Positions 1-64,000 of a stretch of 64,000 bases of DNA are shown in pieces. The notes beneath the pieces are model-generated. The model was not told the DNA's origin, ran no database searches, and worked only from the letters and a program-made list of their open reading frames with translations. Location: contig JAFRUH010000025.1 in assembly GCA_017438975.1 (NCBI GenBank), positions 124,001 to 188,000 of the forward strand, in the 5' to 3' direction. Origin of the DNA: Bacteroidales bacterium (GTDB lineage Bacteria; Bacteroidota; Bacteroidia; Bacteroidales; UBA932). Position 1 is the stretch's first letter; the number at the start of each line of letters is the position of its first letter. A program made the translations under genes and the position numbers.

Positions 1-26
1 GGTTCTTTTCCCCGCAATCGCAACCG

Positions 27-770
27 TCAGAAGACCCAGGAAAGGGCGAAACCATATTCCGGAGCGCCCAAACCGTTCCCGATCCTCGGGACTACGGTCA
101 GGGAAGCCGGGATGCAAGGGAACAGCCTCCTCTCATACGGGAGCAACCAGTAGCCGATGTTCGCACAAAGGATTCCGACGGCGGCGCCTCCCAGCACGTC
201 ATTGAACCAGTGCCGGTCGTGCACGATCCGGAGGAACCCGGTCCCCGCCGCAAGGATATAGGCGCCCGTTCCCCACCAGGGACCGAACTCCTTCCGGACC
301 AGTTCCGCGCCCATGAACGCAGTGGCGGTATGGCCAGAGGGAAAAGAATTACGGGCGGAAAGATCCGGCCTCATGTCCCGCACGGTGTATTTGATGGTAT
401 TGACCATAATTCCGAGAGAGAGCCAGGAGGTAGCCAGAATCAGGGTCCGTTCCCCGAAACCATGGTCCCGACGGCCTCCCGGAGCGAGGAGGAAAACAGC
501 GTTGGAAACATACTGCAGACCGTCTTCCACGTCAAAATTCCAGCCCTGGTCGAACTCACGTCCCCAATCCCGGACCGGAGCGTTGATTTCCCGCACGATC
601 CACGGGTTTCCGACGCCGACCGCTCCGGCCGTCATCAGGACGGCAGGTACCGCAAGCTGCGGCCACCGGAGCCGCTCGCCCTCCCGCACCATGAGAGAAT
701 CCCTGTCCCTTGCCGGGAGGGGAAAAAAGGAAAAGGCGGTGAGCAAAAGCAGAAAGAGGGCCCTTCTCAT
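27..770 (-). CDS. PAP2-family phosphatase, exported
   Basis: 247-residue phosphatidic acid phosphatase type 2 / haloperoxidase-fold enzyme. The three phosphatase signatures are all visible: K127 with R134-P135, S145-G146-H147 inside FPSGH, and R181 followed by H187 and D191. A hydrophobic signal peptide or TM segment occupies residues 1-20, so the active site is probably periplasmic; several later hydrophobic stretches suggest membrane association. Family members dephosphorylate lipid phosphates such as undecaprenyl pyrophosphate, PGP or lipid A; the substrate cannot be read from the sequence. The start overlaps the stop of the upstream lipoprotein gene by 4 nt (ATGA), so the two are probably translationally coupled. 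Confidence 0.9.
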   Translation of the reverse strand: MRRALFLLLLTAFSFFPLPARDRDSLMVREGERLRWPQLAVPAVLMTAGAVGVGNPWIVREINAPVRDWGREFDQGWNFDVEDGLQYVSNAVFLLAPGGRRDHGFGERTLILATSWLSLGIMVNTIKYTVRDMRPDLSARNSFPSGHTATAFMGAELVRKEFGPWWGTGAYILAAGTGFLRIVHDRHWFNDVLGGAAVGILCANIGYWLLPYERRLFPCIPASLTVVPRIGNGLGAPEYGFALSWVF

Positions 771-1612
771 TTGTAGCGCATTCTGTGGTGGTCCGCATAG
801 GAGCAGAAAACGACGAAGAGATCATCGCCCGGCACGAGATCGAGCATGACCTTCGTTTTCTTTCTCCGGATCTTGTAGGTTACGTCCGAGATGGTTCCGG
901 TATCCGGATTCCACACGGTCGGCCGACGGCCGGAGACCCGGAATTTCAGCTTGGCCCGGACCGGTTCCGCCCCGTCATAGCGGACATGGTAGATTTCCGC
1001 GTCGGGAAGATGGCGGTGGACATAACTGACTCCCTGGATCCTGGTTTTCATGTCCTGCAGTACGTCTGCGGCCTTGAGGATGGACCCCGGAGTCCGCCCG
1101 GACATGACGTTCCCGTTCATCCAGACCCGTTCAACGGTCCGGAAGAAGGAGACGGAATCGGACGGGTTCTCAACGGCGACTGGACGCTTTCCTCCGATAA
1201 AGGCGCCCTCGGAAGAGAGCACGGAAAGGCGCAGGAGTTCATCCATCGAGAGAGTGTCCTTTCCAAGGAGGAGGATCCGGTAGTTGGACCCCTCGTCGGT
1301 ATAGAGACGGTTGTGCCGGACATGCAGATGGTCCATGAAAACGGCCATGGAAAGGGTATCGGCTGCGTATCCGTCGGGAATCGCCTGGCAGGGATCTCCG
1401 TACAAGAGGATATCCGCGACGGGAATACCCTCTCCGAGAAGGAAAGACTTCCGGTCCTGCTTGCAGGAATCGGGAATCGAGAGGAAGCCCTCCGTCAGGC
1501 GCAAGAGGGTCTTTTCGGACGAGGCGATATCCACGAACGCATAACGGTTCCCGTGCTGGCAGCCGGCCAGCAGGAACAATGCGGCAAGAATCCCTGTCAA
1601 TTCCCGTTTCAT
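767..1612 (-). CDS. Lipoprotein resembling the C-terminal half of GH106-type alpha-L-rhamnosidase
   Basis: 281 residues from the ATG at 1612. This start is chosen because it gives a clean lipoprotein signal (hydrophobic segment, LLAGC lipobox, Cys18) and sits 17 nt after a TACATTTG box. The mature part reads like the region of GH106-type rhamnosidases around and after the glutaminase-like domain: a VADILLYGD segment, PDGY, SNYRILLL, a GAFIGGKRP turn, VSYVHRHLPDAEIYHV, then a terminal beta-domain with VWNPDTG. The family is usually around 900 residues or more, and the N-terminal catalytic part is absent. It is either a degenerate remnant that acquired a signal peptide or a sugar-binding lipoprotein. 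The family link is from remembered patterns and has not been searched. Confidence 0.6.
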   Translation of the reverse strand: MKRELTGILAALFLLAGCQHGNRYAFVDIASSEKTLLRLTEGFLSIPDSCKQDRKSFLLGEGIPVADILLYGDPCQAIPDGYAADTLSMAVFMDHLHVRHNRLYTDEGSNYRILLLGKDTLSMDELLRLSVLSSEGAFIGGKRPVAVENPSDSVSFFRTVERVWMNGNVMSGRTPGSILKAADVLQDMKTRIQGVSYVHRHLPDAEIYHVRYDGAEPVRAKLKFRVSGRRPTVWNPDTGTISDVTYKIRRKKTKVMLDLVPGDDLFVVFCSYADHHRMRYK

Positions 1613-1629
1613 GGCTCGATAATTGAATT

Positions 1630-1637
1630 CAAATGTA
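1630..1637 (-). promoter_or_regulatory. -7 box for the GH106-like lipoprotein gene
   Basis: TACATTTG on the minus strand, 17 nt upstream of the ATG at 1612. It fits the Bacteroidota consensus TAnnTTTG. I see no clear -33 TTG. Confidence 0.5.
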
Positions 1638-1660
1638 GCAATAAATTGTTGAAATTTGCG

Positions 1661-1668
1661 TATTTTTG
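1661..1668 (+). promoter_or_regulatory. -7 box for gpmA
   Basis: TATTTTTG on the plus strand, 38 nt upstream of the gpmA ATG and back-to-back with the minus-strand box at 1630-1637, forming a divergent promoter pair. Confidence 0.6.
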
Positions 1669-1706
1669 CATCACAAAAAGCCAAAACAGCATAAACCATA
1701 TCAAAA

Positions 1707-2456
1707 ATGAAAAGAATCGTACTTGTAAGACACGGAGAAAGTGTCTGGAACCAGGAAAACCGTTTCACGGGATGGACCGACGTGGATCTCAGCCCGAAAG
1801 GCGTCAATGAAGCCATCGAGGCCGGAAAACTGCTGAAAGCGGAAGGATTTACCTTCGCCAAGGCCTATACGTCCTACCTGAAGCGTGCCGTCAAGACCCT
1901 GAACAACATCCTCGACAATATGGACCTGGACTGGATCCCGGTCGAAAAGAGCTGGCGTCTCAACGAGAAGCACTACGGAAACCTCCAGGGCTTGAACAAG
2001 GCAGAGACCGCCGAGAAATACGGTGATGCCCAGGTCAAGATCTGGCGTCGCAGCTTCGACGTCGCTCCCCTTCCGCTGGCCGAAGATGACGAGCGCAACC
2101 CGAAATTCGATCCCCGCTATGCCGAAGTAGACGACAAAGACATCCCCCGTACCGAATCCCTCAAGGATGCCATCGCACGCGCCGTCCCTTACTGGAAAGA
2201 AGTTATCTTCCCGAACCTCCAGACAGCCGATAGCCTGATCGTCGTCGCTCACGGAAATTCCCTCCGCGGTATCATCAAGTATCTCAAGAACATTTCCGAC
2301 GAAGATATCGTCAGCTTGAATCTCCCGACCGCAGTTCCCTATGTTTTCGAATTCGACGATAACGGGAAACTCGTCAAAGACTATTTCCTCGGCGACCAGG
2401 CGGCGATCGCGGCCAAGATGAACGCCGTGGCGAACCAGGGCAAAGCCCAGAAATAG
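1707..2456 (+). CDS. gpmA: 2,3-bisphosphoglycerate-dependent phosphoglycerate mutase
   Basis: 249 residues, the usual length of the dPGM family. It interconverts 3- and 2-phosphoglycerate in cytosolic glycolysis and gluconeogenesis. The phosphohistidine motif [10 protein letters not shown] (R8-H9-G10) opens the protein, [10 protein letters not shown] follows at about residue 20, and the second catalytic histidine is H182 in [11 protein letters not shown] -7 box lies 38 nt upstream. The stop codon TAG shares its last base with the GTG start of the next gene, suggesting coupled expression. Confidence 0.97.
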
Positions 2457-3235
2457 TGAAGAAATTCCTGAAGAAAACCGGGATCGGCGCGCTGGTCCTG
2501 GCCCTTATCGGCGGCATTCTCTGGGGTATCCTGCACAAGCAGAACCCCAGAGATACCGTTACATCCTATACGGGAATGAAGGTCGATGTGGAAAAAATGG
2601 CCTTCTACCTGAAAAACGACAAGATTTCGGGCCGCATCTACCGGCCCGTCCAGGACAGCACCGACAGGATGCCCGCCGTGATTTATTGCCCTTCCCTCGG
2701 GAAAGGAATGGACGCCGGAGATACTTTCTGCAAAGGTGCCGCAGGCAAGGGATACGTCGGCTTCAGCTTCGATTTCCGGGGCGGCAGCCGGAGTTCCTCC
2801 AGCACCGGCCTGATGCCCGCAGAGATGACCCTTTCCACTGAAATAGAGGATCTCAAGGCGGTCATCAAGGGTGTAAAGGCGCTACGGTATGTAGATAAAA
2901 AGAATGTTTTCCTGATCGGAGAGGGATTCGGCGGGGTCGTCGTCTCCGCCCTCGCGGCCGAAAAGCCGGAGATCTGCAACTCCATCATCCTCGTCTCCCC
3001 CGACCTGAATTACTCCGATCTCATTTCCGAACGTTTTCCCCGGACGAGAGATATCCCGGATACCCTTCAAACGGAAAACACCATCATCGGGAAAAAGTTT
3101 ATCCGGGAGATGAAAAGGACTGATACCAAGTCTCTTCTGCACGGTTATCCCAAGGAATACCTGATCTTTGACGGCCAGGGAGGCCATGCTCCGGTATTCA
3201 CCGTGAACGAATTCATCGGGAACCACCTCAGATAA
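2456..3235 (+). CDS. Membrane-anchored alpha/beta-hydrolase-fold protein lacking the nucleophile
   Basis: 259 residues starting at GTG. An N-terminal TM or signal anchor (about residues 10-26) is followed by an alpha/beta-hydrolase fold of the dienelactone-hydrolase/acyl-peptidase type, with CPSLGKG near the oxyanion region, FDFRGGS and a final GGHAPVF containing a candidate catalytic His. The nucleophile elbow, normally G-x-S-x-G, is here G155-E-G157-F-G159, so the catalytic Ser is Gly. The codons GGA GAG GGA TTC GGC are unambiguous. It is probably a non-hydrolytic relative, or it uses a different residue. It overlaps gpmA by one base. Confidence 0.75.
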   Translation: MKKFLKKTGIGALVLALIGGILWGILHKQNPRDTVTSYTGMKVDVEKMAFYLKNDKISGRIYRPVQDSTDRMPAVIYCPSLGKGMDAGDTFCKGAAGKGYVGFSFDFRGGSRSSSSTGLMPAEMTLSTEIEDLKAVIKGVKALRYVDKKNVFLIGEGFGGVVVSALAAEKPEICNSIILVSPDLNYSDLISERFPRTRDIPDTLQTENTIIGKKFIREMKRTDTKSLLHGYPKEYLIFDGQGGHAPVFTVNEFIGNHLR

Positions 3236-3241
3236 ACCGCG

Positions 3242-4495
3242 TCAAGGCGCAATCGTAAACCTGACTCCGGCGGCGAGAGAGAACTGGAACGGAGCCCGGG
3301 GAGATAGTATCTCTCCTTTCTCGCGTTCCCGGACAATCCAGTTCACACCGGGCTCCGCGAAGAGGGTGACCGGCCAGCCTTGAACCGGACGCACCTGCAG
3401 TCCGATTCCACCGATAGCGGACCAGAGGGACGCATCGGGATCGGGATCGGTTTTTTCCGTCTTTTCGGAATAGGTTCCGATCTGAGCGGTCGTGACGGTT
3501 TTGTCCCTGTCCGCCTTCTCCCAGAGGGCCCCGAGGGTAGCATAGAGCGAGAAAGGCCGTCCGGGATCCGTAATCCCGTAATGGACATTCAGCGGAATCC
3601 CGTAATAGCGGGTCGACCGCTGCTGAACCGTCGTCATATAGCTAGAGACAATCCGGGTATCGATCCGCCGGTAACTCTGCAGAAAGCCGGTCTCCACCGT
3701 CCACCGGGGGGCGACCCTAAAAGCGAGGATGAGTCCATATCGTATCGGAAGTCCCTGATTCACAGTCGTTTCATTTTCCGTATTGGCCAAGGCGGCATAA
3801 GGCAGTCCGATCGAATAGGTCGGATCGAGTTCCCCTCTCGTCTCGGGAATGCCGAATCCGTAACGGGTCGTCGTAGATGTGTTCTGGTTCGTGCCTGAGG
3901 TGCGGGCGCCGATCTGGATATTCCGAAGGAAAGGGTGGCGTTCGGAGAGCGGATCTTCATCCGGGAAAACCACGGGGTCAGGATCCGGCTTCCGCTCCTT
4001 TTCGGGGAGAGGCTGGACGGACTCGGATTCGGGGGTTTCACCGGGATTCACGGAAGGGATAGGATTATCAGAAGTTTCCGCATGGGAGGTAGGGACTTCG
4101 GGGAGATCGGAGGGGATTTCGGTCGGGGTGTCGGAAACGACCCGGACGGGGTTCGGCAACGGTCGGGAAACGGGACGAGGGCGGGACGGAATTTCGCCCG
4201 GGACCCATTCATCGGCAGCCTGGAGGGTAGGAACGGCTTCCTGAACCGGTTCGGAGACAGCCTCTTCGGTCACGACGGCAACGGCGCTCGGAACCGCAGG
4301 GACGACGGACCTTCCGGGCAGCAGGATAAGGGCTGCGACAGCGGCCGCGACGGCTCCGAGGAGCGGCCACAGCAGCGGAATGACCTTCTTACGGGAGCCG
4401 GACAGACCTTCCTCGATGCCGTCCCAAAGCCCCTCCGGCTCCGGCATCGACGCGTCCGAAAAACGCTCCCTCAATGCTTTTTTCCAGTCGTTCAT
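3242..4495 (-). CDS. ECF-sigma partner: N-terminal cytoplasmic segment, one TM, C-terminal barrel-like domain
   Basis: 417 residues. Residues 1-38 are cytoplasmic and anti-sigma-like (WDGIEEGL), residues 39-60 form one TM helix, and a long Pro/Glu/Ser-rich linker runs to about residue 190. The C-terminal part, about 195-417, has alternating strands like small outer-membrane porin-type proteins (YGIPLNVHYGI, FSLYATLGAL, FAEPGVNWIV). The start overlaps the stop of the sigma gene by 4 nt (ATGA). By position it is the likely membrane partner or anti-sigma of that factor; the barrel fold is inferred from strand pattern only. Confidence 0.7.
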   Translation of the reverse strand: MNDWKKALRERFSDASMPEPEGLWDGIEEGLSGSRKKVIPLLWPLLGAVAAAVAALILLPGRSVVPAVPSAVAVVTEEAVSEPVQEAVPTLQAADEWVPGEIPSRPRPVSRPLPNPVRVVSDTPTEIPSDLPEVPTSHAETSDNPIPSVNPGETPESESVQPLPEKERKPDPDPVVFPDEDPLSERHPFLRNIQIGARTSGTNQNTSTTTRYGFGIPETRGELDPTYSIGLPYAALANTENETTVNQGLPIRYGLILAFRVAPRWTVETGFLQSYRRIDTRIVSSYMTTVQQRSTRYYGIPLNVHYGITDPGRPFSLYATLGALWEKADRDKTVTTAQIGTYSEKTEKTDPDPDASLWSAIGGIGLQVRPVQGWPVTLFAEPGVNWIVREREKGEILSPRAPFQFSLAAGVRFTIAP

Positions 4496-5061
4496 ATCTT
4501 CATTCTTTTCTTGTAATCAGTTATTTCCCTTGCCAGCATAGCCCTAGCCCTCGCATATTGGGAACAGGAACTGTTTTCTTTGATGCCGAGCAGTTTCGCA
4601 ATCTCCTTGTGGCTCTTCTCCTCAAAGACATAGAGATTGAAAACGGTCCTGTACCCGTCCGGCAGTTTCCGGATCATCTCCATCATCACTTCGACCGGGA
4701 CTTTGGATACGCCCGGATCCGGGTCCTCCTCTTTATCCGGGATCTCGAATGAATCACCGATCCTGTCCATCGGTTTCCGGCGGAGATCTTTCAGGGCACC
4801 GTTTACAACGATTTTCGTCATCCAGGCCTTCAGGGAACCCTCTCCCCTGTAATTGAAATCCCCCACGTTCTTGAAAATGCGCAGAAAGGAATCCTGCAGG
4901 ATATCCTTGACCCGGTCATTCTCAGGTATATACCGGGAACAGACGGATACCAGATAACCCACGTACTTCTCATAGAGGGCACGCTGGGCAGGACGGTCCT
5001 GCTTTTTCAGGAGCAGGACGAGTTCTTTTTCGGTAATCTTATTTCGTGAACCGGTATTCAA
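4492..5061 (-). CDS. RNA polymerase ECF-type sigma-70 factor
   Basis: 189 residues, typical of ECF factors. Region 2 is visible around ALYEKYVGYLVSVCSRYI and DILQDSFLRIFKN; region 4 around LPDGYRTVFNLYVFEEKSHKEIAKLLGI with its helix-turn-helix. It directs RNA polymerase to a dedicated regulon, perhaps including its own operon. The stop overlaps the membrane partner gene by 4 nt. Its own start lies inside the 3' end of the upstream lipoprotein gene (23-nt overlap), so the three genes form one transcription unit. Confidence 0.95.
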   Translation of the reverse strand: MNTGSRNKITEKELVLLLKKQDRPAQRALYEKYVGYLVSVCSRYIPENDRVKDILQDSFLRIFKNVGDFNYRGEGSLKAWMTKIVVNGALKDLRRKPMDRIGDSFEIPDKEEDPDPGVSKVPVEVMMEMIRKLPDGYRTVFNLYVFEEKSHKEIAKLLGIKENSSCSQYARARAMLAREITDYKKRMKI

Positions 5062-5788
5062 AGCTGGTAATCTGTTCCTTTCCTTGCAAGTCCGTATTCC
5101 TCACTCGCAGCGTCATTTCCTTCGCCGCCTGTTTGAGAAGGCCGTCCAGACGGAAGGCGACCAGTCCGGTCACTTCATTCCCGGAAGGATCTCCCTGACG
5201 GTCATGGAGGAGAAGGAAATCATAGGGGCCCTTGCCGGCGGGATCGGGGACGAGGGAGAAAGAGTGCTGCTTCTGCCCGGAAGCGTCGATCCGATACTGG
5301 ATCGTCAGATACCCGTCGAAAGCGCAGGAAAGCGAATTGGGGCCGGTGAGAACCGTGACGGGGTCCGATGCGGATGGGGCCTTCGAAGAAGAAGGATATG
5401 TAGGGAGAATATCCTGGACCGCGAGCGGAATCACCCAGTTGAGCCTGACCTCCCATTTGAAAGGCTTTTTGCCATCCCGAAGGACCTGGAAACTGGCCGT
5501 AGCCATCGTTTCCCCCTGATACACCCCTTTCAGGATGTCCGGATTGGTAATATACGCCTGGTCTCCTCCCGAGAGGACCAGATACAGCGAATCGCTTCTC
5601 TGCCGGAGCGAGACGAGATAATAGCTTCCGTCATTCGACTTGTTGGAATTCTTATCACCTTTGGACCCGTCGTTCGCGTAATTCCGGTCCGACTGCCCGA
5701 TTTCTCCATCGAGCGCCATGGCCGAACACCCCGCAAGAATGCTGGCGGGCAGCAGGAGGAAGAGAATTGTCCGTAATATCCGTATCAT
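5039..5788 (-). CDS. NigD-like lipoprotein
   Basis: 249 residues from the ATG at 5788; an ATG at 5797 would add three residues. The signal peptide ends in a SILAGC lipobox. An Asp/Asn/Lys-rich low-complexity spacer follows, then a beta-rich body with YYLVSLRQ, GETMATASFQVL and FKWEVRLNWV, and a C-terminal domain ending in TSFEYRFTK. The two-domain layout resembles NigD-like Bacteroidales lipoproteins, recognised by pattern only. First gene of the ECF sigma operon, so it may be exported cargo or a sensor for that system. Confidence 0.5.
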   Translation of the reverse strand: MIRILRTILFLLLPASILAGCSAMALDGEIGQSDRNYANDGSKGDKNSNKSNDGSYYLVSLRQRSDSLYLVLSGGDQAYITNPDILKGVYQGETMATASFQVLRDGKKPFKWEVRLNWVIPLAVQDILPTYPSSSKAPSASDPVTVLTGPNSLSCAFDGYLTIQYRIDASGQKQHSFSLVPDPAGKGPYDFLLLHDRQGDPSGNEVTGLVAFRLDGLLKQAAKEMTLRVRNTDLQGKEQITSFEYRFTK

Positions 5789-5832
5789 AACATCCATTAA
5801 ATCCAGATATAATGGAAATCTTGCACGGAAGA

Positions 5833-7044
5833 TCAACTTTTGTTGCGACCGTGGCAATTTTTGTATTTCAAGCCGCTTCCGCAGGGGCAGGGATCGTCAC
5901 CCGCGACGTGTGGAATGGCCATCCCGAAGGGAAAGCCCGGAGGCATCATCGCCGTCAGGGCATCCAGTTCCGGGGTCGTTTCGATCAGATCCGAATACCC
6001 CTCCGAGATGGACGGGTGCGGCATCTCCCAATGCGGCTCTCCTTCCGCAGGCTCCTCCGATGGATCTACATAGACCCGCAGGGCGCCGGTTTCGTCCGCA
6101 CTGTACCCGAACAGACGCCATTTGGGAAGGCTGTTCGCATAATCGGCGATAATCTGGACGCCACGGTCATACTCCTCCTGCGACGCGATGGAATCGCCTT
6201 TCCGGCTAAGCGCATCGAAAAGGGCCAGGTTCCGTTCCGGGTCCTGGGCGCACATCCAGATCTCATGTTCCTCCCAGGCGAGGTCGGCACCCTCGAACCC
6301 GAGATTGCGGAGCATGGTGTCCAGCGCCGAACCGCTTTCCGTTCCAAGGCCGAATACGAATTCGGGAGCCCCTCCCCCTGCCTCCAGGACCTCCTTCTGC
6401 AAAAACGGACGGTAATCATTGATTTCCTCGAAAAGGGCCCGTTCCTTGAGCACATCATCGATACTGTCCAGGCAAGGGGAACAAAAATACAATTCATCGT
6501 CCGGTCCGTACCCTCGGCAGAGTTTCAGGAGCGGACTCCGGGAAACCGTCAGCATGTCATCCTGCATCAGGTCGAAAAGGAGGTCATAGGGAATGAGTCC
6601 GTAGAGATTGAAGAAACCGAGCATCTTCCGTTCCGCCTGGAACCGGCCGGACGAATAGCCCCTCAGCAGCGCATCATCCAGATACGGCATCACCTTCCGA
6701 TATACTTCCCGGCACATCCAGACCTCGTGGTAGATGGCGTCGGGATCATCGACGGGATAAGCCGAGACGATCCCGGCGTACTCCAGAACGGAAGGATAGT
6801 CGGGATAGTATTCCTTGATATGGACTTCCGGACCGGCTTCCCGGATCCGGAGCAGGAGCATCAGATCCCGTTCCGGCATCAGGTTCAGCCACTCGGCCGG
6901 CGAACTGGACAGATAGACCGCCAGTTCGCTGACGAGTTCGGCCTTCTTCATGCGGATCGGACAGTCCCGTTCGAAAAGGTCGACCAAGTACTCGAGATCC
7001 TGCTTTCTGAGGTGCTGCAGTATGTCTTTCAGATAGCTGTACAT
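5833..7044 (-). CDS. Protein with C-terminal SEC-C zinc motif
   Basis: 403 residues from the ATG at 7044, chosen because it starts 7 nt after the lpd stop. The last 20 residues carry the SEC-C metal-binding motif, C386-P-C388-G-S-G-x-K-Y-K-N-C397-H398, as found at the SecA C terminus and on many otherwise unrelated proteins. The preceding 380 residues are acidic, mostly helical and without a recognised catalytic motif (LKDILQHLRKQDLEYLVDLF near the N terminus). It sits last in the glycine cleavage operon, but nothing in the sequence ties it to that pathway. Confidence 0.7.
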   Translation of the reverse strand: MYSYLKDILQHLRKQDLEYLVDLFERDCPIRMKKAELVSELAVYLSSSPAEWLNLMPERDLMLLLRIREAGPEVHIKEYYPDYPSVLEYAGIVSAYPVDDPDAIYHEVWMCREVYRKVMPYLDDALLRGYSSGRFQAERKMLGFFNLYGLIPYDLLFDLMQDDMLTVSRSPLLKLCRGYGPDDELYFCSPCLDSIDDVLKERALFEEINDYRPFLQKEVLEAGGGAPEFVFGLGTESGSALDTMLRNLGFEGADLAWEEHEIWMCAQDPERNLALFDALSRKGDSIASQEEYDRGVQIIADYANSLPKWRLFGYSADETGALRVYVDPSEEPAEGEPHWEMPHPSISEGYSDLIETTPELDALTAMMPPGFPFGMAIPHVAGDDPCPCGSGLKYKNCHGRNKS

Positions 7045-7051
7045 AGGGACA

Positions 7052-8428
7052 TCAGGAATGGACGGCGGCTTGCAGGACTTCGTCCAGGGTGGGATGGGCA
7101 TGGACCATGGAGGCGACGTCGTCGAGGGTCGCGCCCTTGTTCATCCAGGCGGTCATCTCGTGGATCAAGTCCGCGGAATGGGCGCCGAAAAGGTGGCAGC
7201 CGAGGATCCGTCCGTCCGCCGCGTCCGCGACGATCTTGCAGTATCCGTCCGGCTCGCCCATGCTGACCGCCTTCCCGTTGGCGCGGAAGAAGGATTTCTT
7301 GCAGATGCAGGCACGGCCCTCCGCCTTGCACTGGTCTTCGGTCAGGCCTACCATGGCCGCTTCCGGAGCCGTGAAGACGGCGGCGGGAACCAGATTGAGG
7401 TCTATCGCGTCGACGCATCCTTCCGAAGGCTGGCCGGCCATGATATGGTTCAGGGCCCTGAGTCCCTGGAATATCGCCGCGTGCGCCAGCATCATGCCTC
7501 CGGTGATGTCTCCGATGGCATAGACGGAAGGAACAGAAGTCTGCATATAGGCGTTCACGGCGACCCCGCGCCGGTTATGGCCGATTCCGAGATCGTCAAA
7601 GTTCAGCGACTCGAGCGCCGGGCGCCTTCCGACCGCCATGAGGACCTTGTCGGCGACCACGGATGAGAGGGCGTCCTTTTTCAGGAACTGAACCTCGGAA
7701 GTGCCGTCCCCGCGGGAAACCACCGCCTTGACTTCAGCTGAAGTTTCAATTGAGATTCCTCTCCTTGACAGGCTCTGTTTCAACCTCTTGGCAAGATCAG
7801 TATCAAACCTCGGAAGCACTTCCTTGCAATACTCCAGAATGGTCACTTCCGAGCCGAAGGAACGGAAGACCGACGCGAACTCCAGTCCGATGACGCCGGC
7901 GCCGATGATGCAGAGCCGCTGGGGAACGGCTTCGAGGGAGAGGATGTCCGTCGAGGTGATGACCCCTTCGGAATCAGCTCCCGAGATCGGAAGCGAGGCC
8001 GGGACGGAACCGGTCGCGACAATGATGAAGTCCGACGTGACCTCCCACAGGGAACCGTCTTCCCCGAGAACGGAAACCGTATGGGCATCCCGGAAAGAAG
8101 CCTTGCCGTACAGGAGGGTGATGAGCTTGTGCTTCATCAAGAAGGCGACTCCTCCGCGAAGCTGTTCGACGACCTCGTCCTTCCGCTGCATGACGCGAGC
8201 GAAATCTACCGAAGGCTCCGCCGCATCGATTCCGAAATAACGGGCCTGACGGCAGTTTTCGAGGACTTCGGCGGCACGGCAGAGGGCTTTCGTCGGAATG
8301 CAGCCTTCGTTCAGGCAGGTCCCTCCGAGGGGACCCGCCGAAACGAGGGTGACTTCAATTCCTTTATTCGCAGCGGCCAGGGCGGTTTCGTATCCGCCCG
8401 GCCCTGCTCCGATAATCGTTATTCGCAT
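7052..8428 (-). CDS. lpdA: Dihydrolipoyl dehydrogenase (L-protein)
   Basis: 458 residues. It reoxidises the dihydrolipoyl arm of GcvH with NAD+. The FAD-binding GAGPGGYETA is at residues 7-16, the redox disulfide is C38/C43 in GGTCLNEGCIPTKAL, a second Rossmann motif GAGVIGLEFASVF binds NAD, and the C-terminal dimer domain ends with the catalytic His region (HAHPTLDEV). It overlaps gcvPB by 10 nt at its start, placing it firmly in the gcv operon. It could also serve 2-oxoacid dehydrogenases; none is in this window. Confidence 0.95.
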   Translation of the reverse strand: MRITIIGAGPGGYETALAAANKGIEVTLVSAGPLGGTCLNEGCIPTKALCRAAEVLENCRQARYFGIDAAEPSVDFARVMQRKDEVVEQLRGGVAFLMKHKLITLLYGKASFRDAHTVSVLGEDGSLWEVTSDFIIVATGSVPASLPISGADSEGVITSTDILSLEAVPQRLCIIGAGVIGLEFASVFRSFGSEVTILEYCKEVLPRFDTDLAKRLKQSLSRRGISIETSAEVKAVVSRGDGTSEVQFLKKDALSSVVADKVLMAVGRRPALESLNFDDLGIGHNRRGVAVNAYMQTSVPSVYAIGDITGGMMLAHAAIFQGLRALNHIMAGQPSEGCVDAIDLNLVPAAVFTAPEAAMVGLTEDQCKAEGRACICKKSFFRANGKAVSMGEPDGYCKIVADAADGRILGCHLFGAHSADLIHEMTAWMNKGATLDDVASMVHAHPTLDEVLQAAVHS

Positions 8429-9897
8429 GGTTTCGAATCGGTGAATTTCAGGATCGGATTACGGGCTGCGGTCGTCTCGTCGGGACGGCGGACGGGCGCG
8501 TTGTGCGGAGCGTCCTGCAGGATCGCGGGATCTTCCGCCGCTTCCCGTGCGATTTCCCGCATCACGGCGATGAACGCGTCCAGGGTCTCTTTCGATTCCG
8601 TTTCCGTAGGTTCGATCATCAACGCCTGGTGGAACAGGAGCGGGAAATAGATGGTCGGAGCGTGGAAACCGAAATCGAGCAGGCGCTTCGCCACATCGAG
8701 GGTCGTCGCTCCGTGGACATCGTCATGCGCCCCGTCGTTGAAGAGGCCGTCGAAGACGAATTCATGCTTGCAGACCCCCTCGATAGGGAGTTTGTAGAGA
8801 TCCTTGAGGCTTTCCTTGACGTAGTTCGCACCGAGGACGGAGAGTTCCCCGACTTTCCGGAGATTCTCCTTTCCGAGCATCAGGAGATAGGTGTAGGCCC
8901 TCAGGATCACGCCGAAATTGCCCATGAACCCGGAGACCTTGCCTGCAGACAGATTCCCGTCCTGCAGGACGGAGAAGGTTCCGTCATCGTTCCTGACGAC
9001 CTTCGGTAGCGGGAGATAAGGCTCGAGATATGCCGCCACACCCACGGGGCCGCTGCCCGGACCTCCGCCTCCGTGCGGGGTCGAGAAGGTCTTGTGCAGG
9101 TTCAGGTGCATGATATCGAAGCCCATGTCACCCGGACGGACGACGCCCATCAGCGGGTTCATGTTCGCGCCGTCATAGTAGAGAAGGCCACCCGCCGCGT
9201 GGACAAGGGCGGCGATCTCCCGAATTTCCGTCTCGAACAGGCCGAGGGTATTCGGATTGGTCATCATGATGCCGGCGACGGTATCGTCAAGGAGGGGCTT
9301 GAGGTCATTGACGTCGATCCGTCCGTTTTCCTTGGACTTGACGACGACGACCTCCAGGCCGCAGACCGCGGCGGAAGCCGGGTTGGTGCCGTGGGCGCTG
9401 TCCGGAACGATGACCTTCGTCCGTTTCCCGTCTCCCCTGCTGAGATGATAAGAACGCATGACCATCAGACCGGTCAGCTCTCCGTGCGCGCCGGCGCAGG
9501 GATTGAAGGTAAAGGCCTTCATACCGGTGATTTCCGCGAGCATCCGCTCCATTTCATAATAGACCTCCAGGACGCCCTGGACCGTCTTTTCGGGCTGCAG
9601 CGGATGGATCCCGGCGAAAGCGGGAAGATTTGCAATCTCCTCGTTGATCTTGGGATTGTATTTCATCGTACAGCTCCCGAGCGGATAGAATCCGGTGTCG
9701 ACGCCGAAGTTCATCTGGGAGAGATTCGTATAGTGGCGGACCACGTCGATTTCGCTGACCTGCGGGAGAAGCGGGGCTTCTTCGCGGCGCAGGGCCTCAG
9801 GAAGCGGTCCGGCAGCCGGAAAGCGGTTCTTCGGAATGGAATAACCCGTCCGGCCTTCGGCCGAGAGTTCAAAGATGAGTTTGTCGTAGTACTTCAT
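8419..9897 (-). CDS. gcvPB: Glycine dehydrogenase (decarboxylating) subunit 2, P-protein beta
   Basis: 492 residues, the usual length for the PLP-bearing subunit of the split P-protein. The Schiff-base lysine is K269 in NLHKTFSTPHGGGGPGSG, and the DSAHGTNPASA segment upstream binds PLP phosphate. With GcvPA it decarboxylates glycine and passes the aminomethyl group to lipoyl-GcvH. It starts 2 nt after the gcvPA stop and overlaps lpdA at its 3' end. Confidence 0.97.
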   Translation of the reverse strand: MKYYDKLIFELSAEGRTGYSIPKNRFPAAGPLPEALRREEAPLLPQVSEIDVVRHYTNLSQMNFGVDTGFYPLGSCTMKYNPKINEEIANLPAFAGIHPLQPEKTVQGVLEVYYEMERMLAEITGMKAFTFNPCAGAHGELTGLMVMRSYHLSRGDGKRTKVIVPDSAHGTNPASAAVCGLEVVVVKSKENGRIDVNDLKPLLDDTVAGIMMTNPNTLGLFETEIREIAALVHAAGGLLYYDGANMNPLMGVVRPGDMGFDIMHLNLHKTFSTPHGGGGPGSGPVGVAAYLEPYLPLPKVVRNDDGTFSVLQDGNLSAGKVSGFMGNFGVILRAYTYLLMLGKENLRKVGELSVLGANYVKESLKDLYKLPIEGVCKHEFVFDGLFNDGAHDDVHGATTLDVAKRLLDFGFHAPTIYFPLLFHQALMIEPTETESKETLDAFIAVMREIAREAAEDPAILQDAPHNAPVRRPDETTAARNPILKFTDSKPCE

Positions 9898-9899
9898 GG

Positions 9900-11228
9900 C
9901 TATACCTCCCCGATAATTGAAACCAAACCGTCAACTTCTTCTTTCGTGCGCCTTTCGGTGACGCAGAAAGTCAGGATCCCTTCTTCGATCTGGAGGCCGG
10001 CGAAATACCCCGCCTCCAGCAGTTTCTCCTGGAGCCTGTCGACCGGAACGAGCGGCCGGAGGGCGAATTCCTTGAGGAAGGGCTTTCCGGGGAAGGCCTC
10101 TTCGAACTTGCCGGTCGCGAGGAGCCGGTCATGAAGGTATTTCGCGCCCGAAGCGGAAATCTCATTGACCTTTTTCAGCCCGTCCGCACCCATCAAGGAC
10201 AGGTAGACCGTGACATACAGGGCCATCAGGGACTGGTTGGAGCAGATGTTCGAGGTCGCTTTCTCGCGGCGGATATGCTGCTCGCGGGCCTGAAGGGTCA
10301 GCACGAAGGCGCGTTTGCCGTCCCGGTCGACCGTCTGGCCGACGATCCGGCCCGGCATTTTCCTGAGATGCTCCTTCCGGACGGCCATGAACCCGACATA
10401 GGGGCCTCCGTACGTCAGGGGAATTCCCAGGGGCTGACCGTCGCCGACGGCGATATCGGCGCCCCATTCGGCAGGCGTCTTCACGACGGCGAGGGCGGAC
10501 GGGTCGCAGTACTCGATCAGCAGCGCCTTCTCCGCATGGACGGCGTCGGCGAATCCGGTATGGTCCTCGACGATTCCGTAACGGTTGACTGAAGGGACGA
10601 TCACCCCGGCCACATCTCCCTTCGAGAGTTCGGCCTTCAGGCAATTGATGCAGGTCTGGCCGCCCATTGCGGGGACCATCCCGATCTCGACGCCATGGAA
10701 CTTCGCATAGGTGGAGACGACCTTGATCACGCCCGGAAGCAGGGCTCCGGAGAGGAGGACGCGTGTTTTCTTTCGTGTGCTGGCCATCGCCATCATCATC
10801 GCTTCGGCGGCAGCCGTCGGGCCGTCATACATCGAAGCGTTGCTGACATCCATCCCCGTCAGGCTGCAGATCATGCTCTGGTACTCGAAAATGTACCGGA
10901 GCGTACCCTGCGAAATCTCGCACTGATAAGGCGTATAGGCTGTCAGGAACTCGGAACGGGAAAGAAGATAAGGAATGACGGAGGGGGCATAATGGTCATA
11001 TGCCCCGGCACCGACGAAGACCTTCATCGGGACGTTCCGGGCGGAAAGCTCCGCAAAACGGGCGCGGACTTCCTCCTCGGAGAGGGCCTCGGGAAGATCA
11101 TACTCTTCCTTCCGGACAAACTCTTCGGGCACATCGCCGTAGAGGTCTTCCAGACTGCGCAGGGAGACCTTTTCCAGCATGGCCCGGATATCTTCCGGAG
11201 TATGGGGGAAATAAGCAAACTGTCCCAT
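9900..11228 (-). CDS. gcvPA: Glycine dehydrogenase (decarboxylating) subunit 1, P-protein alpha
   Basis: 442 residues, matching the N-terminal half-type subunit of split glycine decarboxylase. Recognisable segments are an N-terminal YFPHTPEDIRAML, the FVGAGAYDHYAPSVIPYLLS motif, YTPYQCEISQGTLR, and LTLQAREQHIRREKATSNIC near the end. It has no PLP lysine; it forms an (alpha-beta)2 enzyme with GcvPB. It lies 2 nt from gcvH and from gcvPB. Confidence 0.97.
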   Translation of the reverse strand: MGQFAYFPHTPEDIRAMLEKVSLRSLEDLYGDVPEEFVRKEEYDLPEALSEEEVRARFAELSARNVPMKVFVGAGAYDHYAPSVIPYLLSRSEFLTAYTPYQCEISQGTLRYIFEYQSMICSLTGMDVSNASMYDGPTAAAEAMMMAMASTRKKTRVLLSGALLPGVIKVVSTYAKFHGVEIGMVPAMGGQTCINCLKAELSKGDVAGVIVPSVNRYGIVEDHTGFADAVHAEKALLIEYCDPSALAVVKTPAEWGADIAVGDGQPLGIPLTYGGPYVGFMAVRKEHLRKMPGRIVGQTVDRDGKRAFVLTLQAREQHIRREKATSNICSNQSLMALYVTVYLSLMGADGLKKVNEISASGAKYLHDRLLATGKFEEAFPGKPFLKEFALRPLVPVDRLQEKLLEAGYFAGLQIEEGILTFCVTERRTKEEVDGLVSIIGEV

Positions 11229-11230
11229 GC

Positions 11231-11611
11231 CTACTCTCCGATCATCGCCTTGTAGGCGGCCGCATCCATCAGGTCGGCGAGTTCTCCCTCGTCATTCATC
11301 CGAACCTTGATGATCCAGTTTTCGAAGGCATCCTCATTGACCTTCTCGGGAGCGTCCTGGAGTTCTTCATTGACCTCCACGACGACACCGGATACCGGAG
11401 AGTACAGGTCGCTGGCAGCCTTCACGCTCTCAAGGGCGCCGAAGGTCTCCCCCTTCCCGATTTCATCATCTACTTCCGGCATATCGACATAGGTGATCTC
11501 CCCCATCTCTTTCTGCGCGAAATCGCTGACTCCGATAACGGCGAGGCCGTCTTCAACTTTTACCCATTCGTGCGACTCCGAATAGAGGAGTCCTTCCATG
11601 ATCTTGCTCAT
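11231..11611 (-). CDS. gcvH: Glycine cleavage system H protein
   Basis: 126 residues, the standard length. The lipoylated lysine is K64 in GALESVKAASD, and the N-terminal SHEWVKVEDGLAVIGVSDFAQ is the H-protein signature. It carries the aminomethyl intermediate between P-, T- and L-proteins. The gcvT-gcvH gap is 20 nt, the widest inside this operon. Confidence 0.98.
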   Translation of the reverse strand: MSKIMEGLLYSESHEWVKVEDGLAVIGVSDFAQKEMGEITYVDMPEVDDEIGKGETFGALESVKAASDLYSPVSGVVVEVNEELQDAPEKVNEDAFENWIIKVRMNDEGELADLMDAAAYKAMIGE

Positions 11612-11631
11612 AATGAATCAATTGTTTTGTG

Positions 11632-12774
11632 TTACTTTTTATAATTGGTCTGATAAAATCTTTTCTTGACGACCTTGCCGGGGAAAACTCTCTTCCTGAT
11701 CCGAATCCAGAGAGGGGTCTCCAGCGCGGCGAACCTGCTGTCCACCAGGGCAAAACAGATGCTCCTGTCAAGGCTGATCGAGTGGTAGCCGGTCGTCACG
11801 ACACCGACGGAGGTACCGTCCTCGAGTTCGACCGGATAACCGGCCCTAGGGATGGCCTTGTCCTCGATTTCGATGCCGACGAGTTTCCGTGCCACGCCTT
11901 CCGCCTTCTGGCGGAGAAGGGCGTCTTTCCCGATGAAATCTTTGTCATACTTGCAGAACATGCCGAGTCCGGCCATGACCGGAGAGATTTCGGCGCTGAG
12001 TTCATCCCCGTAAAGGGGAAGACCCGCCTCGAAACGGAGGGTATCCCGGCAACCGAGTCCGCAGGGAACGACCCCGGCAGCGAGCAGTTCATCCCAGAGA
12101 CGGACAGTCTCTTCGGGGGTCGCGTAGAGTTCGAAACCGTCTTCACCGGTATAACCGGTCCGGCTGACAATCAGGCGTTTCCCGTTGATTTCCGCATCAT
12201 AGAACGTATAGAAGCCGAGTTCAGCGGCGCCCTTGAGTCCGAGGACTTCCACGACGGTCTTCTCGGCGTCCGGTCCCTGGACGGCAATCTGCCCCCAGCT
12301 GTCGGAGGCGTTGTCAATCCGGCAGTCGTAAGGTTTCCCGGTCGCGGGATTCAGGGCCGCCTGTGCGAGGATCCACTCGTGGTCCTTAGCGATATTCGCC
12401 GCATTGACGACAAGGAGGAAATGCTCCGGCTCGAATTCCCGGTAGACCAGAAGGTCGTCCACGACCCCGCCGTCCGGATAACACATCATGCCATAGAGCA
12501 CCTTCCCTGGTTCGAATCCACGGATCTCGTTCGTGAAGATATGATTGATGAAAGCTTCCGCTTCGGGACCTTCGATGAAAATCTCTCCCATGTGCGAGAC
12601 ATCGAACATGCCGACCTTCCCGCGTACGGCATTGTGCTCTTCCACGATCGAAGAATACTGGATCGGCATCATGAACCCGGCGAAGGGGCTCATTTTCGCA
12701 CCGAGAGCGACGTGTTTCTCATACAGACAGGTCTTGCTCAACTGCCCGTTTTCAAGGATTTCAGACATAATCAT
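11632..12774 (-). CDS. gcvT: Aminomethyltransferase (T-protein)
   Basis: 380 residues. It transfers the methylene group from aminomethyl-GcvH to tetrahydrofolate and releases ammonia. Family segments include FDVSHMGEIFIEGPEA, GKVLYGMMCYPDGGVVDDLLVYR, VQGPDAEKTV and the folate-site motif SRTGYTGEDGFELY. The ATG at 12774 overlaps the lplA stop as ATGA, which favours it over the in-frame ATG at 12768. Confidence 0.97.
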   Translation of the reverse strand: MIMSEILENGQLSKTCLYEKHVALGAKMSPFAGFMMPIQYSSIVEEHNAVRGKVGMFDVSHMGEIFIEGPEAEAFINHIFTNEIRGFEPGKVLYGMMCYPDGGVVDDLLVYREFEPEHFLLVVNAANIAKDHEWILAQAALNPATGKPYDCRIDNASDSWGQIAVQGPDAEKTVVEVLGLKGAAELGFYTFYDAEINGKRLIVSRTGYTGEDGFELYATPEETVRLWDELLAAGVVPCGLGCRDTLRFEAGLPLYGDELSAEISPVMAGLGMFCKYDKDFIGKDALLRQKAEGVARKLVGIEIEDKAIPRAGYPVELEDGTSVGVVTTGYHSISLDRSICFALVDSRFAALETPLWIRIRKRVFPGKVVKKRFYQTNYKK

Positions 12775-13805
12775 TCAGTATAAAAGAATTGGTTTAGATT
12801 GATGTTATTAATATATTCATTTACAAGTGTTTCAGAATAATCTTTTCCGATAATCCCCGCAGCGATTCCCGCCTGCAGCCTTTCCAGGGTGACCCCTTCC
12901 TTCAGGAAGAAATCCCCGGAAACGGAAATATCGGAAATACGGCCTTCCCGGAGTGTGGAAGCGACGACAAGGTCCCCGATCCCCTCGATCCGGACCGTAT
13001 CTTCGACCGAACATCCGGTATTCCTCCCAAGGAGGAAAGAAGGATCGAGATAGGTTTCTTCGATCCTGCGGATCTCCCGGACATCCTCCCCGGAAAGCGG
13101 AACCGGCTCTGTATCCGGACCGGACAGGTCGACGATCAGCCTCCGCTTGAACGTTTCTATGTCCATCGGCTTCCCGGCGGCCTCCAGCAGCTCCCGGACA
13201 TTGGCGACGTGCTGCCGGACGGAAGAGACTCCCTTCGAGCGGATCTTACCGCCGGATGGTGTGATCGCAGCTTCCATCGCCTCGAAATCCGTATCGAAGA
13301 GCAGGGTGCCATGGACGATGCTGGCCTTGGGCAGATGGAAAAAGGCGTTGCCCGACACCTTCCTGCCCCCGATCAGGATATCGTTCCTCCCGGACCGGTC
13401 GGCGGGAAGGCCCATATGCCTCAGCGCGAGTGCAATCCTCTGGAGATACCGGTCGAAGGTAAAGGCGACATCCGTCGCATCTGTCACATAGGAAATCATG
13501 ATATTTCCCCAATCGGAATAGACGCAGCCTCCCCCGCTCTTGCGGCGGAAAAGGGCTACGTCATGCGACCGGCACCAGTCGAGGCAGACTTCCGCCTGCA
13601 TGACCTGGTTCCGCCCGAAAATCACGGTCGGAGGGACCTGCCAGATGAAAAATGCCTCCCTGCGGCCGTCAGGAGACGGCGCGACGATCTCTCCGAGATG
13701 CGCGGCAACGTACTCTTCCATCGCAAGATAGAAGACGAGACGTTCCCCCCGCTCTCCCGGGAGCGGATCGGAAAGACCGGTATGGGGCAGGCAGATCCTT
13801 TTCAT
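12771..13805 (-). CDS. lplA: Lipoate--protein ligase
   Basis: 344 residues. It activates free lipoate with ATP and attaches it to the lipoyl lysine of acceptor proteins, here most obviously GcvH. The RRKSGGGCVYSDWGN motif binds lipoyl-AMP and the lysine in GRKVSGNAFF is the expected catalytic one. A C-terminal accessory domain is present (about residues 240-344). Sitting between the SUMF1 gene (3-nt gap) and gcvT (4-nt overlap), it gives the operon its own cofactor-attachment enzyme. Confidence 0.93.
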   Translation of the reverse strand: MKRICLPHTGLSDPLPGERGERLVFYLAMEEYVAAHLGEIVAPSPDGRREAFFIWQVPPTVIFGRNQVMQAEVCLDWCRSHDVALFRRKSGGGCVYSDWGNIMISYVTDATDVAFTFDRYLQRIALALRHMGLPADRSGRNDILIGGRKVSGNAFFHLPKASIVHGTLLFDTDFEAMEAAITPSGGKIRSKGVSSVRQHVANVRELLEAAGKPMDIETFKRRLIVDLSGPDTEPVPLSGEDVREIRRIEETYLDPSFLLGRNTGCSVEDTVRIEGIGDLVVASTLREGRISDISVSGDFFLKEGVTLERLQAGIAAGIIGKDYSETLVNEYINNINLNQFFYTE

Positions 13806-13808
13806 CCG

Positions 13809-15335
13809 TTACAAGGCAAGTCTGAATCCGATCGTACTCTTGAAAAAGGCGGCCCGGTTCTGCGAACGGTTCGCAGTCCGGCACTTGTCCCAGAGAGCCG
13901 CAGCGCTGCCTCCCCGCATCACGCGGAAATCAAGGCCGGATTCCGTTTTCTCGGGCCCGGTGGGATTGACCGCATCATCGGCGGTATACGGACCGAAATA
14001 GTCCTGGCACCATTCCCAAACGTTTCCGGACATATCGTAAGTCCCCAGTTCATTCGGCCGGAGCTGCCCGACCGGGCAGGTCTTGAGATCTTTTTTCTCA
14101 TTCTGGGCAACCTCTGCGGATCGGTTCGATCCGGCGAAGACCAGTCCCCTGTGCTTCTTTCCACCCCGGGCAGCGTACTCCCATTCCGCTTCGGTGGGAA
14201 GCCGGAACTTTCTACCAGTCAATTCGTTCAGCTTCAGGATAAACAGCTGTGCATCATACCAGGACACGTTGCCGACAGGATAGTTGTCGGCCTTCATGTT
14301 CGGGGGAAGATACCCCATGACCGCTTTCCAGAGGGCTCCGGTCACTTCATACTGGCCGATCTTGTAATTGTCGAGGGTCACCTGATGGGCAGGTTTCTCG
14401 TCATCCTTGCTCAGATTGAGCTGGTCTATCGTCGCTCCCATCGAAAAGAGTCCGCCTTCCACCGGCAGCATCTTGAATATCACGTCGCCGACCGTAAACT
14501 CCTCGGGCTCCAGGTTGGAGGTCTCCCTCGCGATACGGTTTCCGATGATGTCAAGCAGCTCCTGGGGACACTTTTCCCCGGTCGAGATGGCGATCCGCAG
14601 TCCCGCAGTCCCCGATTTGGCGGAAGCGACGGCCGGTTTGCGGGAGAAAATGATACAATCTATCTTGGGATCGGCGGCGCTTCCCCCGCGGAGGACATGG
14701 TTCTCGCCGGATTCCGGGCCGGTCGGGTTGATCGCAGGTTCATCTCCGAGATCATCCGTCCACGCATCGCTGCACCACTCCCAGACGCTGCCGCTCATAT
14801 TCTTGATTCCCAATTCATTGACAGCACCGGGACCGTCATTGCTGCCGCTGTAGCGCTGACGCAGGGAACGGTTGCCTCCCCGCGCAGCGAATTCCCACTC
14901 TGCCTCGGTCGGGAGGCGGAACGGAAGCCCTGTCATCTTGGAAAGCCGGTTCGTGAACTTGACCGCATCCTGCCAGGAAACTCGTGTGACAGGAGCTTTC
15001 AGATTCTCCTTCGGGCTCGGATTCGACCCCATAATAGCCTTCCAGAGGCCTTGGGAGACTTCTTCTTCCCCGATTGCGAATCCGTCCAGGAACACCGGAT
15101 GGATATCGGGATTCTTGACCGTTTTCTGCTCGAAAGTCTCTCCCATCAGGAAAAGGCCGGGAGCGACAGGGATCAGGTTGAATGAGACATCTCCTGCCGT
15201 CAGGGTAATCTTCCCGTCAGCGGTTAGATAAGGACTGAGGTCTGCAGTGTCCGAGAGCGTAGCGCCTTTGCCCTTGCAGGAAAACAGCAGGGCGACGAGG
15301 GCGACAAAAGCTAGAATCCGATATGCGATTTTCAT
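13809..15335 (-). CDS. Lipoprotein with two SUMF1/FGE-like domains
   Basis: 508 residues. A lipobox (LLFSC, Cys20) marks a lipoprotein. Two tandem formylglycine-generating-enzyme-like domains follow, about 45-265 and 285-508, each with a variant of WKAIMG, VSWxDA, FRLPTEAEWE, NMSGSVWEWC or DMSGNVWEWC, and RGGSA. In the region holding the catalytic cysteine pair of true FGEs (between RGGS and RSQN of domain 2) there is only one cysteine, at a non-equivalent position, so sulfatase-activating activity is unlikely. It starts in a 4-nt overlap with the arginase-like gene. Its role in the glycine cleavage operon is unknown. Confidence 0.85.
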   Translation of the reverse strand: MKIAYRILAFVALVALLFSCKGKGATLSDTADLSPYLTADGKITLTAGDVSFNLIPVAPGLFLMGETFEQKTVKNPDIHPVFLDGFAIGEEEVSQGLWKAIMGSNPSPKENLKAPVTRVSWQDAVKFTNRLSKMTGLPFRLPTEAEWEFAARGGNRSLRQRYSGSNDGPGAVNELGIKNMSGSVWEWCSDAWTDDLGDEPAINPTGPESGENHVLRGGSAADPKIDCIIFSRKPAVASAKSGTAGLRIAISTGEKCPQELLDIIGNRIARETSNLEPEEFTVGDVIFKMLPVEGGLFSMGATIDQLNLSKDDEKPAHQVTLDNYKIGQYEVTGALWKAVMGYLPPNMKADNYPVGNVSWYDAQLFILKLNELTGRKFRLPTEAEWEYAARGGKKHRGLVFAGSNRSAEVAQNEKKDLKTCPVGQLRPNELGTYDMSGNVWEWCQDYFGPYTADDAVNPTGPEKTESGLDFRVMRGGSAAALWDKCRTANRSQNRAAFFKSTIGFRLAL

Positions 15336-16015
15336 AAGAATATGGTTTTCAATTTGTTGGCAATAAACATATTCGTCTCCAGATTGATCCGGAGGTCCTC
15401 CGGTTTTCCACCGTTCCGGACGGGCAGTTCTCCGCAGATATCCATTCCGAGAATCTCCCCCGGACCGGAAACGACCCCGTCCAGGAAGCGGAAAACGTCC
15501 TCCGGGGCAGAAGAGCCCTGGCTCCAGTCGGTCCGTGCGTAGGCCGGGGAAAAGACATCCTTGTCAAGGGAGACGTAAAAGGGTCCCTGACAGACGGACG
15601 GGCAGGGAAAGACTCCGTCGACTCCCACTGAGATGACATCCCGGAGAAAAGGATTCTCCCGTCGCAACACGGCCACCCATCCCCCGCAACTGAGCACGTT
15701 TCCGAAAGCCGGTTCCTGGTCATCGGGATGATGGTCGAAAAGGATAAGGCTGAAAGGAGTCCGGATCCGCTCGCAGAACAGGAAAGTCATGTAATGGTAA
15801 TCGCCGCTGTCGATCCAATGCACCTTGTACTCCTCTTCCTGGTCCAAGGCCATCCGGATCGCCCCTGCAGCCTCTTCGCTGCAGTAGCACTTCGTCCCCT
15901 CGATGCCGGACAAATCCAGCAGGCGCCAGTCAAAGCCGGCGGCGGAAAGGGAACTTGTGAATCCTTCGTCCCGGTACACTCCGGAGAAATCTGTGATGAG
16001 CATTCTTCCAAACAT
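15332..16015 (-). CDS. Arginase/ureohydrolase-fold protein
   Basis: 227 residues if the first ATG (16015) is used, 223 from the ATG at 16003. Manganese-site motifs of the family are visible: HWIDSGDYHYMT in place of the GGDH motif, ILFDHHPDD for DxHxD, and VSLDKDVFSP for SxDxDxxDP, with GMDICGE near the C terminus. It is shorter than typical arginases (about 300 residues), but all metal ligands appear present. The substrate is unknown. It is the first gene of the operon that runs through lplA and gcv. A TATATTTG box ends 4 nt before the first ATG, so the mRNA may be leaderless from 16015. Confidence 0.75.
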   Translation of the reverse strand: MFGRMLITDFSGVYRDEGFTSSLSAAGFDWRLLDLSGIEGTKCYCSEEAAGAIRMALDQEEEYKVHWIDSGDYHYMTFLFCERIRTPFSLILFDHHPDDQEPAFGNVLSCGGWVAVLRRENPFLRDVISVGVDGVFPCPSVCQGPFYVSLDKDVFSPAYARTDWSQGSSAPEDVFRFLDGVVSGPGEILGMDICGELPVRNGGKPEDLRINLETNMFIANKLKTIFL

Positions 16016-16019
16016 CTTT

Positions 16020-16027
16020 CAAATATA
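16020..16027 (-). promoter_or_regulatory. -7 box of the arginase-like/lplA/gcv operon
   Basis: TATATTTG on the minus strand, 4 nt before the ATG at 16015. There is no room for a 5' leader or riboswitch. It is probably the main promoter for nine genes with gaps no larger than about 20 nt. Confidence 0.6.
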
Positions 16028-16083
16028 AGAATTATATTTGGAAACGGGAACAAATCGGCCCTAAACGAACCGAAAATGGCGCT

Positions 16084-16120
16084 ATAACAAAAGTGTTATA
16101 ACTTAAAACATTTTTGTTAT
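16084..16120. repeat. AT-rich 14-bp inverted repeat
   Basis: The arms at 16084-16097 and 16107-16120 match at 13 of 14 positions around a 9-nt loop. It lies between the stop of the carboxypeptidase-regulatory-domain gene (16133) and the arginase operon promoter. It could be a weak terminator for the former or an operator for the latter; no T-run follows on the minus strand. Confidence 0.5.
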
Positions 16121-16132
16121 TACCCTAAAAGG

Positions 16133-17362
16133 CTATTTTTTAAGGCGGGAGATGGCGTGCTCGAGACTCTCCGTCGGCTCGATGATGTTGTAATCTTTCC
16201 AAAAGTCGGAGTCATCGTAGAAGTACGCTTTGTCAGCAAGAGACTCGGAACTCTTGAACGCTTCGTTCCGCAGGATCGGTTCGGCCGAACCGGTCTGGTG
16301 ACGGTTGGTGACGACCATTTCGGCAACGGCCGTGAATTCCGTCGCGAACAATTTCCGGCGCCAGTCGCAGTTGAAACGGAAAACGGTACGCTGGTACGCA
16401 AGCCGGGTCTTCCCTTCCTCGGTACGGTAATGGAGCAGGAGGGACATTTCCTTTGGCTTGAAACGGATTCCGACAGGCTTCCTGACCAGCATCGCTTCTG
16501 TCGCCTTCACAGGATTGGAGATATCGAGATTCAACTCGATCCGGGTAAAGGACAGTGTTTCCTGGTCCAGGTAGATCTTTCCGAAATGAAGGGCATACGG
16601 CCTTTCCACGGCCGGAGTCAGCCGGATGACGAACTGCATCCGTTCGTCCAGGAATTCCGGCGGGAGCAGTTCCAGGCGGTACTGAGTCAACTCGGCCGGA
16701 CTCAGGATGAACTGGCGGTTTTTCACAAGATCCAGTTCAACGGCCATGACCGGCCCTCCCACAACCTTCACGCCGAGGGTGTCGGAGGATCGGGGACTTG
16801 TCAGGATCCGGCTTTTGACGATGGCCGCCTTATCCCGCCATCCCCCCTTCCGGAAAGAATTCTTGTACATCTTCGTGACCGCTTCTGAAATGTAGATGAA
16901 CCGCTGCCGCTTCTGCACCGTCTCCCGATAGAAACAATCGAAGAGTTCCGGTTCTGACGGACAGTTCTCGGGAATCAGGTCGATCGCCTTCAAGAGAAGT
17001 GACATCGGATCGCCCGAATACACCCTGGCGGCCTCAAGCATGTAGGAACCCTTCGTCAGCCGGACATGCATCGGTGTTTTCATATCCTCCGGAACGGGCC
17101 CGGTCATGGACCTGTATCCCAGCAGGGAAAAGGCAACGGTTGCGGGGCGCGTATCGGACTTGATGACGAAGGCTCCTTCCTGATTCGTAACGGTCGCATA
17201 GCGGGTCCCGGGGATGGAAACGCCCACATCCGAAAGCGGGCGGCCCGTTTCGGAGTCCCGGACCGTCCCCCGGACGGCATACCGGAGGGAATCACCCTGC
17301 GCAAAAGCATCGATCCCTAATAAAAAAAAGAAGAGAATCAATATTTTGAACAACCTGTTCAT
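16133..17362 (-). CDS. Secreted protein with N-terminal carboxypeptidase-regulatory-like domain
   Basis: 409 residues from the ATG at 17362, which begins a clear signal peptide (hydrophobic run ending GIDAFAQ). Residues about 24-80 form a CarboxypepD_reg-like beta-sandwich (VRGTVRDSETGRPLSDVGVSIPG), common on Bacteroidota outer-membrane proteins. The rest contains LKAIDLIPENCP, a DCFYRETVQK segment and long amphipathic strands, resembling DUF5686-type or similar cell-envelope proteins without a clear match. It ends without a TonB-dependent-receptor barrel. Confidence 0.7.
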   Translation of the reverse strand: MNRLFKILILFFFLLGIDAFAQGDSLRYAVRGTVRDSETGRPLSDVGVSIPGTRYATVTNQEGAFVIKSDTRPATVAFSLLGYRSMTGPVPEDMKTPMHVRLTKGSYMLEAARVYSGDPMSLLLKAIDLIPENCPSEPELFDCFYRETVQKRQRFIYISEAVTKMYKNSFRKGGWRDKAAIVKSRILTSPRSSDTLGVKVVGGPVMAVELDLVKNRQFILSPAELTQYRLELLPPEFLDERMQFVIRLTPAVERPYALHFGKIYLDQETLSFTRIELNLDISNPVKATEAMLVRKPVGIRFKPKEMSLLLHYRTEEGKTRLAYQRTVFRFNCDWRRKLFATEFTAVAEMVVTNRHQTGSAEPILRNEAFKSSESLADKAYFYDDSDFWKDYNIIEPTESLEHAISRLKK

Positions 17363-17467
17363 GACCCCGGATTTTTTGCAATTTAAGGAAAAAATCGACA
17401 TGTAGTTTCTTTTTTGTCCTCCTTATTGAAAAAAAATCTTATTTTTACAAAAAATAACAAACTATCT

Positions 17468-18076
17468 ATGAAGCGTTTCTGGATCCTCATTCCATTGTTC
17501 GGTCTCCTGACCGGATGCATAGACGACCAGTACCGTCTGAGCCGGCTCGATAACGAAGGCCGACTTTTCAAAAATCTCGAAATCCCAGTCGGGAATACCC
17601 GGCTGATCACCCTGGAAGACCTGCTCGGGAAAGATCCCGGGACCATCCCTCTCCGGGAAGACGGGACTTACCTCGTCCAGATGACGGCCGGAATCGAGAA
17701 TGTCAACCTCAGCCTTTCCGATCTGGTCTTTGAGGATGCAGAACTTGGCTTTTCCGTAACGAGCACGATTCCGCTCGATATTTCCATGAACGCAGAAGTG
17801 CTTGACACTGAAGGTGTTCCATTTGCAACGAATCCAATTCAGATCGAATCCGACCAGAATATCGAGATCCCGGCCGGGTCGAAAGCCTCACCCTCGGAAA
17901 GCCGCATCCGCATCCGGATCCACGTCGGGAAGGACCGTCAGATCGGAACGATCCGCTTCCTCATGGAAGGAAAGACCCCTCCCGGTGCGAAATCGCAGCA
18001 ATTGACAAAAGACCAGGGGATCCGGCTCTCCGACATCTACCTCCGCATCCCTTCCGGCATCCGCATCTCCGACTGA
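17468..18076 (+). CDS. Lipoprotein of unknown function
   Basis: 202 residues from the ATG at 17468, the start that yields a signal peptide with a GLLTGC lipobox (Cys17). The body is beta-rich (LEIPVGNTRLITLEDLL, IESDQNIEIPAG). I do not recognise a named family. It lies 19 nt upstream of the DUF5723-like barrel gene on the same strand; in this phylum such lipoproteins often pair with that family. A TATTTTTA at about 17449, one base off the -7 consensus, may serve as its promoter. Confidence 0.65.
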   Translation: MKRFWILIPLFGLLTGCIDDQYRLSRLDNEGRLFKNLEIPVGNTRLITLEDLLGKDPGTIPLREDGTYLVQMTAGIENVNLSLSDLVFEDAELGFSVTSTIPLDISMNAEVLDTEGVPFATNPIQIESDQNIEIPAGSKASPSESRIRIRIHVGKDRQIGTIRFLMEGKTPPGAKSQQLTKDQGIRLSDIYLRIPSGIRISD

Positions 18077-18095
18077 CCCCTAACGACGCAAACCC

Positions 18096-19520
18096 ATGAA
18101 AAAGATATCCCTCTTCCTGGCTCTCTCCCTGATTTCGTTCTCCGCCCTCGCCCAGAACGGTTTCCGCGGAGCCTATTTCATGGACGGCTACCTGTATGGC
18201 CATACCATGAATCCCGCCCTGTACGCCAACCGGTCTTTCCTCGGAATCGGAACCGGAAAAATCGACGTGCAGACTCAAAGCAACCTCGGTCTCAGCACGT
18301 TCTATTTCCCGGGGCCGAACGGAAAGGCCCAACTCTTCCTCAATGACAATGTATCTTCGCAGCAGTTCCTCGGAAAACTCCGGAAGAACAACATCGAAGA
18401 CATGAACGTCCAATATGACCTCTTCCATCTCGGATTCTGGACGGAGAAGAACCGGTTCAACACCCTCACCCTCTCGGTCCGGGTCTCGGAAAAGGCCAAC
18501 GTTCCGTATGACCTCTTCCGTTTCCTGAAAGAGGGCACTTCGGACGGAACCCTGTTCAACATCGGCGGTATGGGAAGCCGGGCGCGCGCTTTCGCCCAGC
18601 TTGCATACGGCATGTCCATCCCCGTCACCGAAGAGATCCGGGTCGGAGGCAAGGTCAAGGCCCTCGTCGGCGTCGCCTACGCCGACCTCATGGCCAGGCA
18701 GACGGATCTCTGCCTGGAAAGCGGGAAATGGGCCGTCAATTCCGACGCCCGGCTTATTTCTTCCAACATCCCTTCCCGGCAAACCAGCGGCCCCGTCAAG
18801 CTGGGAGACCTGTATAACCTGGACAATCTCGATTGGAATAATCTCCGTCCCTGCGGATTCGGCGCAGCCCTGGACCTCGGCGCCACCTGGCAGGTTCTCC
18901 CTTGGCTGCAACTCTCCGCTTCCATCCTCGATTTCGGCCTGATCCGCTGGAAACTGGATACCCGGATGACCTCCGCAGGCAACTGGGAGTTTACCGGATT
19001 CAAGGATATGGACATCACCGGAGACGGTGCCGTAACGGCCCAGATCGACGAGATGAAGGATGAGATACTTTCCCTCGCCGAGTTCCGGAGCGCCGAGGTC
19101 GGTTCCCCTGCCGATCTGCTGCCGGTCACCGCATATCTCGGCGTCAAGGCCAAGCCCTGCTCCTGGTTCTCCGCGGGCATCCTCGGCACGGCACGGGCGG
19201 AAGGGAAATACTCCTGGGCGGAAATCCGCGGCGCTCTCAATCTGGAACCGGCTCACTGGGTGGGGATTACGGCGGGTGCCGCTTACGGGTCCTTCGGTCC
19301 GAAATTCAGTTCCGCTCTGAATCTACGTCTCGCCCTCCTGTCCATCTTCGTCGGCGCCGAGACTTCTTCCTTCCATTTCGCTTCCAACCTCGACTCACGC
19401 GACGTCCGGTTCAAAGACATCTTCGATCCGGACAACGGGAACTTCGTCATCCCGAGAGACAATCTGAACATGCACCTGACCCTCGGTGTCAACATGGTCT
19501 TCGGCAGAAAGGTGAAATGA
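18096..19520 (+). CDS. DUF5723-like outer-membrane protein
   Basis: 474 residues with a signal peptide (cleavage after SALAQ). The mature protein is built of long amphipathic strands with the family's opening GAYFMDGYLYGHTMNPAL and a C terminus ending in LGVNMVFGRKVK, consistent with an outer-membrane beta-barrel. Function is unknown. Its stop overlaps the start of the UDG-like gene by 4 nt (ATGA). Confidence 0.75.
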   Translation: MKKISLFLALSLISFSALAQNGFRGAYFMDGYLYGHTMNPALYANRSFLGIGTGKIDVQTQSNLGLSTFYFPGPNGKAQLFLNDNVSSQQFLGKLRKNNIEDMNVQYDLFHLGFWTEKNRFNTLTLSVRVSEKANVPYDLFRFLKEGTSDGTLFNIGGMGSRARAFAQLAYGMSIPVTEEIRVGGKVKALVGVAYADLMARQTDLCLESGKWAVNSDARLISSNIPSRQTSGPVKLGDLYNLDNLDWNNLRPCGFGAALDLGATWQVLPWLQLSASILDFGLIRWKLDTRMTSAGNWEFTGFKDMDITGDGAVTAQIDEMKDEILSLAEFRSAEVGSPADLLPVTAYLGVKAKPCSWFSAGILGTARAEGKYSWAEIRGALNLEPAHWVGITAGAAYGSFGPKFSSALNLRLALLSIFVGAETSSFHFASNLDSRDVRFKDIFDPDNGNFVIPRDNLNMHLTLGVNMVFGRKVK

Positions 19521-20095
19521 TACCGACGGAAAAGCATCCTTTCCCGCCCTTCCTTCCCGGGAACGCCACCGTGCTCTTTCTCGGCAGCTTCCCGCCCCAG
19601 CCCAGGCGATGGAGCATGGATTTCTATTACCCGAACTTCATCAACGATTTCTGGAGGATCTGCGGACTGGCCTTCTTCGGCGACAGGGACCATTTCATCC
19701 CGCCCGGCGAAAAGCGCTTCGACAAGGCGGCGATCATGGAATTCTGCCGGGAGAAAGGGATCGCCCTATATGATACGGCCTGTGAAATCCGCCGGCTGAA
19801 AGAGAACGCCTCGGACAAATTCCTCGAAGTCGTGACCCCGACGGACCTGCCTGCCCTGCTGGAGAGGATTCCATCCTGCAGAACCGTCGTGACGACCGGA
19901 CAGAAGGCGACGGACGTCCTGACCGGCACCTTCGGATGCAAGGAACCTTCCATCGGCTCCTCCGAACCCGTCCGGATCGGGAACCGGGACCTCCTGTTCT
20001 ACCGGATGCCGTCCACTTCCCGTGCCTATCCCCTGTCGCTGGACAAAAAAACAGCCGCCTATCGGCAGCTGTTCAATCAAATCGGTCTGTTGTAG
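19517..20095 (+). CDS. Uracil-DNA-glycosylase-superfamily protein
   Basis: 192 residues. The N terminus carries VLFLGSFPPQPRRW and FYYPNFINDFWRI, the active-site pattern of Mug/UDG-like families that excise uracil or hypoxanthine from DNA. KATDVL after VVTTGQ matches the second half of the fold, and the C-terminal RMPSTSRAYPL corresponds to the DNA-intercalation loop region. It is a cytosolic base-excision repair enzyme by family; the substrate is not determined. It is coupled to the barrel gene by ATGA overlap, an odd pairing of functions. Confidence 0.8.
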   Translation: MIPTEKHPFPPFLPGNATVLFLGSFPPQPRRWSMDFYYPNFINDFWRICGLAFFGDRDHFIPPGEKRFDKAAIMEFCREKGIALYDTACEIRRLKENASDKFLEVVTPTDLPALLERIPSCRTVVTTGQKATDVLTGTFGCKEPSIGSSEPVRIGNRDLLFYRMPSTSRAYPLSLDKKTAAYRQLFNQIGLL

Positions 20096-20096
20096 A

Positions 20097-20504
20097 CTAG
20101 TAGGTAACCTTCGGTTCGAGAGCCTTGGCGGCATCGATGAACTTCTGGATCTCAACCTCGACGGGAACCCTTCTGGTGAGGTGCTTCTCCTCGTTGACCT
20201 CCAGCATCTTGGCGGCGAGGTTCGCGGCGTTGCGGTTGCGGAGCTCCTTCACGGTGTCAACACCGGCGGCTTCGAGCAGTTCGGAGAACTGAGGGCCTAC
20301 GCCCTTGATGCGGAAGAGGTCAGCATGGTTGACCCAGGTGAGGACACGGCCATGATCGATACCGGTGGCTTCCTCAATCGCCTGACGGCCTTTCGGGCTG
20401 GCGCCCTTCTCGAGGAGCTGGTCGACGGTCTCGATACCGGCGGCAATCAATTTCTCTGCATAAACGGGGCCAATGCCCTGGATGTCGATGATTTTGTAAG
20501 TCAT
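20097..20504 (-). CDS. DUF4332 helix-hairpin-helix protein
   Basis: 135 residues. Tandem HhH-like units are visible: IDIQGIGPVYAEKLIAAGI near the N terminus and FRIKGVGPQFSELLEAAGVD in the middle. These match the DUF4332 family, probably a nucleic-acid-binding protein. Its stop lies one base from the stop of the convergent UDG-like gene. A TATCTTTG box is present 44 nt upstream. Confidence 0.85.
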   Translation of the reverse strand: MTYKIIDIQGIGPVYAEKLIAAGIETVDQLLEKGASPKGRQAIEEATGIDHGRVLTWVNHADLFRIKGVGPQFSELLEAAGVDTVKELRNRNAANLAAKMLEVNEEKHLTRRVPVEVEIQKFIDAAKALEPKVTY

Positions 20505-20548
20505 AAGGAAGGATATTAATTGGTTAATACGTTTCTTTCAACTATCCC

Positions 20549-20556
20549 CAAAGATA
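20549..20556 (-). promoter_or_regulatory. -7 box for the DUF4332 gene
   Basis: TATCTTTG on the minus strand, 44 nt before the ATG, with TTG (20579-20581) 22 nt further upstream as a possible -33 element. Confidence 0.55.
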
Positions 20557-20600
20557 ATCAAAATATTTTATATTGTAACAAATTTATTGTAAATTATTTC

Positions 20601-21296
20601 CTATTCTTCCTCCAGGAGCCGTCCCAATCTTTCCGGGAGCATCTTGCGGAAACGGGCGGCAGTCCCTTCCGGCACATAAATAGCCTCCAGAGCCTTGCAT
20701 CCCTTGAAAGCCGACGGGCCGATATATTCCAGCCCGGCGGGAAGGCTGATTTCCTCCAGCTCTTCGCAGCAGTGGAACGCTTTCTCTCCGATTCTCTTCA
20801 AGCCCTTGTTCAGCCGGACGTGATACAGGGAGAAACAGTCTTCGAAGGCCTGGTCCCCGATGGAGACGAGCGGAGCCGGACAACTTACACTTTCCAACTG
20901 CCAGCAATCCTTGAACGCCCGGTCCCCGATCATCAGGAGACTCTTCGGAAGCCGGATGCTCCGAAGCCATCCGCAGAGTAGAAACGCTTCCTTTCCGATA
21001 TGGGTCAGGGACGCCGGAAGGCTGATCTTGTCCAGGAAAGAAACCTGCTCATCCACAGGGATTTCACCTCCGGGATGATCATTTTCGGCCATGTAATCCT
21101 GGAAAGCGAATACCCCGTCACAAAGGATCCGGCATCCCTCCCGGACAACGACTTCACCGGGGAAATTCTCGGCGTCCACAAGCCTTGTCCCGTCCGCGGA
21201 ATAACTGCAATTGTAATCGGCATCCCATTCATCATCAGTCAGTTTATGAAGGCGGGGAGCCGTGTCGACGGAGAGGATATGGGACAGGTCGGTCAT
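20601..21296 (-). CDS. Small BspA-type leucine-rich-repeat protein
   Basis: 231 residues without a signal peptide. It contains at least five LRR_5 repeats of about 23 residues, seen as L(T/E)xIGxxAFxxC(x)xLxxxxLP (for example LTHIGKEAFLLCGWLRSIRLP and LEYIGPSAFKGCKALEAI). BspA-type repeats usually mediate protein-protein contact. The lack of a signal suggests an intracellular location. It lies 1 nt downstream of the 21298 gene, forming a two-gene operon. Confidence 0.85.
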   Translation of the reverse strand: MTDLSHILSVDTAPRLHKLTDDEWDADYNCSYSADGTRLVDAENFPGEVVVREGCRILCDGVFAFQDYMAENDHPGGEIPVDEQVSFLDKISLPASLTHIGKEAFLLCGWLRSIRLPKSLLMIGDRAFKDCWQLESVSCPAPLVSIGDQAFEDCFSLYHVRLNKGLKRIGEKAFHCCEELEEISLPAGLEYIGPSAFKGCKALEAIYVPEGTAARFRKMLPERLGRLLEEE

Positions 21297-21297
21297 T

Positions 21298-21762
21298 TCA
21301 GAACGATTTCAGGAACTCAAGGTCTTTCTTGAGGAGGATTTTGGGTTCCATCTTCGCAACTTTCTGGAAGAGAATGAATTGGTAAGCCGGAGAAAGGAAG
21401 ACGACGTTCTCATGCTTGTTTTTGCGCCACCATTTGTAGAATCCGACCGGATCGGTATCGAAAGGAATCTTGGCTTCGACCTCGGAGGAGAACCCTGGAA
21501 AATCGATCATTACCTTGAGCCCCATGATCCTTTTGTAATAGGCCAAATCCGCACGGCGGAGCTTGGTAATCAATGGGTTAAATACCTCAGTCTGATCGAC
21601 TTGGAGAACTTTTTCGCGGATGACCATCTTATGGATCCGGACAGGATCACGATTCAGCCACTCCCCGATGCGAAGGGTCACGGGACCATCCCCGGGATCC
21701 AGCGTCAGGTAGTCTTCGGAATAGTAGATTTTGCCCGATTCCAGTTGATAATTGTCAGCCAT
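21298..21762 (-). CDS. Uncharacterised protein
   Basis: 154 residues from the ATG at 21762, preferred because a TATATTTG box at 21780-21787 puts the transcription start near 21774, excluding the earlier in-frame starts. No signal peptide and no recognised domain. It has an N-terminal beta-rich part (YYSEDYLTLDPGDGPVTLRI) and a C-terminal helical part with FYKWWRKNK. It forms a two-gene unit with the LRR protein gene. Confidence 0.65.
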   Translation of the reverse strand: MADNYQLESGKIYYSEDYLTLDPGDGPVTLRIGEWLNRDPVRIHKMVIREKVLQVDQTEVFNPLITKLRRADLAYYKRIMGLKVMIDFPGFSSEVEAKIPFDTDPVGFYKWWRKNKHENVVFLSPAYQFILFQKVAKMEPKILLKKDLEFLKSF

Positions 21763-21779
21763 AGGTGTGCACATAGTGA

Positions 21780-21787
21780 CAAATATA
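21780..21787 (-). promoter_or_regulatory. -7 box for the 21762-20601 operon
   Basis: TATATTTG on the minus strand, 17 nt upstream of the chosen ATG at 21762. Confidence 0.55.
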
Positions 21788-21859
21788 TGAACAAAAAAAT
21801 AAAAAAACAAGTTTATATCGCCCTGCAACAAGGTTTTTTCATTATTGACAAATAATTAC

Positions 21860-21867
21860 TAATTTTG
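21860..21867 (+). promoter_or_regulatory. -7 box for the rluA-type gene
   Basis: TAATTTTG on the plus strand, 19 nt upstream of the ATG at 21887. Confidence 0.5.
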
Positions 21868-21886
21868 AAAACCTAATTGAACAGTC

Positions 21887-22906
21887 ATGAAAAGTATAGG
21901 ACAGAAGTTCACGGTCACCCGTGAATCCCCGCTTTTGAAATACCTTCTCGAAATCCTCTCAGGCCAAAGCAGGACGAGCGTCAAGAATATCTTGTCCAAG
22001 GGACAGGTCCTGGTCAACGATGTTCCTGAGACGGCCTTTGACAAGCCTCTCTTCCCCGGAGACCGGATCGTTATCCTGCCGAAAGCCATTTCCATGGCAC
22101 GGGAATCCCGGGAAGAAGCCTTCTCATCGGTCGAAGCGGCCGGCGTCCACATCGTCTTCGAAGATGATCATATCCTGGTAGTGGACAAACCGAGCGGTCT
22201 TGCGACCATCTCGACAGGTCCGAGGGAGCAGGATTCCAAAGGCGGTAAATCCGCAAAGGCCCCCCGGAAACCGGAGCGCACCCTCTACTCGATCCTCTAC
22301 GACTATGTCCGGACGACGGTCAAGGCCCAGCGGAAAGAAGAGAAGATGATGGGCATGGAACTGGACAGGACCACGAAAAAGGTCTGGATCGTCCACCGGA
22401 TCGACAAGGCGACCTCCGGACTCGTGCTCTTCGCCAAGGACGAAAGGACGAAAGACCTTCTGCAAAGCAAGTGGAAGGAATCGGTGAACGAACGGATCTA
22501 TACCGCCTTCCTCGAAGGGGTTCCCAGGGAACCGGAGGGGAAGATCGAGTCATGGCTGACTGAAAATCCCAAATCCCTGAAAATGAGTTCTTCCCCCGTC
22601 GAACGGAAGGACAGCCTGTTCGCTGTGACCCATTACCGTACCCTCAAGACGGTCAAGCTGGAGAAATACCTTTTCACCAAGACCGAGTTCTCTCTCGAGA
22701 CGGGACGCAAGAATCAGATCCGTGTCCATGCCCTGTCGATCGGACATCCCGTAACGGGGGACTATAAATACGGCGCAGAATTCGACCCGATCGGACGGCT
22801 CGCCCTCCATGCCTCCACGATCGTCTTCCGCCATCCCCATACCGGGGAAACCATCCGCTGCGAGTCTCCCCTCCCGAAAGAATTCGACAAATTCGAGAAG
22901 AAATGA
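21887..22906 (+). CDS. RluA-family RNA pseudouridine synthase
   Basis: 339 residues. An N-terminal S4-like RNA-binding domain (about 14-60, TSVKNILSKGQVLVND) precedes the pseudouridine synthase fold. The catalytic aspartate is D173 in VHRIDKATSGLVLFAK, the RluA signature. A basic insertion of about 30 residues (KGGKSAKAPRKPE and following) lies before the catalytic motif and is longer than usual. It isomerises specific uridines in rRNA or tRNA; the target site cannot be assigned. First gene of an ATGA-linked trio with tcdA and a symporter. Confidence 0.92.
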   Translation: MKSIGQKFTVTRESPLLKYLLEILSGQSRTSVKNILSKGQVLVNDVPETAFDKPLFPGDRIVILPKAISMARESREEAFSSVEAAGVHIVFEDDHILVVDKPSGLATISTGPREQDSKGGKSAKAPRKPERTLYSILYDYVRTTVKAQRKEEKMMGMELDRTTKKVWIVHRIDKATSGLVLFAKDERTKDLLQSKWKESVNERIYTAFLEGVPREPEGKIESWLTENPKSLKMSSSPVERKDSLFAVTHYRTLKTVKLEKYLFTKTEFSLETGRKNQIRVHALSIGHPVTGDYKYGAEFDPIGRLALHASTIVFRHPHTGETIRCESPLPKEFDKFEKK

Positions 22907-23622
22907 GCGGTGATCCGAATCCCGGGATTTTCGACCGGATCAGTCTCCTCGTCGGTGAAGATGCGATGAACCTTTTCGCGAAAACGAAGGTCATCCTTTT
23001 CGGCACGGGCGGCGTCGGCAGCTGGTGTGCGGAAGGACTGGTCCGTTCCGGCATCACGCATCTGACGATCGTCGACGGAGACCGCGTCGCGGCCAGCAAT
23101 GTCAACCGTCAAGCGATGGCGACAAGCCGAAACATAGGCGAAGTAAAGGTTGAGGCGATGAAGTCCAGACTCCTGGAAATCAATCCACAAGCAGAGATTG
23201 AAACAGTTTTCGGAACCTACTCTGACGAGAATTGGGAGACCTTCGGGCTGGACCGGTATGACTATATCATCGACGCCATCGACACCCTCCATGCGAAGGC
23301 TTCCCTGATCCTCCGGGCCTCCGCCGCCCCGGGGACTTTCTTCTCCTCGATGGGCGCCGCGCTCAAACTCAACCCCACCGGGGTCCGGGTCGCGGAATTC
23401 TGGGATGTCCGGGGCTGCCCCCTCGGTGCCGCCCTCCGGAAAAAATTCCGGCGCGAGAATACACTTCCCGCCCGGAAATTCCTCTGCGTCTATGACGAAG
23501 AGGTCATCCCAAGGTCCCCCGACGCGAGCGCCAACGGTTCCGCCGTTACCATCACGGGCCTTTTCGGGTTTACCCTCGCCGGCCTCGTCATCCGTGATCT
23601 CTACAACAAAACACGTATATGA
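22903..23622 (+). CDS. tcdA: tRNA threonylcarbamoyladenosine dehydratase
   Basis: 239 residues, ThiF/MoeB/HesA fold. The ATP-binding GTGGVGSWCAEGL is at about residues 31-43, followed by VDGDRVAASNVNRQ, typical of TcdA (CsdL), which cyclises t6A37 in tRNA to ct6A. The C-terminal SANGSAVTITGLFG is also conserved in this family. It overlaps both neighbours by 4 nt. The pairing with an RNA pseudouridine synthase makes a small tRNA/rRNA modification block. Confidence 0.9.
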   Translation: MSGDPNPGIFDRISLLVGEDAMNLFAKTKVILFGTGGVGSWCAEGLVRSGITHLTIVDGDRVAASNVNRQAMATSRNIGEVKVEAMKSRLLEINPQAEIETVFGTYSDENWETFGLDRYDYIIDAIDTLHAKASLILRASAAPGTFFSSMGAALKLNPTGVRVAEFWDVRGCPLGAALRKKFRRENTLPARKFLCVYDEEVIPRSPDASANGSAVTITGLFGFTLAGLVIRDLYNKTRI

Positions 23623-24782
23623 AAACCATCCGTTTCGGCCTCCTCCCGCGGATCCTTACGGCGATCCTCCTGGGCATCCTCTGCGGACTTTTCTTCCCGC
23701 TGCCCCTGGTCAGGGCCTTCACGACATTCAACAGCATATTCAGCAACCTGCTCGGATTCTTCATTCCGATCATCATCCTCGGACTGGTTACCCCAGCCAT
23801 CGCAGAAATCGGGAAAGGTGCCGGCAAGCTGCTGCTCGTCACCGTCGCCATCGCCTATTTGGACACCATATTTTCCGGGTGTCTCTCCTATGCTACCAGT
23901 GTAAGCATCTTCCCCAGGCTTATCGACGGCAGTCAGGCGATCGACGTCTCCGACATGACGACCGGAACCGAACCCTATTTCAATATCGCCATTCCTCCTT
24001 TGATGGATATCATGACCGCACTGGTCCTGTCGTTCACGCTCGGACTCGGCATCGCCTTCTTCAATTCTCCGAACCTGAGAAACATCGCGGCCGAATTCAA
24101 GGACATCACGGTCAAATCGATCGAAACAGTCATCGTCCCCCTGCTCCCCATCTATATCTTCGGCATCTTCCTCAACATGACCCATACAGGCCAGGCGGTC
24201 CGTGTACTTAAAGTATTCATCGCGATAATAGGTGTTATCTTCCTGCTGCACATATTCTTACTTATCTTTCAGTATTGCATTGCAGGAGCAGTTGCAAGGA
24301 AGAATCCCTTCAAACTGCTGGGCACGATGATGCCGGCCTACTTCACGGCACTCGGAACCTCCTCGTCAGCCGCGACCATTCCCGTCACGCTGAAACAGAC
24401 GGTCAAGAACGGGGTCCGGGAAGAAATCGCCGGTTTCTCCATCCCGCTCTGCGCCACCATCCATCTCTCCGGAAGCACCTTGAAAATCACCGCCTGCGCA
24501 GTCGCCCTGATGATGATGCAGGGAATGTCCTATTCCTTCGGGCTGTTCTTCGGATTCATCCTGATGCTCGGAATCATGATGGTCGCAGCCCCCGGCGTAC
24601 CCGGCGGAGCCATCATGGCTGCCCTCGGCCTGCTTTCTTCCATGCTGGGATTCGGCCAGGAAGAGCAGGCGCTCATGATCGCCCTGTACATCACGATGGA
24701 CAATTTCGGAACGGCCTGCAACGTCACGGGCGACGGAGCCATCGCCCTCGTCCTCAACCGCCTGTTCCCGAAAAAAGGCTAG
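23619..24782 (+). CDS. Dicarboxylate/amino acid:cation symporter
   Basis: 387 residues, slightly short for the DAACS (SLC1-like) family. Several TM helices and the two re-entrant loop signatures are visible: TSSSAATIPVTLKQTV in HP1 and GVPGGAIMAALGLL in HP2, plus NFGTACNVTGDGAIALVLNR near the C terminus with the Asp that usually contacts substrate. It probably imports an amino acid or dicarboxylate with Na+ or H+. Its final TAG shares a CTAG with the priA stop on the other strand. Confidence 0.9.
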   Translation: MKTIRFGLLPRILTAILLGILCGLFFPLPLVRAFTTFNSIFSNLLGFFIPIIILGLVTPAIAEIGKGAGKLLLVTVAIAYLDTIFSGCLSYATSVSIFPRLIDGSQAIDVSDMTTGTEPYFNIAIPPLMDIMTALVLSFTLGLGIAFFNSPNLRNIAAEFKDITVKSIETVIVPLLPIYIFGIFLNMTHTGQAVRVLKVFIAIIGVIFLLHIFLLIFQYCIAGAVARKNPFKLLGTMMPAYFTALGTSSSAATIPVTLKQTVKNGVREEIAGFSIPLCATIHLSGSTLKITACAVALMMMQGMSYSFGLFFGFILMLGIMMVAAPGVPGGAIMAALGLLSSMLGFGQEEQALMIALYITMDNFGTACNVTGDGAIALVLNRLFPKKG

Positions 24783-26872
24783 AGCGGATCCACGTCAATG
24801 GCGATATACCCTGCGTAACGGCGCTCCCGCTCGAAGGAAGCGATCGTTTCCCAAATCCGTAACTTCTTGTTTTTCAGCGTCCTGTCACGCTGAAGAAGGA
24901 TTCTGATATGCCGGATGTACTGCCCTGCGATCCGGTCCGGGGAGGGCGCGTAAGGGCCGGTCACGGCAACTGGGATTCCAGACAAGGCGGCAGCAAGGGC
25001 AGAGGAATGCGACGCGAGACGGTCGTGATCGGTATCCTTCAGGATGACGGCGACCATGCGCGTATAGGGAGGATAAGAGAAAGCCCGCCGCTCGGAGAGC
25101 ATGGTCCCGACAAGTCCGTCCCCGGAGCCTTCCAGGGCCTTGATGACCGGGTGGTCCGGTTCGTCGGTCTGTATGATGAGAAGCCCCTTCTCTCCCCTTC
25201 TGCCGGAACGGCCACGGAATTGCTCCAGAAGCTGGAATGCCCGTTCATCCGCCCGGAAATCCTGCCGGGCAAGCAGCCCGTCCGCGTGGATGACGGCTAC
25301 AAGGGACAGGCGGTCGAAATCGAATCCCTTCGTGACCATCTGCGTTCCGACTAGGATGTCGGTACGGCCCTCGGCGAAATCCCGGACTACGGCTGCGTCT
25401 CCCCCTGTATCGCTGTCCAGGCGGCCGATCGAGGCCTCCGGGAACAGAGCCTTAAGTTCTTCCTCGACCCGCTGGGTCCCGGAGCCGAGGGGATGGAGCG
25501 TCCCCCCGCAGCGGGCACAATGCCCGGTAAAAGGTTCAGAATGACCGCAATAGTGGCAGACGAGGGTCTCCCGGGCACCCCATTTGTGCAGGCTGACCGG
25601 CACGTTGCAGCGGGGGCACTTGACCACCGTACCGCATTCCTCGCACTGGACCGATGGAGAGAAAGAACGGCGGGCCCGGAGCACCAGCACCTGTCCATGC
25701 CCGGAGAGGGTCCGGACCATCTCTTCCAGGAGTTTCCGGGACAGGCTTCCGACCATTCCCCTTTTCCGCCGTTCGGCGCGCGTGTCGATGACCCGGACTT
25801 CCGGACGCTCGCCCTCATAATACCTCTTTTCAAGCGTAACCATCCCGTAAATCCCGGCCTCTGCATTGTAGAGGGACTCCAGTGACGGGGTCGCACTGCC
25901 CAGAATCACCCGAGCCCCGTGGAAACGGGAGAGCATGATCGCGGCATCCCTTCCGTGATAGCGGGGAGCCGGAGCATCCTGCTTGTAGGAAGAATCGTGC
26001 TCCTCGTCGACCACGATCAGCCCCAGGTCCCGGTGCGGGAGGAACAGGGCGGAGCGGGTCCCGAGAACGAAATACCCCTTCCCTTTCCGGCAGCGGGCGG
26101 CTACCTCGCGTTTGCGGGACGGAGCGATTGAGGAGTGGAATACCAATACCTGCGGAAAGACCTCCCGGATCCGCTCTTCCAGCTGGCGGCTCAGGGCGAT
26201 TTCGGGGACGAGATACAGGACATTCTTTCCTGCAGACAGGGCTTCCTGTGCGAGGGACATATAAATCTGTGTCTTCCCGGATCCGGTCACGCCCTTCAGA
26301 AGGGCCGTCTTCCCGGAACGGAAAACTTCCCGGATTTTCTCCATGGCAAAGCTCTGGGGTTCCGTCAGACGGACGGGGTTGAACCGGACAGGTCCGTCTC
26401 CCGTCGCGGCCAGTTCCGCTTCCAGTTCCCGGACGGTCCCGGCATAGCGCTCGCGGGTGGCGTCGGTCCTGGCTTTTTCCAATTTCGTTTTCCAGGCCTC
26501 CAGTCGGGCCTTCAGCCGCTCTTCCTGTCTTCGGCCGGTTTCTTCTTCCTGGATCTTTTCAGAGGGATAGGCGGCCTTGAACACTTCTCCGACCGAACAG
26601 AGATAATACTCGGCAACCCTTCGCCAGAAAGCGATTTCCACTTCGGAAACGGCGGGGAGTCCGGGCAGGAAGGCATCCACGGGGCGGATCCTGGAGGGAT
26701 CGGTTTCCGGAGTGACATCGACTTCGGAAACGACGCCGTAATATCGTCTTCCTGCGAACGATACGGTCACACGGTCCCCGACCCCGACAGTCTCTTCGGT
26801 CGTCCGGTAGCAGGGTTCCCATTCCAGTTTCAGGGGCAGGATTACTTTGATATATCGCCTCGTTTCCACCAT
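24779..26872 (-). CDS. priA: Primosomal protein N' (replication restart helicase)
   Basis: 697 residues from the ATG at 26872. The N-terminal DNA-binding region (about 1-180) is followed by the helicase core: Walker A LKGVTGSGKTQIYMSLA, Walker B VVDEEHD, and a zinc-binding insertion with four CxxC pairs (CEECG, CPRC, CHYCG, CARCG). SGRSGRRGEKGLLIIQT is the late helicase motif. It reloads the replisome at stalled forks. It converges with the symporter gene by a 4-nt overlap. Confidence 0.96.
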   Translation of the reverse strand: MVETRRYIKVILPLKLEWEPCYRTTEETVGVGDRVTVSFAGRRYYGVVSEVDVTPETDPSRIRPVDAFLPGLPAVSEVEIAFWRRVAEYYLCSVGEVFKAAYPSEKIQEEETGRRQEERLKARLEAWKTKLEKARTDATRERYAGTVRELEAELAATGDGPVRFNPVRLTEPQSFAMEKIREVFRSGKTALLKGVTGSGKTQIYMSLAQEALSAGKNVLYLVPEIALSRQLEERIREVFPQVLVFHSSIAPSRKREVAARCRKGKGYFVLGTRSALFLPHRDLGLIVVDEEHDSSYKQDAPAPRYHGRDAAIMLSRFHGARVILGSATPSLESLYNAEAGIYGMVTLEKRYYEGERPEVRVIDTRAERRKRGMVGSLSRKLLEEMVRTLSGHGQVLVLRARRSFSPSVQCEECGTVVKCPRCNVPVSLHKWGARETLVCHYCGHSEPFTGHCARCGGTLHPLGSGTQRVEEELKALFPEASIGRLDSDTGGDAAVVRDFAEGRTDILVGTQMVTKGFDFDRLSLVAVIHADGLLARQDFRADERAFQLLEQFRGRSGRRGEKGLLIIQTDEPDHPVIKALEGSGDGLVGTMLSERRAFSYPPYTRMVAVILKDTDHDRLASHSSALAAALSGIPVAVTGPYAPSPDRIAGQYIRHIRILLQRDRTLKNKKLRIWETIASFERERRYAGYIAIDVDPL

Positions 26873-26897
26873 ATACGCAAATGTAAGCAAAATTCAT

Positions 26898-26905
26898 TAT
26901 ATTTG
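26898..26905 (+). promoter_or_regulatory. -7 box for the histidine acid phosphatase gene (leaderless geometry)
   Basis: TATATTTG ends 4 nt before the ATG at 26910, so transcription would start at or next to the start codon. Confidence 0.6.
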
Positions 26906-26909
26906 TCCT

Positions 26910-28205
26910 ATGAAGAGATTTCTTGTTATCTGCGTCCTCGCCGCCATCGCGGCCGGACCCTGTCTCGCCCAGCGCACAGGCATACGCGAAGAAGTCCGCC
27001 AGGACAGAACCCTCCCCCTCGGTCCCGACAAGGTCTATGATTTCGATGTCCCCGAACTGACCCCGGCCCCGGAAGGATATGAGCCCGTCTATCTCAGCCA
27101 CTATGGACGACACGGCTCCCGATACGCCTACTCGTCGAGGACTTACGGATTCCTGCAGGAAGCCCTCGCGGAAGGGGCGGCGACCGGCAACCTGACGCCA
27201 TATGGAGCGAAGCTGAAAGAGGACCTGGAGCCCTTCTTCGAGGCCGTGACCAACCACGTAGGGGAACTGACCCGGAAAGGATGGGACCAGCTCTACGGAA
27301 TCGGCCGCCGGATGGTCGAATTCTTCCCCACCGTCTTTCCGGACGGAGCCTGGGTGGACGCCGGCGTTTCTCCTTCGATCCGTTCGGTCATGAGCATGAA
27401 TGCCTGCTGCCTGGCGATCGGCCAGTCCCGCCCGGAGGTGCGGATCTTCGAGCATCAGACCTGGGACGATCTCCGGTCCGCACGGCCCAATATGGGCTAT
27501 AAGGACGCCTATGCCTTCATCGGAGCCCCCTGCCCCACACAGGAATCTTCCGCCAGTTTCATCGAAAGGACGGTCGACTGGAAAGCCATCCTCGGAAGGA
27601 TATTCAAGGATCCGGCAGCGGCTCTCGGAAGGTACAAGCCGGCCGATGCGCTCGATTACCTGTATATGATGGTCGCCGGAATGGAAAGTCTGGACGACGG
27701 AATCGTTCCGGACGTGTCGGGCATCTTCACCCGGGAGGAATTCGCGACGATGTGGGAGGCGGACAACTACCTCCGGTACCGGGAGTATTACGAGTATCTC
27801 GCACCCTGCTGCTCGATATACGAGGACATCATCGAAAGGGCGGACGAGCACCTGTCTGACGGAAGCCGCGGCGCGGATCTCCGGTTCGGTCACGACCATG
27901 TCCTGCTGACGCTCCTGATGATCGCGGATATCGAGGCTTTCGGCCATTTTGCCTCACGCCCCGAGGATGTCGCCTTCACCTTCCAGAATTTCCGTTCCCC
28001 GATGGGCGGAAACCTTCAGTTCGTTTTCTACGGGAAGGAGGAATCCTCCCCCGCAGCAGGCTTGCCCGATGTCCTCGTACAGGTTATCCTGAACGGGGAG
28101 GAGACTTGGTTCAGCGGCCTCGAACCGGCCGTCGGGCCTTTCTACGACTGGACGGAACTCAAGGCCTTCCTTTCCGGAAGGATGGACCTTTTCCGCAAAC
28201 CATAG
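26910..28205 (+). CDS. Secreted histidine acid phosphatase (MINPP/phytase-like)
   Basis: 431 residues from the ATG at 26910, which begins a signal peptide ending AGPCLAQ. The branch-2 histidine phosphatase motif GRHGSRY has the nucleophile H68, and the proton donor region is G-H328-D329. This places it with multiple inositol polyphosphate phosphatase / phytase-like enzymes. It probably acts in the periplasm or on the cell surface to release phosphate from inositol phosphates or other phosphomonoesters; the substrate is inferred from the family. Confidence 0.88.
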   Translation: MKRFLVICVLAAIAAGPCLAQRTGIREEVRQDRTLPLGPDKVYDFDVPELTPAPEGYEPVYLSHYGRHGSRYAYSSRTYGFLQEALAEGAATGNLTPYGAKLKEDLEPFFEAVTNHVGELTRKGWDQLYGIGRRMVEFFPTVFPDGAWVDAGVSPSIRSVMSMNACCLAIGQSRPEVRIFEHQTWDDLRSARPNMGYKDAYAFIGAPCPTQESSASFIERTVDWKAILGRIFKDPAAALGRYKPADALDYLYMMVAGMESLDDGIVPDVSGIFTREEFATMWEADNYLRYREYYEYLAPCCSIYEDIIERADEHLSDGSRGADLRFGHDHVLLTLLMIADIEAFGHFASRPEDVAFTFQNFRSPMGGNLQFVFYGKEESSPAAGLPDVLVQVILNGEETWFSGLEPAVGPFYDWTELKAFLSGRMDLFRKP

Positions 28206-28235
28206 GGCTATTTGTGTGCGATATTGAAAAAATAT

Positions 28236-28266
28236 TTGCGGAAACCAAAATTAGTCCCTATATTTG
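28236..28266 (+). promoter_or_regulatory. Promoter of tRNA-Phe
   Basis: TTG at 28236-28238, a 20-nt spacer, then TATATTTG at 28259-28266. It matches the Bacteroidota sigma-ABfr -33/-7 pattern, and the tRNA begins 16 nt downstream. Confidence 0.7.
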
Positions 28267-28281
28267 CATTCCCAAAGCGAT

Positions 28282-28354
28282 GGTGCTGTAGCTCAGATGG
28301 TAGAGCAATGGACTGAAAATCCATGTGTCGGCAGTTCGATTCTTCCCAGCACCA
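28282..28354 (+). tRNA. tRNA-Phe (GAA)
   Basis: 73 nt with a complete cloverleaf. The acceptor arms GGTGCTG and CAGCACC pair perfectly, the D arm begins TAGCTCAG, the anticodon loop is CTGAAAA giving GAA, and the T arm contains GTTCGATTC. The discriminator is A. The 3' CCA is not encoded (CAA follows), as is common in this phylum. Confidence 0.97.
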
Positions 28355-28359
28355 CAACA

Positions 28360-28395
28360 AACGCCATTCTACATTCATAGAATGGCGTTTTTATT
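28360..28395 (+). terminator. Rho-independent terminator after tRNA-Phe
   Basis: A perfect 12-bp stem (28360-28371 with 28378-28389), a 6-nt loop, and a T-rich tail. It is T-rich on the plus side and A-rich upstream, so it may also serve the converging ABC-ATPase operon. Confidence 0.85.
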
Positions 28396-28419
28396 TCTAT
28401 TTGTACCAACTTTTTGCAC

Positions 28420-29085
28420 CTATACCTCCTTTGATGTCAGATATCCGTGCCTTACCAGATCTTCCCTGCAGCGCACCAGGTTGGTATATCCGTCGGCAAT
28501 GACAAAGAGATCGTCTGCGACGGTGGAGATAGCATCGTAGTTGTGGTCGGTTACGATGATGCCGTGGCCTTTGGCGCGATCCCGGATCATCGCCTGGACT
28601 TCGCCTATATTGACAGGATCGACCAGGGTGAAAGGCTCGTCCAGGATATAGAAAAGGGCTTCACTTTGCAGTACCAGATACAGTTCGGCCAGTCTCGCCT
28701 CACCGCCGGAGAGTTCATAGATATGAGAATTGCGGTGCCTGGAATACTTTGGAAAGCAACTGACGAAAGTCCAGAAGTCCACGCCAGACAGTTCAAAGGC
28801 ACGATGCAGTTTCATCCCTTCCGGGATCAGCCGGCCTTGAGGAAGATATTTGACAGAATTGCCGATATACTGCCGGTCGACGGGTTTTTCATCGATGCTC
28901 ACCATCACGTTCTCCACACGGAGGCCGCCCATCAGCGCACGGAACATACAGGATTTTCCGGCGCCGTTCCGGCCCAGAAGTCCGGTGACTGTGCCGGTTT
29001 CCGAGGTGATATAGCCTCCGCTGAGGACCGTCCTCTCTCCAAAACGGACCACAACGCTGTCCACTATGAGTTTGTGCTTATCCAT
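28420..29085 (-). CDS. ABC transporter ATP-binding protein
   Basis: 221 residues, a single nucleotide-binding domain. Walker A is G38-R-N-G-A-G-K44-S45, the signature is LSGGE at 125-129, Walker B ends D149-E150, and the switch His lies in IIVTDHNYD. It is close to the LptB/YhbG class in some motifs (TDHN), but its neighbours are not Lpt genes. It overlaps the small membrane protein by 8 nt, and with the LytTR gene forms a three-gene operon. The 105-residue 3-TM neighbour is the only candidate permease, so the transporter is either minimal or uses a permease elsewhere. Confidence 0.88.
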   Translation of the reverse strand: MDKHKLIVDSVVVRFGERTVLSGGYITSETGTVTGLLGRNGAGKSCMFRALMGGLRVENVMVSIDEKPVDRQYIGNSVKYLPQGRLIPEGMKLHRAFELSGVDFWTFVSCFPKYSRHRNSHIYELSGGEARLAELYLVLQSEALFYILDEPFTLVDPVNIGEVQAMIRDRAKGHGIIVTDHNYDAISTVADDLFVIADGYTNLVRCREDLVRHGYLTSKEV

Positions 29086-29395
29086 GGATCAGAAGCATAA
29101 CGGTCATAAGGAGAGCGAAGGCAAGGAAATCGATCAGGATGATACTGACGAGCAATCTGCGGCGGGACAGGCCCAGGTTTATATAAAAGAATATGGCATC
29201 CCGGTCCCGGAACTGCTCCGCCAGGTACAGGGTGATGGCCATGATCAGGGCCTTCAGGATAAAAGCATCCACGAAGAACATATAGGAAAATCCGCCGGCA
29301 AGAAGCGCGGCACAGACCATGGCATACACGGCGCCGACCAGGAACTGCGCCTTACCGTAGCGCCAGGTAAGTGATATGCGGTTCCGAAGGGTCAT
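29078..29395 (-). CDS. Small 3-TM membrane protein, putative minimal permease
   Basis: 105 residues with three hydrophobic segments (about 15-35, 40-58 and 83-103) separated by a charged cytoplasmic loop that contains EQFRDRDAIFFYINLGLSR. That loop, with its LGLSRRRL run, resembles the coupling region of ABC-2-type permeases. I do not recognise a named family. It overlaps both neighbours (4 nt with the LytTR gene, 8 nt with the ATPase), so a shared complex is likely. Confidence 0.7.
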   Translation of the reverse strand: MTLRNRISLTWRYGKAQFLVGAVYAMVCAALLAGGFSYMFFVDAFILKALIMAITLYLAEQFRDRDAIFFYINLGLSRRRLLVSIILIDFLAFALLMTVMLLIHG

Positions 29396-30117
29396 TCCGA
29401 GGCAGGGGTCAATACGGCTTTGACAGTATCCTTGTACTTCCGGGAAACGGGAATGGACTGGCCGTTGATGGAAACGAAATCGGGAGCAGTCAAAACGGCA
29501 TCGGCGATCCGGACCAGGAAAGCCCTATGAACGCGGAGGAAAGATGGGCCCAGGAGATTTTCCCATTGGCCGATTCCGGTTTTGTTTCGGTACTGCCGGC
29601 CGTTCCGGGTCACGACCCAAACCTCGGAGTCCCGGGATTCAACATAGAGGATATCCTCTTTCTTCAATGATACTTTCTTATAATCCGAAGTGAAAGTAAT
29701 GGGGCGGTCCGTAGGATACTTCTTATCCAACCATTTTACTATCAAATAGTTCCCATAGGCAAGAATGGCGAGGACGGCCGCCACGAAGACGGGATTGCCC
29801 AGCATGGCGGGAAGACTCCATCTGGCGCTGTCGCTGCGGTAGATAACCGTGATGAAGAGAAACTGCCACAAATAGATGAGCAAGAAAGTCATCATCATCA
29901 CTCCCAGGATAATGCAGACCGTATCCAAGACACGCTTCTTTCCGGTTTCGCTCCTTTCTACTTTGGGGAGGAAGAAAGAGAGGGCCAGAGCTGCCGGGAG
30001 GAACGAAAGGCTCATCAGGGCCGCCGCCCACAGGTCGTAATCCAGACTCATGAGCAAGACGGCCGTCAGAAAAACAGCGGCCAGCCAGTAAGCGACAATG
30101 ATAAACATTTTCTTCAT
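29392..30117 (-). CDS. LytTR-family regulator with N-terminal membrane domain
   Basis: 241 residues from the ATG at 30117; an alternative ATG is at 30108. Four TM helices fill about residues 4-125, then a LytTR DNA-binding domain from about 140 to 241, seen in VSLKKEDILYVESRDSEVWV, YRNKTGIGQWENLL and FLRVHRAFLV. There is no response-regulator receiver domain, so the signal probably enters through the membrane part. A TATTTTTG box ends 8 nt before the ATG. First gene of the three-gene ABC module, which it may control. Confidence 0.85.
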   Translation of the reverse strand: MKKMFIIVAYWLAAVFLTAVLLMSLDYDLWAAALMSLSFLPAALALSFFLPKVERSETGKKRVLDTVCIILGVMMMTFLLIYLWQFLFITVIYRSDSARWSLPAMLGNPVFVAAVLAILAYGNYLIVKWLDKKYPTDRPITFTSDYKKVSLKKEDILYVESRDSEVWVVTRNGRQYRNKTGIGQWENLLGPSFLRVHRAFLVRIADAVLTAPDFVSINGQSIPVSRKYKDTVKAVLTPASE

Positions 30118-30125
30118 TTCCAATA

Positions 30126-30133
30126 CAAAAATA
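30126..30133 (-). promoter_or_regulatory. -7 box of the LytTR/ABC operon
   Basis: TATTTTTG on the minus strand, 8 nt before the ATG at 30117. The predicted transcription start is within a few bases of the start codon. Confidence 0.55.
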
Positions 30134-30218
30134 CGCATTCTTCCGTGATTATGAACGCATTGGAATACGGCACTTTGCAAATCAGGGGGATTTGACCGAG
30201 GGTCGAAGGGATTCTGCT

Positions 30219-30250
30219 TTGCAAAAGTGAATGAACCGTGCGTACCTTTG
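30219..30250 (+). promoter_or_regulatory. Promoter of the ExbB-like gene
   Basis: TTG at 30219-30221, a 21-nt spacer, and TACCTTTG at 30243-30250, 47 nt upstream of the ATG at 30298. It is divergent from the LytTR promoter. Confidence 0.6.
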
Positions 30251-30297
30251 CAAAAGGAATTCCAAACCCGATTGTTCAACCCTTAATCCGTTTCGTC

Positions 30298-30630
30298 ATG
30301 TTACCTTTGAAAGCAGATTTATTCACCCTCTTCGTCTCCGGCGGTCCTGTCGGAATGATCGTCATCACCCTTCTTTTCATCGCGTTGTTCTTCGCGGCCT
30401 GGAAAGCCCCCGCCTGGGTCAAGGAGATCGGCATCTCCGCCCTCGTCGTGGGCGTATTCTGGACAGTGCTCGGCTGGCTCCAAATCTTGGATTTCATGGC
30501 CGGTCATGATGATGTCGCACACAATATCGTCGCCGGCGGCGTCAAAGTCAGTCTGATTCCGGCCCTATACGGGCTCATCGTGTACTTTGTCTCCCTGATC
30601 CTGCGCGTAATCCATAAGCCCAGGATCTGA
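30298..30630 (+). CDS. Short MotA/TolQ/ExbB-like membrane protein
   Basis: 110 residues from the ATG at 30298. Three TM helices are visible (about 13-32, 41-60 and 84-105). FVSGGPVGMIVITLLFIALF and IPALYGLIVYFVSLI resemble the core helices of TolQ/ExbB proton-channel proteins, but it is far shorter than full-length ExbB (about 220 residues) and lies alone, with no ExbD or TonB nearby. It could be a minimal orphan member; the family call is by pattern. Confidence 0.6.
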   Translation: MLPLKADLFTLFVSGGPVGMIVITLLFIALFFAAWKAPAWVKEIGISALVVGVFWTVLGWLQILDFMAGHDDVAHNIVAGGVKVSLIPALYGLIVYFVSLILRVIHKPRI

Positions 30631-30659
30631 GGACTTTCCTGACAGTGGGCCTGTTCATC

Positions 30660-30719
30660 TGTCATTCGGCTGTCACACTTTCCGCAGTCCAGCCCACAGA
30701 TGGCAATCAACCGTTTCAT
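30660..30719 (-). pseudogene. Truncated DUF3795 gene start
   Basis: From the ATG at 30719 the first 16 residues read MKRLIAICGLDCGKCD, the signature N terminus of DUF3795 (two Cys pairs for metal). After that the reading departs from the family and the frame runs antisense through the ExbB-like gene. A TATCTTTG box is still present 5 nt before the ATG. It is best explained as a 3'-truncated gene next to an insertion or deletion junction. The exact 3' limit of homology is uncertain. Confidence 0.55.
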
Positions 30720-30724
30720 AACCG

Positions 30725-30732
30725 CAAAGATA
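30725..30732 (-). promoter_or_regulatory. -7 box of the DUF3795 remnant
   Basis: TATCTTTG on the minus strand, 5 nt before the remnant's ATG. It is immediately preceded (minus-strand sense) by the 10-bp inverted repeat. Confidence 0.5.
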
Positions 30733-30733
30733 G

Positions 30734-30759
30734 GTCCTTGCAGTCATTCCTGCAAGGAC
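30734..30759. repeat. Perfect 10-bp inverted repeat
   Basis: The arms at 30734-30743 and 30750-30759 pair perfectly around a 6-nt loop. It overlaps the -33 area of the remnant's promoter, so it may have been an operator; it has no T-run to act as a terminator. Confidence 0.6.
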
Positions 30760-30947
30760 TTGCCTTCTTTGAGCGGTTCTCTTCTGCTACATAACTATTT
30801 GAAAATCAACCCAATTCATGATCAAAGGGTGCTAAAAACATCACCCCTTGATATCTTTTCTAATTGAAACACAATCAGTTAGGTAGCAGGCATGCAAACA
30901 GCATTTCTCATGATGTGGAGTTTAGGACTTTTCTCTCCGAAAATCAC

Positions 30948-30955
30948 TATATTTG
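30948..30955 (+). promoter_or_regulatory. -7 box of the MazG-like/DUF2075 cassette
   Basis: TATATTTG on the plus strand, 26 nt upstream of the MazG-like ATG at 30982. It is the only promoter-like element seen for the two-gene cassette. Confidence 0.6.
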
Positions 30956-30981
30956 TTTCGCGAAACCCTTATCATCTTAAT

Positions 30982-31311
30982 ATGTCTGACATCGAAGAAA
31001 TCCTGTCCCAACTGCGCAGGTTCAATCAAGAGCGCGACTGGGATCAATTCCACAATGGAAAGGACCTGGCTATCGGCATATCAGTGGAAGCTTCTGAATT
31101 GCTGGAAGCGTTTCTGTGGAAGAAACCCGAGGATGTCAATCCGGACAAAATCCATGAGGAACTGGCTGATATCTTAAACTACAGCTTCCAGATGGCTGAT
31201 AAGTATAATCTTGACATTAAAGAGATTATGCTTGAGAAGATACGCAAGAATGCAGAAAAGTATCCTGTAGATAAATCGAAAGGAAGCGCTAAAAAGTATA
31301 ACGAACTATAA
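30982..31311 (+). CDS. MazG-like nucleotide pyrophosphohydrolase
   Basis: 109 residues from the ATG at 30982. A single MazG/all-alpha NTP pyrophosphatase domain is seen, with metal-binding acidic residues in VEASELLEAF and EELADILNYSFQMADKY (the ExxE and ExxD pair). It would hydrolyse (d)NTPs, probably non-canonical or dCTP-like, to monophosphate and pyrophosphate. Codon use and GC content are visibly lower than in the flanking genes. It lies 8 nt upstream of the DUF2075 helicase gene and shares a promoter, so the two are likely a functional pair. Confidence 0.88.
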   Translation: MSDIEEILSQLRRFNQERDWDQFHNGKDLAIGISVEASELLEAFLWKKPEDVNPDKIHEELADILNYSFQMADKYNLDIKEIMLEKIRKNAEKYPVDKSKGSAKKYNEL

Positions 31312-31319
31312 TCTTTGAA

Positions 31320-33209
31320 ATGATTGTTTACAACGCAAATAAAGAACTGTTCGTACAAGATGTCAAGACCGGTGTCATCGCAACTAAAATTCTCAATCTC
31401 ATTAGGGAAAAGGGATTGAATGCCGGTCAGGAAAGAGAATTCGCATCCTGGCACAATTCTATGAAGTTCATGAGGGATATCGTCGATGACCCTGAGATTG
31501 ACGACGATGTGCAGATTGCCATTGAATACAATATCCCTCAAACCTCCAAGCGTGTCGATTTTATCATAATAGGATCGAATGCTTCAAATAACGAGAGCAT
31601 TGTCATAGTAGAACTGAAGCAGTGGAGCCGGGCTGAGGTGGTAGATGATGACATGCATTTCAGTGTGCGTACATATGTTGCAAATGACAAAAGAATCGTC
31701 TGTCACCCTTCATATCAGGCATACTCTTATTCCCGTTTCCTGGCCAACTACTCCCAGGCTATACACGAAAAGCACATTCATCTGATACCTTGCGCTTATC
31801 TGCACAATTACTTGCCGGCTTACAAGTCGGCATTAGCCGCCGGCATTTATAAGGATTGGTACACGTCTGCTCCTTTTTTCATCATGGATGAGGTTCAGCA
31901 GTTCAATGCCTTCATAAAAAAGTTCATAACGAAAAAGTCTTCACAGGGGGATCTCCTTTACCTCATAGAGAATGGTCGTATCAAACCGACTAAGTCTCTA
32001 CAGGATGCACTGGCAACGATGGTCAGGGGTACACCCGTCTTTGACCTCCTGGACGAACAGGCGGTATGTTTCGATATGTGTATCCGCACTATGCTCCAGT
32101 GTCTGAAGGATAAGAAAAAACGTACAATCCTTGTGCAAGGTGGCCCTGGAACAGGCAAATCTGTACTGGCCGTCAACCTTCTCCTTCATTTCATCACCTG
32201 TTCCTGCAATGCTGCCTACGTTACTAAGAACAGTGCTCCCAGACAGGCTTTTCTATCCATTCTCTCCAAAAACAAGGCTGAAAACATCGCGGAAATCAGT
32301 CAGCTCTTCCGTTCTCCTTTCGGCCTCTCGCAAGTCCCACGAAATTCATATGACTGCCTGATTGTTGACGAAGCGCATAGGCTCGTTAATAAGATGTATG
32401 GAGACTGGAATGGCGAGAACCAGGTCAAAGAATGTATAAACGCATCACTTCTAACTGTCTTTATGCTGGATGAAGACCAGGCTGTTACCACCAAGGATAT
32501 CGGAAGCGTTCAAGAAATCAGCCGGTGGTGCAAGAATCTGGGATCCACTATCATCATGCGGGAAGAAACCAAGTTGACTTCCCAGTTCCGTTGCAATGGC
32601 AGTGATTCTTATCTCCAGTTTATAGACAATTTGTTACAAAGAGGCAAGGAAACAGTTTCCGTATCTCTTTCGGAGCTTAATTATGACTTCCGCATCTTCG
32701 ACGACGCCTCGCAGATGCGTGACGTTCTGCGCGAGAAAAATGCCGGAAATAACAAGGCCCGCATGGTAGCCGGATACTGCTATGACTGGAATGTCAAACA
32801 TTACAGAGGGGACATTGACATTGAATTACCCGGTGGTTTCCAGGCAAAATGGAACCTTGAGAATGACAAGATATGGGCAATCAACCCCAACTCTTTCGAA
32901 GAGGTCGGCTGCATCCATACCGCTCAGGGTTTGGAGTTCGACTATGTCGGTGTGCTGATAGGTAAAGACCTTAGATTCGACGAACAATCCGGACGAGTGA
33001 TTACTGACAAAAGTGCAATTTCAAAAGACGATAAGTCTTCTGGCATACGCAGCGCCAGCAATGAAGAAGCCCATCGTCTTATCTTGAATACATACAAGAC
33101 TCTCCTAACCCGTGGGCAAAAGGGTTGTTTCGTATACTGCGAGGACGAAGCGTTAAAGAATTATTTCAAAAGAATGATTAGATCAGCCCATGATCTTCAG
33201 GATGCTTAG
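31320..33209 (+). CDS. DUF2075-type helicase with N-terminal PD-(D/E)XK-like nuclease domain
   Basis: 629 residues. The N-terminal 200 residues contain a PD-(D/E)XK-like pattern: D80 in KRVDFIII and E98-L-K100 in VIVELKQW. The superfamily-1-like ATPase follows: Walker A G274-GPGTGK280-S, Walker B D350-E-A-H353, a LDEDQAV motif III region, SQFRCNGSD, IHTAQGLEFDYVGVLIG and LLTRGQKGCFVYCED. This is the DUF2075 (Schlafen-like ATPase) architecture seen in many defence-associated proteins. With the MazG-like gene it forms a low-GC cassette. The defence role is inference from domains and context. Confidence 0.88.
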   Translation: MIVYNANKELFVQDVKTGVIATKILNLIREKGLNAGQEREFASWHNSMKFMRDIVDDPEIDDDVQIAIEYNIPQTSKRVDFIIIGSNASNNESIVIVELKQWSRAEVVDDDMHFSVRTYVANDKRIVCHPSYQAYSYSRFLANYSQAIHEKHIHLIPCAYLHNYLPAYKSALAAGIYKDWYTSAPFFIMDEVQQFNAFIKKFITKKSSQGDLLYLIENGRIKPTKSLQDALATMVRGTPVFDLLDEQAVCFDMCIRTMLQCLKDKKKRTILVQGGPGTGKSVLAVNLLLHFITCSCNAAYVTKNSAPRQAFLSILSKNKAENIAEISQLFRSPFGLSQVPRNSYDCLIVDEAHRLVNKMYGDWNGENQVKECINASLLTVFMLDEDQAVTTKDIGSVQEISRWCKNLGSTIIMREETKLTSQFRCNGSDSYLQFIDNLLQRGKETVSVSLSELNYDFRIFDDASQMRDVLREKNAGNNKARMVAGYCYDWNVKHYRGDIDIELPGGFQAKWNLENDKIWAINPNSFEEVGCIHTAQGLEFDYVGVLIGKDLRFDEQSGRVITDKSAISKDDKSSGIRSASNEEAHRLILNTYKTLLTRGQKGCFVYCEDEALKNYFKRMIRSAHDLQDA

Positions 33210-33254
33210 CATCCACAGATTTCAAAAAAACTTGCACATATTGGCGCAGCGTGT

Positions 33255-33262
33255 TATATTTG
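33255..33262 (+). promoter_or_regulatory. -7 box for the AbrB-like gene
   Basis: TATATTTG on the plus strand, 28 nt upstream of the ATG at 33291. It separates the AbrB/acyltransferase pair from the helicase gene transcriptionally. Confidence 0.6.
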
Positions 33263-33290
33263 TAGGAAATTTCATACAAGTATAACTATT

Positions 33291-33497
33291 ATGCAGGAAA
33301 AAGAAGGCAAGTACATCTTCGGTGTCGTGAAGGTGGGAGAAAAGGGGCAGATCGTGATTCCGCGGGATGCCCGCAATCTGTATGACATCAATCCGGGAGA
33401 CACGCTGCTCGCCCTGGGAGACCGGAACGGCATCGCTCTCGTGAAGCAGGAAGTATTCCAGAAGGCAGTGGAAGAGGTAATGGGAGGGAACAAATAA
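33291..33497 (+). CDS. AbrB/MazE/SpoVT-family DNA-binding protein
   Basis: 68 residues. The swapped-hairpin AbrB core is at about residues 9-50 (VGEKGQIVIPRDAR, INPGDTLLALGD), with a short helical tail. There is no MazF-type toxin next to it, so it is more likely a transcription regulator than an antitoxin. Its stop shares one base with the start of the acyltransferase gene (TAATG), indicating coupling. Confidence 0.88.
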   Translation: MQEKEGKYIFGVVKVGEKGQIVIPRDARNLYDINPGDTLLALGDRNGIALVKQEVFQKAVEEVMGGNK

Positions 33498-34603
33498 TGA
33501 GAAAGCATTGGTTGGACAATCTGCGCTGGGGGACCGTGCTCCTGGTGCTGTTTTATCACGTTATCTATTTCTTCAACAACAAAGGAGTCTTCGGCGGAAT
33601 CGGCGGCTTCAGCGACGGGCCGCAGTACCAGGATGCTGTGATGTACATCCTGTATCCATGGTTCATGCCGTTGCTGTTTCTGCTGGCGGGAATCAGCGCC
33701 CGGTACGCACTGGAAAAGCATCCGGCGCGGGAATGGTTCAAGGCCCGCACCCGGAAACTGCTGGTGCCGGGAACGATCGGCCTCTTCGTATTCCACTGGA
33801 TGGTCGGATACTTCAACACGGCCGTCGCCGCCAGAAGCGGCGAACTGGACGGCATGCCCGGAGTGGGCAAGTTCATCATGTGGGCAATCAGCGGCACGGG
33901 GCCCCTCTGGTTCATCCAGGTGCTCTGGCTGCTCAGTCTCGTCCTGCTCCTCGTAAGGGCGATGGACCGCAAGGAGAAGTTCTATGCCTGGTGCGACAGG
34001 GCATTCTCCGGGAAAGCGGGCATCGTATGGATCATCCTGCTCGGAGTCCTTTTCTGGGCGGCCTCGCTCACCTTGATCCAAAATCCCCGTCCAGAGTCCG
34101 CGGACGGTCTCCTGAACCTGTACAAGCCGCTCTTCTATCTGGTCCCCTTCCTCCTCGGATACTTCGTATTCCCGCACGAGACGGTGCAGGAGAAACTGGG
34201 GAGCGCATGGGTGCCTCTCCTCATCTGCGCCGTCATCGCCGGAGGAATTCTCGTCAGCACCACCTTCGGTCAGGACAACACCCATCCGAAATACCTTTCC
34301 AGCCCCCTCAACTGCATCTACGGCTGGCTCATGTGCCTCGCCATGACGGCCATGTTCAAAGCCCGCTTTGACCGTACGGGAGCTTTCGCCGCTTACATGA
34401 CCCGTTCCAGCTACGGACTCTATATCGTCCACTATCTGGTCGTCGCGAGCCTGGGCTATATGATGAAAACGTACACCCAGTTGCCCCCCCTGGCCATTTA
34501 TGCAATCCTGACGGTTGCCGTGTTCACCCTCTCTCCCCTCCTCTACGAGATTATCCGCCGCATCCCGTTCATCCGGTGGTGCGTGCTCGGAGAGCGCCGC
34601 TAA
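33497..34603 (+). CDS. Acyltransferase family 3 membrane protein
   Basis: 368 residues with about ten TM helices. The N-terminal WLDNLRWGTVLLVLFYHVIYFF contains the family's Arg and His active-site positions. Proteins of this family transfer acetyl or other acyl groups to sugars of polysaccharides or lipids in the membrane. The substrate is unknown. It is co-transcribed with the AbrB-like regulator and converges with the NUDIX-HD gene with a 4-nt overlap (CTAA). Confidence 0.88.
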   Translation: MRKHWLDNLRWGTVLLVLFYHVIYFFNNKGVFGGIGGFSDGPQYQDAVMYILYPWFMPLLFLLAGISARYALEKHPAREWFKARTRKLLVPGTIGLFVFHWMVGYFNTAVAARSGELDGMPGVGKFIMWAISGTGPLWFIQVLWLLSLVLLLVRAMDRKEKFYAWCDRAFSGKAGIVWIILLGVLFWAASLTLIQNPRPESADGLLNLYKPLFYLVPFLLGYFVFPHETVQEKLGSAWVPLLICAVIAGGILVSTTFGQDNTHPKYLSSPLNCIYGWLMCLAMTAMFKARFDRTGAFAAYMTRSSYGLYIVHYLVVASLGYMMKTYTQLPPLAIYAILTVAVFTLSPLLYEIIRRIPFIRWCVLGERR

Positions 34604-35622
34604 ACCGGGGTCCCGGGACCTTCCTCCCGGTATATCCTGTCGAAAATAACCCTGAGACCGGGTTCATCCCGGATCATCGCGCGGAGTGCTTCCAGGCGCT
34701 CCGCGTTCGGTGATTCCGGAATCCAGAGTTTCAGATAGCCACCTTCGGCATATTTTTCATGGAGATGCTCCAGGGTCCTTTCCCAATGACCCTCCCTGGG
34801 CAGCTCGGGATAATGGGCCAGGCCGAACTGGATGGTTCTCCGGATGATCTGTTCGGGCTCGATGAGCCGGTCGGCCTCGGCGACGATCCGCCCGTACAGG
34901 GAGCGGGGTTCATGGTCCGATGATGCGCGGTGGTCCTCCGCCGCCATGGCGATTTCTTCAATGGCATCATCGGAGAACCAGCGCCGGAGTTCCGTCATTT
35001 CCCTGATGATCCGTCCACTTTCCAGATGGTGCGTCTTCCGGTCCACGGCCAGTCCGAGATCATGGCAGGCGGCAGCGGCATAGAGCAGGTTCCTGTCCAC
35101 GGGATAAAATGCAGCGAGTGAGAGGGCTCGCGAGACGACTGACCTGGCATGGTCCTCCCGATGAGCCTTGTCGAAAGCCGCATATCGGGGAATGACCGAA
35201 GATTCGATGAAAACGGCGAGGGACGGGGCGACACACAGCAGTTCCGCCGCCAGCAGCGGCAGGATATCCTCGTCAGCAGGGAGCCACCGGACCTCCCGGA
35301 GTTCCGGATAAGATAGCCAACGGGCCGCCTCATGCTCATTCAAATGCAAGGCCTCGGAGGTCAGGGAGCATAGGAAACAGTGGAGGGTCAGGTGGAATTC
35401 GGGATAATCCCAGTCCACCGTATGAAGGAGCCGGTCGATCCGGATTTCGGTGGACAGTTCCTCGCGGATCTCCCGGACGAGGGCCGTTTCCGGAGTCTCT
35501 CCGGGCTCCATCTTGCCACCCGGGAATTCCCACCAGTCCTTGAATTTCCCGTATCCCCGCTGCGTGGCGAAAATGCGGTCATCCCTTCGAAGGACGGCCG
35601 CAACGACTTCTATTCTTTTCAT
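34600..35622 (-). CDS. NUDIX-HD fusion (MutT-like pyrophosphohydrolase plus HD phosphohydrolase)
   Basis: 340 residues from the ATG at 35622. Residues 1-130 are a MutT/8-oxo-dGTPase-like NUDIX domain with a complete Nudix box at 36-58 (G36, R50-E-x-x-E54-E55). Residues about 140-340 are an HD domain with metal ligands H158, H187-D188 and further His at 198-199. The NUDIX half would sanitise damaged nucleotides; the HD half may act on nucleotides or (p)ppGpp-like molecules. Both active sites look intact. The fusion is unusual. It is a single reading frame, so it does not look like an assembly error. Confidence 0.85.
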   Translation of the reverse strand: MKRIEVVAAVLRRDDRIFATQRGYGKFKDWWEFPGGKMEPGETPETALVREIREELSTEIRIDRLLHTVDWDYPEFHLTLHCFLCSLTSEALHLNEHEAARWLSYPELREVRWLPADEDILPLLAAELLCVAPSLAVFIESSVIPRYAAFDKAHREDHARSVVSRALSLAAFYPVDRNLLYAAAACHDLGLAVDRKTHHLESGRIIREMTELRRWFSDDAIEEIAMAAEDHRASSDHEPRSLYGRIVAEADRLIEPEQIIRRTIQFGLAHYPELPREGHWERTLEHLHEKYAEGGYLKLWIPESPNAERLEALRAMIRDEPGLRVIFDRIYREEGPGTPV

Positions 35623-35639
35623 TTCGTTCGGACACGGGG

Positions 35640-35804
35640 TCATTTCTTCAGCCTTCCGCTCTTCTTCAGGGCCTCGGCGATGATCCACTGCAACTGGCCG
35701 TTGATGCTGCGGAACTCGTCCGCAGCCCAACGTTCCAATGCATCCATCGTTTCCGGGTCCACCCTAAGGACGAACGACTTGACGGTATCTTTATCCTTGG
35801 CCAT
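35640..35804 (-). CDS. Small ribbon-helix-helix (Arc-like) DNA-binding protein
   Basis: 54 residues. It begins MAKDKDTVKSFVLRVDPET, a short beta-strand, followed by two helices (MDALERWAADEFRSINGQL and WIIAEALKKSG), the typical RHH layout. It starts 1 nt downstream of the SPFH gene stop, so the two are co-transcribed, and ends 17 nt before the NUDIX-HD ATG. The SPFH-RHH pairing is common in this phylum; the link may be regulatory. Confidence 0.8.
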   Translation of the reverse strand: MAKDKDTVKSFVLRVDPETMDALERWAADEFRSINGQLQWIIAEALKKSGRLKK

Positions 35805-35805
35805 G

Positions 35806-36747
35806 TCAATAGAGGCTTCCGGAATTCACGACCGGCTGGGCGGGTTCATCTCCGCAGAGGACGACCAGCAGGTTGCTGACCATCGCGGCCTTGCGCTCCT
35901 CGTCGAGATCCACGACACCTTCAGCCTTGAGTTTGTCGAGGGCCATCTTGACCATGCTGACCGCACCGTCGACGATCTTCTCGCGGGCGGCGATAATCGC
36001 GTCGGCCTGCTGGCGGCGGAGCATCACGGCTGCAATCTCGGGTGCATAGGCCAGGTAATTGATCCGGGCTTCCGTAACATGCATGCCGGCCATGGAAAGG
36101 CGGTCGTTGAGCGTCCGGACAAGTTCCTCGTTGATCTGCTCGGCGTTGCTGCGGAGCGTCAGGGCGTCGGGCGTGTCGGGATTGTCATAGGAGTAGCAGC
36201 CGGCGATCTGGCGGAGAGCCGCGTCACTCTGCACCCGGACGAAATTTTCAAAGGCCTGGGAAAGCAGCCTGACGGAACCGGAACGGGATCCTGCGGTACC
36301 GTAGGCGGCCAGCGACTGGCTGTCAATCTCGAAGAGGGCCTTGTAGGTATCCTGGAGTTTCCAGACCAGGACCATGCCGATCATCACAGGGTTTCCGGAC
36401 CGGTCGTTCACCTTGATCGGATCCGGGTTGAGGTTCCGGGCGCGGAGACTGACAGGCTTCTTGCTCATCAGCGGGTTGACCCAGAAGAAACCCGTCCGGT
36501 CAAACGTGCCGCAGTATTTTCCAAAGAACACGAGCACTTTCGCCTCGTTTGGTTCCTGCTTGATGAAACCGTTCATATAGATTCCGAAGCAGATGAGAAG
36601 GACGCCGCCGAGAATGGCGAAGGAAGCATCGCCGTCGGCAAGGATGAAACAATAGATCATTGCTGCGAAAAGGACGATCGCAAGCAAAAGGGCGATAAAG
36701 CCGTTCAATACGAAGCCTTTGTAGGCGAATTCTTGGTTGGTATCCAT
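35806..36747 (-). CDS. SPFH/Band 7 domain membrane protein
   Basis: 313 residues from the ATG at 36747; a GTG two codons earlier is possible. Two N-terminal TM helices (about 10-50) precede an SPFH domain ([19 protein letters not shown], and [21 protein letters not shown]) and a coiled-coil tail with [33 protein letters not shown]. Such proteins form membrane scaffolds. A TACCTTTG box lies 36 nt upstream, divergent from the EamA promoter. Confidence 0.92.
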
Positions 36748-36783
36748 GGTCACTAAAATTAAAATAGTATCATTTTGATATCA

Positions 36784-36814
36784 CAAAGGTAAAACAAACG
36801 ATTTGATTCTCCAA
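36784..36814 (-). promoter_or_regulatory. Promoter of the SPFH-RHH operon
   Basis: TACCTTTG at 36784-36791 on the minus strand with TTG (36812-36814) 20 nt upstream. Confidence 0.6.
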
Positions 36815-36831
36815 ATATTTTTTCATCAAAT

Positions 36832-36861
36832 TTGACAATCCGCCCGAATTCAGTATTTTTG
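36832..36861 (+). promoter_or_regulatory. Promoter of the EamA-glycerate operon
   Basis: TTG at 36832-36834, a 19-nt spacer and TATTTTTG at 36854-36861, 35 nt upstream of the ATG at 36897. Confidence 0.6.
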
Positions 36862-36896
36862 TATCATAAGAGTGTCGATCCGAAAGCAACCGAACG

Positions 36897-37850
36897 ATGA
36901 GTAAGCATCGGTTCCTATATCACCTGACCGCCCTGACCGTTTCCGCCGTCTGGGGCGTCACTTTTGTATCGACAAAGGTGCTTATCAACGCCGGGATGCA
37001 ACCGATGGCCATCTTCGCCGTCCGCTTCCTCGTCGCTTACGCGGGAATCTGGCTGTTCTCCCTCCCGAGACCCGAAGCAAGGCGCGTCTGGAGCCGGACT
37101 TGGAAAGACGAACTCGTCTTCCTGTTCCTTGGGATCACCGGCGGGTCTCTCTATTTTTTAATGGAGAATACCGCGCTCGCGCATACGCAGGCGAGCAACG
37201 TCTCATTTTTAGTCTGCTCCGCTCCCCTGTTCACGGCTCTCCTTACCTTGCTTTGGAGAAAAATCGGCAGGGGCCGCTTCGTCGATGGACTGGAAGACAT
37301 CAGGGCGGGATGGCCCCTTCTCCTCGGGACCCTGCTGGCGCTCTCCGGAATGGCCTTGCTGGTCTTCGACGGATCGAGGGTGCATTTCTCCGCAAAAGGG
37401 GACCTTCTCGCCGTCGGCGCCGCCCTTTGCTGGGCATTTTACAGCCTGTTCATGGGCGAGATGACCCATACCTACGGGTCCGTTTTCGCCACCCGGAAAG
37501 TGTTCTTCTACGGACTTCTGACCATCCTTCCGATGGCAGGGACTTTCGGGGAATCACTCTCCCCTTCCATCCTGTTCCGGCCCGAAGTCATCCTGAATCT
37601 CCTGTTCCTCGGGCTGATCGCCTCCCTCGCGGGATTCATCGCCTGGAACCTCGCCATGGACAAACTGGGAAACGTCACCTCCACGAATTACGTCTATATG
37701 AATCCGGTCTTCACCCTGGTCTTCGCAGTCGCCTTCCTCGGAGAGAGAATGACCCTCTCGGGGGCGCTCGGAAGCCTGGCGATCCTTGCCGGCGTCTTCC
37801 TCGCCGGACTTCGGAGACCCGAGGACAAACCCGAAATGATACGATCCTGA
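36897..37850 (+). CDS. EamA-family (DMT) transporter
   Basis: 317 residues with ten TM helices arranged as two EamA repeats (about 8-155 and 170-310); the first begins AVWGVTFVSTKVLINAG and the second contains ALCWAFYSLFMGEM. It is a metabolite exporter or importer of the drug/metabolite superfamily. It precedes glycerate kinase by 2 nt, so the substrate could be linked to glycerate or hydroxypyruvate metabolism; this is inference from position. Confidence 0.9.
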   Translation: MSKHRFLYHLTALTVSAVWGVTFVSTKVLINAGMQPMAIFAVRFLVAYAGIWLFSLPRPEARRVWSRTWKDELVFLFLGITGGSLYFLMENTALAHTQASNVSFLVCSAPLFTALLTLLWRKIGRGRFVDGLEDIRAGWPLLLGTLLALSGMALLVFDGSRVHFSAKGDLLAVGAALCWAFYSLFMGEMTHTYGSVFATRKVFFYGLLTILPMAGTFGESLSPSILFRPEVILNLLFLGLIASLAGFIAWNLAMDKLGNVTSTNYVYMNPVFTLVFAVAFLGERMTLSGALGSLAILAGVFLAGLRRPEDKPEMIRS

Positions 37851-37852
37851 AT

Positions 37853-38998
37853 ATGGCACCTTTACACAGAATCATCGTCGCCTCGGATTCCTTCAAGGGA
37901 TCCCTTCCCTCCTGGGAAGTCGCGGAAGCCGTCGAAAAGGCGGTCAGGGAGGTCTGCCCCGGCTGCGAGGTCACATGCCTGAGCGTCGCCGACGGCGGAG
38001 AAGGTACGGCCGAAGCTTTGTGCAAGGCCTTTTCCGGGGAGATGCTGGCCATCCGCGTCCGGGGACCGCTTTCCGATCCGGTCGAGGCCCGTTACTGCAT
38101 CGCCGGAGAAGCGGGCAAGCGCACGGCCGTCCTGGAAATGTCGCAGGCAAGCGGTCTTTCGCTCGTTCCGCCGGAAAAAAGGAATCCCTTGCTGACCTCC
38201 ACCGTCGGCACGGGGGACATGATCGCGGACGCCTTGGACCGGGGTTGCCGGGACTTTCTCATCGGCATCGGCGGGAGCGCCACGAACGACGCCGGAACCG
38301 GCATGCTCTCCGCCCTGGGATGGAGGTTCCTGGACCGGGAGGGAAAGGAACTCCCGCCGGTCGGCGGATCCCTCGGAAAAATCGTGTCCATCGATGACCG
38401 GAATGTCCGGAAGGAGCTGAAAGACTGCACTTTCAAGGTTGCCTGCGACGTGGACACTCCGTTCTGCGGACCGGTCGGCGCGGCGCCGGTATTCGCCCCC
38501 CAGAAAGGAGCGGATCCGGAGATGGTCCGCCGCCTGGACGACGGGATGGCCTCTTTCGCGAAAGTCATCCGGGCTCATACCGGAAAAGACATCGCAGGGC
38601 TCCCGGGAGCCGGAGCCGCCGGAGGACTCGGGGGCTGCTTCCATGCCTTCCTGGACGCTACGCTCCTCAAAGGAGCCGAGATGGTTCTACGGGCCATCGG
38701 GTTCGACGAGAAAGCCGCCGGCGCGGACCTTGTCGTGACCGGCGAAGGAAGGATGGACTTCCAGACAGACCATGGCAAGACCCCTTGCTGCGTCCTGGAA
38801 CGGTCTTCCGCCCTCGGGATACCCGCGATCGCCCTCGCCGGGAGCGTCGCGACCGGCGACCAGGCCAGCCGCCTCCCCTTCCTGGCCATTCTCCCCGTCA
38901 CGCCCCCGGACATGCCCCTGGAAACGGCCATGCGAAGGGACGTTGCCTTCCACAATGTCTACCTGACCATGAAAAAATACCTCCAAAGCCATGATTAA
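37853..38998 (+). CDS. glxK: Glycerate kinase
   Basis: 381 residues, the length of the type-1 glycerate kinase family. The N terminus IIVASDSFKGSLPSWEVAEA and the motif SVADGGEGTAEAL are family hallmarks, as are IGIGGSATNDAGTGML and VVTGEGRMDFQT. It phosphorylates D-glycerate to 2- or 3-phosphoglycerate, feeding glycolysis. It overlaps the permease gene by 8 nt. A long alternative frame across this region is a shadow. Confidence 0.95.
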   Translation: MAPLHRIIVASDSFKGSLPSWEVAEAVEKAVREVCPGCEVTCLSVADGGEGTAEALCKAFSGEMLAIRVRGPLSDPVEARYCIAGEAGKRTAVLEMSQASGLSLVPPEKRNPLLTSTVGTGDMIADALDRGCRDFLIGIGGSATNDAGTGMLSALGWRFLDREGKELPPVGGSLGKIVSIDDRNVRKELKDCTFKVACDVDTPFCGPVGAAPVFAPQKGADPEMVRRLDDGMASFAKVIRAHTGKDIAGLPGAGAAGGLGGCFHAFLDATLLKGAEMVLRAIGFDEKAAGADLVVTGEGRMDFQTDHGKTPCCVLERSSALGIPAIALAGSVATGDQASRLPFLAILPVTPPDMPLETAMRRDVAFHNVYLTMKKYLQSHD

Positions 38999-40250
38999 CA
39001 GCGCTCTGGCCGCCTTGATCGGCCTTTTACTCGCCATTTTCCTGATCATCAAGAAAGTCCATCCCGTCTATGGAATGATGCTGGGGGCCCTTGTCGGAGG
39101 GCTCCTCGGCGGGCTCAATCTCACGGAAACCCTCGCCGCAATCACTTCGGGAGTCAGGGACATCGTCCCGGCCGTCCTGAGGATCCTGGCCGCAGGCGTC
39201 CTGAGCGGGGCGCTGATCAAATCCGGAGCCGCCGCCTCCCTCTCCGGGCACATCGTCCGGGGCCTGGGCGAAAAGAACACATATCTGGCCATCGCGCTCT
39301 CGACGATGATCCTCAGCTGCGCCGGCGTCTTCGTCGACATCGCCGTCATCACCGTCGCCCCGATCGCGCTGATGCTGGTCGCCCGGAACAACGTTTCCCT
39401 GCCCCGGATCTTCGTGGCGATGACCGGCGGAGCCAAATGCGGGAACATCATGTCCCCGAACCCGAACACCATCGCCGCTTCGGACAACCTCGGAGCCGGA
39501 CTTTCACAGGTCATGGGCGCCGGCGTCGTTCCCGGAATCGTCGGCCTGGCGGTCCTCGTCTTCGTCATCCTTCCGCTGATCCCGGACAAGAAGTTCCACG
39601 CCGTCCGCCTGCCCGAATCCGAGCAGGGCGACGGCAAGAACCCTTCTCTTTTCGCAAGCCTTTCCGGACCGCTTTTCGCCATCCTTCTCCTCGCCCTCCG
39701 GCCAGTCGCGGGCATCGTGATCGATCCCTTCATCGCCCTTCCCGCCGGCGGAATCGTCACCATCCTGGCGACGCGGGACTGGAAGAACGCTGGGGAAAGC
39801 GTGCGCTACGGACTGGAAAAGATGTCCGGCGTCGCCGTGCTCCTGATCGGAACCGGAGCCATCGCCGGCATCATCAAGAATTCGACCATCAACGACTGGC
39901 TGGCCTCGGTCCTTTCATCGGGTTCCGGCGGAGTCAACGGACTGCTGCTCTATCCTCTCGCGGGTATCCTGATGGCCGGGGCGACGGCTTCCACGACGGC
40001 CGGAGCGACCATCGCGTCCTCCTCTTTCGCCGGCGTCCTCGGGACTTCCGGCGTCTCCGCCGTCCAGGCGGCGTCCATGATCAATGCAGGTGCGACGGTC
40101 ATCGACCATCTCCCCCACGGGTCCTTCTTCCACGCCACCGGCGGTGCGGCCGGCCTCTCTTTCAAGGAACGGCTCTCGCTGGTCCCCTTTGAAGCCCTGA
40201 CGGGTCTGGTCCTCACGCTCGGAACCATCGCCTGGTCGGCGATCTTCTGA
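38991..40250 (+). CDS. GntP-family permease, probably for glycerate
   Basis: 419 residues, about 12 TM helices. It resembles the GntP/gluconate:H+ symporter family, with GLLLAIFLIIKKVHPVYGMM and the conserved NPNTIAASDNLGAGL segment. The 8-nt overlap with glycerate kinase suggests that the imported acid is D-glycerate, which the kinase then phosphorylates. The substrate assignment is from context. Confidence 0.88.
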   Translation: MINSALAALIGLLLAIFLIIKKVHPVYGMMLGALVGGLLGGLNLTETLAAITSGVRDIVPAVLRILAAGVLSGALIKSGAAASLSGHIVRGLGEKNTYLAIALSTMILSCAGVFVDIAVITVAPIALMLVARNNVSLPRIFVAMTGGAKCGNIMSPNPNTIAASDNLGAGLSQVMGAGVVPGIVGLAVLVFVILPLIPDKKFHAVRLPESEQGDGKNPSLFASLSGPLFAILLLALRPVAGIVIDPFIALPAGGIVTILATRDWKNAGESVRYGLEKMSGVAVLLIGTGAIAGIIKNSTINDWLASVLSSGSGGVNGLLLYPLAGILMAGATASTTAGATIASSSFAGVLGTSGVSAVQAASMINAGATVIDHLPHGSFFHATGGAAGLSFKERLSLVPFEALTGLVLTLGTIAWSAIF

Positions 40251-40272
40251 GCAGGTTCTACGGAATAATCTT

Positions 40273-40280
40273 TATATTTG
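40273..40280 (+). promoter_or_regulatory. -7 box for the FNT gene (leaderless geometry)
   Basis: TATATTTG ends 4 nt before the ATG at 40285. Confidence 0.6.
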
Positions 40281-40284
40281 TACC

Positions 40285-40887
40285 ATGGATATGTGGAAAA
40301 CCTTCAGATCCGCCATCGTGGCGGGCATCTGCATCGGGATTGCCGGATTCGGCAACCTGGCTGTCGGAGGCGTCGTCGGCGCCGTCATCTTCGCATTCGG
40401 CCTCTCGGCCGTCGTCTGCTACAAGGTCCGCCTGTATACGGGAACGGCCGGATTCATCTCCGGTCCGTCCGAACTGGGCTCCCTCGGAATGATCCTCCTC
40501 GGCAATATCACGGGCTGTCTCCTGGTCGGTCTGCTGACCCACGCTTCGCCGCTCCCCATCAATGAGGCCGCCCAGAAAATCCTGGAAGGCCGCCTCGGCG
40601 CGGGCCCCTGGAGATGCGGCCTGCTCGCCATCGGGTGCGGATTCATCATGACGACCGCCGTCAAGTTCGCCCGTCAGGGGCAGTGGCTCCCCCTCCTTTT
40701 CGGGGTTCCTCTCTTCATCATCTGCGGATTCCCGCACAGCATCGCGGATGCGTTCTACTATTTAGCAGTACCAGGAGCATTCCTTGCTGCTAACGCCGGC
40801 AAGGTGCTCCTGGTCTACGTCATGATCGTACTCGGCAACTTCGTCGGGTGCAACCTGACAAGGTTTATCCTCTGGGAAAAAGACTGA
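40285..40887 (+). CDS. Short formate/nitrite transporter (FNT) family protein
   Basis: 200 residues, compared with the usual 250-290. It contains the FNT pattern GFPHSIADAFYY, whose His is the central pore residue, and a C-terminal GNFVGCNLTRFI. Six TM helices can be placed. The shortening comes from compact loops, so it can still form a pentameric channel for formate, nitrite or another small anion. An alternative ATG two codons later exists. It has its own promoter and stands alone. Confidence 0.8.
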   Translation: MDMWKTFRSAIVAGICIGIAGFGNLAVGGVVGAVIFAFGLSAVVCYKVRLYTGTAGFISGPSELGSLGMILLGNITGCLLVGLLTHASPLPINEAAQKILEGRLGAGPWRCGLLAIGCGFIMTTAVKFARQGQWLPLLFGVPLFIICGFPHSIADAFYYLAVPGAFLAANAGKVLLVYVMIVLGNFVGCNLTRFILWEKD

Positions 40888-40891
40888 GAGA

Positions 40892-41581
40892 TCAGTCGAT
40901 CGCGTAGGTAATGGTGGCAACCCCTCTGATCTTCATGACTGAGGGGTTGTCCTCTTTGCTGTTGATCGAGAACTGGCCCTGGTCCGCGGTGATGATCTTT
41001 CCGAGGCGGCTTCCGTAATTGGAAACGAACTGGGTCGCGGTCGTCTTCGCGTTGCCGATCGCTTCCTCGATCATCTCCTGCTTGAGATCCTGGAAGCCCG
41101 TGTAGTCATACTTGATGTAATTGTAGCTGCCGAGGGCGATTCCCTTGGAGAGCAGTTCTCCCTGCTTCATGACGATGTCCTTGACCAGATCGACGTTCGA
41201 GGAAGTGATGCTGATCGTCGTCGTGAGCTTGTAGTTGAAGGGGATGTACTCGTTGGAATAACGGTTGGACACGCGGTCGTCGACTTCCGGAGGAAGGATC
41301 GTAATCTCTTTTTCAGTCAGGCCGTTGCCCTTCAGGAACTCGACGACGGTGTTGTTGGTCTTCTGGATTTCCTTGTAAAGGGAAGGGAGGTCGTTGCCGG
41401 TGACATAGGTAGCGAGGGTCCATGTGATCAGGTTCGCGGGGACTTCCCGCTCGGAAAGGCCCTTGACCGTCACCTGGCGGTCCTTATCGATATAGCGGAT
41501 GATACCGCTTTTGAGAATAAAGCCGAAAACGATGAGGCTCAGTCCGAGAATGACGGACGCAAGGATTTTGTTGTTTTTCAT
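40892..41581 (-). CDS. SIMPL (DUF541) domain protein
   Basis: 229 residues with an N-terminal TM anchor (about 8-28). The SIMPL/DUF541 domain follows with DRQVTVKGLSEREVPANL and later TTTISITSSNVDLVKDIV. Members are periplasmic proteins of poorly known role, some linked to oxidative stress. It converges with the FNT gene. Confidence 0.9.
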   Translation of the reverse strand: MKNNKILASVILGLSLIVFGFILKSGIIRYIDKDRQVTVKGLSEREVPANLITWTLATYVTGNDLPSLYKEIQKTNNTVVEFLKGNGLTEKEITILPPEVDDRVSNRYSNEYIPFNYKLTTTISITSSNVDLVKDIVMKQGELLSKGIALGSYNYIKYDYTGFQDLKQEMIEEAIGNAKTTATQFVSNYGSRLGKIITADQGQFSINSKEDNPSVMKIRGVATITYAID

Positions 41582-41613
41582 GATCGTATCATTTAATCCT
41601 GATTATCCTTCGC

Positions 41614-41648
41614 AATAATCGTACCGGGAGCCCTCCGGCACGATTATT
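41614..41648. repeat. 14-bp inverted repeat upstream of parA
   Basis: The arms at 41614-41627 and 41635-41648 match at 13 of 14 positions around a 7-nt loop. It is followed on the plus side by a run of nine T (41659-41667), so it has terminator-like form, yet no plus-strand gene feeds into it. It lies between the SIMPL start and the parA -7 box and may be an operator. Confidence 0.55.
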
Positions 41649-41669
41649 GGCAGTTTCCTTTTTTTTTCA

Positions 41670-41677
41670 TATTTTTG
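41670..41677 (+). promoter_or_regulatory. -7 box for parA-parB operon
   Basis: TATTTTTG on the plus strand, 28 nt upstream of the parA ATG, just after the T-run of the inverted repeat. Confidence 0.6.
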
Positions 41678-41705
41678 TAGATTGACAAGAAAAGACAGAT
41701 AAGAT

Positions 41706-42497
41706 ATGGGTAAAGTCATTGCCATCGCGAACCAGAAAGGAGGCGTCGGGAAAACCACCACCGCCATCAATCTGGCCGCATCCCTCGCCGTCCTGGAGAA
41801 GAAGGTCCTGATCATCGACGCGGACCCGCAGGCCAATACGACCTCCGGTCTGAACTTCTCCCCGACGAGCGATGAAAAAAGGACGCTGTACGAGGTTCTG
41901 ATCGGCGTCATCCAGGACGAGCGTTCCCGGACCGTCGGAATCCGCGACGCCCTGATCCAGACGGAGCTCAAGAACCTGCACATGGTCCCGTCCCATATCA
42001 ATCTCGTCGGTGCGGAAATCGAGCTCCTGGACGCCCCGGACAGGGAATCCGTCCTTCGGAAAGCCCTCGCCCCGGTCCGGAAGGAGTACGACTACATCAT
42101 CATCGACTGCTCCCCTTCCCTCGGCCTGATCACGGTCAACTGCCTGACGGCGGCCGACTCGGTCATCATTCCGGTCCAGCCCGAATTTTTCGCCCTCGAA
42201 GGACTCGGAAAGCTCCTTCAGACCATCCGCCTCGTCCAGGGCGGACTCAACTCGAAACTGACGATCGAGGGTTTCGTCATCACGATGTTCGACGGCCGGA
42301 CGAAGATGCATTCCCAGGTTGCGACCGAGCTCCGGGAGCACTTCAAGGACATGGTCTTCAATACCATCATCCAGCGAAGCATCCGCCTCAGCGAAGCGCC
42401 GTCCCACGGAAAGCCGATCGTCCTCTACGACGTCATGAACAACGGAACCTCCAATTATATGAACCTCGCGCAGGAGGTCATCGACAAAAACGAATAG
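41706..42497 (+). CDS. parA: Chromosome-partitioning ATPase ParA/Soj
   Basis: 263 residues. The deviant Walker A is NQKGGVGKTTTAINLA, followed by IDADPQANTTSG and the Walker B region DYIIIDCSPSLGLIT. Dynamic ParA gradients segregate the origin region with ParB-parS. It is 2 nt upstream of parB, and the operon continues into DUF5683 and mltD, an order common in the phylum, consistent with a chromosomal rather than plasmid system. Confidence 0.97.
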   Translation: MGKVIAIANQKGGVGKTTTAINLAASLAVLEKKVLIIDADPQANTTSGLNFSPTSDEKRTLYEVLIGVIQDERSRTVGIRDALIQTELKNLHMVPSHINLVGAEIELLDAPDRESVLRKALAPVRKEYDYIIIDCSPSLGLITVNCLTAADSVIIPVQPEFFALEGLGKLLQTIRLVQGGLNSKLTIEGFVITMFDGRTKMHSQVATELREHFKDMVFNTIIQRSIRLSEAPSHGKPIVLYDVMNNGTSNYMNLAQEVIDKNE

Positions 42498-42499
42498 CC

Positions 42500-43432
42500 A
42501 TGGCAAAGATGCAGCACGGACTCGGCAAGGGCCTCGGCGCCCTCCTTGGAGAAAGCACCGGTCTCGACCCGTTGAGAAAGCCGGTCGGATACATCAATAA
42601 AGAAACCGTCACGCCGGACAATGCCCCGGAAGGCTCTCCGGATGTGCTGCGGATTCCCTCAGGCCTGATCGACCCGAACCCCTACCAGCCCCGCGTGACC
42701 TTTGACCGGGAGGAACTCGCGGAACTCGCTGACTCGATCCGCACCTTCGGCCTGATCCAGCCGATCACGGTCCGCAAGACCGGAGACGGCCGCTACCAGA
42801 TCATCAGCGGCGAGCGCCGTTTCCGTGCGGCCAGGATGATCGGGATGGACCTGATTCCCGCTTATGTGCGCAACTCCGACGACCAGGGGATGCTGGAAAT
42901 GGCCATCGTGGAGAACATCCAGCGTTCGGACCTCGACCCGATCGAAATCTCGATGAGCTACCAGCGCCTGATGGAAGAATGCAGCCTGACCCAGGAGCAG
43001 CTCGCCTCGCGTGTCGGAAAGAAACGGGCATCCGTCGCCAACTATCTCCGGCTGCTGAAACTGCCCGCCAAGGTCCAGCACGATATCAAGGTCGGCCTCG
43101 TCAGCGTCGGTCATGCGAAGGTTCTTCTCGGGGTAGACGAACCGGCCGTGCAGGAACAGCTCTGCGACGCGATCATCAAGAACGGCCTTTCGGTCCGCCA
43201 GCTCGAGGACCGGGTCAGGGCGCTGTACGCAGAGCCGAGACGCACGTTCGAGCAGGATCTTCCGGACTTCTACTACCGGATCCTGGAGAACGTCGGGAAA
43301 ATCTTCGGGGACAACATCTCCCTGAAGCGGGGCGGCAACGGAAAAGGCACCCTGACGATCCGGTTCAATTCGGACGAAGAGATGGAACGGTTCCTCAAGG
43401 CACTGGACGACAAGACGGAAGAGGATGCGTAA
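42500..43432 (+). CDS. parB: Chromosome-partitioning CTPase ParB
   Basis: 310 residues. The N-terminal CTP-binding domain includes the GERRFRAARMIG motif, preceded by PNPYQPRVTFD. The DNA-binding HTH region is around LTQEQLASRVGKKRASVANYLRLLKLP, and a C-terminal dimerisation domain ends the protein. ParB loads at parS sites and spreads by CTP-driven sliding. It overlaps the next gene by 8 nt. No parS site was recognised in the window. Confidence 0.97.
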   Translation: MAKMQHGLGKGLGALLGESTGLDPLRKPVGYINKETVTPDNAPEGSPDVLRIPSGLIDPNPYQPRVTFDREELAELADSIRTFGLIQPITVRKTGDGRYQIISGERRFRAARMIGMDLIPAYVRNSDDQGMLEMAIVENIQRSDLDPIEISMSYQRLMEECSLTQEQLASRVGKKRASVANYLRLLKLPAKVQHDIKVGLVSVGHAKVLLGVDEPAVQEQLCDAIIKNGLSVRQLEDRVRALYAEPRRTFEQDLPDFYYRILENVGKIFGDNISLKRGGNGKGTLTIRFNSDEEMERFLKALDDKTEEDA

Positions 43433-44387
43433 GTTTCTGGTTTACATAGCGCTGACCCTCTCTGCGCTGGCTCTTTTCCCCTCCCGGGTAAACGGCCAGT
43501 TCAAGAAGGACGCCTTCACCCAGACCTACGCCAATCCCAATGACACGACCCAGCGTGACTCGGTCGATACGATGTTCTCGTTCAAGGAATTCTTCGGCGG
43601 GGTCGCCCACAAGCGCAATGTCCGGATCGGTTCCCTTTTCGGGGGATCCACCCTTTTCATCGGTTCCCAGCAGATCCACAACAAACAATACTGGAAACTG
43701 CCCATCGTCTACGGCGGCATCGGGGCCGGTCTCGGGACGGGATTCTATTACCGATCGAAATACAAGGCGTCCGTAGCGGCTTATGAACAGGCCTACGCCG
43801 CCGATCCCGATACGCCCCAGACCATCGATACCCGGCTCAAGACCTACAGCACCCTGGGATTCGTCGGTGCGGGACTGGTCTGGTGGGGAACCCTGATGGA
43901 CGGGACCATCAACTACAAGCGGGGCGAGCCCTCGCAGCACCCGGGACGGGCGACGATCTACTCGATCCTCCTCCCGGGACTCGGCCAGATCTACAACCAG
44001 GAATACTGGAAAGTGCCCCTTTACTGGGGTCTCATGGCCGGTTCCGTCCATTTCTACTACACCAACAACGTCAATTACCGGCGCTACAAAAGGATCCATA
44101 ATGAGGCTACCGACCCGGAAATCGCCTATTCCGGACCGATCACCGCAGAGAACGCCTTGTATTACCGGGATGTTTTCCGGCGCTATAGAGACTGGTCCAT
44201 CGCTGCAATCCTGCTCTCCTATTTCATCCAGGTCATCGACGCCAACGTCTTCTCCTATATGATGGATTTCCAGGTCAGCGACGATCTCACGATGGATCTG
44301 CAGCCTACCCTCATCGTTCCCGATACCGGATACGCCACGCTCGACGGATCCCCTGCCGTGGGGATGCGCCTCGGATTCCGGTTCTAA
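43425..44387 (+). CDS. DUF5683 membrane protein
   Basis: 320 residues with a signal peptide (ending SRVNGQ). The core motif SILLPGLGQIYNQEYWKVPLYWG identifies the DUF5683 family, and several TM-like segments follow. Function is unknown. The family regularly sits between parB and the lytic transglycosylase in this phylum, suggesting a link between segregation and the cell envelope. Confidence 0.88.
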   Translation: MRKFLVYIALTLSALALFPSRVNGQFKKDAFTQTYANPNDTTQRDSVDTMFSFKEFFGGVAHKRNVRIGSLFGGSTLFIGSQQIHNKQYWKLPIVYGGIGAGLGTGFYYRSKYKASVAAYEQAYAADPDTPQTIDTRLKTYSTLGFVGAGLVWWGTLMDGTINYKRGEPSQHPGRATIYSILLPGLGQIYNQEYWKVPLYWGLMAGSVHFYYTNNVNYRRYKRIHNEATDPEIAYSGPITAENALYYRDVFRRYRDWSIAAILLSYFIQVIDANVFSYMMDFQVSDDLTMDLQPTLIVPDTGYATLDGSPAVGMRLGFRF

Positions 44388-44392
44388 CAGAT

Positions 44393-46072
44393 ATGATTAT
44401 GATTTTCAGAAAGATACTTTTTGCCGCTTCGCTTCTCCTCTGCCTAGTCCAGACCGCTCCCGCCCAGGACGGCTTCAAGAGCCGGAAACAGCTCCTGCGG
44501 GAGAATCTGCTGCTCCGCCAGCGGATCAAGGATCTCGAAGACGAGATCGAATGGTACAAGAACGACATCAATGAAAAAGACAGTCTCCGGAAGGAACTGA
44601 TCACGATCTTCCAGGAGAACGAAAACAAGGTTTCGGAAGCATTCGAACCCGCCCCCTATACGGCTGAGATGACCGACAGCCTCCTGAGCGTGTGGTACCT
44701 GCACCGGGAGAACCGGCAGCTAGGCGAAGAAGAACCTTTCAACGTAGACAGCGTCTCGTTCACCACGGATGTACCCGACAGCGTCCTCATCAACCGTCTT
44801 TCCCGGATGAACTCGTTCATGACCCTCCCCTACAACGAGACGGTCAAAAACTGCATGATCCTCTACTCCGAGAAGATGCCGAAGAAGATGTGCAACATGC
44901 TGGGTCTTTCGACCTACTACTTTCCGATCTTTGAGGAGACCTTCCTCAAGTACAACCTTCCGCTGGAACTGAAATACGTCGCGATCATCGAATCCGCCCT
45001 GAATCCGACGGCCGTCTCCCGTGTCGGAGCGACCGGAATGTGGCAGTTCATGTACAAGACGGCGAAGAGCTACGGACTGGAGATCAATTCGTACGTAGAC
45101 GAGCGCCGGGACCCCTTCGTTTCCGTAGACGCGGCCGCTAGGTACCTGAGGGACGCCTATCGGATCTTCGGAGACTGGAACCTTGCTATCTCCTCCTACA
45201 ACTGCGGTTCCGGCAATGTCAACAAGGCGATCAAGCGCGCCGGCGGCCGGACCGATTTCTGGTCCATCTACCCCTATCTGCCGAAAGAGACCCGCGGGTA
45301 CGTGCCCCTGATGGTCGGTGCGATGTATGCGGCCAATTATGCCAAGGAATACGGTCTCGAACCCACTCCGACGATGCTTCCGGCGAGGGTCGACACCTTC
45401 TATATCAAGAAGAACCTCCATTTCCGCCAGATCAGCGAAGTCATCGGCATCCCGATGGACGACCTGCGCGACCTCAATCCCCAGTACTACCAGGACATCA
45501 TCCCCGGGAATCAGGGAGAATACGTCCTCCGGCTTCCCTATCACTACAGTTCCGATTTCCTTGAACTGCAGGATTCCATCTACCGGTACAAAGCGGGAGA
45601 AGTCTTCGTGTCCAGGATCGATGTCGACCGCTACGGGCGATCGGTCGAGAAAGGCGCAGGTCCCACCGCCTCCTCCCGATCCGGCACCCAGACTACCGGG
45701 GAATGGGTATGGTACAAAGTCAGGAGCGGTGATACCCTCGGGAAGATCGCATCCAGGAACAAAGTATCGGTCAAGCAGTTGCAAAGCTGGAACAATCTCC
45801 GCGGAACCAATATCCGCATAGGGCAGAAGCTCAAGGTCGGCCGTCGGAGCGGATCCTCCGCCAGCCGATCGACCTCTGCTTCTTCCTCTTCTTCCAAGTC
45901 CGCTTCAAGCTCTTCCCAGGCATCCTACACGACTTATACCGTCAAGAGCGGCGATACCCTCTACAGCATCGCCAAACGTTATCCGGGCGTTACCGCCCAG
46001 GAAATCATGAAATACAACGGAATAGGTGAGAAACTGAGCGTCGGGCAGAAGATCAAGATCCCGAAGCACTAG
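44393..46072 (+). CDS. mltD: Membrane-bound lytic murein transglycosylase with LysM repeats
   Basis: 559 residues; an ATG two codons later is an alternative start. A signal peptide (to about 25) and a coiled-coil (about 30-65) precede the SLT domain with the catalytic Glu in AIIESALNPTAVS (near residue 199) and GATGMWQFMYKTAKSYG. Two LysM peptidoglycan-binding repeats lie at about 437-482 and 513-559 with a Ser-rich linker between. It cleaves glycan strands with 1,6-anhydro-MurNAc formation. Last gene of the parA operon, converging on the HhH gene with a shared CTAG. Confidence 0.93.
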   Translation: MIMIFRKILFAASLLLCLVQTAPAQDGFKSRKQLLRENLLLRQRIKDLEDEIEWYKNDINEKDSLRKELITIFQENENKVSEAFEPAPYTAEMTDSLLSVWYLHRENRQLGEEEPFNVDSVSFTTDVPDSVLINRLSRMNSFMTLPYNETVKNCMILYSEKMPKKMCNMLGLSTYYFPIFEETFLKYNLPLELKYVAIIESALNPTAVSRVGATGMWQFMYKTAKSYGLEINSYVDERRDPFVSVDAAARYLRDAYRIFGDWNLAISSYNCGSGNVNKAIKRAGGRTDFWSIYPYLPKETRGYVPLMVGAMYAANYAKEYGLEPTPTMLPARVDTFYIKKNLHFRQISEVIGIPMDDLRDLNPQYYQDIIPGNQGEYVLRLPYHYSSDFLELQDSIYRYKAGEVFVSRIDVDRYGRSVEKGAGPTASSRSGTQTTGEWVWYKVRSGDTLGKIASRNKVSVKQLQSWNNLRGTNIRIGQKLKVGRRSGSSASRSTSASSSSSKSASSSSQASYTTYTVKSGDTLYSIAKRYPGVTAQEIMKYNGIGEKLSVGQKIKIPKH

Positions 46073-47757
46073 AAATCGATCCGCGACTGGATTTTAAGCT
46101 CGGCTTTGCCGGGCTTTTTTTCGATGGACCAGGGACTGTCCGTCCATCCCGCACGGGCATACAGACGGAGGCGTCCCTTTCCGACCCGGGTCTCGAAAGA
46201 GCCGTAGAGCGAGAGAGCGTACCCTCTCCCCCATAAGGCCGGTACCGAGAAAAGGCCGGGCAGATCGCGCTCATAGCAGTACAGCCGGTCATCCCAATGG
46301 TCCGCCAGGAAAAGGGTTCCCCTGCCCCAGACCGAAAAGGATTCGTCCTTCCGTCCGGCCTCCGCATAGGACAGCAGGCCGACCGACCGGCTGGAAACCG
46401 CGTTGAGCCGGATCTTTCCGGTCCATCCTCCCGATTCCCGTACCGCATCGATTCTGAAATCGATCTTCTTTGCGGGATCGAACGTTCTCCGTTTCCCCAC
46501 GACCCGGATGACCAGGGTATGGACGGGAGAAAAGCGGCCCGTCCATTCGGCCGCGGCCTGGACCTGCCTCCGGCCTGGATTCCTGACCGGTTCCGGCAGC
46601 AATGCACCTTCGAGGGTAAAGGTCAGTTTGTTCCGAATGACGGAAGAACCGTCATCCGTTTTCAGATAGATTCCGTCGGAATACTCCCCTCCCGCCGCAA
46701 AAGAATAAGTCCCGTACCGTTTCCCAGAATAGCCGGTAGGGATGGCCCTGAAACGGAGTCCCGTGTTCCAGTGTTCACCAAGGGGGATAAGGGCGCCCCC
46801 GACGGCTGCCGGCATGTGGGATGGCCCTCCGAAGGCCGTTTCCCCGAAAAGATGGACGGAGCAAACCGTCCAGCGGAAATCGCCGGAAAGCCGGAACGGG
46901 CCTCCCTTCTGTCCATAGGCGGTAAAGGCCGCTTCACCTCTGCGGAAGAGCCTGGAGGCGTGAAGGATCAGCCCCGGGGCGGCCGAAATCGGGATGGAAA
47001 ACGAGAAGGACGAGGCCTCGCGGACTCCGTCCAGGGAAACGCCCCGGAAGGTTCCCAGCCCTGACCAGGAAGAAGAAGCCACGATTCCGCCGGTCCGTTT
47101 GGAAAAGCCGGAAAGAGTGGTCTGGGATGTCATATCCAGACCGCTCCAAAGGCAGAGTCCCTGCCCGAACCGGGCATGGAAATCACCGAAAATGACTCTC
47201 CCCCTCCGGCCCTGCAGAGCAAGCGAAAAGGTTCCACCGCTCTCTCCTCCGGCCGTTTTCCGCCAGGCGGCGCCGAAGCCCGATCCCTCTCCCCACTGTC
47301 CCGCACAGCGGATTCCGCCGAGGAGGTCCGCGGGTTCTCCCTTCATCTGAACGCCTGCTCTCAGGAAGACCGTATGTTTCCGGTTCAGCGAATCGGCCGC
47401 CACCGACGGGTCGAATGAGAGGAAAGGTTCAAGGGCACGGACCATTTCCGGATTGAAGCCGTCTACCAGGGAGAGTTCCGACGGAGAAAGGATGTCTCCG
47501 TACAGGACTCGATAGTCCCCGATGGACGCAATCTGGAAGGGGGTAAAGAGACCGGAGGCGGCAAGACGGCTGCGGGCCGTTCCGTTAATCCGTACCGGAT
47601 GCCTGGAGAGGGATTCATAATAATCCAGGGTTTCGCCGTCGAGGTCGGAGGCATCGGGGAGTCCGGTCAGGCGGAGGACGGAGGGAACGAGGTTCTCCTG
47701 GGCGGAAAGGGTGCCGGAAAGAAGGAATGTGAAAAGCAGGGGAAGAATCTTTTTCAT
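46069..47757 (-). CDS. Exported protein with N-terminal helix-hairpin-helix region
   Basis: 562 residues from the ATG at 47757, giving a signal peptide ending GTLSAQ. Residues about 30-115 contain repeated HhH-like units (DLDGETLDYYESLSRHPVRI, ARSRLAASGLFTPFQI). The remaining 440 residues are long amphipathic strands with frequent aromatic ends, consistent with an outer-membrane barrel. An exported HhH-plus-barrel layout is seen in uncharacterised Bacteroidota proteins; the function is unknown. Confidence 0.7.
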   Translation of the reverse strand: MKKILPLLFTFLLSGTLSAQENLVPSVLRLTGLPDASDLDGETLDYYESLSRHPVRINGTARSRLAASGLFTPFQIASIGDYRVLYGDILSPSELSLVDGFNPEMVRALEPFLSFDPSVAADSLNRKHTVFLRAGVQMKGEPADLLGGIRCAGQWGEGSGFGAAWRKTAGGESGGTFSLALQGRRGRVIFGDFHARFGQGLCLWSGLDMTSQTTLSGFSKRTGGIVASSSWSGLGTFRGVSLDGVREASSFSFSIPISAAPGLILHASRLFRRGEAAFTAYGQKGGPFRLSGDFRWTVCSVHLFGETAFGGPSHMPAAVGGALIPLGEHWNTGLRFRAIPTGYSGKRYGTYSFAAGGEYSDGIYLKTDDGSSVIRNKLTFTLEGALLPEPVRNPGRRQVQAAAEWTGRFSPVHTLVIRVVGKRRTFDPAKKIDFRIDAVRESGGWTGKIRLNAVSSRSVGLLSYAEAGRKDESFSVWGRGTLFLADHWDDRLYCYERDLPGLFSVPALWGRGYALSLYGSFETRVGKGRLRLYARAGWTDSPWSIEKKPGKAELKIQSRIDF

Positions 47758-47870
47758 AGCCGTCGTTTTCCGAATATAGGGAAACCCTGCGAAAGAAGTT
47801 GAATTTTGACTGGTTTCACTATGATTTTTTATCTTTTTTATCGAAATTTGCGTATTAATCATTTCGCTCC

Positions 47871-48413
47871 ATGGAAAAAATTCAAGTTCACGACAAAACC
47901 TTCCGGCTTATGATCCCATATAGCGAGATCGAAAAAGCCATTGACGCCGTTGCGGAGAAAATCAACCGCGATTACCAGGGGAAAGAAGGACGGAACGCCA
48001 TCCTCTGCATCCTGAACGGATCGATCTTGTTTACTTCTGAACTGATGAAGAGATCGAAGTTCGATGCGGAACTGCTGACGATGAAAATCTCTTCCTACGA
48101 GGGCACGACCTCGACCGGAATCATCCGCGAAGTCATAGGCCTTTCGGGAGACGTCGCCGGAAAGAATATCCTGATCGTCGAGGACATCGTCGACTCCGGG
48201 AATACGATCGAAGTGATCTACAACGAGATGAAAGCGAAAGGAGCCGCCGAAGTCAAAGTCTGTACGATGCTCTCAAAACCGGGTTGCTACAAGAAAGACA
48301 TCCCTCTCGACTACGTCGCCCTTGAGATTCCGGATGATTTCGTCGTCGGTTTCGGTCTCGACTACAACGAACTCGGACGCAATTACAAGAACATTTATAC
48401 CTTAGACAAATAA
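47871..48413 (+). CDS. hpt: Hypoxanthine phosphoribosyltransferase
   Basis: 180 residues, typical. The PRPP-binding motif is ILIVEDIVDSGNTI, preceded by the flexible loop region KISSYEGTTSTG. It salvages hypoxanthine (and often guanine) to IMP/GMP in the cytosol. It is 1 nt from adk, so the two form a purine nucleotide operon together with the FMN-binding gene. Confidence 0.95.
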   Translation: MEKIQVHDKTFRLMIPYSEIEKAIDAVAEKINRDYQGKEGRNAILCILNGSILFTSELMKRSKFDAELLTMKISSYEGTTSTGIIREVIGLSGDVAGKNILIVEDIVDSGNTIEVIYNEMKAKGAAEVKVCTMLSKPGCYKKDIPLDYVALEIPDDFVVGFGLDYNELGRNYKNIYTLDK

Positions 48414-48414
48414 T

Positions 48415-48987
48415 ATGAAGTATTACATCCTATTCGGTCCTCCGGGCGCCGGAAAAGGCACCCAGGCCAGCGCTATGGTCGATCAGTTCAATCTCTGCCA
48501 TCTTTCCACCGGCGAGCTGCTCCGCAGCGAAATCGCGGCGGGAACGGAACTCGGGCTCCAGGCGAAAGCCCTGATCGAGGCCGGCTCGCTCGTTCCGGAC
48601 GAAGTGGTCGAAGGCATGATCGAAGCCAAGTTCAAGTCCGTGGAGGGCGTCGACGGGTTCCTTCTCGACGGATTCCCCCGCACCATCGCCCAGGCCGAAG
48701 CCCTTGATGCGATGCTCGCGAAGTCCGGCGAAGCGGTCACCGCCGTCGTGTCCATCATGATCCCGGATGCAATGATCATGGAACGGATCCGCCACCGCGC
48801 TTCGATCGAAGGCCGCGCCGACGATGCAAAAGAAGAGGTCGTCGCCAACCGGATCAAGACCTATCACGACAAGACGGAGCCCCTCGTCGACTTCTACAAG
48901 GCGACGGACCGCTATCATGAAATCGACGGTGTCGGCACAATCGAAGAGGTCCGTGCCCGCATCTTCGAGACCATGGAGAAATTCTGA
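48415..48987 (+). CDS. adk: Adenylate kinase
   Basis: 190 residues, the short-LID form without the zinc-binding insertion. The P-loop is GPPGAGKGTQ at about residues 7-16, LLDGFPRTIAQAEAL is the family signature, and RIRHRASIEGRADD covers the short LID. It balances AMP, ADP and ATP. It lies 1 nt after hpt and 2 nt before the FMN-binding protein gene. Confidence 0.97.
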   Translation: MKYYILFGPPGAGKGTQASAMVDQFNLCHLSTGELLRSEIAAGTELGLQAKALIEAGSLVPDEVVEGMIEAKFKSVEGVDGFLLDGFPRTIAQAEALDAMLAKSGEAVTAVVSIMIPDAMIMERIRHRASIEGRADDAKEEVVANRIKTYHDKTEPLVDFYKATDRYHEIDGVGTIEEVRARIFETMEKF

Positions 48988-48989
48988 GA

Positions 48990-49370
48990 ATGAGAAAAAT
49001 CTTCGAGATTCTACTGGCCGCAGGTTTCCTTGCGGCCATTTTGGCAGCAGATCCCGTCAGGAAAATCAGTATCGATACGACCTGTCTCGTCAAGAATGTC
49101 TGGGGATACAACGGGCGGACTCCCGTCCGCATCACCCTGGTTGACGGGAAGATCACGGAGATCGTTCCGCTGAAAAACGATGAGGATCCGCTCTATTTCA
49201 AGATGGTAACCGAGAGCGTTCTCTTTACGAAACTGAACGGAAAAACGCCGGAAGAAGCCCTCAAGGTCCGTCTCGATGCGGTTTCGGGCGCGACCTATTC
49301 CTCGGAAGGAATCATCCTGAACATCCGCGCCGGCCTGAAAGCCGCCGTGGATTCCGTCAAAGTCCGGTAG
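48990..49370 (+). CDS. Exported FMN-binding domain protein
   Basis: 126 residues. An N-terminal signal anchor (to about 21) precedes one FMN_bind domain with the motif VSGATYSSEG, whose Thr102 is the position that becomes covalently flavinylated in NqrC/RnfG-like proteins. No ApbE flavin transferase lies nearby. It is a probable extracytoplasmic electron carrier. Last gene of the hpt-adk unit, ending just before the palindromic element. Confidence 0.85.
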   Translation: MRKIFEILLAAGFLAAILAADPVRKISIDTTCLVKNVWGYNGRTPVRITLVDGKITEIVPLKNDEDPLYFKMVTESVLFTKLNGKTPEEALKVRLDAVSGATYSSEGIILNIRAGLKAAVDSVKVR

Positions 49371-49377
49371 ATCATCT

Positions 49378-49496
49378 CAGAACAAGGAACCTGATCATTT
49401 CGAAACCGCCGCTTCGCGGCCCCTCCCTAAAGGGCCCCTCCCTCTTATAGTGCCGAGGGTGGCATAGGTTTCGGAATGACCAGGTTCCTTGTTCTG
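49378..49496. repeat. 119-bp palindromic element with 30-bp arms
   Basis: The arms at 49378-49407 and 49467-49496 pair over 30 positions with one A-C mismatch and one T-G wobble. The interior has a GCCGC/GCGGC mini-hairpin and a 10-bp direct repeat (49419-49428 and 49434-49443). It fills the whole gap between the convergent FMN-binding and sulfatase genes. It has no long T-run. It could be a bidirectional terminator of unusual size, a dispersed palindromic (REP or MITE-like) element, or a processed RNA hairpin. Confidence 0.8.
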
Positions 49497-49500
49497 CGTA

Positions 49501-51774
49501 CTACTGTTCGATATCGATCGTCGCTTTGAAGATCTTTCCGGAAAAGAGGAACGGGGAAGAATAGTCATCATTGACCGGCACACCCCACTGGCGACCGACC
49601 TGGATTGCATTCAGTTTCCCAGGCATGTTCATCTTCACAGACAGTTCCTTCTGACCGACCGGAACGTCATCGATCGACAGGAAGACCGTAGAGCGTTTCC
49701 CTTTGTGTTCAACCTTGACCTTAACGACCGATGAACCCTTTGGAAGCGGCCAGTCCGCAACCAGTTTCTCACCAACGGACGTAGCATAGACAAGCTGTCC
49801 ATCCATCGTATAAAGTGCAAACTGATGCTGGGAAACCAGAATTCCGCTGGGATGCTCCCCTGCCTCGTCAATGAAGACGGAAAGCGTATACGGCTTCCCC
49901 TGGGTTCCGTCGAAGAAGGGATATTCTCCCCAGCCTCGGGCGCCGGTATAGACGTCATAGTGGGCCCGCTGGAGGTTCGGGTAATGCTCGGGATCCGCAT
50001 TCTTGCCGTCTTTCAAAGGGAAGACATTGTTCCGGACAGCCTCTTTTTCAAACTCTGCCAAAAGCTCTTTGACCTTCTTCGGATACTTCTTGGCCAGATC
50101 GCGGCTTTCGTTGAAATCCTCCTTCAGGTTATACAGACGCACCTCGGTATCCGGATAGATATTCTTCCGAAGTCCATTGACGGCTCCGTTCGGGAATTCA
50201 ACTTTCCAACCATCCTTATATAGGGCATAGGATGTGTTCAGTTCATAATACTGAAGCGTCTTGCGGTCTTCGACATGGTTGTCAGGCGAAGTGACGGCAT
50301 AGGCAAAACTGGTTCCGTCAACCGGAGTCTGCGGATACCCGTTGATCACCTCCGGAACCGAGCTTCGGGTCAGATCGACCGTCGTCGGGAAAATATCCGT
50401 CACGTGCGTGTATTGGGTGCGGATACCGCCTGTTTCCTTGATCCCGGCAGGATAGAAGACAATCAGTCCGTCATGGGTACCGCCCTCGTAATCAGCCCAT
50501 TTCTTATAGTAACGGAAAGGCGTGTTGCAGGCCTGCGCCCAACCGGTGTTATAGAAAGGCTGGGTACGGTCGTCTCCGTAGTGGTCATACTTGGCCAATT
50601 CCGCAGCAATAAAATCCTGCTCTTCCTTCGAAGATAGTTCACGGCCGCCGGTACGTCCTCCTTCGCCGGATGCACCGTTATCGCCCATCGCAATAATAAT
50701 CAAAGAGTTGTCGAGTTCTCCGATTCGGCGGAGGAAATCCACGATCCGGCCGATCTCATAGTCTGCCTCGCTCATGAACCCGGCAAATACTTCCATCTGA
50801 CGGGCATAGAGTTTCCGTTCATCGGCGCTGAGCGCATTCCAATCCTGGACGTCTGCATTCGTAATGGGAAGTTCCACATTCTTCGGGACGATGCCCATCT
50901 CTTTCTGCCGGCGGAGCGTTTCCTTTGCGTACTCGCTCCAACCGCTGTCGAAACGGCCATGATACATGTCGATCCACTCTTTCGAAGCATGGAAAGGAGT
51001 ATGGGCCGTACCCGGAGCAAAATAAAGGAAGAAGGGTTGTTCAGGTGCGGCGGCCTTCTGGTCGGCGATATAATTGATCGCCTCGTCTGCCATCCGGACG
51101 ATAAAGGGCCTTCCCTGCGGATCCTCCGGTTCACGGTGGGTATCCCGATAGACAAGCGGATGCCACTGGTCACCGGCCCCGGAAGAAGCATTGAAACCAT
51201 AATAATGGTCAAAGCCGCGTCCGGTCGGCCAGCGGTTGAATGGTCCCGCATTGGTACTGTTCTCTGTCGGTGCCAGATTATACTTTCCGACACAGAATGT
51301 AGCATAACCGTTCTCACGGAGAATCTCGGCCATGGTACCGTTTTCCATCGGGAGATAGGTATCATACCCCGGCGCTCCATACTTGTCATCGTTGAAGCGG
51401 CCCATATGGTTGGCATGATGGTTCCGGCCGGTAATCAGGCATGCGCGGGTCGCGGCGCTAATCGCAGCCGTATGGAAATTATTAAATCGTAATCCATTGG
51501 CTGCCAGATAGTCCATTGTCGGCATCTCAATCAGTCCTCCAAATGCGGAGCTGGTTCCGAAGCCGGTATCGTCGAGGATGATCCAAATGACATTCGGGGA
51601 GCCGGGGCGGGCGACAGGATTGTACCGGGGGTAGGCCGTCTTCGTCTCGGCCACGGTCTTTCCGATCTTCCCGGTGAAGGTCGGTGTAGGACTGTACTGG
51701 GCCATTGCGGGGCTTGCCGCGAGAAGGGCGCTCCCGGCCGCCAGCCCTGTGATGAATCTGTTCTTATTTTCCAT
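49501..51774 (-). CDS. Large arylsulfatase with an altered Ser-type signature
   Basis: 757 residues from the ATG at 51774, which begins a signal peptide ending SPAMAQ. It is a sulfatase (alkaline-phosphatase-like fold) with metal ligands in IILDDTGFG (D69-D70) and GNHH-like GRNHHANHMG. The formylglycine site, normally C/S-x-P-x-R, reads S106-A-A-T-R110, so Pro is Ala. The C-terminal part (about 580-757) is an additional beta-rich domain. It starts 11 nt inside the upstream sulfatase gene, so the two are co-expressed. The substrate is unknown; a sulfated polysaccharide or sulfolipid is likely. Confidence 0.88.
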   Translation of the reverse strand: MENKNRFITGLAAGSALLAASPAMAQYSPTPTFTGKIGKTVAETKTAYPRYNPVARPGSPNVIWIILDDTGFGTSSAFGGLIEMPTMDYLAANGLRFNNFHTAAISAATRACLITGRNHHANHMGRFNDDKYGAPGYDTYLPMENGTMAEILRENGYATFCVGKYNLAPTENSTNAGPFNRWPTGRGFDHYYGFNASSGAGDQWHPLVYRDTHREPEDPQGRPFIVRMADEAINYIADQKAAAPEQPFFLYFAPGTAHTPFHASKEWIDMYHGRFDSGWSEYAKETLRRQKEMGIVPKNVELPITNADVQDWNALSADERKLYARQMEVFAGFMSEADYEIGRIVDFLRRIGELDNSLIIIAMGDNGASGEGGRTGGRELSSKEEQDFIAAELAKYDHYGDDRTQPFYNTGWAQACNTPFRYYKKWADYEGGTHDGLIVFYPAGIKETGGIRTQYTHVTDIFPTTVDLTRSSVPEVINGYPQTPVDGTSFAYAVTSPDNHVEDRKTLQYYELNTSYALYKDGWKVEFPNGAVNGLRKNIYPDTEVRLYNLKEDFNESRDLAKKYPKKVKELLAEFEKEAVRNNVFPLKDGKNADPEHYPNLQRAHYDVYTGARGWGEYPFFDGTQGKPYTLSVFIDEAGEHPSGILVSQHQFALYTMDGQLVYATSVGEKLVADWPLPKGSSVVKVKVEHKGKRSTVFLSIDDVPVGQKELSVKMNMPGKLNAIQVGRQWGVPVNDDYSSPFLFSGKIFKATIDIEQ

Positions 51775-53323
51775 TTTCAGGGAAATTGATATCCAACTTG
51801 AACTTGGGGATATCAAGGACGCAGGTCTCATGGCTTTCCCGGACGGCATCCCACATCTTCGCGACGATGTCGGGGTGGTCCGCGGAAACATCCGTCGTCT
51901 CCCGGGGATCCGACGCGAGGTTGTACAGTTCCATCACATTGTTGCCCTTTGCTACCTTCTGGAGCAGGCCTTTCCACTCGCCCATCCGTACGGCAACCCA
52001 GCCTTTCGTACCGGGGAATTCCCAGTAGAGGTAAGGATGTTCCTTCTGCTTATTCGGCTTGCCAGTCAGGATCGGAGCGAAAGAAATGCCGTCATTTTCA
52101 GGCGCTTCCACTCCCGCCAGATCGGCGAAGGTCGGCATCAGGTCCGCAAAGCCTGCGATATGGCCGGTCTTCGTCGCTTTGAGCCGGTCCCCCCACGCGA
52201 CGACGAAAGGCATCCGGATACCGCCTTCGTGGAGCGAACTCTTGCCCCAGCCGGCCGCGCAACTGAACGGTCCCCCGCTCAGGAAATACTCCATCGGGGA
52301 GTTCTCATTATGGGCGGGACCGTTGTCGGATGTCACGATGAATACCGTATTGTCCCAGATGCCGAGCTCTTTCAGTTTCGCGACGAGCTTGCCGACCTGT
52401 GTGTCGATATGTGTCACCATCGCGGCATAGGTGGCGAGGGGATAACGGTTCGGAAGGTACATCCCGCCGTTCGTGCAGGGTTTCTCGTCCCCGAGCTTGT
52501 TGACATAGTACATGACCTCCTCCTCAGGGGCCTGGACGGCACTGTGCGGCACCGTCGTCGTCCACATCGCAAAGAAAGGCCCGCCGGCATTGTCGACGAT
52601 GAACTTCTCGAGCTTGTCATACATCAGGTCGCAGCTGTAATACTTGCTGTTATACCGACGGTAGCTTGCGATGTCCATCGGATCCAGCCCTTCGGGCAGC
52701 GGTTCGCCCAGCATGACCGTCTCGTTTCCCGTTTGTATCTCCTTGTCGTTCTCCCAAAGAGCGGTTGGATAGTAGCAATGGGCAAGAGCCTGGCAGTTGA
52801 ACCCGTAGAAATAATCGAATCCCATCTTGTTCGGCGTCGACTCGCTGTCGGGGAAGCCGAGGCCCCATTTCCCGACCAAAGCGGTCCGGTAGCCCGCTTT
52901 CTGCATCATCGAGGCGACCGTTTCCGTTCCGGCAAGCATCGGCTGCTGGCCCTGCTGCTCCGAATCGAGAAACAGGACGTTATATCTGCGGGTATCCCCC
53001 TCCGGGGGTGTATAGCGTTCCTGGTTGTTCCGTATCTGGCTGTGCCCCATATGTTTACCGGTCATGATGCAGCAGCGGGAAGGAGCCGAAAGCGGCGCCG
53101 CCGTGTACATGTCCGTAAAAAGGATTCCCTGCGCCGCCAGGGCGTCGATGTTCGGAGTCTCGATCTTTTCCTGGCCATAGCATCCGAGATCGCCGTAGCC
53201 AAGGTCGTCGAACATCAGGTAGATGATGTTGGGTCTCGGGGCAGCTTTCCTGCCACCCCCGCACCCGGTCGCCGCTGCAGCCGCCGCAGCCGCCAGAAGG
53301 ATTTTGTTGGGTTTCATTTTCAT
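51764..53323 (-). CDS. Ser-type sulfatase lipoprotein
   Basis: 519 residues. The signal is a long Ala run with Cys21 in the ATGC region, suggesting a lipoprotein. The fold starts with NIIYLMFDDLGYGDLGCYG and the formylglycine motif is S79-A-P-S-R83, followed by TGKH. Ser-type sites are matured by radical-SAM anSME rather than FGE; no anSME gene is in this window. It probably desulfates host or plant glycans in the periplasm. It follows the 53342 gene by 18 nt. Confidence 0.93.
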   Translation of the reverse strand: MKMKPNKILLAAAAAAAATGCGGGRKAAPRPNIIYLMFDDLGYGDLGCYGQEKIETPNIDALAAQGILFTDMYTAAPLSAPSRCCIMTGKHMGHSQIRNNQERYTPPEGDTRRYNVLFLDSEQQGQQPMLAGTETVASMMQKAGYRTALVGKWGLGFPDSESTPNKMGFDYFYGFNCQALAHCYYPTALWENDKEIQTGNETVMLGEPLPEGLDPMDIASYRRYNSKYYSCDLMYDKLEKFIVDNAGGPFFAMWTTTVPHSAVQAPEEEVMYYVNKLGDEKPCTNGGMYLPNRYPLATYAAMVTHIDTQVGKLVAKLKELGIWDNTVFIVTSDNGPAHNENSPMEYFLSGGPFSCAAGWGKSSLHEGGIRMPFVVAWGDRLKATKTGHIAGFADLMPTFADLAGVEAPENDGISFAPILTGKPNKQKEHPYLYWEFPGTKGWVAVRMGEWKGLLQKVAKGNNVMELYNLASDPRETTDVSADHPDIVAKMWDAVRESHETCVLDIPKFKLDINFPENGK

Positions 53324-53341
53324 AACTATCTGTTCATTTGT

Positions 53342-54244
53342 CTAAAAAATCACTCCAAGGCCGATTTCCACGGAAACGGACCTGAAACGGATGGCCGAAA
53401 TGCCCACAAGGGCGGAAATCCGGTACCAGGTTAGTATGAGACCGGCATCGGTGCATATCCCGGCCCGGGAAAGATCCGAAACCGTGGCCCACTTCCCGGA
53501 GACATCCTCCCAGAAGACCGCCCGGCGGCCGTAGCCGGCCCCTGCATAGCATTCCATCCAAGGGGAAGGCGCCAATAGGACGCCCCCGGTCAAAGATGAC
53601 CGCGATAGATTCTCCTTGCCGGAAGTCCAGATATAGCCGCCGTCAGCCCTGAAGCCGTCCGACGTACAGGAATATGCACCCTTTATGAATCTGGGCGTCA
53701 GACTCCCTTTAACGAATCCTCCGATGGCTTTTCCCCTCACCTGAGCCATGAGTCCGGCATAACCATCAGGAAGGCCGCCATAAAGCAGCAAACCGGTATG
53801 GACCCGGGGAGCCTGCCTATCCCGCACAACGCAAGGAGAGGATGGGACCGGTTTCCGTTTCGGAAGCCATACAGGCGATCCTATGGGAACGAATGCTTTC
53901 ATGACCGGCGGGAAGGGATCTTTTATAAGGGGAGATCGCTTGGGGCCGAAAACTTCCGCATACCGGAGACGGATACCCTCAAACCGCGCTTTTTGGGAAG
54001 GAGACATCCCATATCCCGCATTCTGGAGCATATTCTTCAGATCGTTCAGTTCCACCAGCAGGTCCTTCAGATCATCGGACGAAACCGCTTCCCCGGATGA
54101 AGCCCGAAGGCGCAGATCGATGCAGCGGTCGCAGATCGTCTCGTACCGGTCCAGCGCACGGTCCAGATTCCTGTCCTGGGCAGCCGCCAGACAGCAGGAC
54201 AGAAGGAATAGTCCCAAAAACGAGATACGGAATAATCGGTACAT
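53342..54244 (-). CDS. Uncharacterised exported protein
   Basis: 300 residues from the ATG at 54244, with a signal peptide (GLFLLSCCLAAAQ). The N-terminal part, residues about 20-90, is helical (CDRCIDLRLRASSG, DDLKDLLVELNDLKNML); the C-terminal half is built of short strands as in an eight-stranded outer-membrane barrel (GGVLLAPSPWMECYAGAGYG). I do not recognise a family. It is divergent from the kinase gene and first in the sulfatase operon. A TAAATTTG box lies 6 nt before the ATG. Confidence 0.65.
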   Translation of the reverse strand: MYRLFRISFLGLFLLSCCLAAAQDRNLDRALDRYETICDRCIDLRLRASSGEAVSSDDLKDLLVELNDLKNMLQNAGYGMSPSQKARFEGIRLRYAEVFGPKRSPLIKDPFPPVMKAFVPIGSPVWLPKRKPVPSSPCVVRDRQAPRVHTGLLLYGGLPDGYAGLMAQVRGKAIGGFVKGSLTPRFIKGAYSCTSDGFRADGGYIWTSGKENLSRSSLTGGVLLAPSPWMECYAGAGYGRRAVFWEDVSGKWATVSDLSRAGICTDAGLILTWYRISALVGISAIRFRSVSVEIGLGVIF

Positions 54245-54250
54245 ATCATA

Positions 54251-54258
54251 CAAATTTA
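54251..54258 (-). promoter_or_regulatory. -7 box of the 54244-49501 operon (leaderless geometry)
   Basis: TAAATTTG on the minus strand, 6 nt before the ATG at 54244. Confidence 0.5.
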
Positions 54259-54270
54259 ACAAATAAATGT

Positions 54271-54278
54271 TAACTTTG
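54271..54278 (+). promoter_or_regulatory. -7 box for the Ser/Thr kinase gene
   Basis: TAACTTTG on the plus strand, 20 nt upstream of the ATG at 54299, divergent from the box at 54251. Confidence 0.5.
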
Positions 54279-54298
54279 AATGAATATATCGAATCATT

Positions 54299-55336
54299 AT
54301 GGAAGATAACTCCGCCTTTTTCCAGACACCGGACTCCTTTGTCCCGGAGGCGGCCCTAATTCCCACTCCGATCCATCTGTCGGAGACCGGATTCTGCGAT
54401 ATATTCCGGATCGACAGGAACGGGCGTTTCCGGGCTCTCAAATGCTTGAAACCGGAGTACAGGGGGCAGATGCTATACGAGAGCCTCTTGAAAAAGGACT
54501 TCGAAATCGGGTATTCACTCTCCCATCCCAACATCTGCGAATACTATGCGCTGCTTCCCGTCGAGGGACTCGGGAACTGCATCGAAATGGAATGGGTCGA
54601 CGGAAGGACGTTGGAGACGGTCATCTCGGAGGGAAAGCCCGATTCGGCCATCTGCGACAAAATCCTGGACGAGATTTGCGACGCCCTGGCCTACACGCAC
54701 TCCAAACAGGTCCTCCATCGCGACTTAAAGCCGTCTAACATTCTTGTTACTTATACGAACAATAATGTTAAACTCATTGATTTTGGGTTCTCTGACTCGG
54801 ATACGCACTCAATTCTGAAGGTTCCGGCCGGGACAATCAACTACACCGCCCCGGAGGTACTGGAGGGGGGAAAAGCCGATGTCCGCAGCGACATTTATTC
54901 TCTCGGGCTGATTATGTTCCGGCTTTCGAGAAAGCACCGCGGAGTCGCACGGAAATGTTGCGAGACCAAACCCTTCCGGAGATATGCGTCCATGACCGAA
55001 GTCAAAAAAGCCATCCACAGCAAAGGTCCTCTTCTTTCCGGGATCCTCTTCATTCTCCTGATCGCCTCCATGGTCCTTCTCCCCTATCTGGACACGGTAC
55101 GGGGATGGTTCCGGCGCAATCCTGCGCCATCTGAAATACCCGCCTCCGAACCGGCCTCAGACACGACGGACGTTCCTCGGGATACGCTCCCGATACCTGT
55201 TCCGAAACAGTCTGGGTCCCCGGAGCCAGAAAAGAAAAGCGAACCGGCGGCGCCCAAGAAAACGGACCAGGAACAGGAAGTCAGTCCGGAAATGATCGAC
55301 GAACTTTTCCGCCAGGCTACCGACCTATTCGATTGA
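54299..55336 (+). CDS. Eukaryotic-like Ser/Thr protein kinase, membrane-anchored
   Basis: 345 residues. The kinase domain spans about 25-235: Lys48 in FRALKCLK (VAIK position), H140-R-D142-L-K144-PSN in the catalytic loop, D161-F-G163, and A-P-E at 184-186. The Gly-rich loop is poorly conserved. One TM helix (about 245-262) is followed by a Pro/Glu/Lys-rich extracytoplasmic tail ending in a short acidic helix. All catalytic residues are present. Its 3' end overlaps the stop of the convergent HTH gene by 12 nt. The substrate is unknown. Confidence 0.92.
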   Translation: MEDNSAFFQTPDSFVPEAALIPTPIHLSETGFCDIFRIDRNGRFRALKCLKPEYRGQMLYESLLKKDFEIGYSLSHPNICEYYALLPVEGLGNCIEMEWVDGRTLETVISEGKPDSAICDKILDEICDALAYTHSKQVLHRDLKPSNILVTYTNNNVKLIDFGFSDSDTHSILKVPAGTINYTAPEVLEGGKADVRSDIYSLGLIMFRLSRKHRGVARKCCETKPFRRYASMTEVKKAIHSKGPLLSGILFILLIASMVLLPYLDTVRGWFRRNPAPSEIPASEPASDTTDVPRDTLPIPVPKQSGSPEPEKKSEPAAPKKTDQEQEVSPEMIDELFRQATDLFD

Positions 55337-55903
55337 GAGATAATTCAGTCCTTCCTTTTTTCCCGCCACATAGGAGGGAGTCCACTCCCCGCCTCTGAGA
55401 ATCCGGTCGACGAACATCGGATACCCCATCATAAACTGCGACACCGTAAATTCATCCCCGACCATCAATTTCGAGTGCTCATTACCCACCACCCGGAATC
55501 TGCAATCCCCAAGACAGGTCAGGGTCACCAGACGGTCCGGAGCCCATCCGATCGTTACTTTTACCCCTTCTGGCAATTCGTCACAGGAAACGAAGCGAGT
55601 TGTGAAAAAGCCGGACTCAAAAGCCGGATCTTCACGGAGTTTCTTCCTGAAATCGGCAAAGGAGGCATAGCCCAGATACCGACAAAGCACATCCAGGGTC
55701 GCAACCCTTGGCGCAGGATGGAGCGAGACATAGCCCCAGAGGCGTTTCAGGGTCGACGAGGAAACGAACTCCCCGATCTCACGCTCGATCGTAACGGAGA
55801 GCGCCTCAAAATCCGTGGAAGTATTGATACTTCGTCCATATTTCTCCTCCACACGGCGAAGAAGATACATCAGCTCGGGAATTTGTCGGTTATCTGTTTT
55901 CAT
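55325..55903 (-). CDS. HTH-type DNA-binding protein of a Bacteroidota family
   Basis: 192 residues. The N-terminal half has the pattern EIGEFVSSSTLKRLWGYVS followed by TLDVLCRYLGYASFADFRKKL, a helix-turn-helix-like arrangement found repeatedly in this phylum beside LRR proteins, kinases or HD proteins. The C-terminal half (about 110-192) is a beta-barrel-like domain (VKVTIGWAPDRLVTLTCLGD). It starts with a 4-nt ATGA overlap with the LRR protein stop, so it is co-transcribed with it and may regulate this locus. Confidence 0.7.
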   Translation of the reverse strand: MKTDNRQIPELMYLLRRVEEKYGRSINTSTDFEALSVTIEREIGEFVSSSTLKRLWGYVSLHPAPRVATLDVLCRYLGYASFADFRKKLREDPAFESGFFTTRFVSCDELPEGVKVTIGWAPDRLVTLTCLGDCRFRVVGNEHSKLMVGDEFTVSQFMMGYPMFVDRILRGGEWTPSYVAGKKEGLNYLSIE

Positions 55904-58725
55904 TTTTCATGGATTACTGTTTTATCGGGAATATGGTCGGTACTTCTTCCGGTAGTTACACCTTGGATTGACTGTCCAGGAGCGACCCGGAGGGTCTGCA
56001 GGAGATTCTCTCCGTCCGGACCGTTCATCGGAGCGCAGATAAGACCCGTTATTTCGTCCCCGTTCGGTCCCTGAAGACAGGGATTATGCGATACATCCAG
56101 GGAGCTCAGGAGATTCTCTTTGCAGACGAGCCAGCGGAGTCTCGGATTATGGGAAAGATCCAGTTCTCTCAGTCCATTGCCGGAGCAATCCAGCTCTCCA
56201 AGCTCCGGATTATTCGAAAGGTCTATCTCCGCAATCCGGCAATACTCGAAATAGAGATATACCAGTCCCGGGTTGGCGGAGAGGTCCAGCCGGTCAAGCT
56301 GGTTATGATCGCACCGGAGATCCACCAGTTCAGGATTCCAGGAAACGTCCAAAGACTTCAGTCCTGTATAAGCACAGTACAACGTCCGCAACATAGGATT
56401 CTTTGTCAGGTCCAGGGAATAGAGTGGATTACCCGCACAATAGACTTCGCGCAGCCGGGGATTACCTGAAAGGTCCAGCGACGACAGCGAATTACTCTGG
56501 CATTCGAGATACGTCAGGTTCGGCATCTTCCGGAGATCCAATTCCCTGAGTTGGCAATCGTGGCAGAGCAACCGTTCCAGGCTGCTCAGGTTCGATACAT
56601 CAAGCGTCCCAAGTGGATTGCCGGACACAGTCAACTCTCTCAAATGCTTCAACGAAGAAAGATCGATCCGGTTCAGGTCATTGCTCTGGCAATCCAGTTC
56701 TTCGAGGTTTGAACACATGGAAACATCCAGATTACCCATCACGCACCACCCGATTTTCAAGGACTTGAGTTGTGGGTTTTTGCGAAGATCCGACAAACTG
56801 GAAGCAGAGGCTCCGGCATCCAGCCTCTCCAGATTCGGGCACCCGGATACGTCGATGGGCATCCGGATATCTGCTTGGTTGAAGTCCAGATAGATTTCCC
56901 GAAGGTCGGGATTATTGGAGAAATTAGGAATACTTCCTCGGCCATGACTGATATTCAAGACTCGCAATTTTGGACAAGGGCGCACATCCGGATACTTAAG
57001 GAAACACATCGGAAGCCAGATCTCTTCCAGCAAAGGATTGTTTGAAAGATCAATCGTTCCGGACCCGGTTTCCCCGATCCCGCTATTATTCGAAAGATCC
57101 AGGACCCGCAGTTTCGGATTGCGGGAAACGTCAACTCTCTTCAGCGTCCCGATCGGCCCGATGCATTCGTCCCAGTGGTAATGCTTGCTGAGATAGTAAT
57201 AAGGGCGGTTCAGTACAGTCGTGCTGATCCAGTCCCCGGCACAGCGGAGATACTCCAGGTTCGGCATGAACTCAATACCTTGCAGGGAGGTAATGTTCCA
57301 TTCATTCGAGGTCATGTCGATCTTTCGGACTTCCTCCGCCTCTTCCAGCGAGATTTCACCGTCCTTGTCGGAATCGAAAAGGGATAGAAGCAAGCCCTTG
57401 AAAGCCGGATCTTCAAACTGAATCTTCCCACCTGGGGCATCCTTATATCGGACAACAATCTTCGCCGAGGCCGGGACATTCTCTTCCGAGCGGTTCTGAG
57501 TAATTCCTTCTATATTCTGATCCTCAGAGACATATAGTTTATTCAGAGAAGCCATGGGAGCACAGTCCACGATTTCCAGAAGCGGCAGCATGCTGATATC
57601 CAGTTCACTGAACCGGCACCGCCAGCATTTCAATTCGTAGAGATTGTCGCAGGGGGTAAGGTCCAAAGAAGCAATATCCGTCTCGAAACAATCCAGCCAA
57701 CGGAGTTTGTGATTTGCGCTGAGATCAAGAGAAGTAAGTGACGTACCATATACCCCGAGCCAGTCCAGATTGGGATTCCCGGAGAGATCCAACGTCTTGA
57801 TCGGAAGATTGGCGAGATTCAGAGTATATAATCTGGGACAATTCGTCACGTCAAGATCCGTGATGCGATTATCTCCAATTTCTATACTTTCCATCCATGG
57901 ACACCGCGTAAAATCAAGGGAAGAAAAGTCATTCATCCAGGCCTGAATAAAGCGCAGGAAGGGAAGAAAGGCCAGATCCAGTTCCGAAAGCATGTTCCGG
58001 GAGCAGATCAAAACCTCCATCCGTGAAGATTCCGGAAGGACCAGCGTTCGGATCATATTCCCGTCGCACCGGAGGTATCGGAGCCTGGAATGGACGCTGA
58101 TATCAAGAGACTGCAGGAGCCCCGGATGCCCATCGTAAGCATAGACATCGAAATCGGGCTCAACTCCCGCGCAGATCAGCGTATCAAGGTTTCTGAAATA
58201 CTCGATTCCCTGCAGCGAAGCAATCTCTTTGGTACAAACCGCTATCGTCCTGACAGCCAATGCCTCAGAGAGCGAGATTTCCGAATCCCCATCGGTATCG
58301 AAATGCTCTGTCAGGTACATCTTGAATACCGGATCGGCTATCTCAGCCCGCTCCTCCGGAGGAAGCGAAGGCAGCGGATCCGTCGTAAAACGGGCCGTCT
58401 CGCTGCGGATTTCTTCCTCCCCGGCAGCGGCGAAGGCATACCACTCGTATCTCGTTCCGGGTTCGAGGCCGGTCAGGTCCATCTCGAAAGCCACGCCCTG
58501 CAACTTGCAGTCAGCCCTTTTCAATTCGCCCCCTGGAGTCCCCCAGGCAAAACCGCAGCGTTCTACCCGGTAGTCAGACAATTCACAGACCAAATGCGCC
58601 TCCCTCACTTCTGCCATCGCCTCCGCCCGCACAATCTCCGGCGGCACGAACTCTCCGCTCCCCGTCTCCCGGACGCAGGAGAACAGGGAAAGCACGAGCA
58701 GAAGATATGGAAGTTTCTCTCTCAT
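55900..58725 (-). CDS. Large EF-hand/leucine-rich-repeat lipoprotein
   Basis: 941 residues from the ATG at 58725. A lipobox (LSLFSC) leads into a fibronectin-III-like domain (about 25-115, LTGLEPGTRYEWYAFA). Two repeated modules follow, each an EF-hand-like calcium loop (DTDGDSEISLSEA near residue 147 and DSDKDGEISLEEA near 452) then a long LRR array of 21-24-residue units with the pattern LDLSxNPxLxxL. In total there are more than twenty repeats. It is a surface-exposed, probably Ca-stabilised binding protein. It is co-transcribed with the HTH protein. Confidence 0.85.
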   Translation of the reverse strand: MREKLPYLLLVLSLFSCVRETGSGEFVPPEIVRAEAMAEVREAHLVCELSDYRVERCGFAWGTPGGELKRADCKLQGVAFEMDLTGLEPGTRYEWYAFAAAGEEEIRSETARFTTDPLPSLPPEERAEIADPVFKMYLTEHFDTDGDSEISLSEALAVRTIAVCTKEIASLQGIEYFRNLDTLICAGVEPDFDVYAYDGHPGLLQSLDISVHSRLRYLRCDGNMIRTLVLPESSRMEVLICSRNMLSELDLAFLPFLRFIQAWMNDFSSLDFTRCPWMESIEIGDNRITDLDVTNCPRLYTLNLANLPIKTLDLSGNPNLDWLGVYGTSLTSLDLSANHKLRWLDCFETDIASLDLTPCDNLYELKCWRCRFSELDISMLPLLEIVDCAPMASLNKLYVSEDQNIEGITQNRSEENVPASAKIVVRYKDAPGGKIQFEDPAFKGLLLSLFDSDKDGEISLEEAEEVRKIDMTSNEWNITSLQGIEFMPNLEYLRCAGDWISTTVLNRPYYYLSKHYHWDECIGPIGTLKRVDVSRNPKLRVLDLSNNSGIGETGSGTIDLSNNPLLEEIWLPMCFLKYPDVRPCPKLRVLNISHGRGSIPNFSNNPDLREIYLDFNQADIRMPIDVSGCPNLERLDAGASASSLSDLRKNPQLKSLKIGWCVMGNLDVSMCSNLEELDCQSNDLNRIDLSSLKHLRELTVSGNPLGTLDVSNLSSLERLLCHDCQLRELDLRKMPNLTYLECQSNSLSSLDLSGNPRLREVYCAGNPLYSLDLTKNPMLRTLYCAYTGLKSLDVSWNPELVDLRCDHNQLDRLDLSANPGLVYLYFEYCRIAEIDLSNNPELGELDCSGNGLRELDLSHNPRLRWLVCKENLLSSLDVSHNPCLQGPNGDEITGLICAPMNGPDGENLLQTLRVAPGQSIQGVTTGRSTDHIPDKTVIHEK

Positions 58726-58870
58726 CACCGACAAGAAGCGGATTCATTACAACTCTTGCTTCACGATTGCCAAAAACCCGTTGCGAAAAGTCCGCAACGC
58801 TAAATTAGCAAAACAATCAAAAATGTGCAACTCTTATCGGCAATCAGATTTAAGACTGATTTCAAAAAGG
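58726..58870. other. 145-bp intergenic region between two minus-strand operons
   Basis: It holds the hairpin terminator at 58771-58799 and AT-rich sequence upstream of the LRR gene. No clear -7 box matches the TAnnTTTG consensus for that gene. Confidence 0.6.
58771..58799 (-). terminator. Rho-independent terminator of the SPFH-GYF operon
   Basis: In minus-strand sense a 7-bp GC-rich stem (58793-58799 with 58779-58785, 7-nt loop) is followed by GGG and five T. It lies 71 nt after the last gene of the right-end operon. Confidence 0.75.
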
Positions 58871-59236
58871 TTATTTCTGTGCTGATTTTGCGCTGAACAT
58901 TCCATAAATAATGCCCCATGCAACGACAGCAAGAAGAAGAACGATAGCGATATAAATGTCAATCTTGTATTCAAAACAGGAGAATATCAGGTTTGCGACT
59001 GCAATGACAACGACCATGACCCAAGAAAAAACCTTTAGGTTCACACCTCTATTCACGTTCGCATATTTTACTCCCATTGCAGGGATCATTACACTCGCGA
59101 TCGAAACGAAACCGACCGCCAGAGAGATCCAGTTTCTGCTCTCTGATTCCGGTGCAATGATTTCACAAATAAATCCTAAAAGGAAAGCTATTGCAATAGC
59201 CAGGATGAATTTTATTCCGTCAATCTTCATAATCAT
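58871..59236 (-). CDS. 4-TM membrane protein
   Basis: 121 residues with four TM helices (about 8-26, 35-56, 70-88 and 93-113) and charged short loops. No recognised family. Its start shares ATGA with the stop of the GYF_2 protein gene; an ATG two codons on is possible. It is the last gene of the right-end operon and the likely membrane component of whatever the SPFH-GYF proteins form. Confidence 0.75.
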   Translation of the reverse strand: MIMKIDGIKFILAIAIAFLLGFICEIIAPESESRNWISLAVGFVSIASVMIPAMGVKYANVNRGVNLKVFSWVMVVVIAVANLIFSCFEYKIDIYIAIVLLLAVVAWGIIYGMFSAKSAQK

Positions 59237-59574
59237 TTCATTTTAGCAAGGAAAAAAAGCTTGTTAACCTCCGGCACCTGCGCGGCCGGCGACCAGGTAC
59301 TCATTCCAGTCTTCCAGACAAGGGTTTCAGGTGACAAAAGATCATTCTGTACCAATTTCATTAATTCTTCATCAGAAAAAGGGCCCGCCTGAGTTCCATC
59401 AACTGCAATATAGACCTGACCTTGCTCTTTGGTCGGAGGAGGCGGAGGTGTTGTTCCCTGAGCGTTTGGCTGAGGCATAACGCTATTGATCATTGCCGGC
59501 ATCTGCTGAATCATGGACATTCCAATGCCCAGTTCCATCATCCTCTCGATGAAACTTCCACTGTCTTCTGTCAT
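59233..59574 (-). CDS. Small GYF_2 (DUF4339) domain protein
   Basis: 113 residues from the ATG at 59574, which begins 2 nt after the previous stop. An N-terminal helical region (MELGIGMSMIQQMPAM) and a short Pro-rich linker (TTPPPPPTK) precede a GYF_2 domain at about 52-105, seen in VDGTQAGPFSDEELMKLVQ and LVWKTGMSTWSPA. GYF_2 domains bind peptides or membrane proteins. It is one of three GYF_2 proteins in this operon. Confidence 0.85.
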   Translation of the reverse strand: MTEDSGSFIERMMELGIGMSMIQQMPAMINSVMPQPNAQGTTPPPPPTKEQGQVYIAVDGTQAGPFSDEELMKLVQNDLLSPETLVWKTGMSTWSPAAQVPEVNKLFFLAKMK

Positions 59575-59576
59575 GG

Positions 59577-59912
59577 TTAAATCATTGAAATAATATGGGG
59601 ACAATCTTTAATAAACTTCCATTCAGGCCACCCCTGAGACCAAATATAGAAGTCTTGGTTGATAGCTCCGGCCTTGAGTAAAGCTCGAACCTGAGCCAAA
59701 GAAAAAGGGCCACGTTGTTCCGTCCCGGCTGCGAGCACATATTGCGCTTCTTCTTTGTTCTGAAAAACAGGAAGTACAACATGCGGCTGGATACCGAAAT
59801 GAGGGACATCCGTTTGCATTGCTCTGATGCTGCTTATGGCTTGCTTGGCCAATGCATGCCACTGATCGGAAGCGACAAGCTTATCCAATGTATTGAAATC
59901 TAACTGTCTCAT
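59577..59912 (-). CDS. Small GYF_2 (DUF4339) domain protein
   Basis: 111 residues. The N-terminal 55 residues are helical without a known domain. The GYF_2 domain fills about 58-108 (GTEQRGPFSLAQVRALLKAG, IWSQGWPEWKFI). It lies 5 nt after the SPFH-GYF fusion gene and 2 nt before the next GYF_2 gene. Confidence 0.85.
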   Translation of the reverse strand: MRQLDFNTLDKLVASDQWHALAKQAISSIRAMQTDVPHFGIQPHVVLPVFQNKEEAQYVLAAGTEQRGPFSLAQVRALLKAGAINQDFYIWSQGWPEWKFIKDCPHIISMI

Positions 59913-59917
59913 AATTA

Positions 59918-61420
59918 TTATGGCTTAGGGATTGGAGGGGTATTAGGAATAGGAGGAGGCGTAGCCCCCCCTTGTGGAGCAAAGAGTCCGGCCAAGCCGG
60001 GGATCATCTTCATCGGTTGCCATGCTGGCATGCCATCACACCACGCAAGCGTATCGCCATTAATCTGGCCTGCAGCAAGCATCTGACTTAAGGCCGTCAC
60101 ATCACATGGACCGTACTGTGCGCCGTTGATAGCAAGATAATACAAACGCTGTTGCGGAGTTGGGATGGGCGGAGGCGCGGCCTGTGGCTTTCCGGCGCTT
60201 GCCATCCCCTGCTGCATCGTCTGGCCCATCTGGTTCATCATACCCCCAACTTGCTGGCCCATCGCTGCGCCCAGCATCATTCCGGTCATCATTCCGGCGG
60301 GGTTCATATGGCCGTCGCCACCACCAAAGTTCATGCTCCCCATTTGGCCGATGTTTTCCATGCCAGTCTTGAGCACCTCTGCCTGCTTATTAATACTATG
60401 GGCATTAATGTAGGCCGACTCGCTTCCAAGGCTCGCCTGCTTGGCCGCCTGCTCAGACTGCATCCGCTGGGCAAATTGTCCCTCTTCACGCATTCGGGCC
60501 GTCACATCACGCATATGCTCCATCTGCATCTGAGCCATTTCTTTTGCAGTCTGATTACGGATATCAGCATCTGTCCGCATCGTCTCTCGCTGAATCTCGA
60601 AACTAAGCAACGTCGTCTTCTCGTTCTCAAGGTTATACTTTTGAGCCTGCTCTTCCGTTAATCTCTTCAAACGCTGATATCCTTCCCCTTCTTCTTCGTA
60701 GCGGATATCCTCAACAATAACGTCACTTGCAAAGATACCGAAGCGCTGCATGATGCGTTCCTGCACACGTGAGAGAATATAATGGCCCATCTCTCCAATC
60801 AAGCTATTAAAATGCATGATAAAGATGCCTGTATCCTTTGGAGCATTGGCAACGATCTGCTTTATCTCCTGGGTAAGCAAAGCTTTAACCTTGTCTTTGA
60901 ATTCCTCAATCGTAGTATCTGCTGTTCCCCAGGACTCCAGGAAATACTTTACCATCGCCGGATCTGTCGGAACTTGAAACGCCAAACTTCCCTTGACCGC
61001 GACTTCGACATTATAAGCTTTGTACTCAGGTTCAGAAGGGATGACGCGAAAATATGGGATGGTGAAAGGGAGTTCCATCCCTTTTGCCAAATTGATATAA
61101 TACACTTCCGCCTGGAACGGAGTTCCTCCTTTATATGCAAGACCCACAATTGAAGCAAGAACAGGCATATTGTCAGTCTTGACAATATCGTCATAAGGGC
61201 CAACAATCACATCATATTCTCCCCTATTCTGATATAGAAAGACGGCTGCCTGCCCGGGGCGAACCCTTAAGCTGCTCCCATAACGGATGTTGTTCTCTTT
61301 TCTCGACGCCCCCGCTTCTGCTTTCGCATCTGGTCGCCATTTCCAAATGAGAAAGTCTTTTTCATCACAGCGGATCATATCCATGATTCCGCCTTCATTT
61401 CTTTTACTGAATAATCCCAT
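59918..61420 (-). CDS. SPFH-domain protein with C-terminal GYF_2
   Basis: 500 residues. The first 330 residues form an SPFH-like core of the type annotated as virion-core-like (RCDEKDFLIWKWRPD, ETMRTDADIRNQTAKEMAQM), with a coiled-coil at about 265-330. Then comes a Gly/Met-rich linker (AGMMTGMMLGAAMGQQ), a Pro-rich linker and a GYF_2 domain at about 430-480 (NGAQYGPCDVTALSQMLAAG). There is no signal peptide. It may form a scaffold whose GYF module recruits the small GYF_2 neighbours or clients. Confidence 0.88.
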   Translation of the reverse strand: MGLFSKRNEGGIMDMIRCDEKDFLIWKWRPDAKAEAGASRKENNIRYGSSLRVRPGQAAVFLYQNRGEYDVIVGPYDDIVKTDNMPVLASIVGLAYKGGTPFQAEVYYINLAKGMELPFTIPYFRVIPSEPEYKAYNVEVAVKGSLAFQVPTDPAMVKYFLESWGTADTTIEEFKDKVKALLTQEIKQIVANAPKDTGIFIMHFNSLIGEMGHYILSRVQERIMQRFGIFASDVIVEDIRYEEEGEGYQRLKRLTEEQAQKYNLENEKTTLLSFEIQRETMRTDADIRNQTAKEMAQMQMEHMRDVTARMREEGQFAQRMQSEQAAKQASLGSESAYINAHSINKQAEVLKTGMENIGQMGSMNFGGGDGHMNPAGMMTGMMLGAAMGQQVGGMMNQMGQTMQQGMASAGKPQAAPPPIPTPQQRLYYLAINGAQYGPCDVTALSQMLAAGQINGDTLAWCDGMPAWQPMKMIPGLAGLFAPQGGATPPPIPNTPPIPKP

Positions 61421-61432
61421 CTTATTAAATTA

Positions 61433-61897
61433 TTACTCTAGTGCCTTATAGTAAATAAAAACCATCCTATGATCATTCCCTTCAAAAGACGTCAATAATT
61501 CAAGGGCCTTTACGTAGCCATTTGACTTCTCTCTGATATTCTCAATGATCTCCGAATCAGCTTTCCCATCAGAATGCTCCACGCTTCGGACGATCAAGTC
61601 AGACGTAATCTCCGATCCGTTGAAATACCTGCTGGCCTGAGACATCGCCTTAACTCCTGCAACACGGTTCAAGGCACTGGTATTTGGATACTTACCCGGG
61701 TCCAGAGAAAGCACGGATAAAAGGTAACTATGATCATAGTCTGTAAATACCTTTACTCCTTCAAATGGAGCCGCTTTATACATCCGCAGGATAAAATTAG
61801 TCATCGCCGTTTTCTCTTCGTTGTAATTCTGGGCAAAACTCGGAGAAGAGATGAGCAGACATACCAGTATAAGTGCTATTTGTTTGATTTTGTCCAT
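61433..61897 (-). CDS. Uncharacterised exported protein
   Basis: 154 residues with a signal peptide (LLISSPSFAQ). It is mainly helical (MTNFILRMYKAAPFEGVKVF, NIREKSNGYVKALELLTSF) and not recognised. Its start overlaps the upstream gene's 3' end by 22 nt, so it belongs to the operon. Confidence 0.7.
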   Translation of the reverse strand: MDKIKQIALILVCLLISSPSFAQNYNEEKTAMTNFILRMYKAAPFEGVKVFTDYDHSYLLSVLSLDPGKYPNTSALNRVAGVKAMSQASRYFNGSEITSDLIVRSVEHSDGKADSEIIENIREKSNGYVKALELLTSFEGNDHRMVFIYYKALE

Positions 61898-62913
61898 GAC
61901 TTAATGATTCTTGTTACCTTGTTAAAATCTATTCTTCCGATATGTCCGGAAACTGTCTTTTCAGTTTCCACACGAGCTCTTTCAATGCGTGTCTGATCCT
62001 TCATTTGCTGCCTTTGCAACTCAAGTTGATCTTCATATTGACGGACTTTGAACTCCCACTCAGCACGCTCCTTTTCCTCATTCTTTGCCTTTTGTTCTTC
62101 GGCGGACTTCTGCTGTCTGGCCTTCTTTGCCTGTATTTCTTTTGTCATACGAGCAACCAACTTTTCACAATCCGAAGCGGAAGCGGATTCGGGATTCACT
62201 CCCTCAAGCATACTAAGGACCTCTGTAACGGTAGACTCGGCAGGGTTCGTATCCCAAAGAGCCTTCGCTTTTTTGTAGATAGAAGCACCCTCCTGATCCA
62301 TCTTTAACTGATAAACTCGAGATGCAATCTCATCCCTTTTTATGCTAATATCACCACAACAATCCGGTATTGAGAACAATAGTTGAAGGGCCTCTTCATA
62401 CTGCCCAGAAACAGCAAGAGATTCCGCTTTATCTATAATTTGGGATCCATTTTGCTGATAGTAACTGACGATTTTTCCCTTTGTATCTTCCAGAAATGAC
62501 TCAAGTCCTTTCGACTTAACCGGAATCTTCTGGAAGGCGTTAAGAAACGCCTTATTCTCGTTCTGCCCGATTCCCACAACGTGAAGGGAAAAGGTTCCGT
62601 ACAACTTATTATCCACGACATCACCAATCATCAGCACAATCTCGAGTTTCTGCGAAACCTTAGGAGGATTGGAAGGGACGATATCTTTGGTTGCGACAAG
62701 GACCTCCGGTGTCAGGAAGAATCGTTCGGTCAAGCCATTATCTGCAAGGCCATAGTTCGTAACAATCTGATTGAGTTTTGTTAACAACATCTTATTCGCC
62801 TCGACTGGGATCTCTCCTTCTGGAACGAAAACATTGATAGAGATCGTTTCCGATTGAGCAAAAGCAGTAAAACTGGCGATGCCTAAAATGAATGACAACA
62901 AGATTTTTCTCAT
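61876..62913 (-). CDS. Exported protein with C-terminal coiled coil
   Basis: 345 residues with a signal peptide (ASFTAFAQ). The N-terminal domain (about 22-150, ISINVFVPEGEIPVEANKML) resembles uncharacterised Bacteroidota periplasmic proteins; a helical repeat region (ALQLLFSIPDCCGDISIKRD) follows. A highly charged coiled coil occupies about 260-325 (KKARQQKSAEEQKAKNEEKE). It may bridge the SPFH complex and the periplasm, but this is speculation. Confidence 0.7.
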   Translation of the reverse strand: MRKILLSFILGIASFTAFAQSETISINVFVPEGEIPVEANKMLLTKLNQIVTNYGLADNGLTERFFLTPEVLVATKDIVPSNPPKVSQKLEIVLMIGDVVDNKLYGTFSLHVVGIGQNENKAFLNAFQKIPVKSKGLESFLEDTKGKIVSYYQQNGSQIIDKAESLAVSGQYEEALQLLFSIPDCCGDISIKRDEIASRVYQLKMDQEGASIYKKAKALWDTNPAESTVTEVLSMLEGVNPESASASDCEKLVARMTKEIQAKKARQQKSAEEQKAKNEEKERAEWEFKVRQYEDQLELQRQQMKDQTRIERARVETEKTVSGHIGRIDFNKVTRIIKSWTKSNK

Positions 62914-62914
62914 A

Positions 62915-63856
62915 TTACTTTTCTCCTAACACTACGATTGCTTCACCAAGTCCTCGGATCATTACTTTTGCCTCTATCTGAAAAGGTTCTTTGCGCAAGT
63001 ACTTTCTGAGTTCATTCGCAAAAGACCGGGCATCCATCGCCCGTCCTTTTTCATCGAAAAAGGGGATCCGGACTTGTTCGAATTGAAGGAATGACTCTGT
63101 AGCGTCGGAGAGATTGAATACCCCTCCTACAGTATTATCATGCATCCAACTTTGAATACAATCCGTAAGCTCTTCCCCGGCATATTCAGTTTCCAAGTCG
63201 TTTTCCCAAGAGTCCCAACACCGTACGGTAAGGATAATCTCCCGTCCATGCTTAACCAGATCGCGGTAATACTGGTCCATCTGATGGTCAAAATCCGCAA
63301 CATGTTCATTCACGGCCTTTTCCAAGAGGACTGGGACCGGCTCATCAGAAGGATTTCCTGTACCTGTCGAAGTCGCAATTCGCTTGCTCGTGTAAGAGTC
63401 GAAGGCCTCCAAGGTATAGGTAACCGACTTCCCGGCGGCCTCGCGATTGATATGCCAATCAACCTGCACGATAATATCCGACTTTGTTCTGCGTTTAAGC
63501 ATATCAAGCGGGCTCTCAATCAACGATGCACCGCTCGTTTTACTCATCGTCATGTTATCTTCCGCCGCTCGCTGAGCAATAGCCTTGAGTTCCTGCTCAC
63601 AATCTTTCAAACTATAGCCATAGTTCGTCAACATCTCCCCTACCTTACTGACAACAGGACGAAGTTCCAGGTCTTCTCTAAAGGCGGCCTGATAATCGGG
63701 GACAGATACCGTAAGTCCCTGATTATCATAACTTGTCATAAAATACCGCTGTGTGCACCAGCCATCACTCGGCAGAATCATCAGCGTCGGCTTCTTCTCC
63801 TGGGCGAAGAGTGAGGTTGAAATGAGAATATGTAAAAGGAACAGTCGTCTTTTCAT
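62915..63856 (-). CDS. DUF6175-like exported protein
   Basis: 313 residues with a signal peptide ending TSLFAQ. The mature protein begins KPTLMILPSDGWCTQRYFMT, and contains RRTKSDIIVQVDWHINREA and a C-terminal KVMIRGLGEAIVVLGEK, resembling the DUF6175 family of this phylum (recognised by pattern, not searched). Function is unknown. It lies 2 nt after the partial upstream gene and 1 nt before the coiled-coil protein gene. Confidence 0.6.
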   Translation of the reverse strand: MKRRLFLLHILISTSLFAQEKKPTLMILPSDGWCTQRYFMTSYDNQGLTVSVPDYQAAFREDLELRPVVSKVGEMLTNYGYSLKDCEQELKAIAQRAAEDNMTMSKTSGASLIESPLDMLKRRTKSDIIVQVDWHINREAAGKSVTYTLEAFDSYTSKRIATSTGTGNPSDEPVPVLLEKAVNEHVADFDHQMDQYYRDLVKHGREIILTVRCWDSWENDLETEYAGEELTDCIQSWMHDNTVGGVFNLSDATESFLQFEQVRIPFFDEKGRAMDARSFANELRKYLRKEPFQIEAKVMIRGLGEAIVVLGEK

Positions 63857-63858
63857 GG

Positions 63859-64000
63859 CTAATAGTTTGTAACAAAGTCAGTTTTCACTCTCTTTCCCTG
63901 TTTACCCAACTCAAAAAGGAAATACTCTATCTGGTCTGGTGTAACATTTAATCTACGAGCAGAGGAGTTGATACTTACGATCTGCCGATAATATCTTTCA
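63859..64000 (-). CDS. Partial gene at the right edge, C-terminal 46 residues
   Basis: The frame is open from the window edge to TAG at 63859-63861 and ends KRVKTDFVTNY. A segment NSSARRLNVTPDQIEYFLFE looks helical and HTH-like, but too little is present to name a family. It ends 2 nt before the DUF6175-like gene, so it is part of the same operon. Confidence 0.6.
   Translation of the reverse strand, partial: ERYYRQIVSINSSARRLNVTPDQIEYFLFELGKQGKRVKTDFVTNY

Follow-up and report, generated by a model that had tools for sequence, protein, structure and literature searches.

A mobile gene pair of a MazG-like pyrophosphohydrolase and a nuclease-helicase: a candidate anti-invader system in Bacteroidales and beyond

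A pair of adjacent genes from a Bacteroidales bacterium, encoding a MazG-like nucleotide pyrophosphohydrolase and a large protein with nuclease-like and helicase parts, recurs across distant genomes, moves between positions, exchanges its nuclease module, and clusters with defence genes elsewhere. We give about even confidence to the reading that this accessory, horizontally moving pair acts against invaders, with the helicase-nuclease accompanied by a dCTP-type pyrophosphohydrolase. The pair was analyzed within a window of 64,000 nucleotides (contig JAFRUH010000025.1, positions 124,001 to 188,000 of the forward strand), in which the following features were located:

30504..30719, minus strand: left junction, a DUF3795-like gene that is truncated, in the flank and outside the system (profile match below cut-off)
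30948..30955, plus strand: candidate Bacteroidota -7 promoter element, TATATTTG (match to the pattern TAnnTTTG)
30982..31311, plus strand: gene for a MazG-like (DCTPP1-like) nucleotide pyrophosphohydrolase, 109 aa (PF12643 match)
31320..33209, plus strand: nuclease-helicase gene (DUF2075 / SLFN-g3 helicase protein), 629 aa (PF09848 match)
31524..31625, plus strand: PD-(D/E)XK-like signature, residues E69 to W102 (E69, D80, E98-x-K100; invariant residues)
32118..33146, plus strand: SF1-type helicase domain, residues 267-609 (PF09848 alignment, invariant motif residues)
33291..34603, plus strand: right flank outside the system, an AbrB/MazE-like gene and an acyltransferase gene

The initial annotation, made from the letters of this DNA, had described an 8-nt-spaced gene pair with its own promoter, and both open reading frames lie where it had placed them, on the plus strand with a gap of 8 nt. 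The MazG reading frame is open from 30892, and the start at 30982 agrees with homologues. A candidate for the promoter is the TAnnTTTG element 26 nt upstream of this start, a pattern which we take to be a Bacteroidota-type promoter element and which has 30 matches in the window against 13.8 expected. The 109-aa protein matches PF12643 (E = 9.7e-20, 71.1 bits; Pfam cut-off 27), and the MazG-type pyrophosphohydrolase site that had been proposed is borne out by residues E36, E39, E60, and D63, unchanged in all 23 aligned sequences. We assume these to form the ExxE...ExxD motif and to have the catalytic roles of their counterparts in MazG-like enzymes. When the single sequence was searched against solved structures, the top matches were RS21-C6 and dCTP pyrophosphatase 1 (E = 5.8e-16); in a profile search the pyrophosphatase entry 4qgp ranked first and these two came next. 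Aligned W, H, E, and D positions and a C-terminal YPV...G.A.KY block are common to the MazG-like protein and DCTPP1/RS21-C6, and by this homology it is most likely a dCTP-type pyrophosphohydrolase. Both mammalian proteins are named as 5-methyl-dCTP hydrolases in one source (PMC10742078). PADLOC returned no match for the MazG-like protein.

The 629-aa protein aligns through residues 267-609 with the whole of PF09848 (SLFN-g3_helicase; profile positions 1-354 of 354, E = 9.8e-90, 301.8 bits). Helicase residues K280, D350, E351, H353, Q387, R424, Q536, G537, E539, and R598 are constant in all 46 sequences of the alignment, the window's own among them, and the alanine of the DEAH motif (A352) is kept in 41 of the 46; the complete SF1-like ATPase with K280 and DEAH at 350-353 in the initial annotation is therefore upheld. 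In the N-terminal part, E69, D80, E98, K100, Q101, and W102 never vary in the same 46 sequences, and E69, D80, E98, K100, and W102 are likewise constant in all 21 of a more diverse set of N-terminal parts, archaeal, plasmid, and viral ones among them. The earlier reading of D80/E98-x-K100 as a PD-(D/E)XK-like site thus stands on invariant positions; an invariant D and ExK with an acidic residue upstream is what we take to be the signature of these nucleases. Searches of solved structures returned no relative for this N-terminal part. A NERD domain was considered for it and rejected, at 18.4 bits against a Pfam cut-off of 22.1 and with a probability of 0.14% in a profile comparison with six NERD-cluster proteins. 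Schlafen proteins proper are defined by an N-terminal Schlafen core domain, and this domain is absent from the 21 Pfam families listed for the 629-aa protein at E 0.1. PADLOC gave partial matches only, all in the helicase. Because the nuclease and helicase residues are both invariant, the large protein is the likely effector, and its families suggest that it would act on DNA.

Both GC content and codon bias set the pair apart from its surroundings, as the initial annotation had claimed in calling it AT-richer than its flanks. The GC fraction of positions 30641-33290 is 0.44 versus 0.551 for the whole window, with 0.65% of same-size stretches going as low (the segment itself counted), and GC3 is 0.51-0.52 in the pair versus 0.64-0.80 in 10 named neighbours. 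Pairs are AT-rich relative to their flanks in 11 of 12 chosen Bacteroidales loci. The truncated gene reported at the left junction is there as a DUF3795-like start, covering profile positions 2-28 of 83 with a match below cut-off (19.1 versus 22.6 bits). For the acyltransferase on the right, 17 other genomes among 60 gave a match, and stretches were compared from 14 of these relatives: the AbrB gene lies beside the acyltransferase in 12 of them, and the pair is absent from the AbrB-acyltransferase stretches of all 14. Three relatives with the pair-free right-flank unit (G003, G017, and G027) hold the pair on other contigs. No left-flank gene used as a query was found beside the right-flank unit in any of the 14 relatives; the left side shows no synteny, and therefore a base-exact empty site is not established. 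A match to the large protein occurs in 18 of 101 genomes (its own included, some matches weak or partial). An integrase, direct repeats, and a tRNA were considered as border features and rejected, with no convincing repeats in 30000-34000; the window's only tRNA lies 2.6 kb to the left of the pair, and Rfam finds nothing else in 26000-38000. Rather than holding a conserved position with normal composition, the pair is patchy, AT-rich, and placed elsewhere in relatives: it is a mobile, horizontally moving accessory unit.

The initial annotation had treated the two genes as a unit, and homologous pairs recur in many genomes. In a genus sample of 121 genomes, with 16 MazG places in 15 genomes and 35 helicase places in 27, an SLFN-g3 helicase lies directly downstream on the same strand at 14 of the 16 MazG places, against 0.026 expected; one exception stops at a contig edge (G423), and in the other the MazG match is cut at residue 86-87 (G004). 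A phylum draw of 296 genomes gave 22 MazG places and 35 helicase places, from a helicase search that scored at most six candidates per genome, so that second helicases may be missed. The helicase is directly adjacent at 13 of these 22 MazG places versus 0.011 expected, and at one more (G272) a gene lies between; both expected numbers assume uniform placement in genomes of 2.2 and 3.6 Mb. The remaining eight have no helicase within 2.5 kb, among them one near a contig end (G192) and one in which a short GIY-YIG-like frame follows MazG (G164). Starting from close helicase relatives, 53 of 77 loci have an adjacent same-strand MazG, upstream in 45 (L067, with a broken frame, was counted by hand as one of these) and downstream in 8. 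Among the other 24, MazG lies farther upstream (3.3-4.5 kb, same strand) in three, and upstream DNA is missing in at least two (L052 and L076). Neither gene strictly requires the other, since helicases without MazG and MazG genes without a helicase both exist; the MazG subfamily is tied to the helicase strongly, not exclusively. The same counts bear on a toxin-antitoxin arrangement with MazG as the antidote. Such an arrangement would suit the tight two-gene layout, with frames that touch or overlap in many loci, but it is extremely unlikely given the loci with either gene alone, the reversed gene order in those 8 of 77, and the window-type helicases of three genomes (G026, G030, and G056) with no MazG match.

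Mobile elements carry the pair as well. Among 72,556 plasmid records, 29 have MazG, 39 the helicase, and 12 both, with the two genes at most 700 bp apart in 7 of the 12. Among 50,697 phage records there are 15 with a MazG match and four with the helicase, and in all four of the latter MazG lies within 0.5 kb (same strand in three, opposite strand in one). A scan of viral contigs for the helicase gave 7 loci, with an adjacent MazG in two and a gene between in one; a scan for MazG gave 7 loci, none beside this helicase and one (L207) cut by a contig end. The pair itself also occurs in an archaeon, and examples of the candidate family come from Bacteroidota, Bacillota, Actinomycetota, Pseudomonadota, a halophilic archaeon, phages, and plasmids. 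That the pair consists of auxiliary replication or nucleotide-metabolism genes serving phages and plasmids themselves would agree with its presence in a Microcystis phage and with the three viral loci just named, one of which sits among terminase, portal, and head genes. We nevertheless regard this as very unlikely: the helicase is found in only 4 of the 50,697 phage records, and host-type defence genes are among the scanned neighbours in chromosomes and plasmids.

Gene neighbourhoods were annotated for chosen proteins, a subset of all neighbours. None of the window neighbours scanned points to a known defence system, and many of the closest Bacteroidales loci have neighbours that look ordinary by eye. 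Known defence genes were found near the pair in other genomes, among them GmrSD, McrBC, DUF3427 type IV, RdrB-like, AbiEii, and restriction-modification (R-M) genes, in keeping with the association with defence islands that the initial annotation had invoked. A Bacillota locus (L036) combines an EVE-containing McrB-like gene, McrC, a DUF3427 type IV enzyme, a Nudix gene (PDC-S07), the pair, and an HNH gene, and BLAST clustering places the DUF3427 cluster also in L033, L039, L050, L054, L068, and L106. Partial matches to a Mokosh-like helicase and to a DdmD-like protein were found at L051 and L063, respectively. On plasmids, the neighbours are MrcB_N, type I R-M, and ABC-3C genes in Priestia; type I R-M genes adjoining the pair in L. 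salivarius; and, by annotation, a run of Nudix, DEAD/DEAH helicase, MazG, and SLFN helicase in L. plantarum. AbiEii lies near the pair of L168. Neighbours were scanned in 8 of the 13 phylum-draw pair loci, picked by eye, and 7 of the 8 have a defence-like neighbour: GmrSD at L171, L175, and L183, an RdrB-like gene at L179, and partial matches to PDC-S60 at L170, PDC-M28B at L173, and Ppl at L180. The 14 pair genomes contain 17 GmrSD genes, of which three, in three of the genomes, lie within 3 kb of the pair versus 0.04 expected (P about 1e-5 if placement is uniform; the proximity had been noticed before it was tested). The type IV neighbourhood is intermixed with ordinary R-M genes. Two further arguments were dropped: of five genes beside MazG or the helicase scanned with Pfam for EVE domains that had been suspected by eye, four gave HNH nucleases and one nothing, and the solved-structure matches of the Nudix protein are generic MutT and CTP pyrophosphohydrolases, which are not decisive for its specificity.

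Within the pair the nuclease module is exchanged and MazG stays constant. In the MazG-adjacent helicases of G090 and G017, Pfam finds GIY-YIG in place of the PD-(D/E)XK part (E = 2.6e-6 and 5.1e-6); it does not detect this domain in the helicase of G057. For a GIY-YIG-type profile, the N-terminus of the G090 protein was combined with those of seven proteins selected by eye from the phylum draw, so that the profile says nothing on those eight; it matches G057, G017, G400, G404, G412, and G432 in the genus, as well as three proteins from Bacillota plasmids, of which two are MazG-adjacent. The MazG proteins of L132 (G017, GIY-YIG partner) and L135 (G027, PD-(D/E)XK partner) are identical at 105 of 109 residues (96%). 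Compared with the window MazG, genus MazGs with GIY-YIG or S24 partners show 75-87% identity (57% for G400), while four helicases from those pairs show only 20-43%. On a MazG tree of 13 genus rows, which leaves out G400, a row outside the genus clade, the partner type switches at least four times, and a single clade of the five MazGs paired with GIY-YIG proteins is rejected by an AU test (p = 0.0023; this grouping was chosen once a first tree had been seen, and some branches are weak). The MazGs of L198-L201 were taken from the genus scan and a six-frame search and lie under longer frames.

The constancy of MazG is also what would be expected if it were itself the effector, draining dCTP on infection in an abortive response with the helicase-nuclease as sensor or regulator. 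Enzymes that disrupt dNTPs in defence are known (PMC12265719), and MazG is a predicted, unvalidated defence domain in PMC13092281. We consider this version unlikely: MazG genes exist without this helicase and helicases without MazG, and the nuclease signature never varies, although a pure sensor would have no use for it.

Some partners carry a further module, a C-terminal S24 peptidase domain, identified by Pfam in L168, L089, and L090; the tail of the L178 partner also matches a phage repressor family. When these three S24 tails were aligned with five others picked by likeness, all 8 kept a site that is either Ala-Gly or Cys-Gly, the serine of GxSM, and a lysine, and we presume that the site, serine, and lysine have the roles they have in LexA and UmuD. 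These LexA/UmuD-like tails would fit a DNA-damage or repair module, in which the helicase-nuclease would handle stalled forks or breaks, MazG would clean damaged or surplus dNTPs, and S24 would link some partners to RecA/SOS. DCTPP1-type enzymes are, moreover, known for dNTP sanitation (PMC7162842). The patchy, mobile, plasmid- and phage-borne spread, the exchange of nucleases, and the defence-gene neighbours are atypical of core repair, and the window's 629-aa protein has no S24 match in Pfam; a repair role is accordingly possible but improbable.

For the anti-invader reading, a defence function is suggested by distribution and gene context. The SF1 helicase of the 629-aa protein would travel along foreign DNA, which is probably being replicated or is damaged, and its N-terminal PD-(D/E)XK domain would cleave that DNA. 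In cooperation with it, the MazG-like protein may hydrolyse nucleotides of the dCTP type (5-modified dCTP, perhaps) to monophosphates, and this would keep the pool unsuited to the invader; alternatively, nucleotides from, or destined for, modified phage DNA may be kept out of host DNA. A bolder version, which we find doubtful, sees a modular family built round a modified-dCTP MazG. Here the helicase-nuclease would be exchangeable (PD-(D/E)XK or GIY-YIG) and sensitive to modification, and some lineages would gate it with a LexA-like S24 switch responding to RecA-ssDNA. Removal of 5-modified dCTP would let it tell phage from host DNA, so that sanitation of the pool would serve self/non-self discrimination. 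If the defence reading is true, the pair represents a candidate defence family of wide occurrence, with the nucleotide enzyme as its conserved hub and the nuclease as the part that is swapped, and MazG-like enzymes, often called housekeeping, would gain a testable role in phage conflict. The natural swaps, with 96% identical MazG proteins beside two different nucleases, render this division of labour directly testable.

No description of the MazG and DUF2075/SLFN-g3 pair was found in the literature searched, which omits most subscription papers; no paper there mentions DUF2075 together with MazG, none of the DUF2075 papers found has a defence title, the passages covered in PMC12839542, PMC10250203, and PMC3710099 contain nothing on the pair, and it may have been published under different names. 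The resemblance to SLFN-g3_helicase / DUF2075 (PF09848) extends over the full C-terminal domain, SF1 motif residues included. PF09848 is, however, a domain family; in the window protein the domain follows a PD-(D/E)XK-like N-terminal part, and MazG is a frequent partner. The PADLOC candidate PDC-S41 is also an SLFN-g3 helicase protein, and one adjoins the pair in L009 (874.5 bits); as an identity for the window protein it was rejected, with residues 409-606 alone matching at 84 bits and 21% identity to the L009 protein. The 16 phylum-draw helicases with frames of 653-705 aa, grouped by frame size, include none beside MazG. Nhi and AbiO were rejected likewise, their PADLOC matches covering the helicase part only (57-62 bits). 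dCTP pyrophosphatase 1 (DCTPP1/RS21-C6) is a mammalian housekeeping enzyme to which the bacterial MazG is likened by sequence. DefensePredictor (PMC13092281) highlights a MazG pyrophosphohydrolase as a predicted, unvalidated defence domain, and its likeness to the window pair is one of the MazG domain. A parallel in overall design is the DUF3427 type IV enzyme with Nudix (PADLOC mREase_IV, PDC-S07), likewise a helicase-nuclease beside a nucleotide pyrophosphohydrolase. It differs in its protein families, with a ResIII/Helicase_C helicase that has a PLD domain and with a Nudix fold. The two systems share a gene cluster in L036 and, by clustering only, in L068; the DEAD/DEAH helicase and Nudix genes annotated on the L. 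plantarum plasmid are a further case. In the company of DUF3427 type IV enzymes, the Nudix gene offers a counterpart to the possible modified-dCTP role of MazG.

Several distant loci (L numbers denote loci fetched from other genomes, plasmids and viral contigs, with coordinates within each locus) encode a TPR protein that sits immediately, or almost immediately, upstream of MazG, including L075 and L106, where the assignment was made by clustering. This TPR protein is a possible third component or sensor. SLFN helicases accompanying MazG can also have a LexA/UmuD-like S24 domain, either on the helicase or just after it, as called by Pfam for three loci and by alignment or our own profile for the rest.

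L108:5629-7647; L175:5010-7016; L182:9664-11628, TPR protein upstream of MazG
L168:5563-7935; L089:1501-3885; L090:988-3180, SLFN helicase loci with associated S24 domain
L177-L181; L183; L102:9911-10390, further loci of this kind

MazG and the SLFN helicase are further found clustered with a second large helicase and a Nudix gene, in two gene orders at L068 and L216. HNH nuclease genes adjoin MazG of the same subfamily at four loci with no helicase directly beside, and at L176 an HNH gene adjoins a helicase without MazG. At L184, MazG is followed by a short GIY-YIG-like ORF (231 aa) without a helicase, apparently a decayed copy.

L068:4265-9866, cluster with MazG, SLFN helicase and Nudix gene; second helicase of DUF3427 type, by clustering
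L216:4380-9775, cluster with MazG, SLFN helicase and Nudix gene; second helicase DEAD/DEAH, by annotation
L186:7875-9208; L187:5389-6619; L188:4232-5474; L218:8798-10158, MazG and HNH nuclease gene
L184:2578-3590, MazG and GIY-YIG-like ORF

In the window, the right flank of the MazG-helicase pair holds, beyond the AbrB-acyltransferase unit, a protein in which Nudix and HD are fused. Another low-GC stretch contains an SPFH/Band_7-GYF protein and a DUF6175 gene; two of its ORFs had no Pfam match.

34600-35646 (-), fused Nudix-HD protein
59921-63856 (-), low-GC stretch

At L007, L008, L009, L011, L060, L103 and L203, the pair or the helicase is accompanied by a second SLFN-g3 helicase gene, placed in tandem or nearby. 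The PADLOC scan covered the L009 copy alone among these seven, and this gene (L009:3526-5568) matches the phage-defence candidate PDC-S41 over its length.
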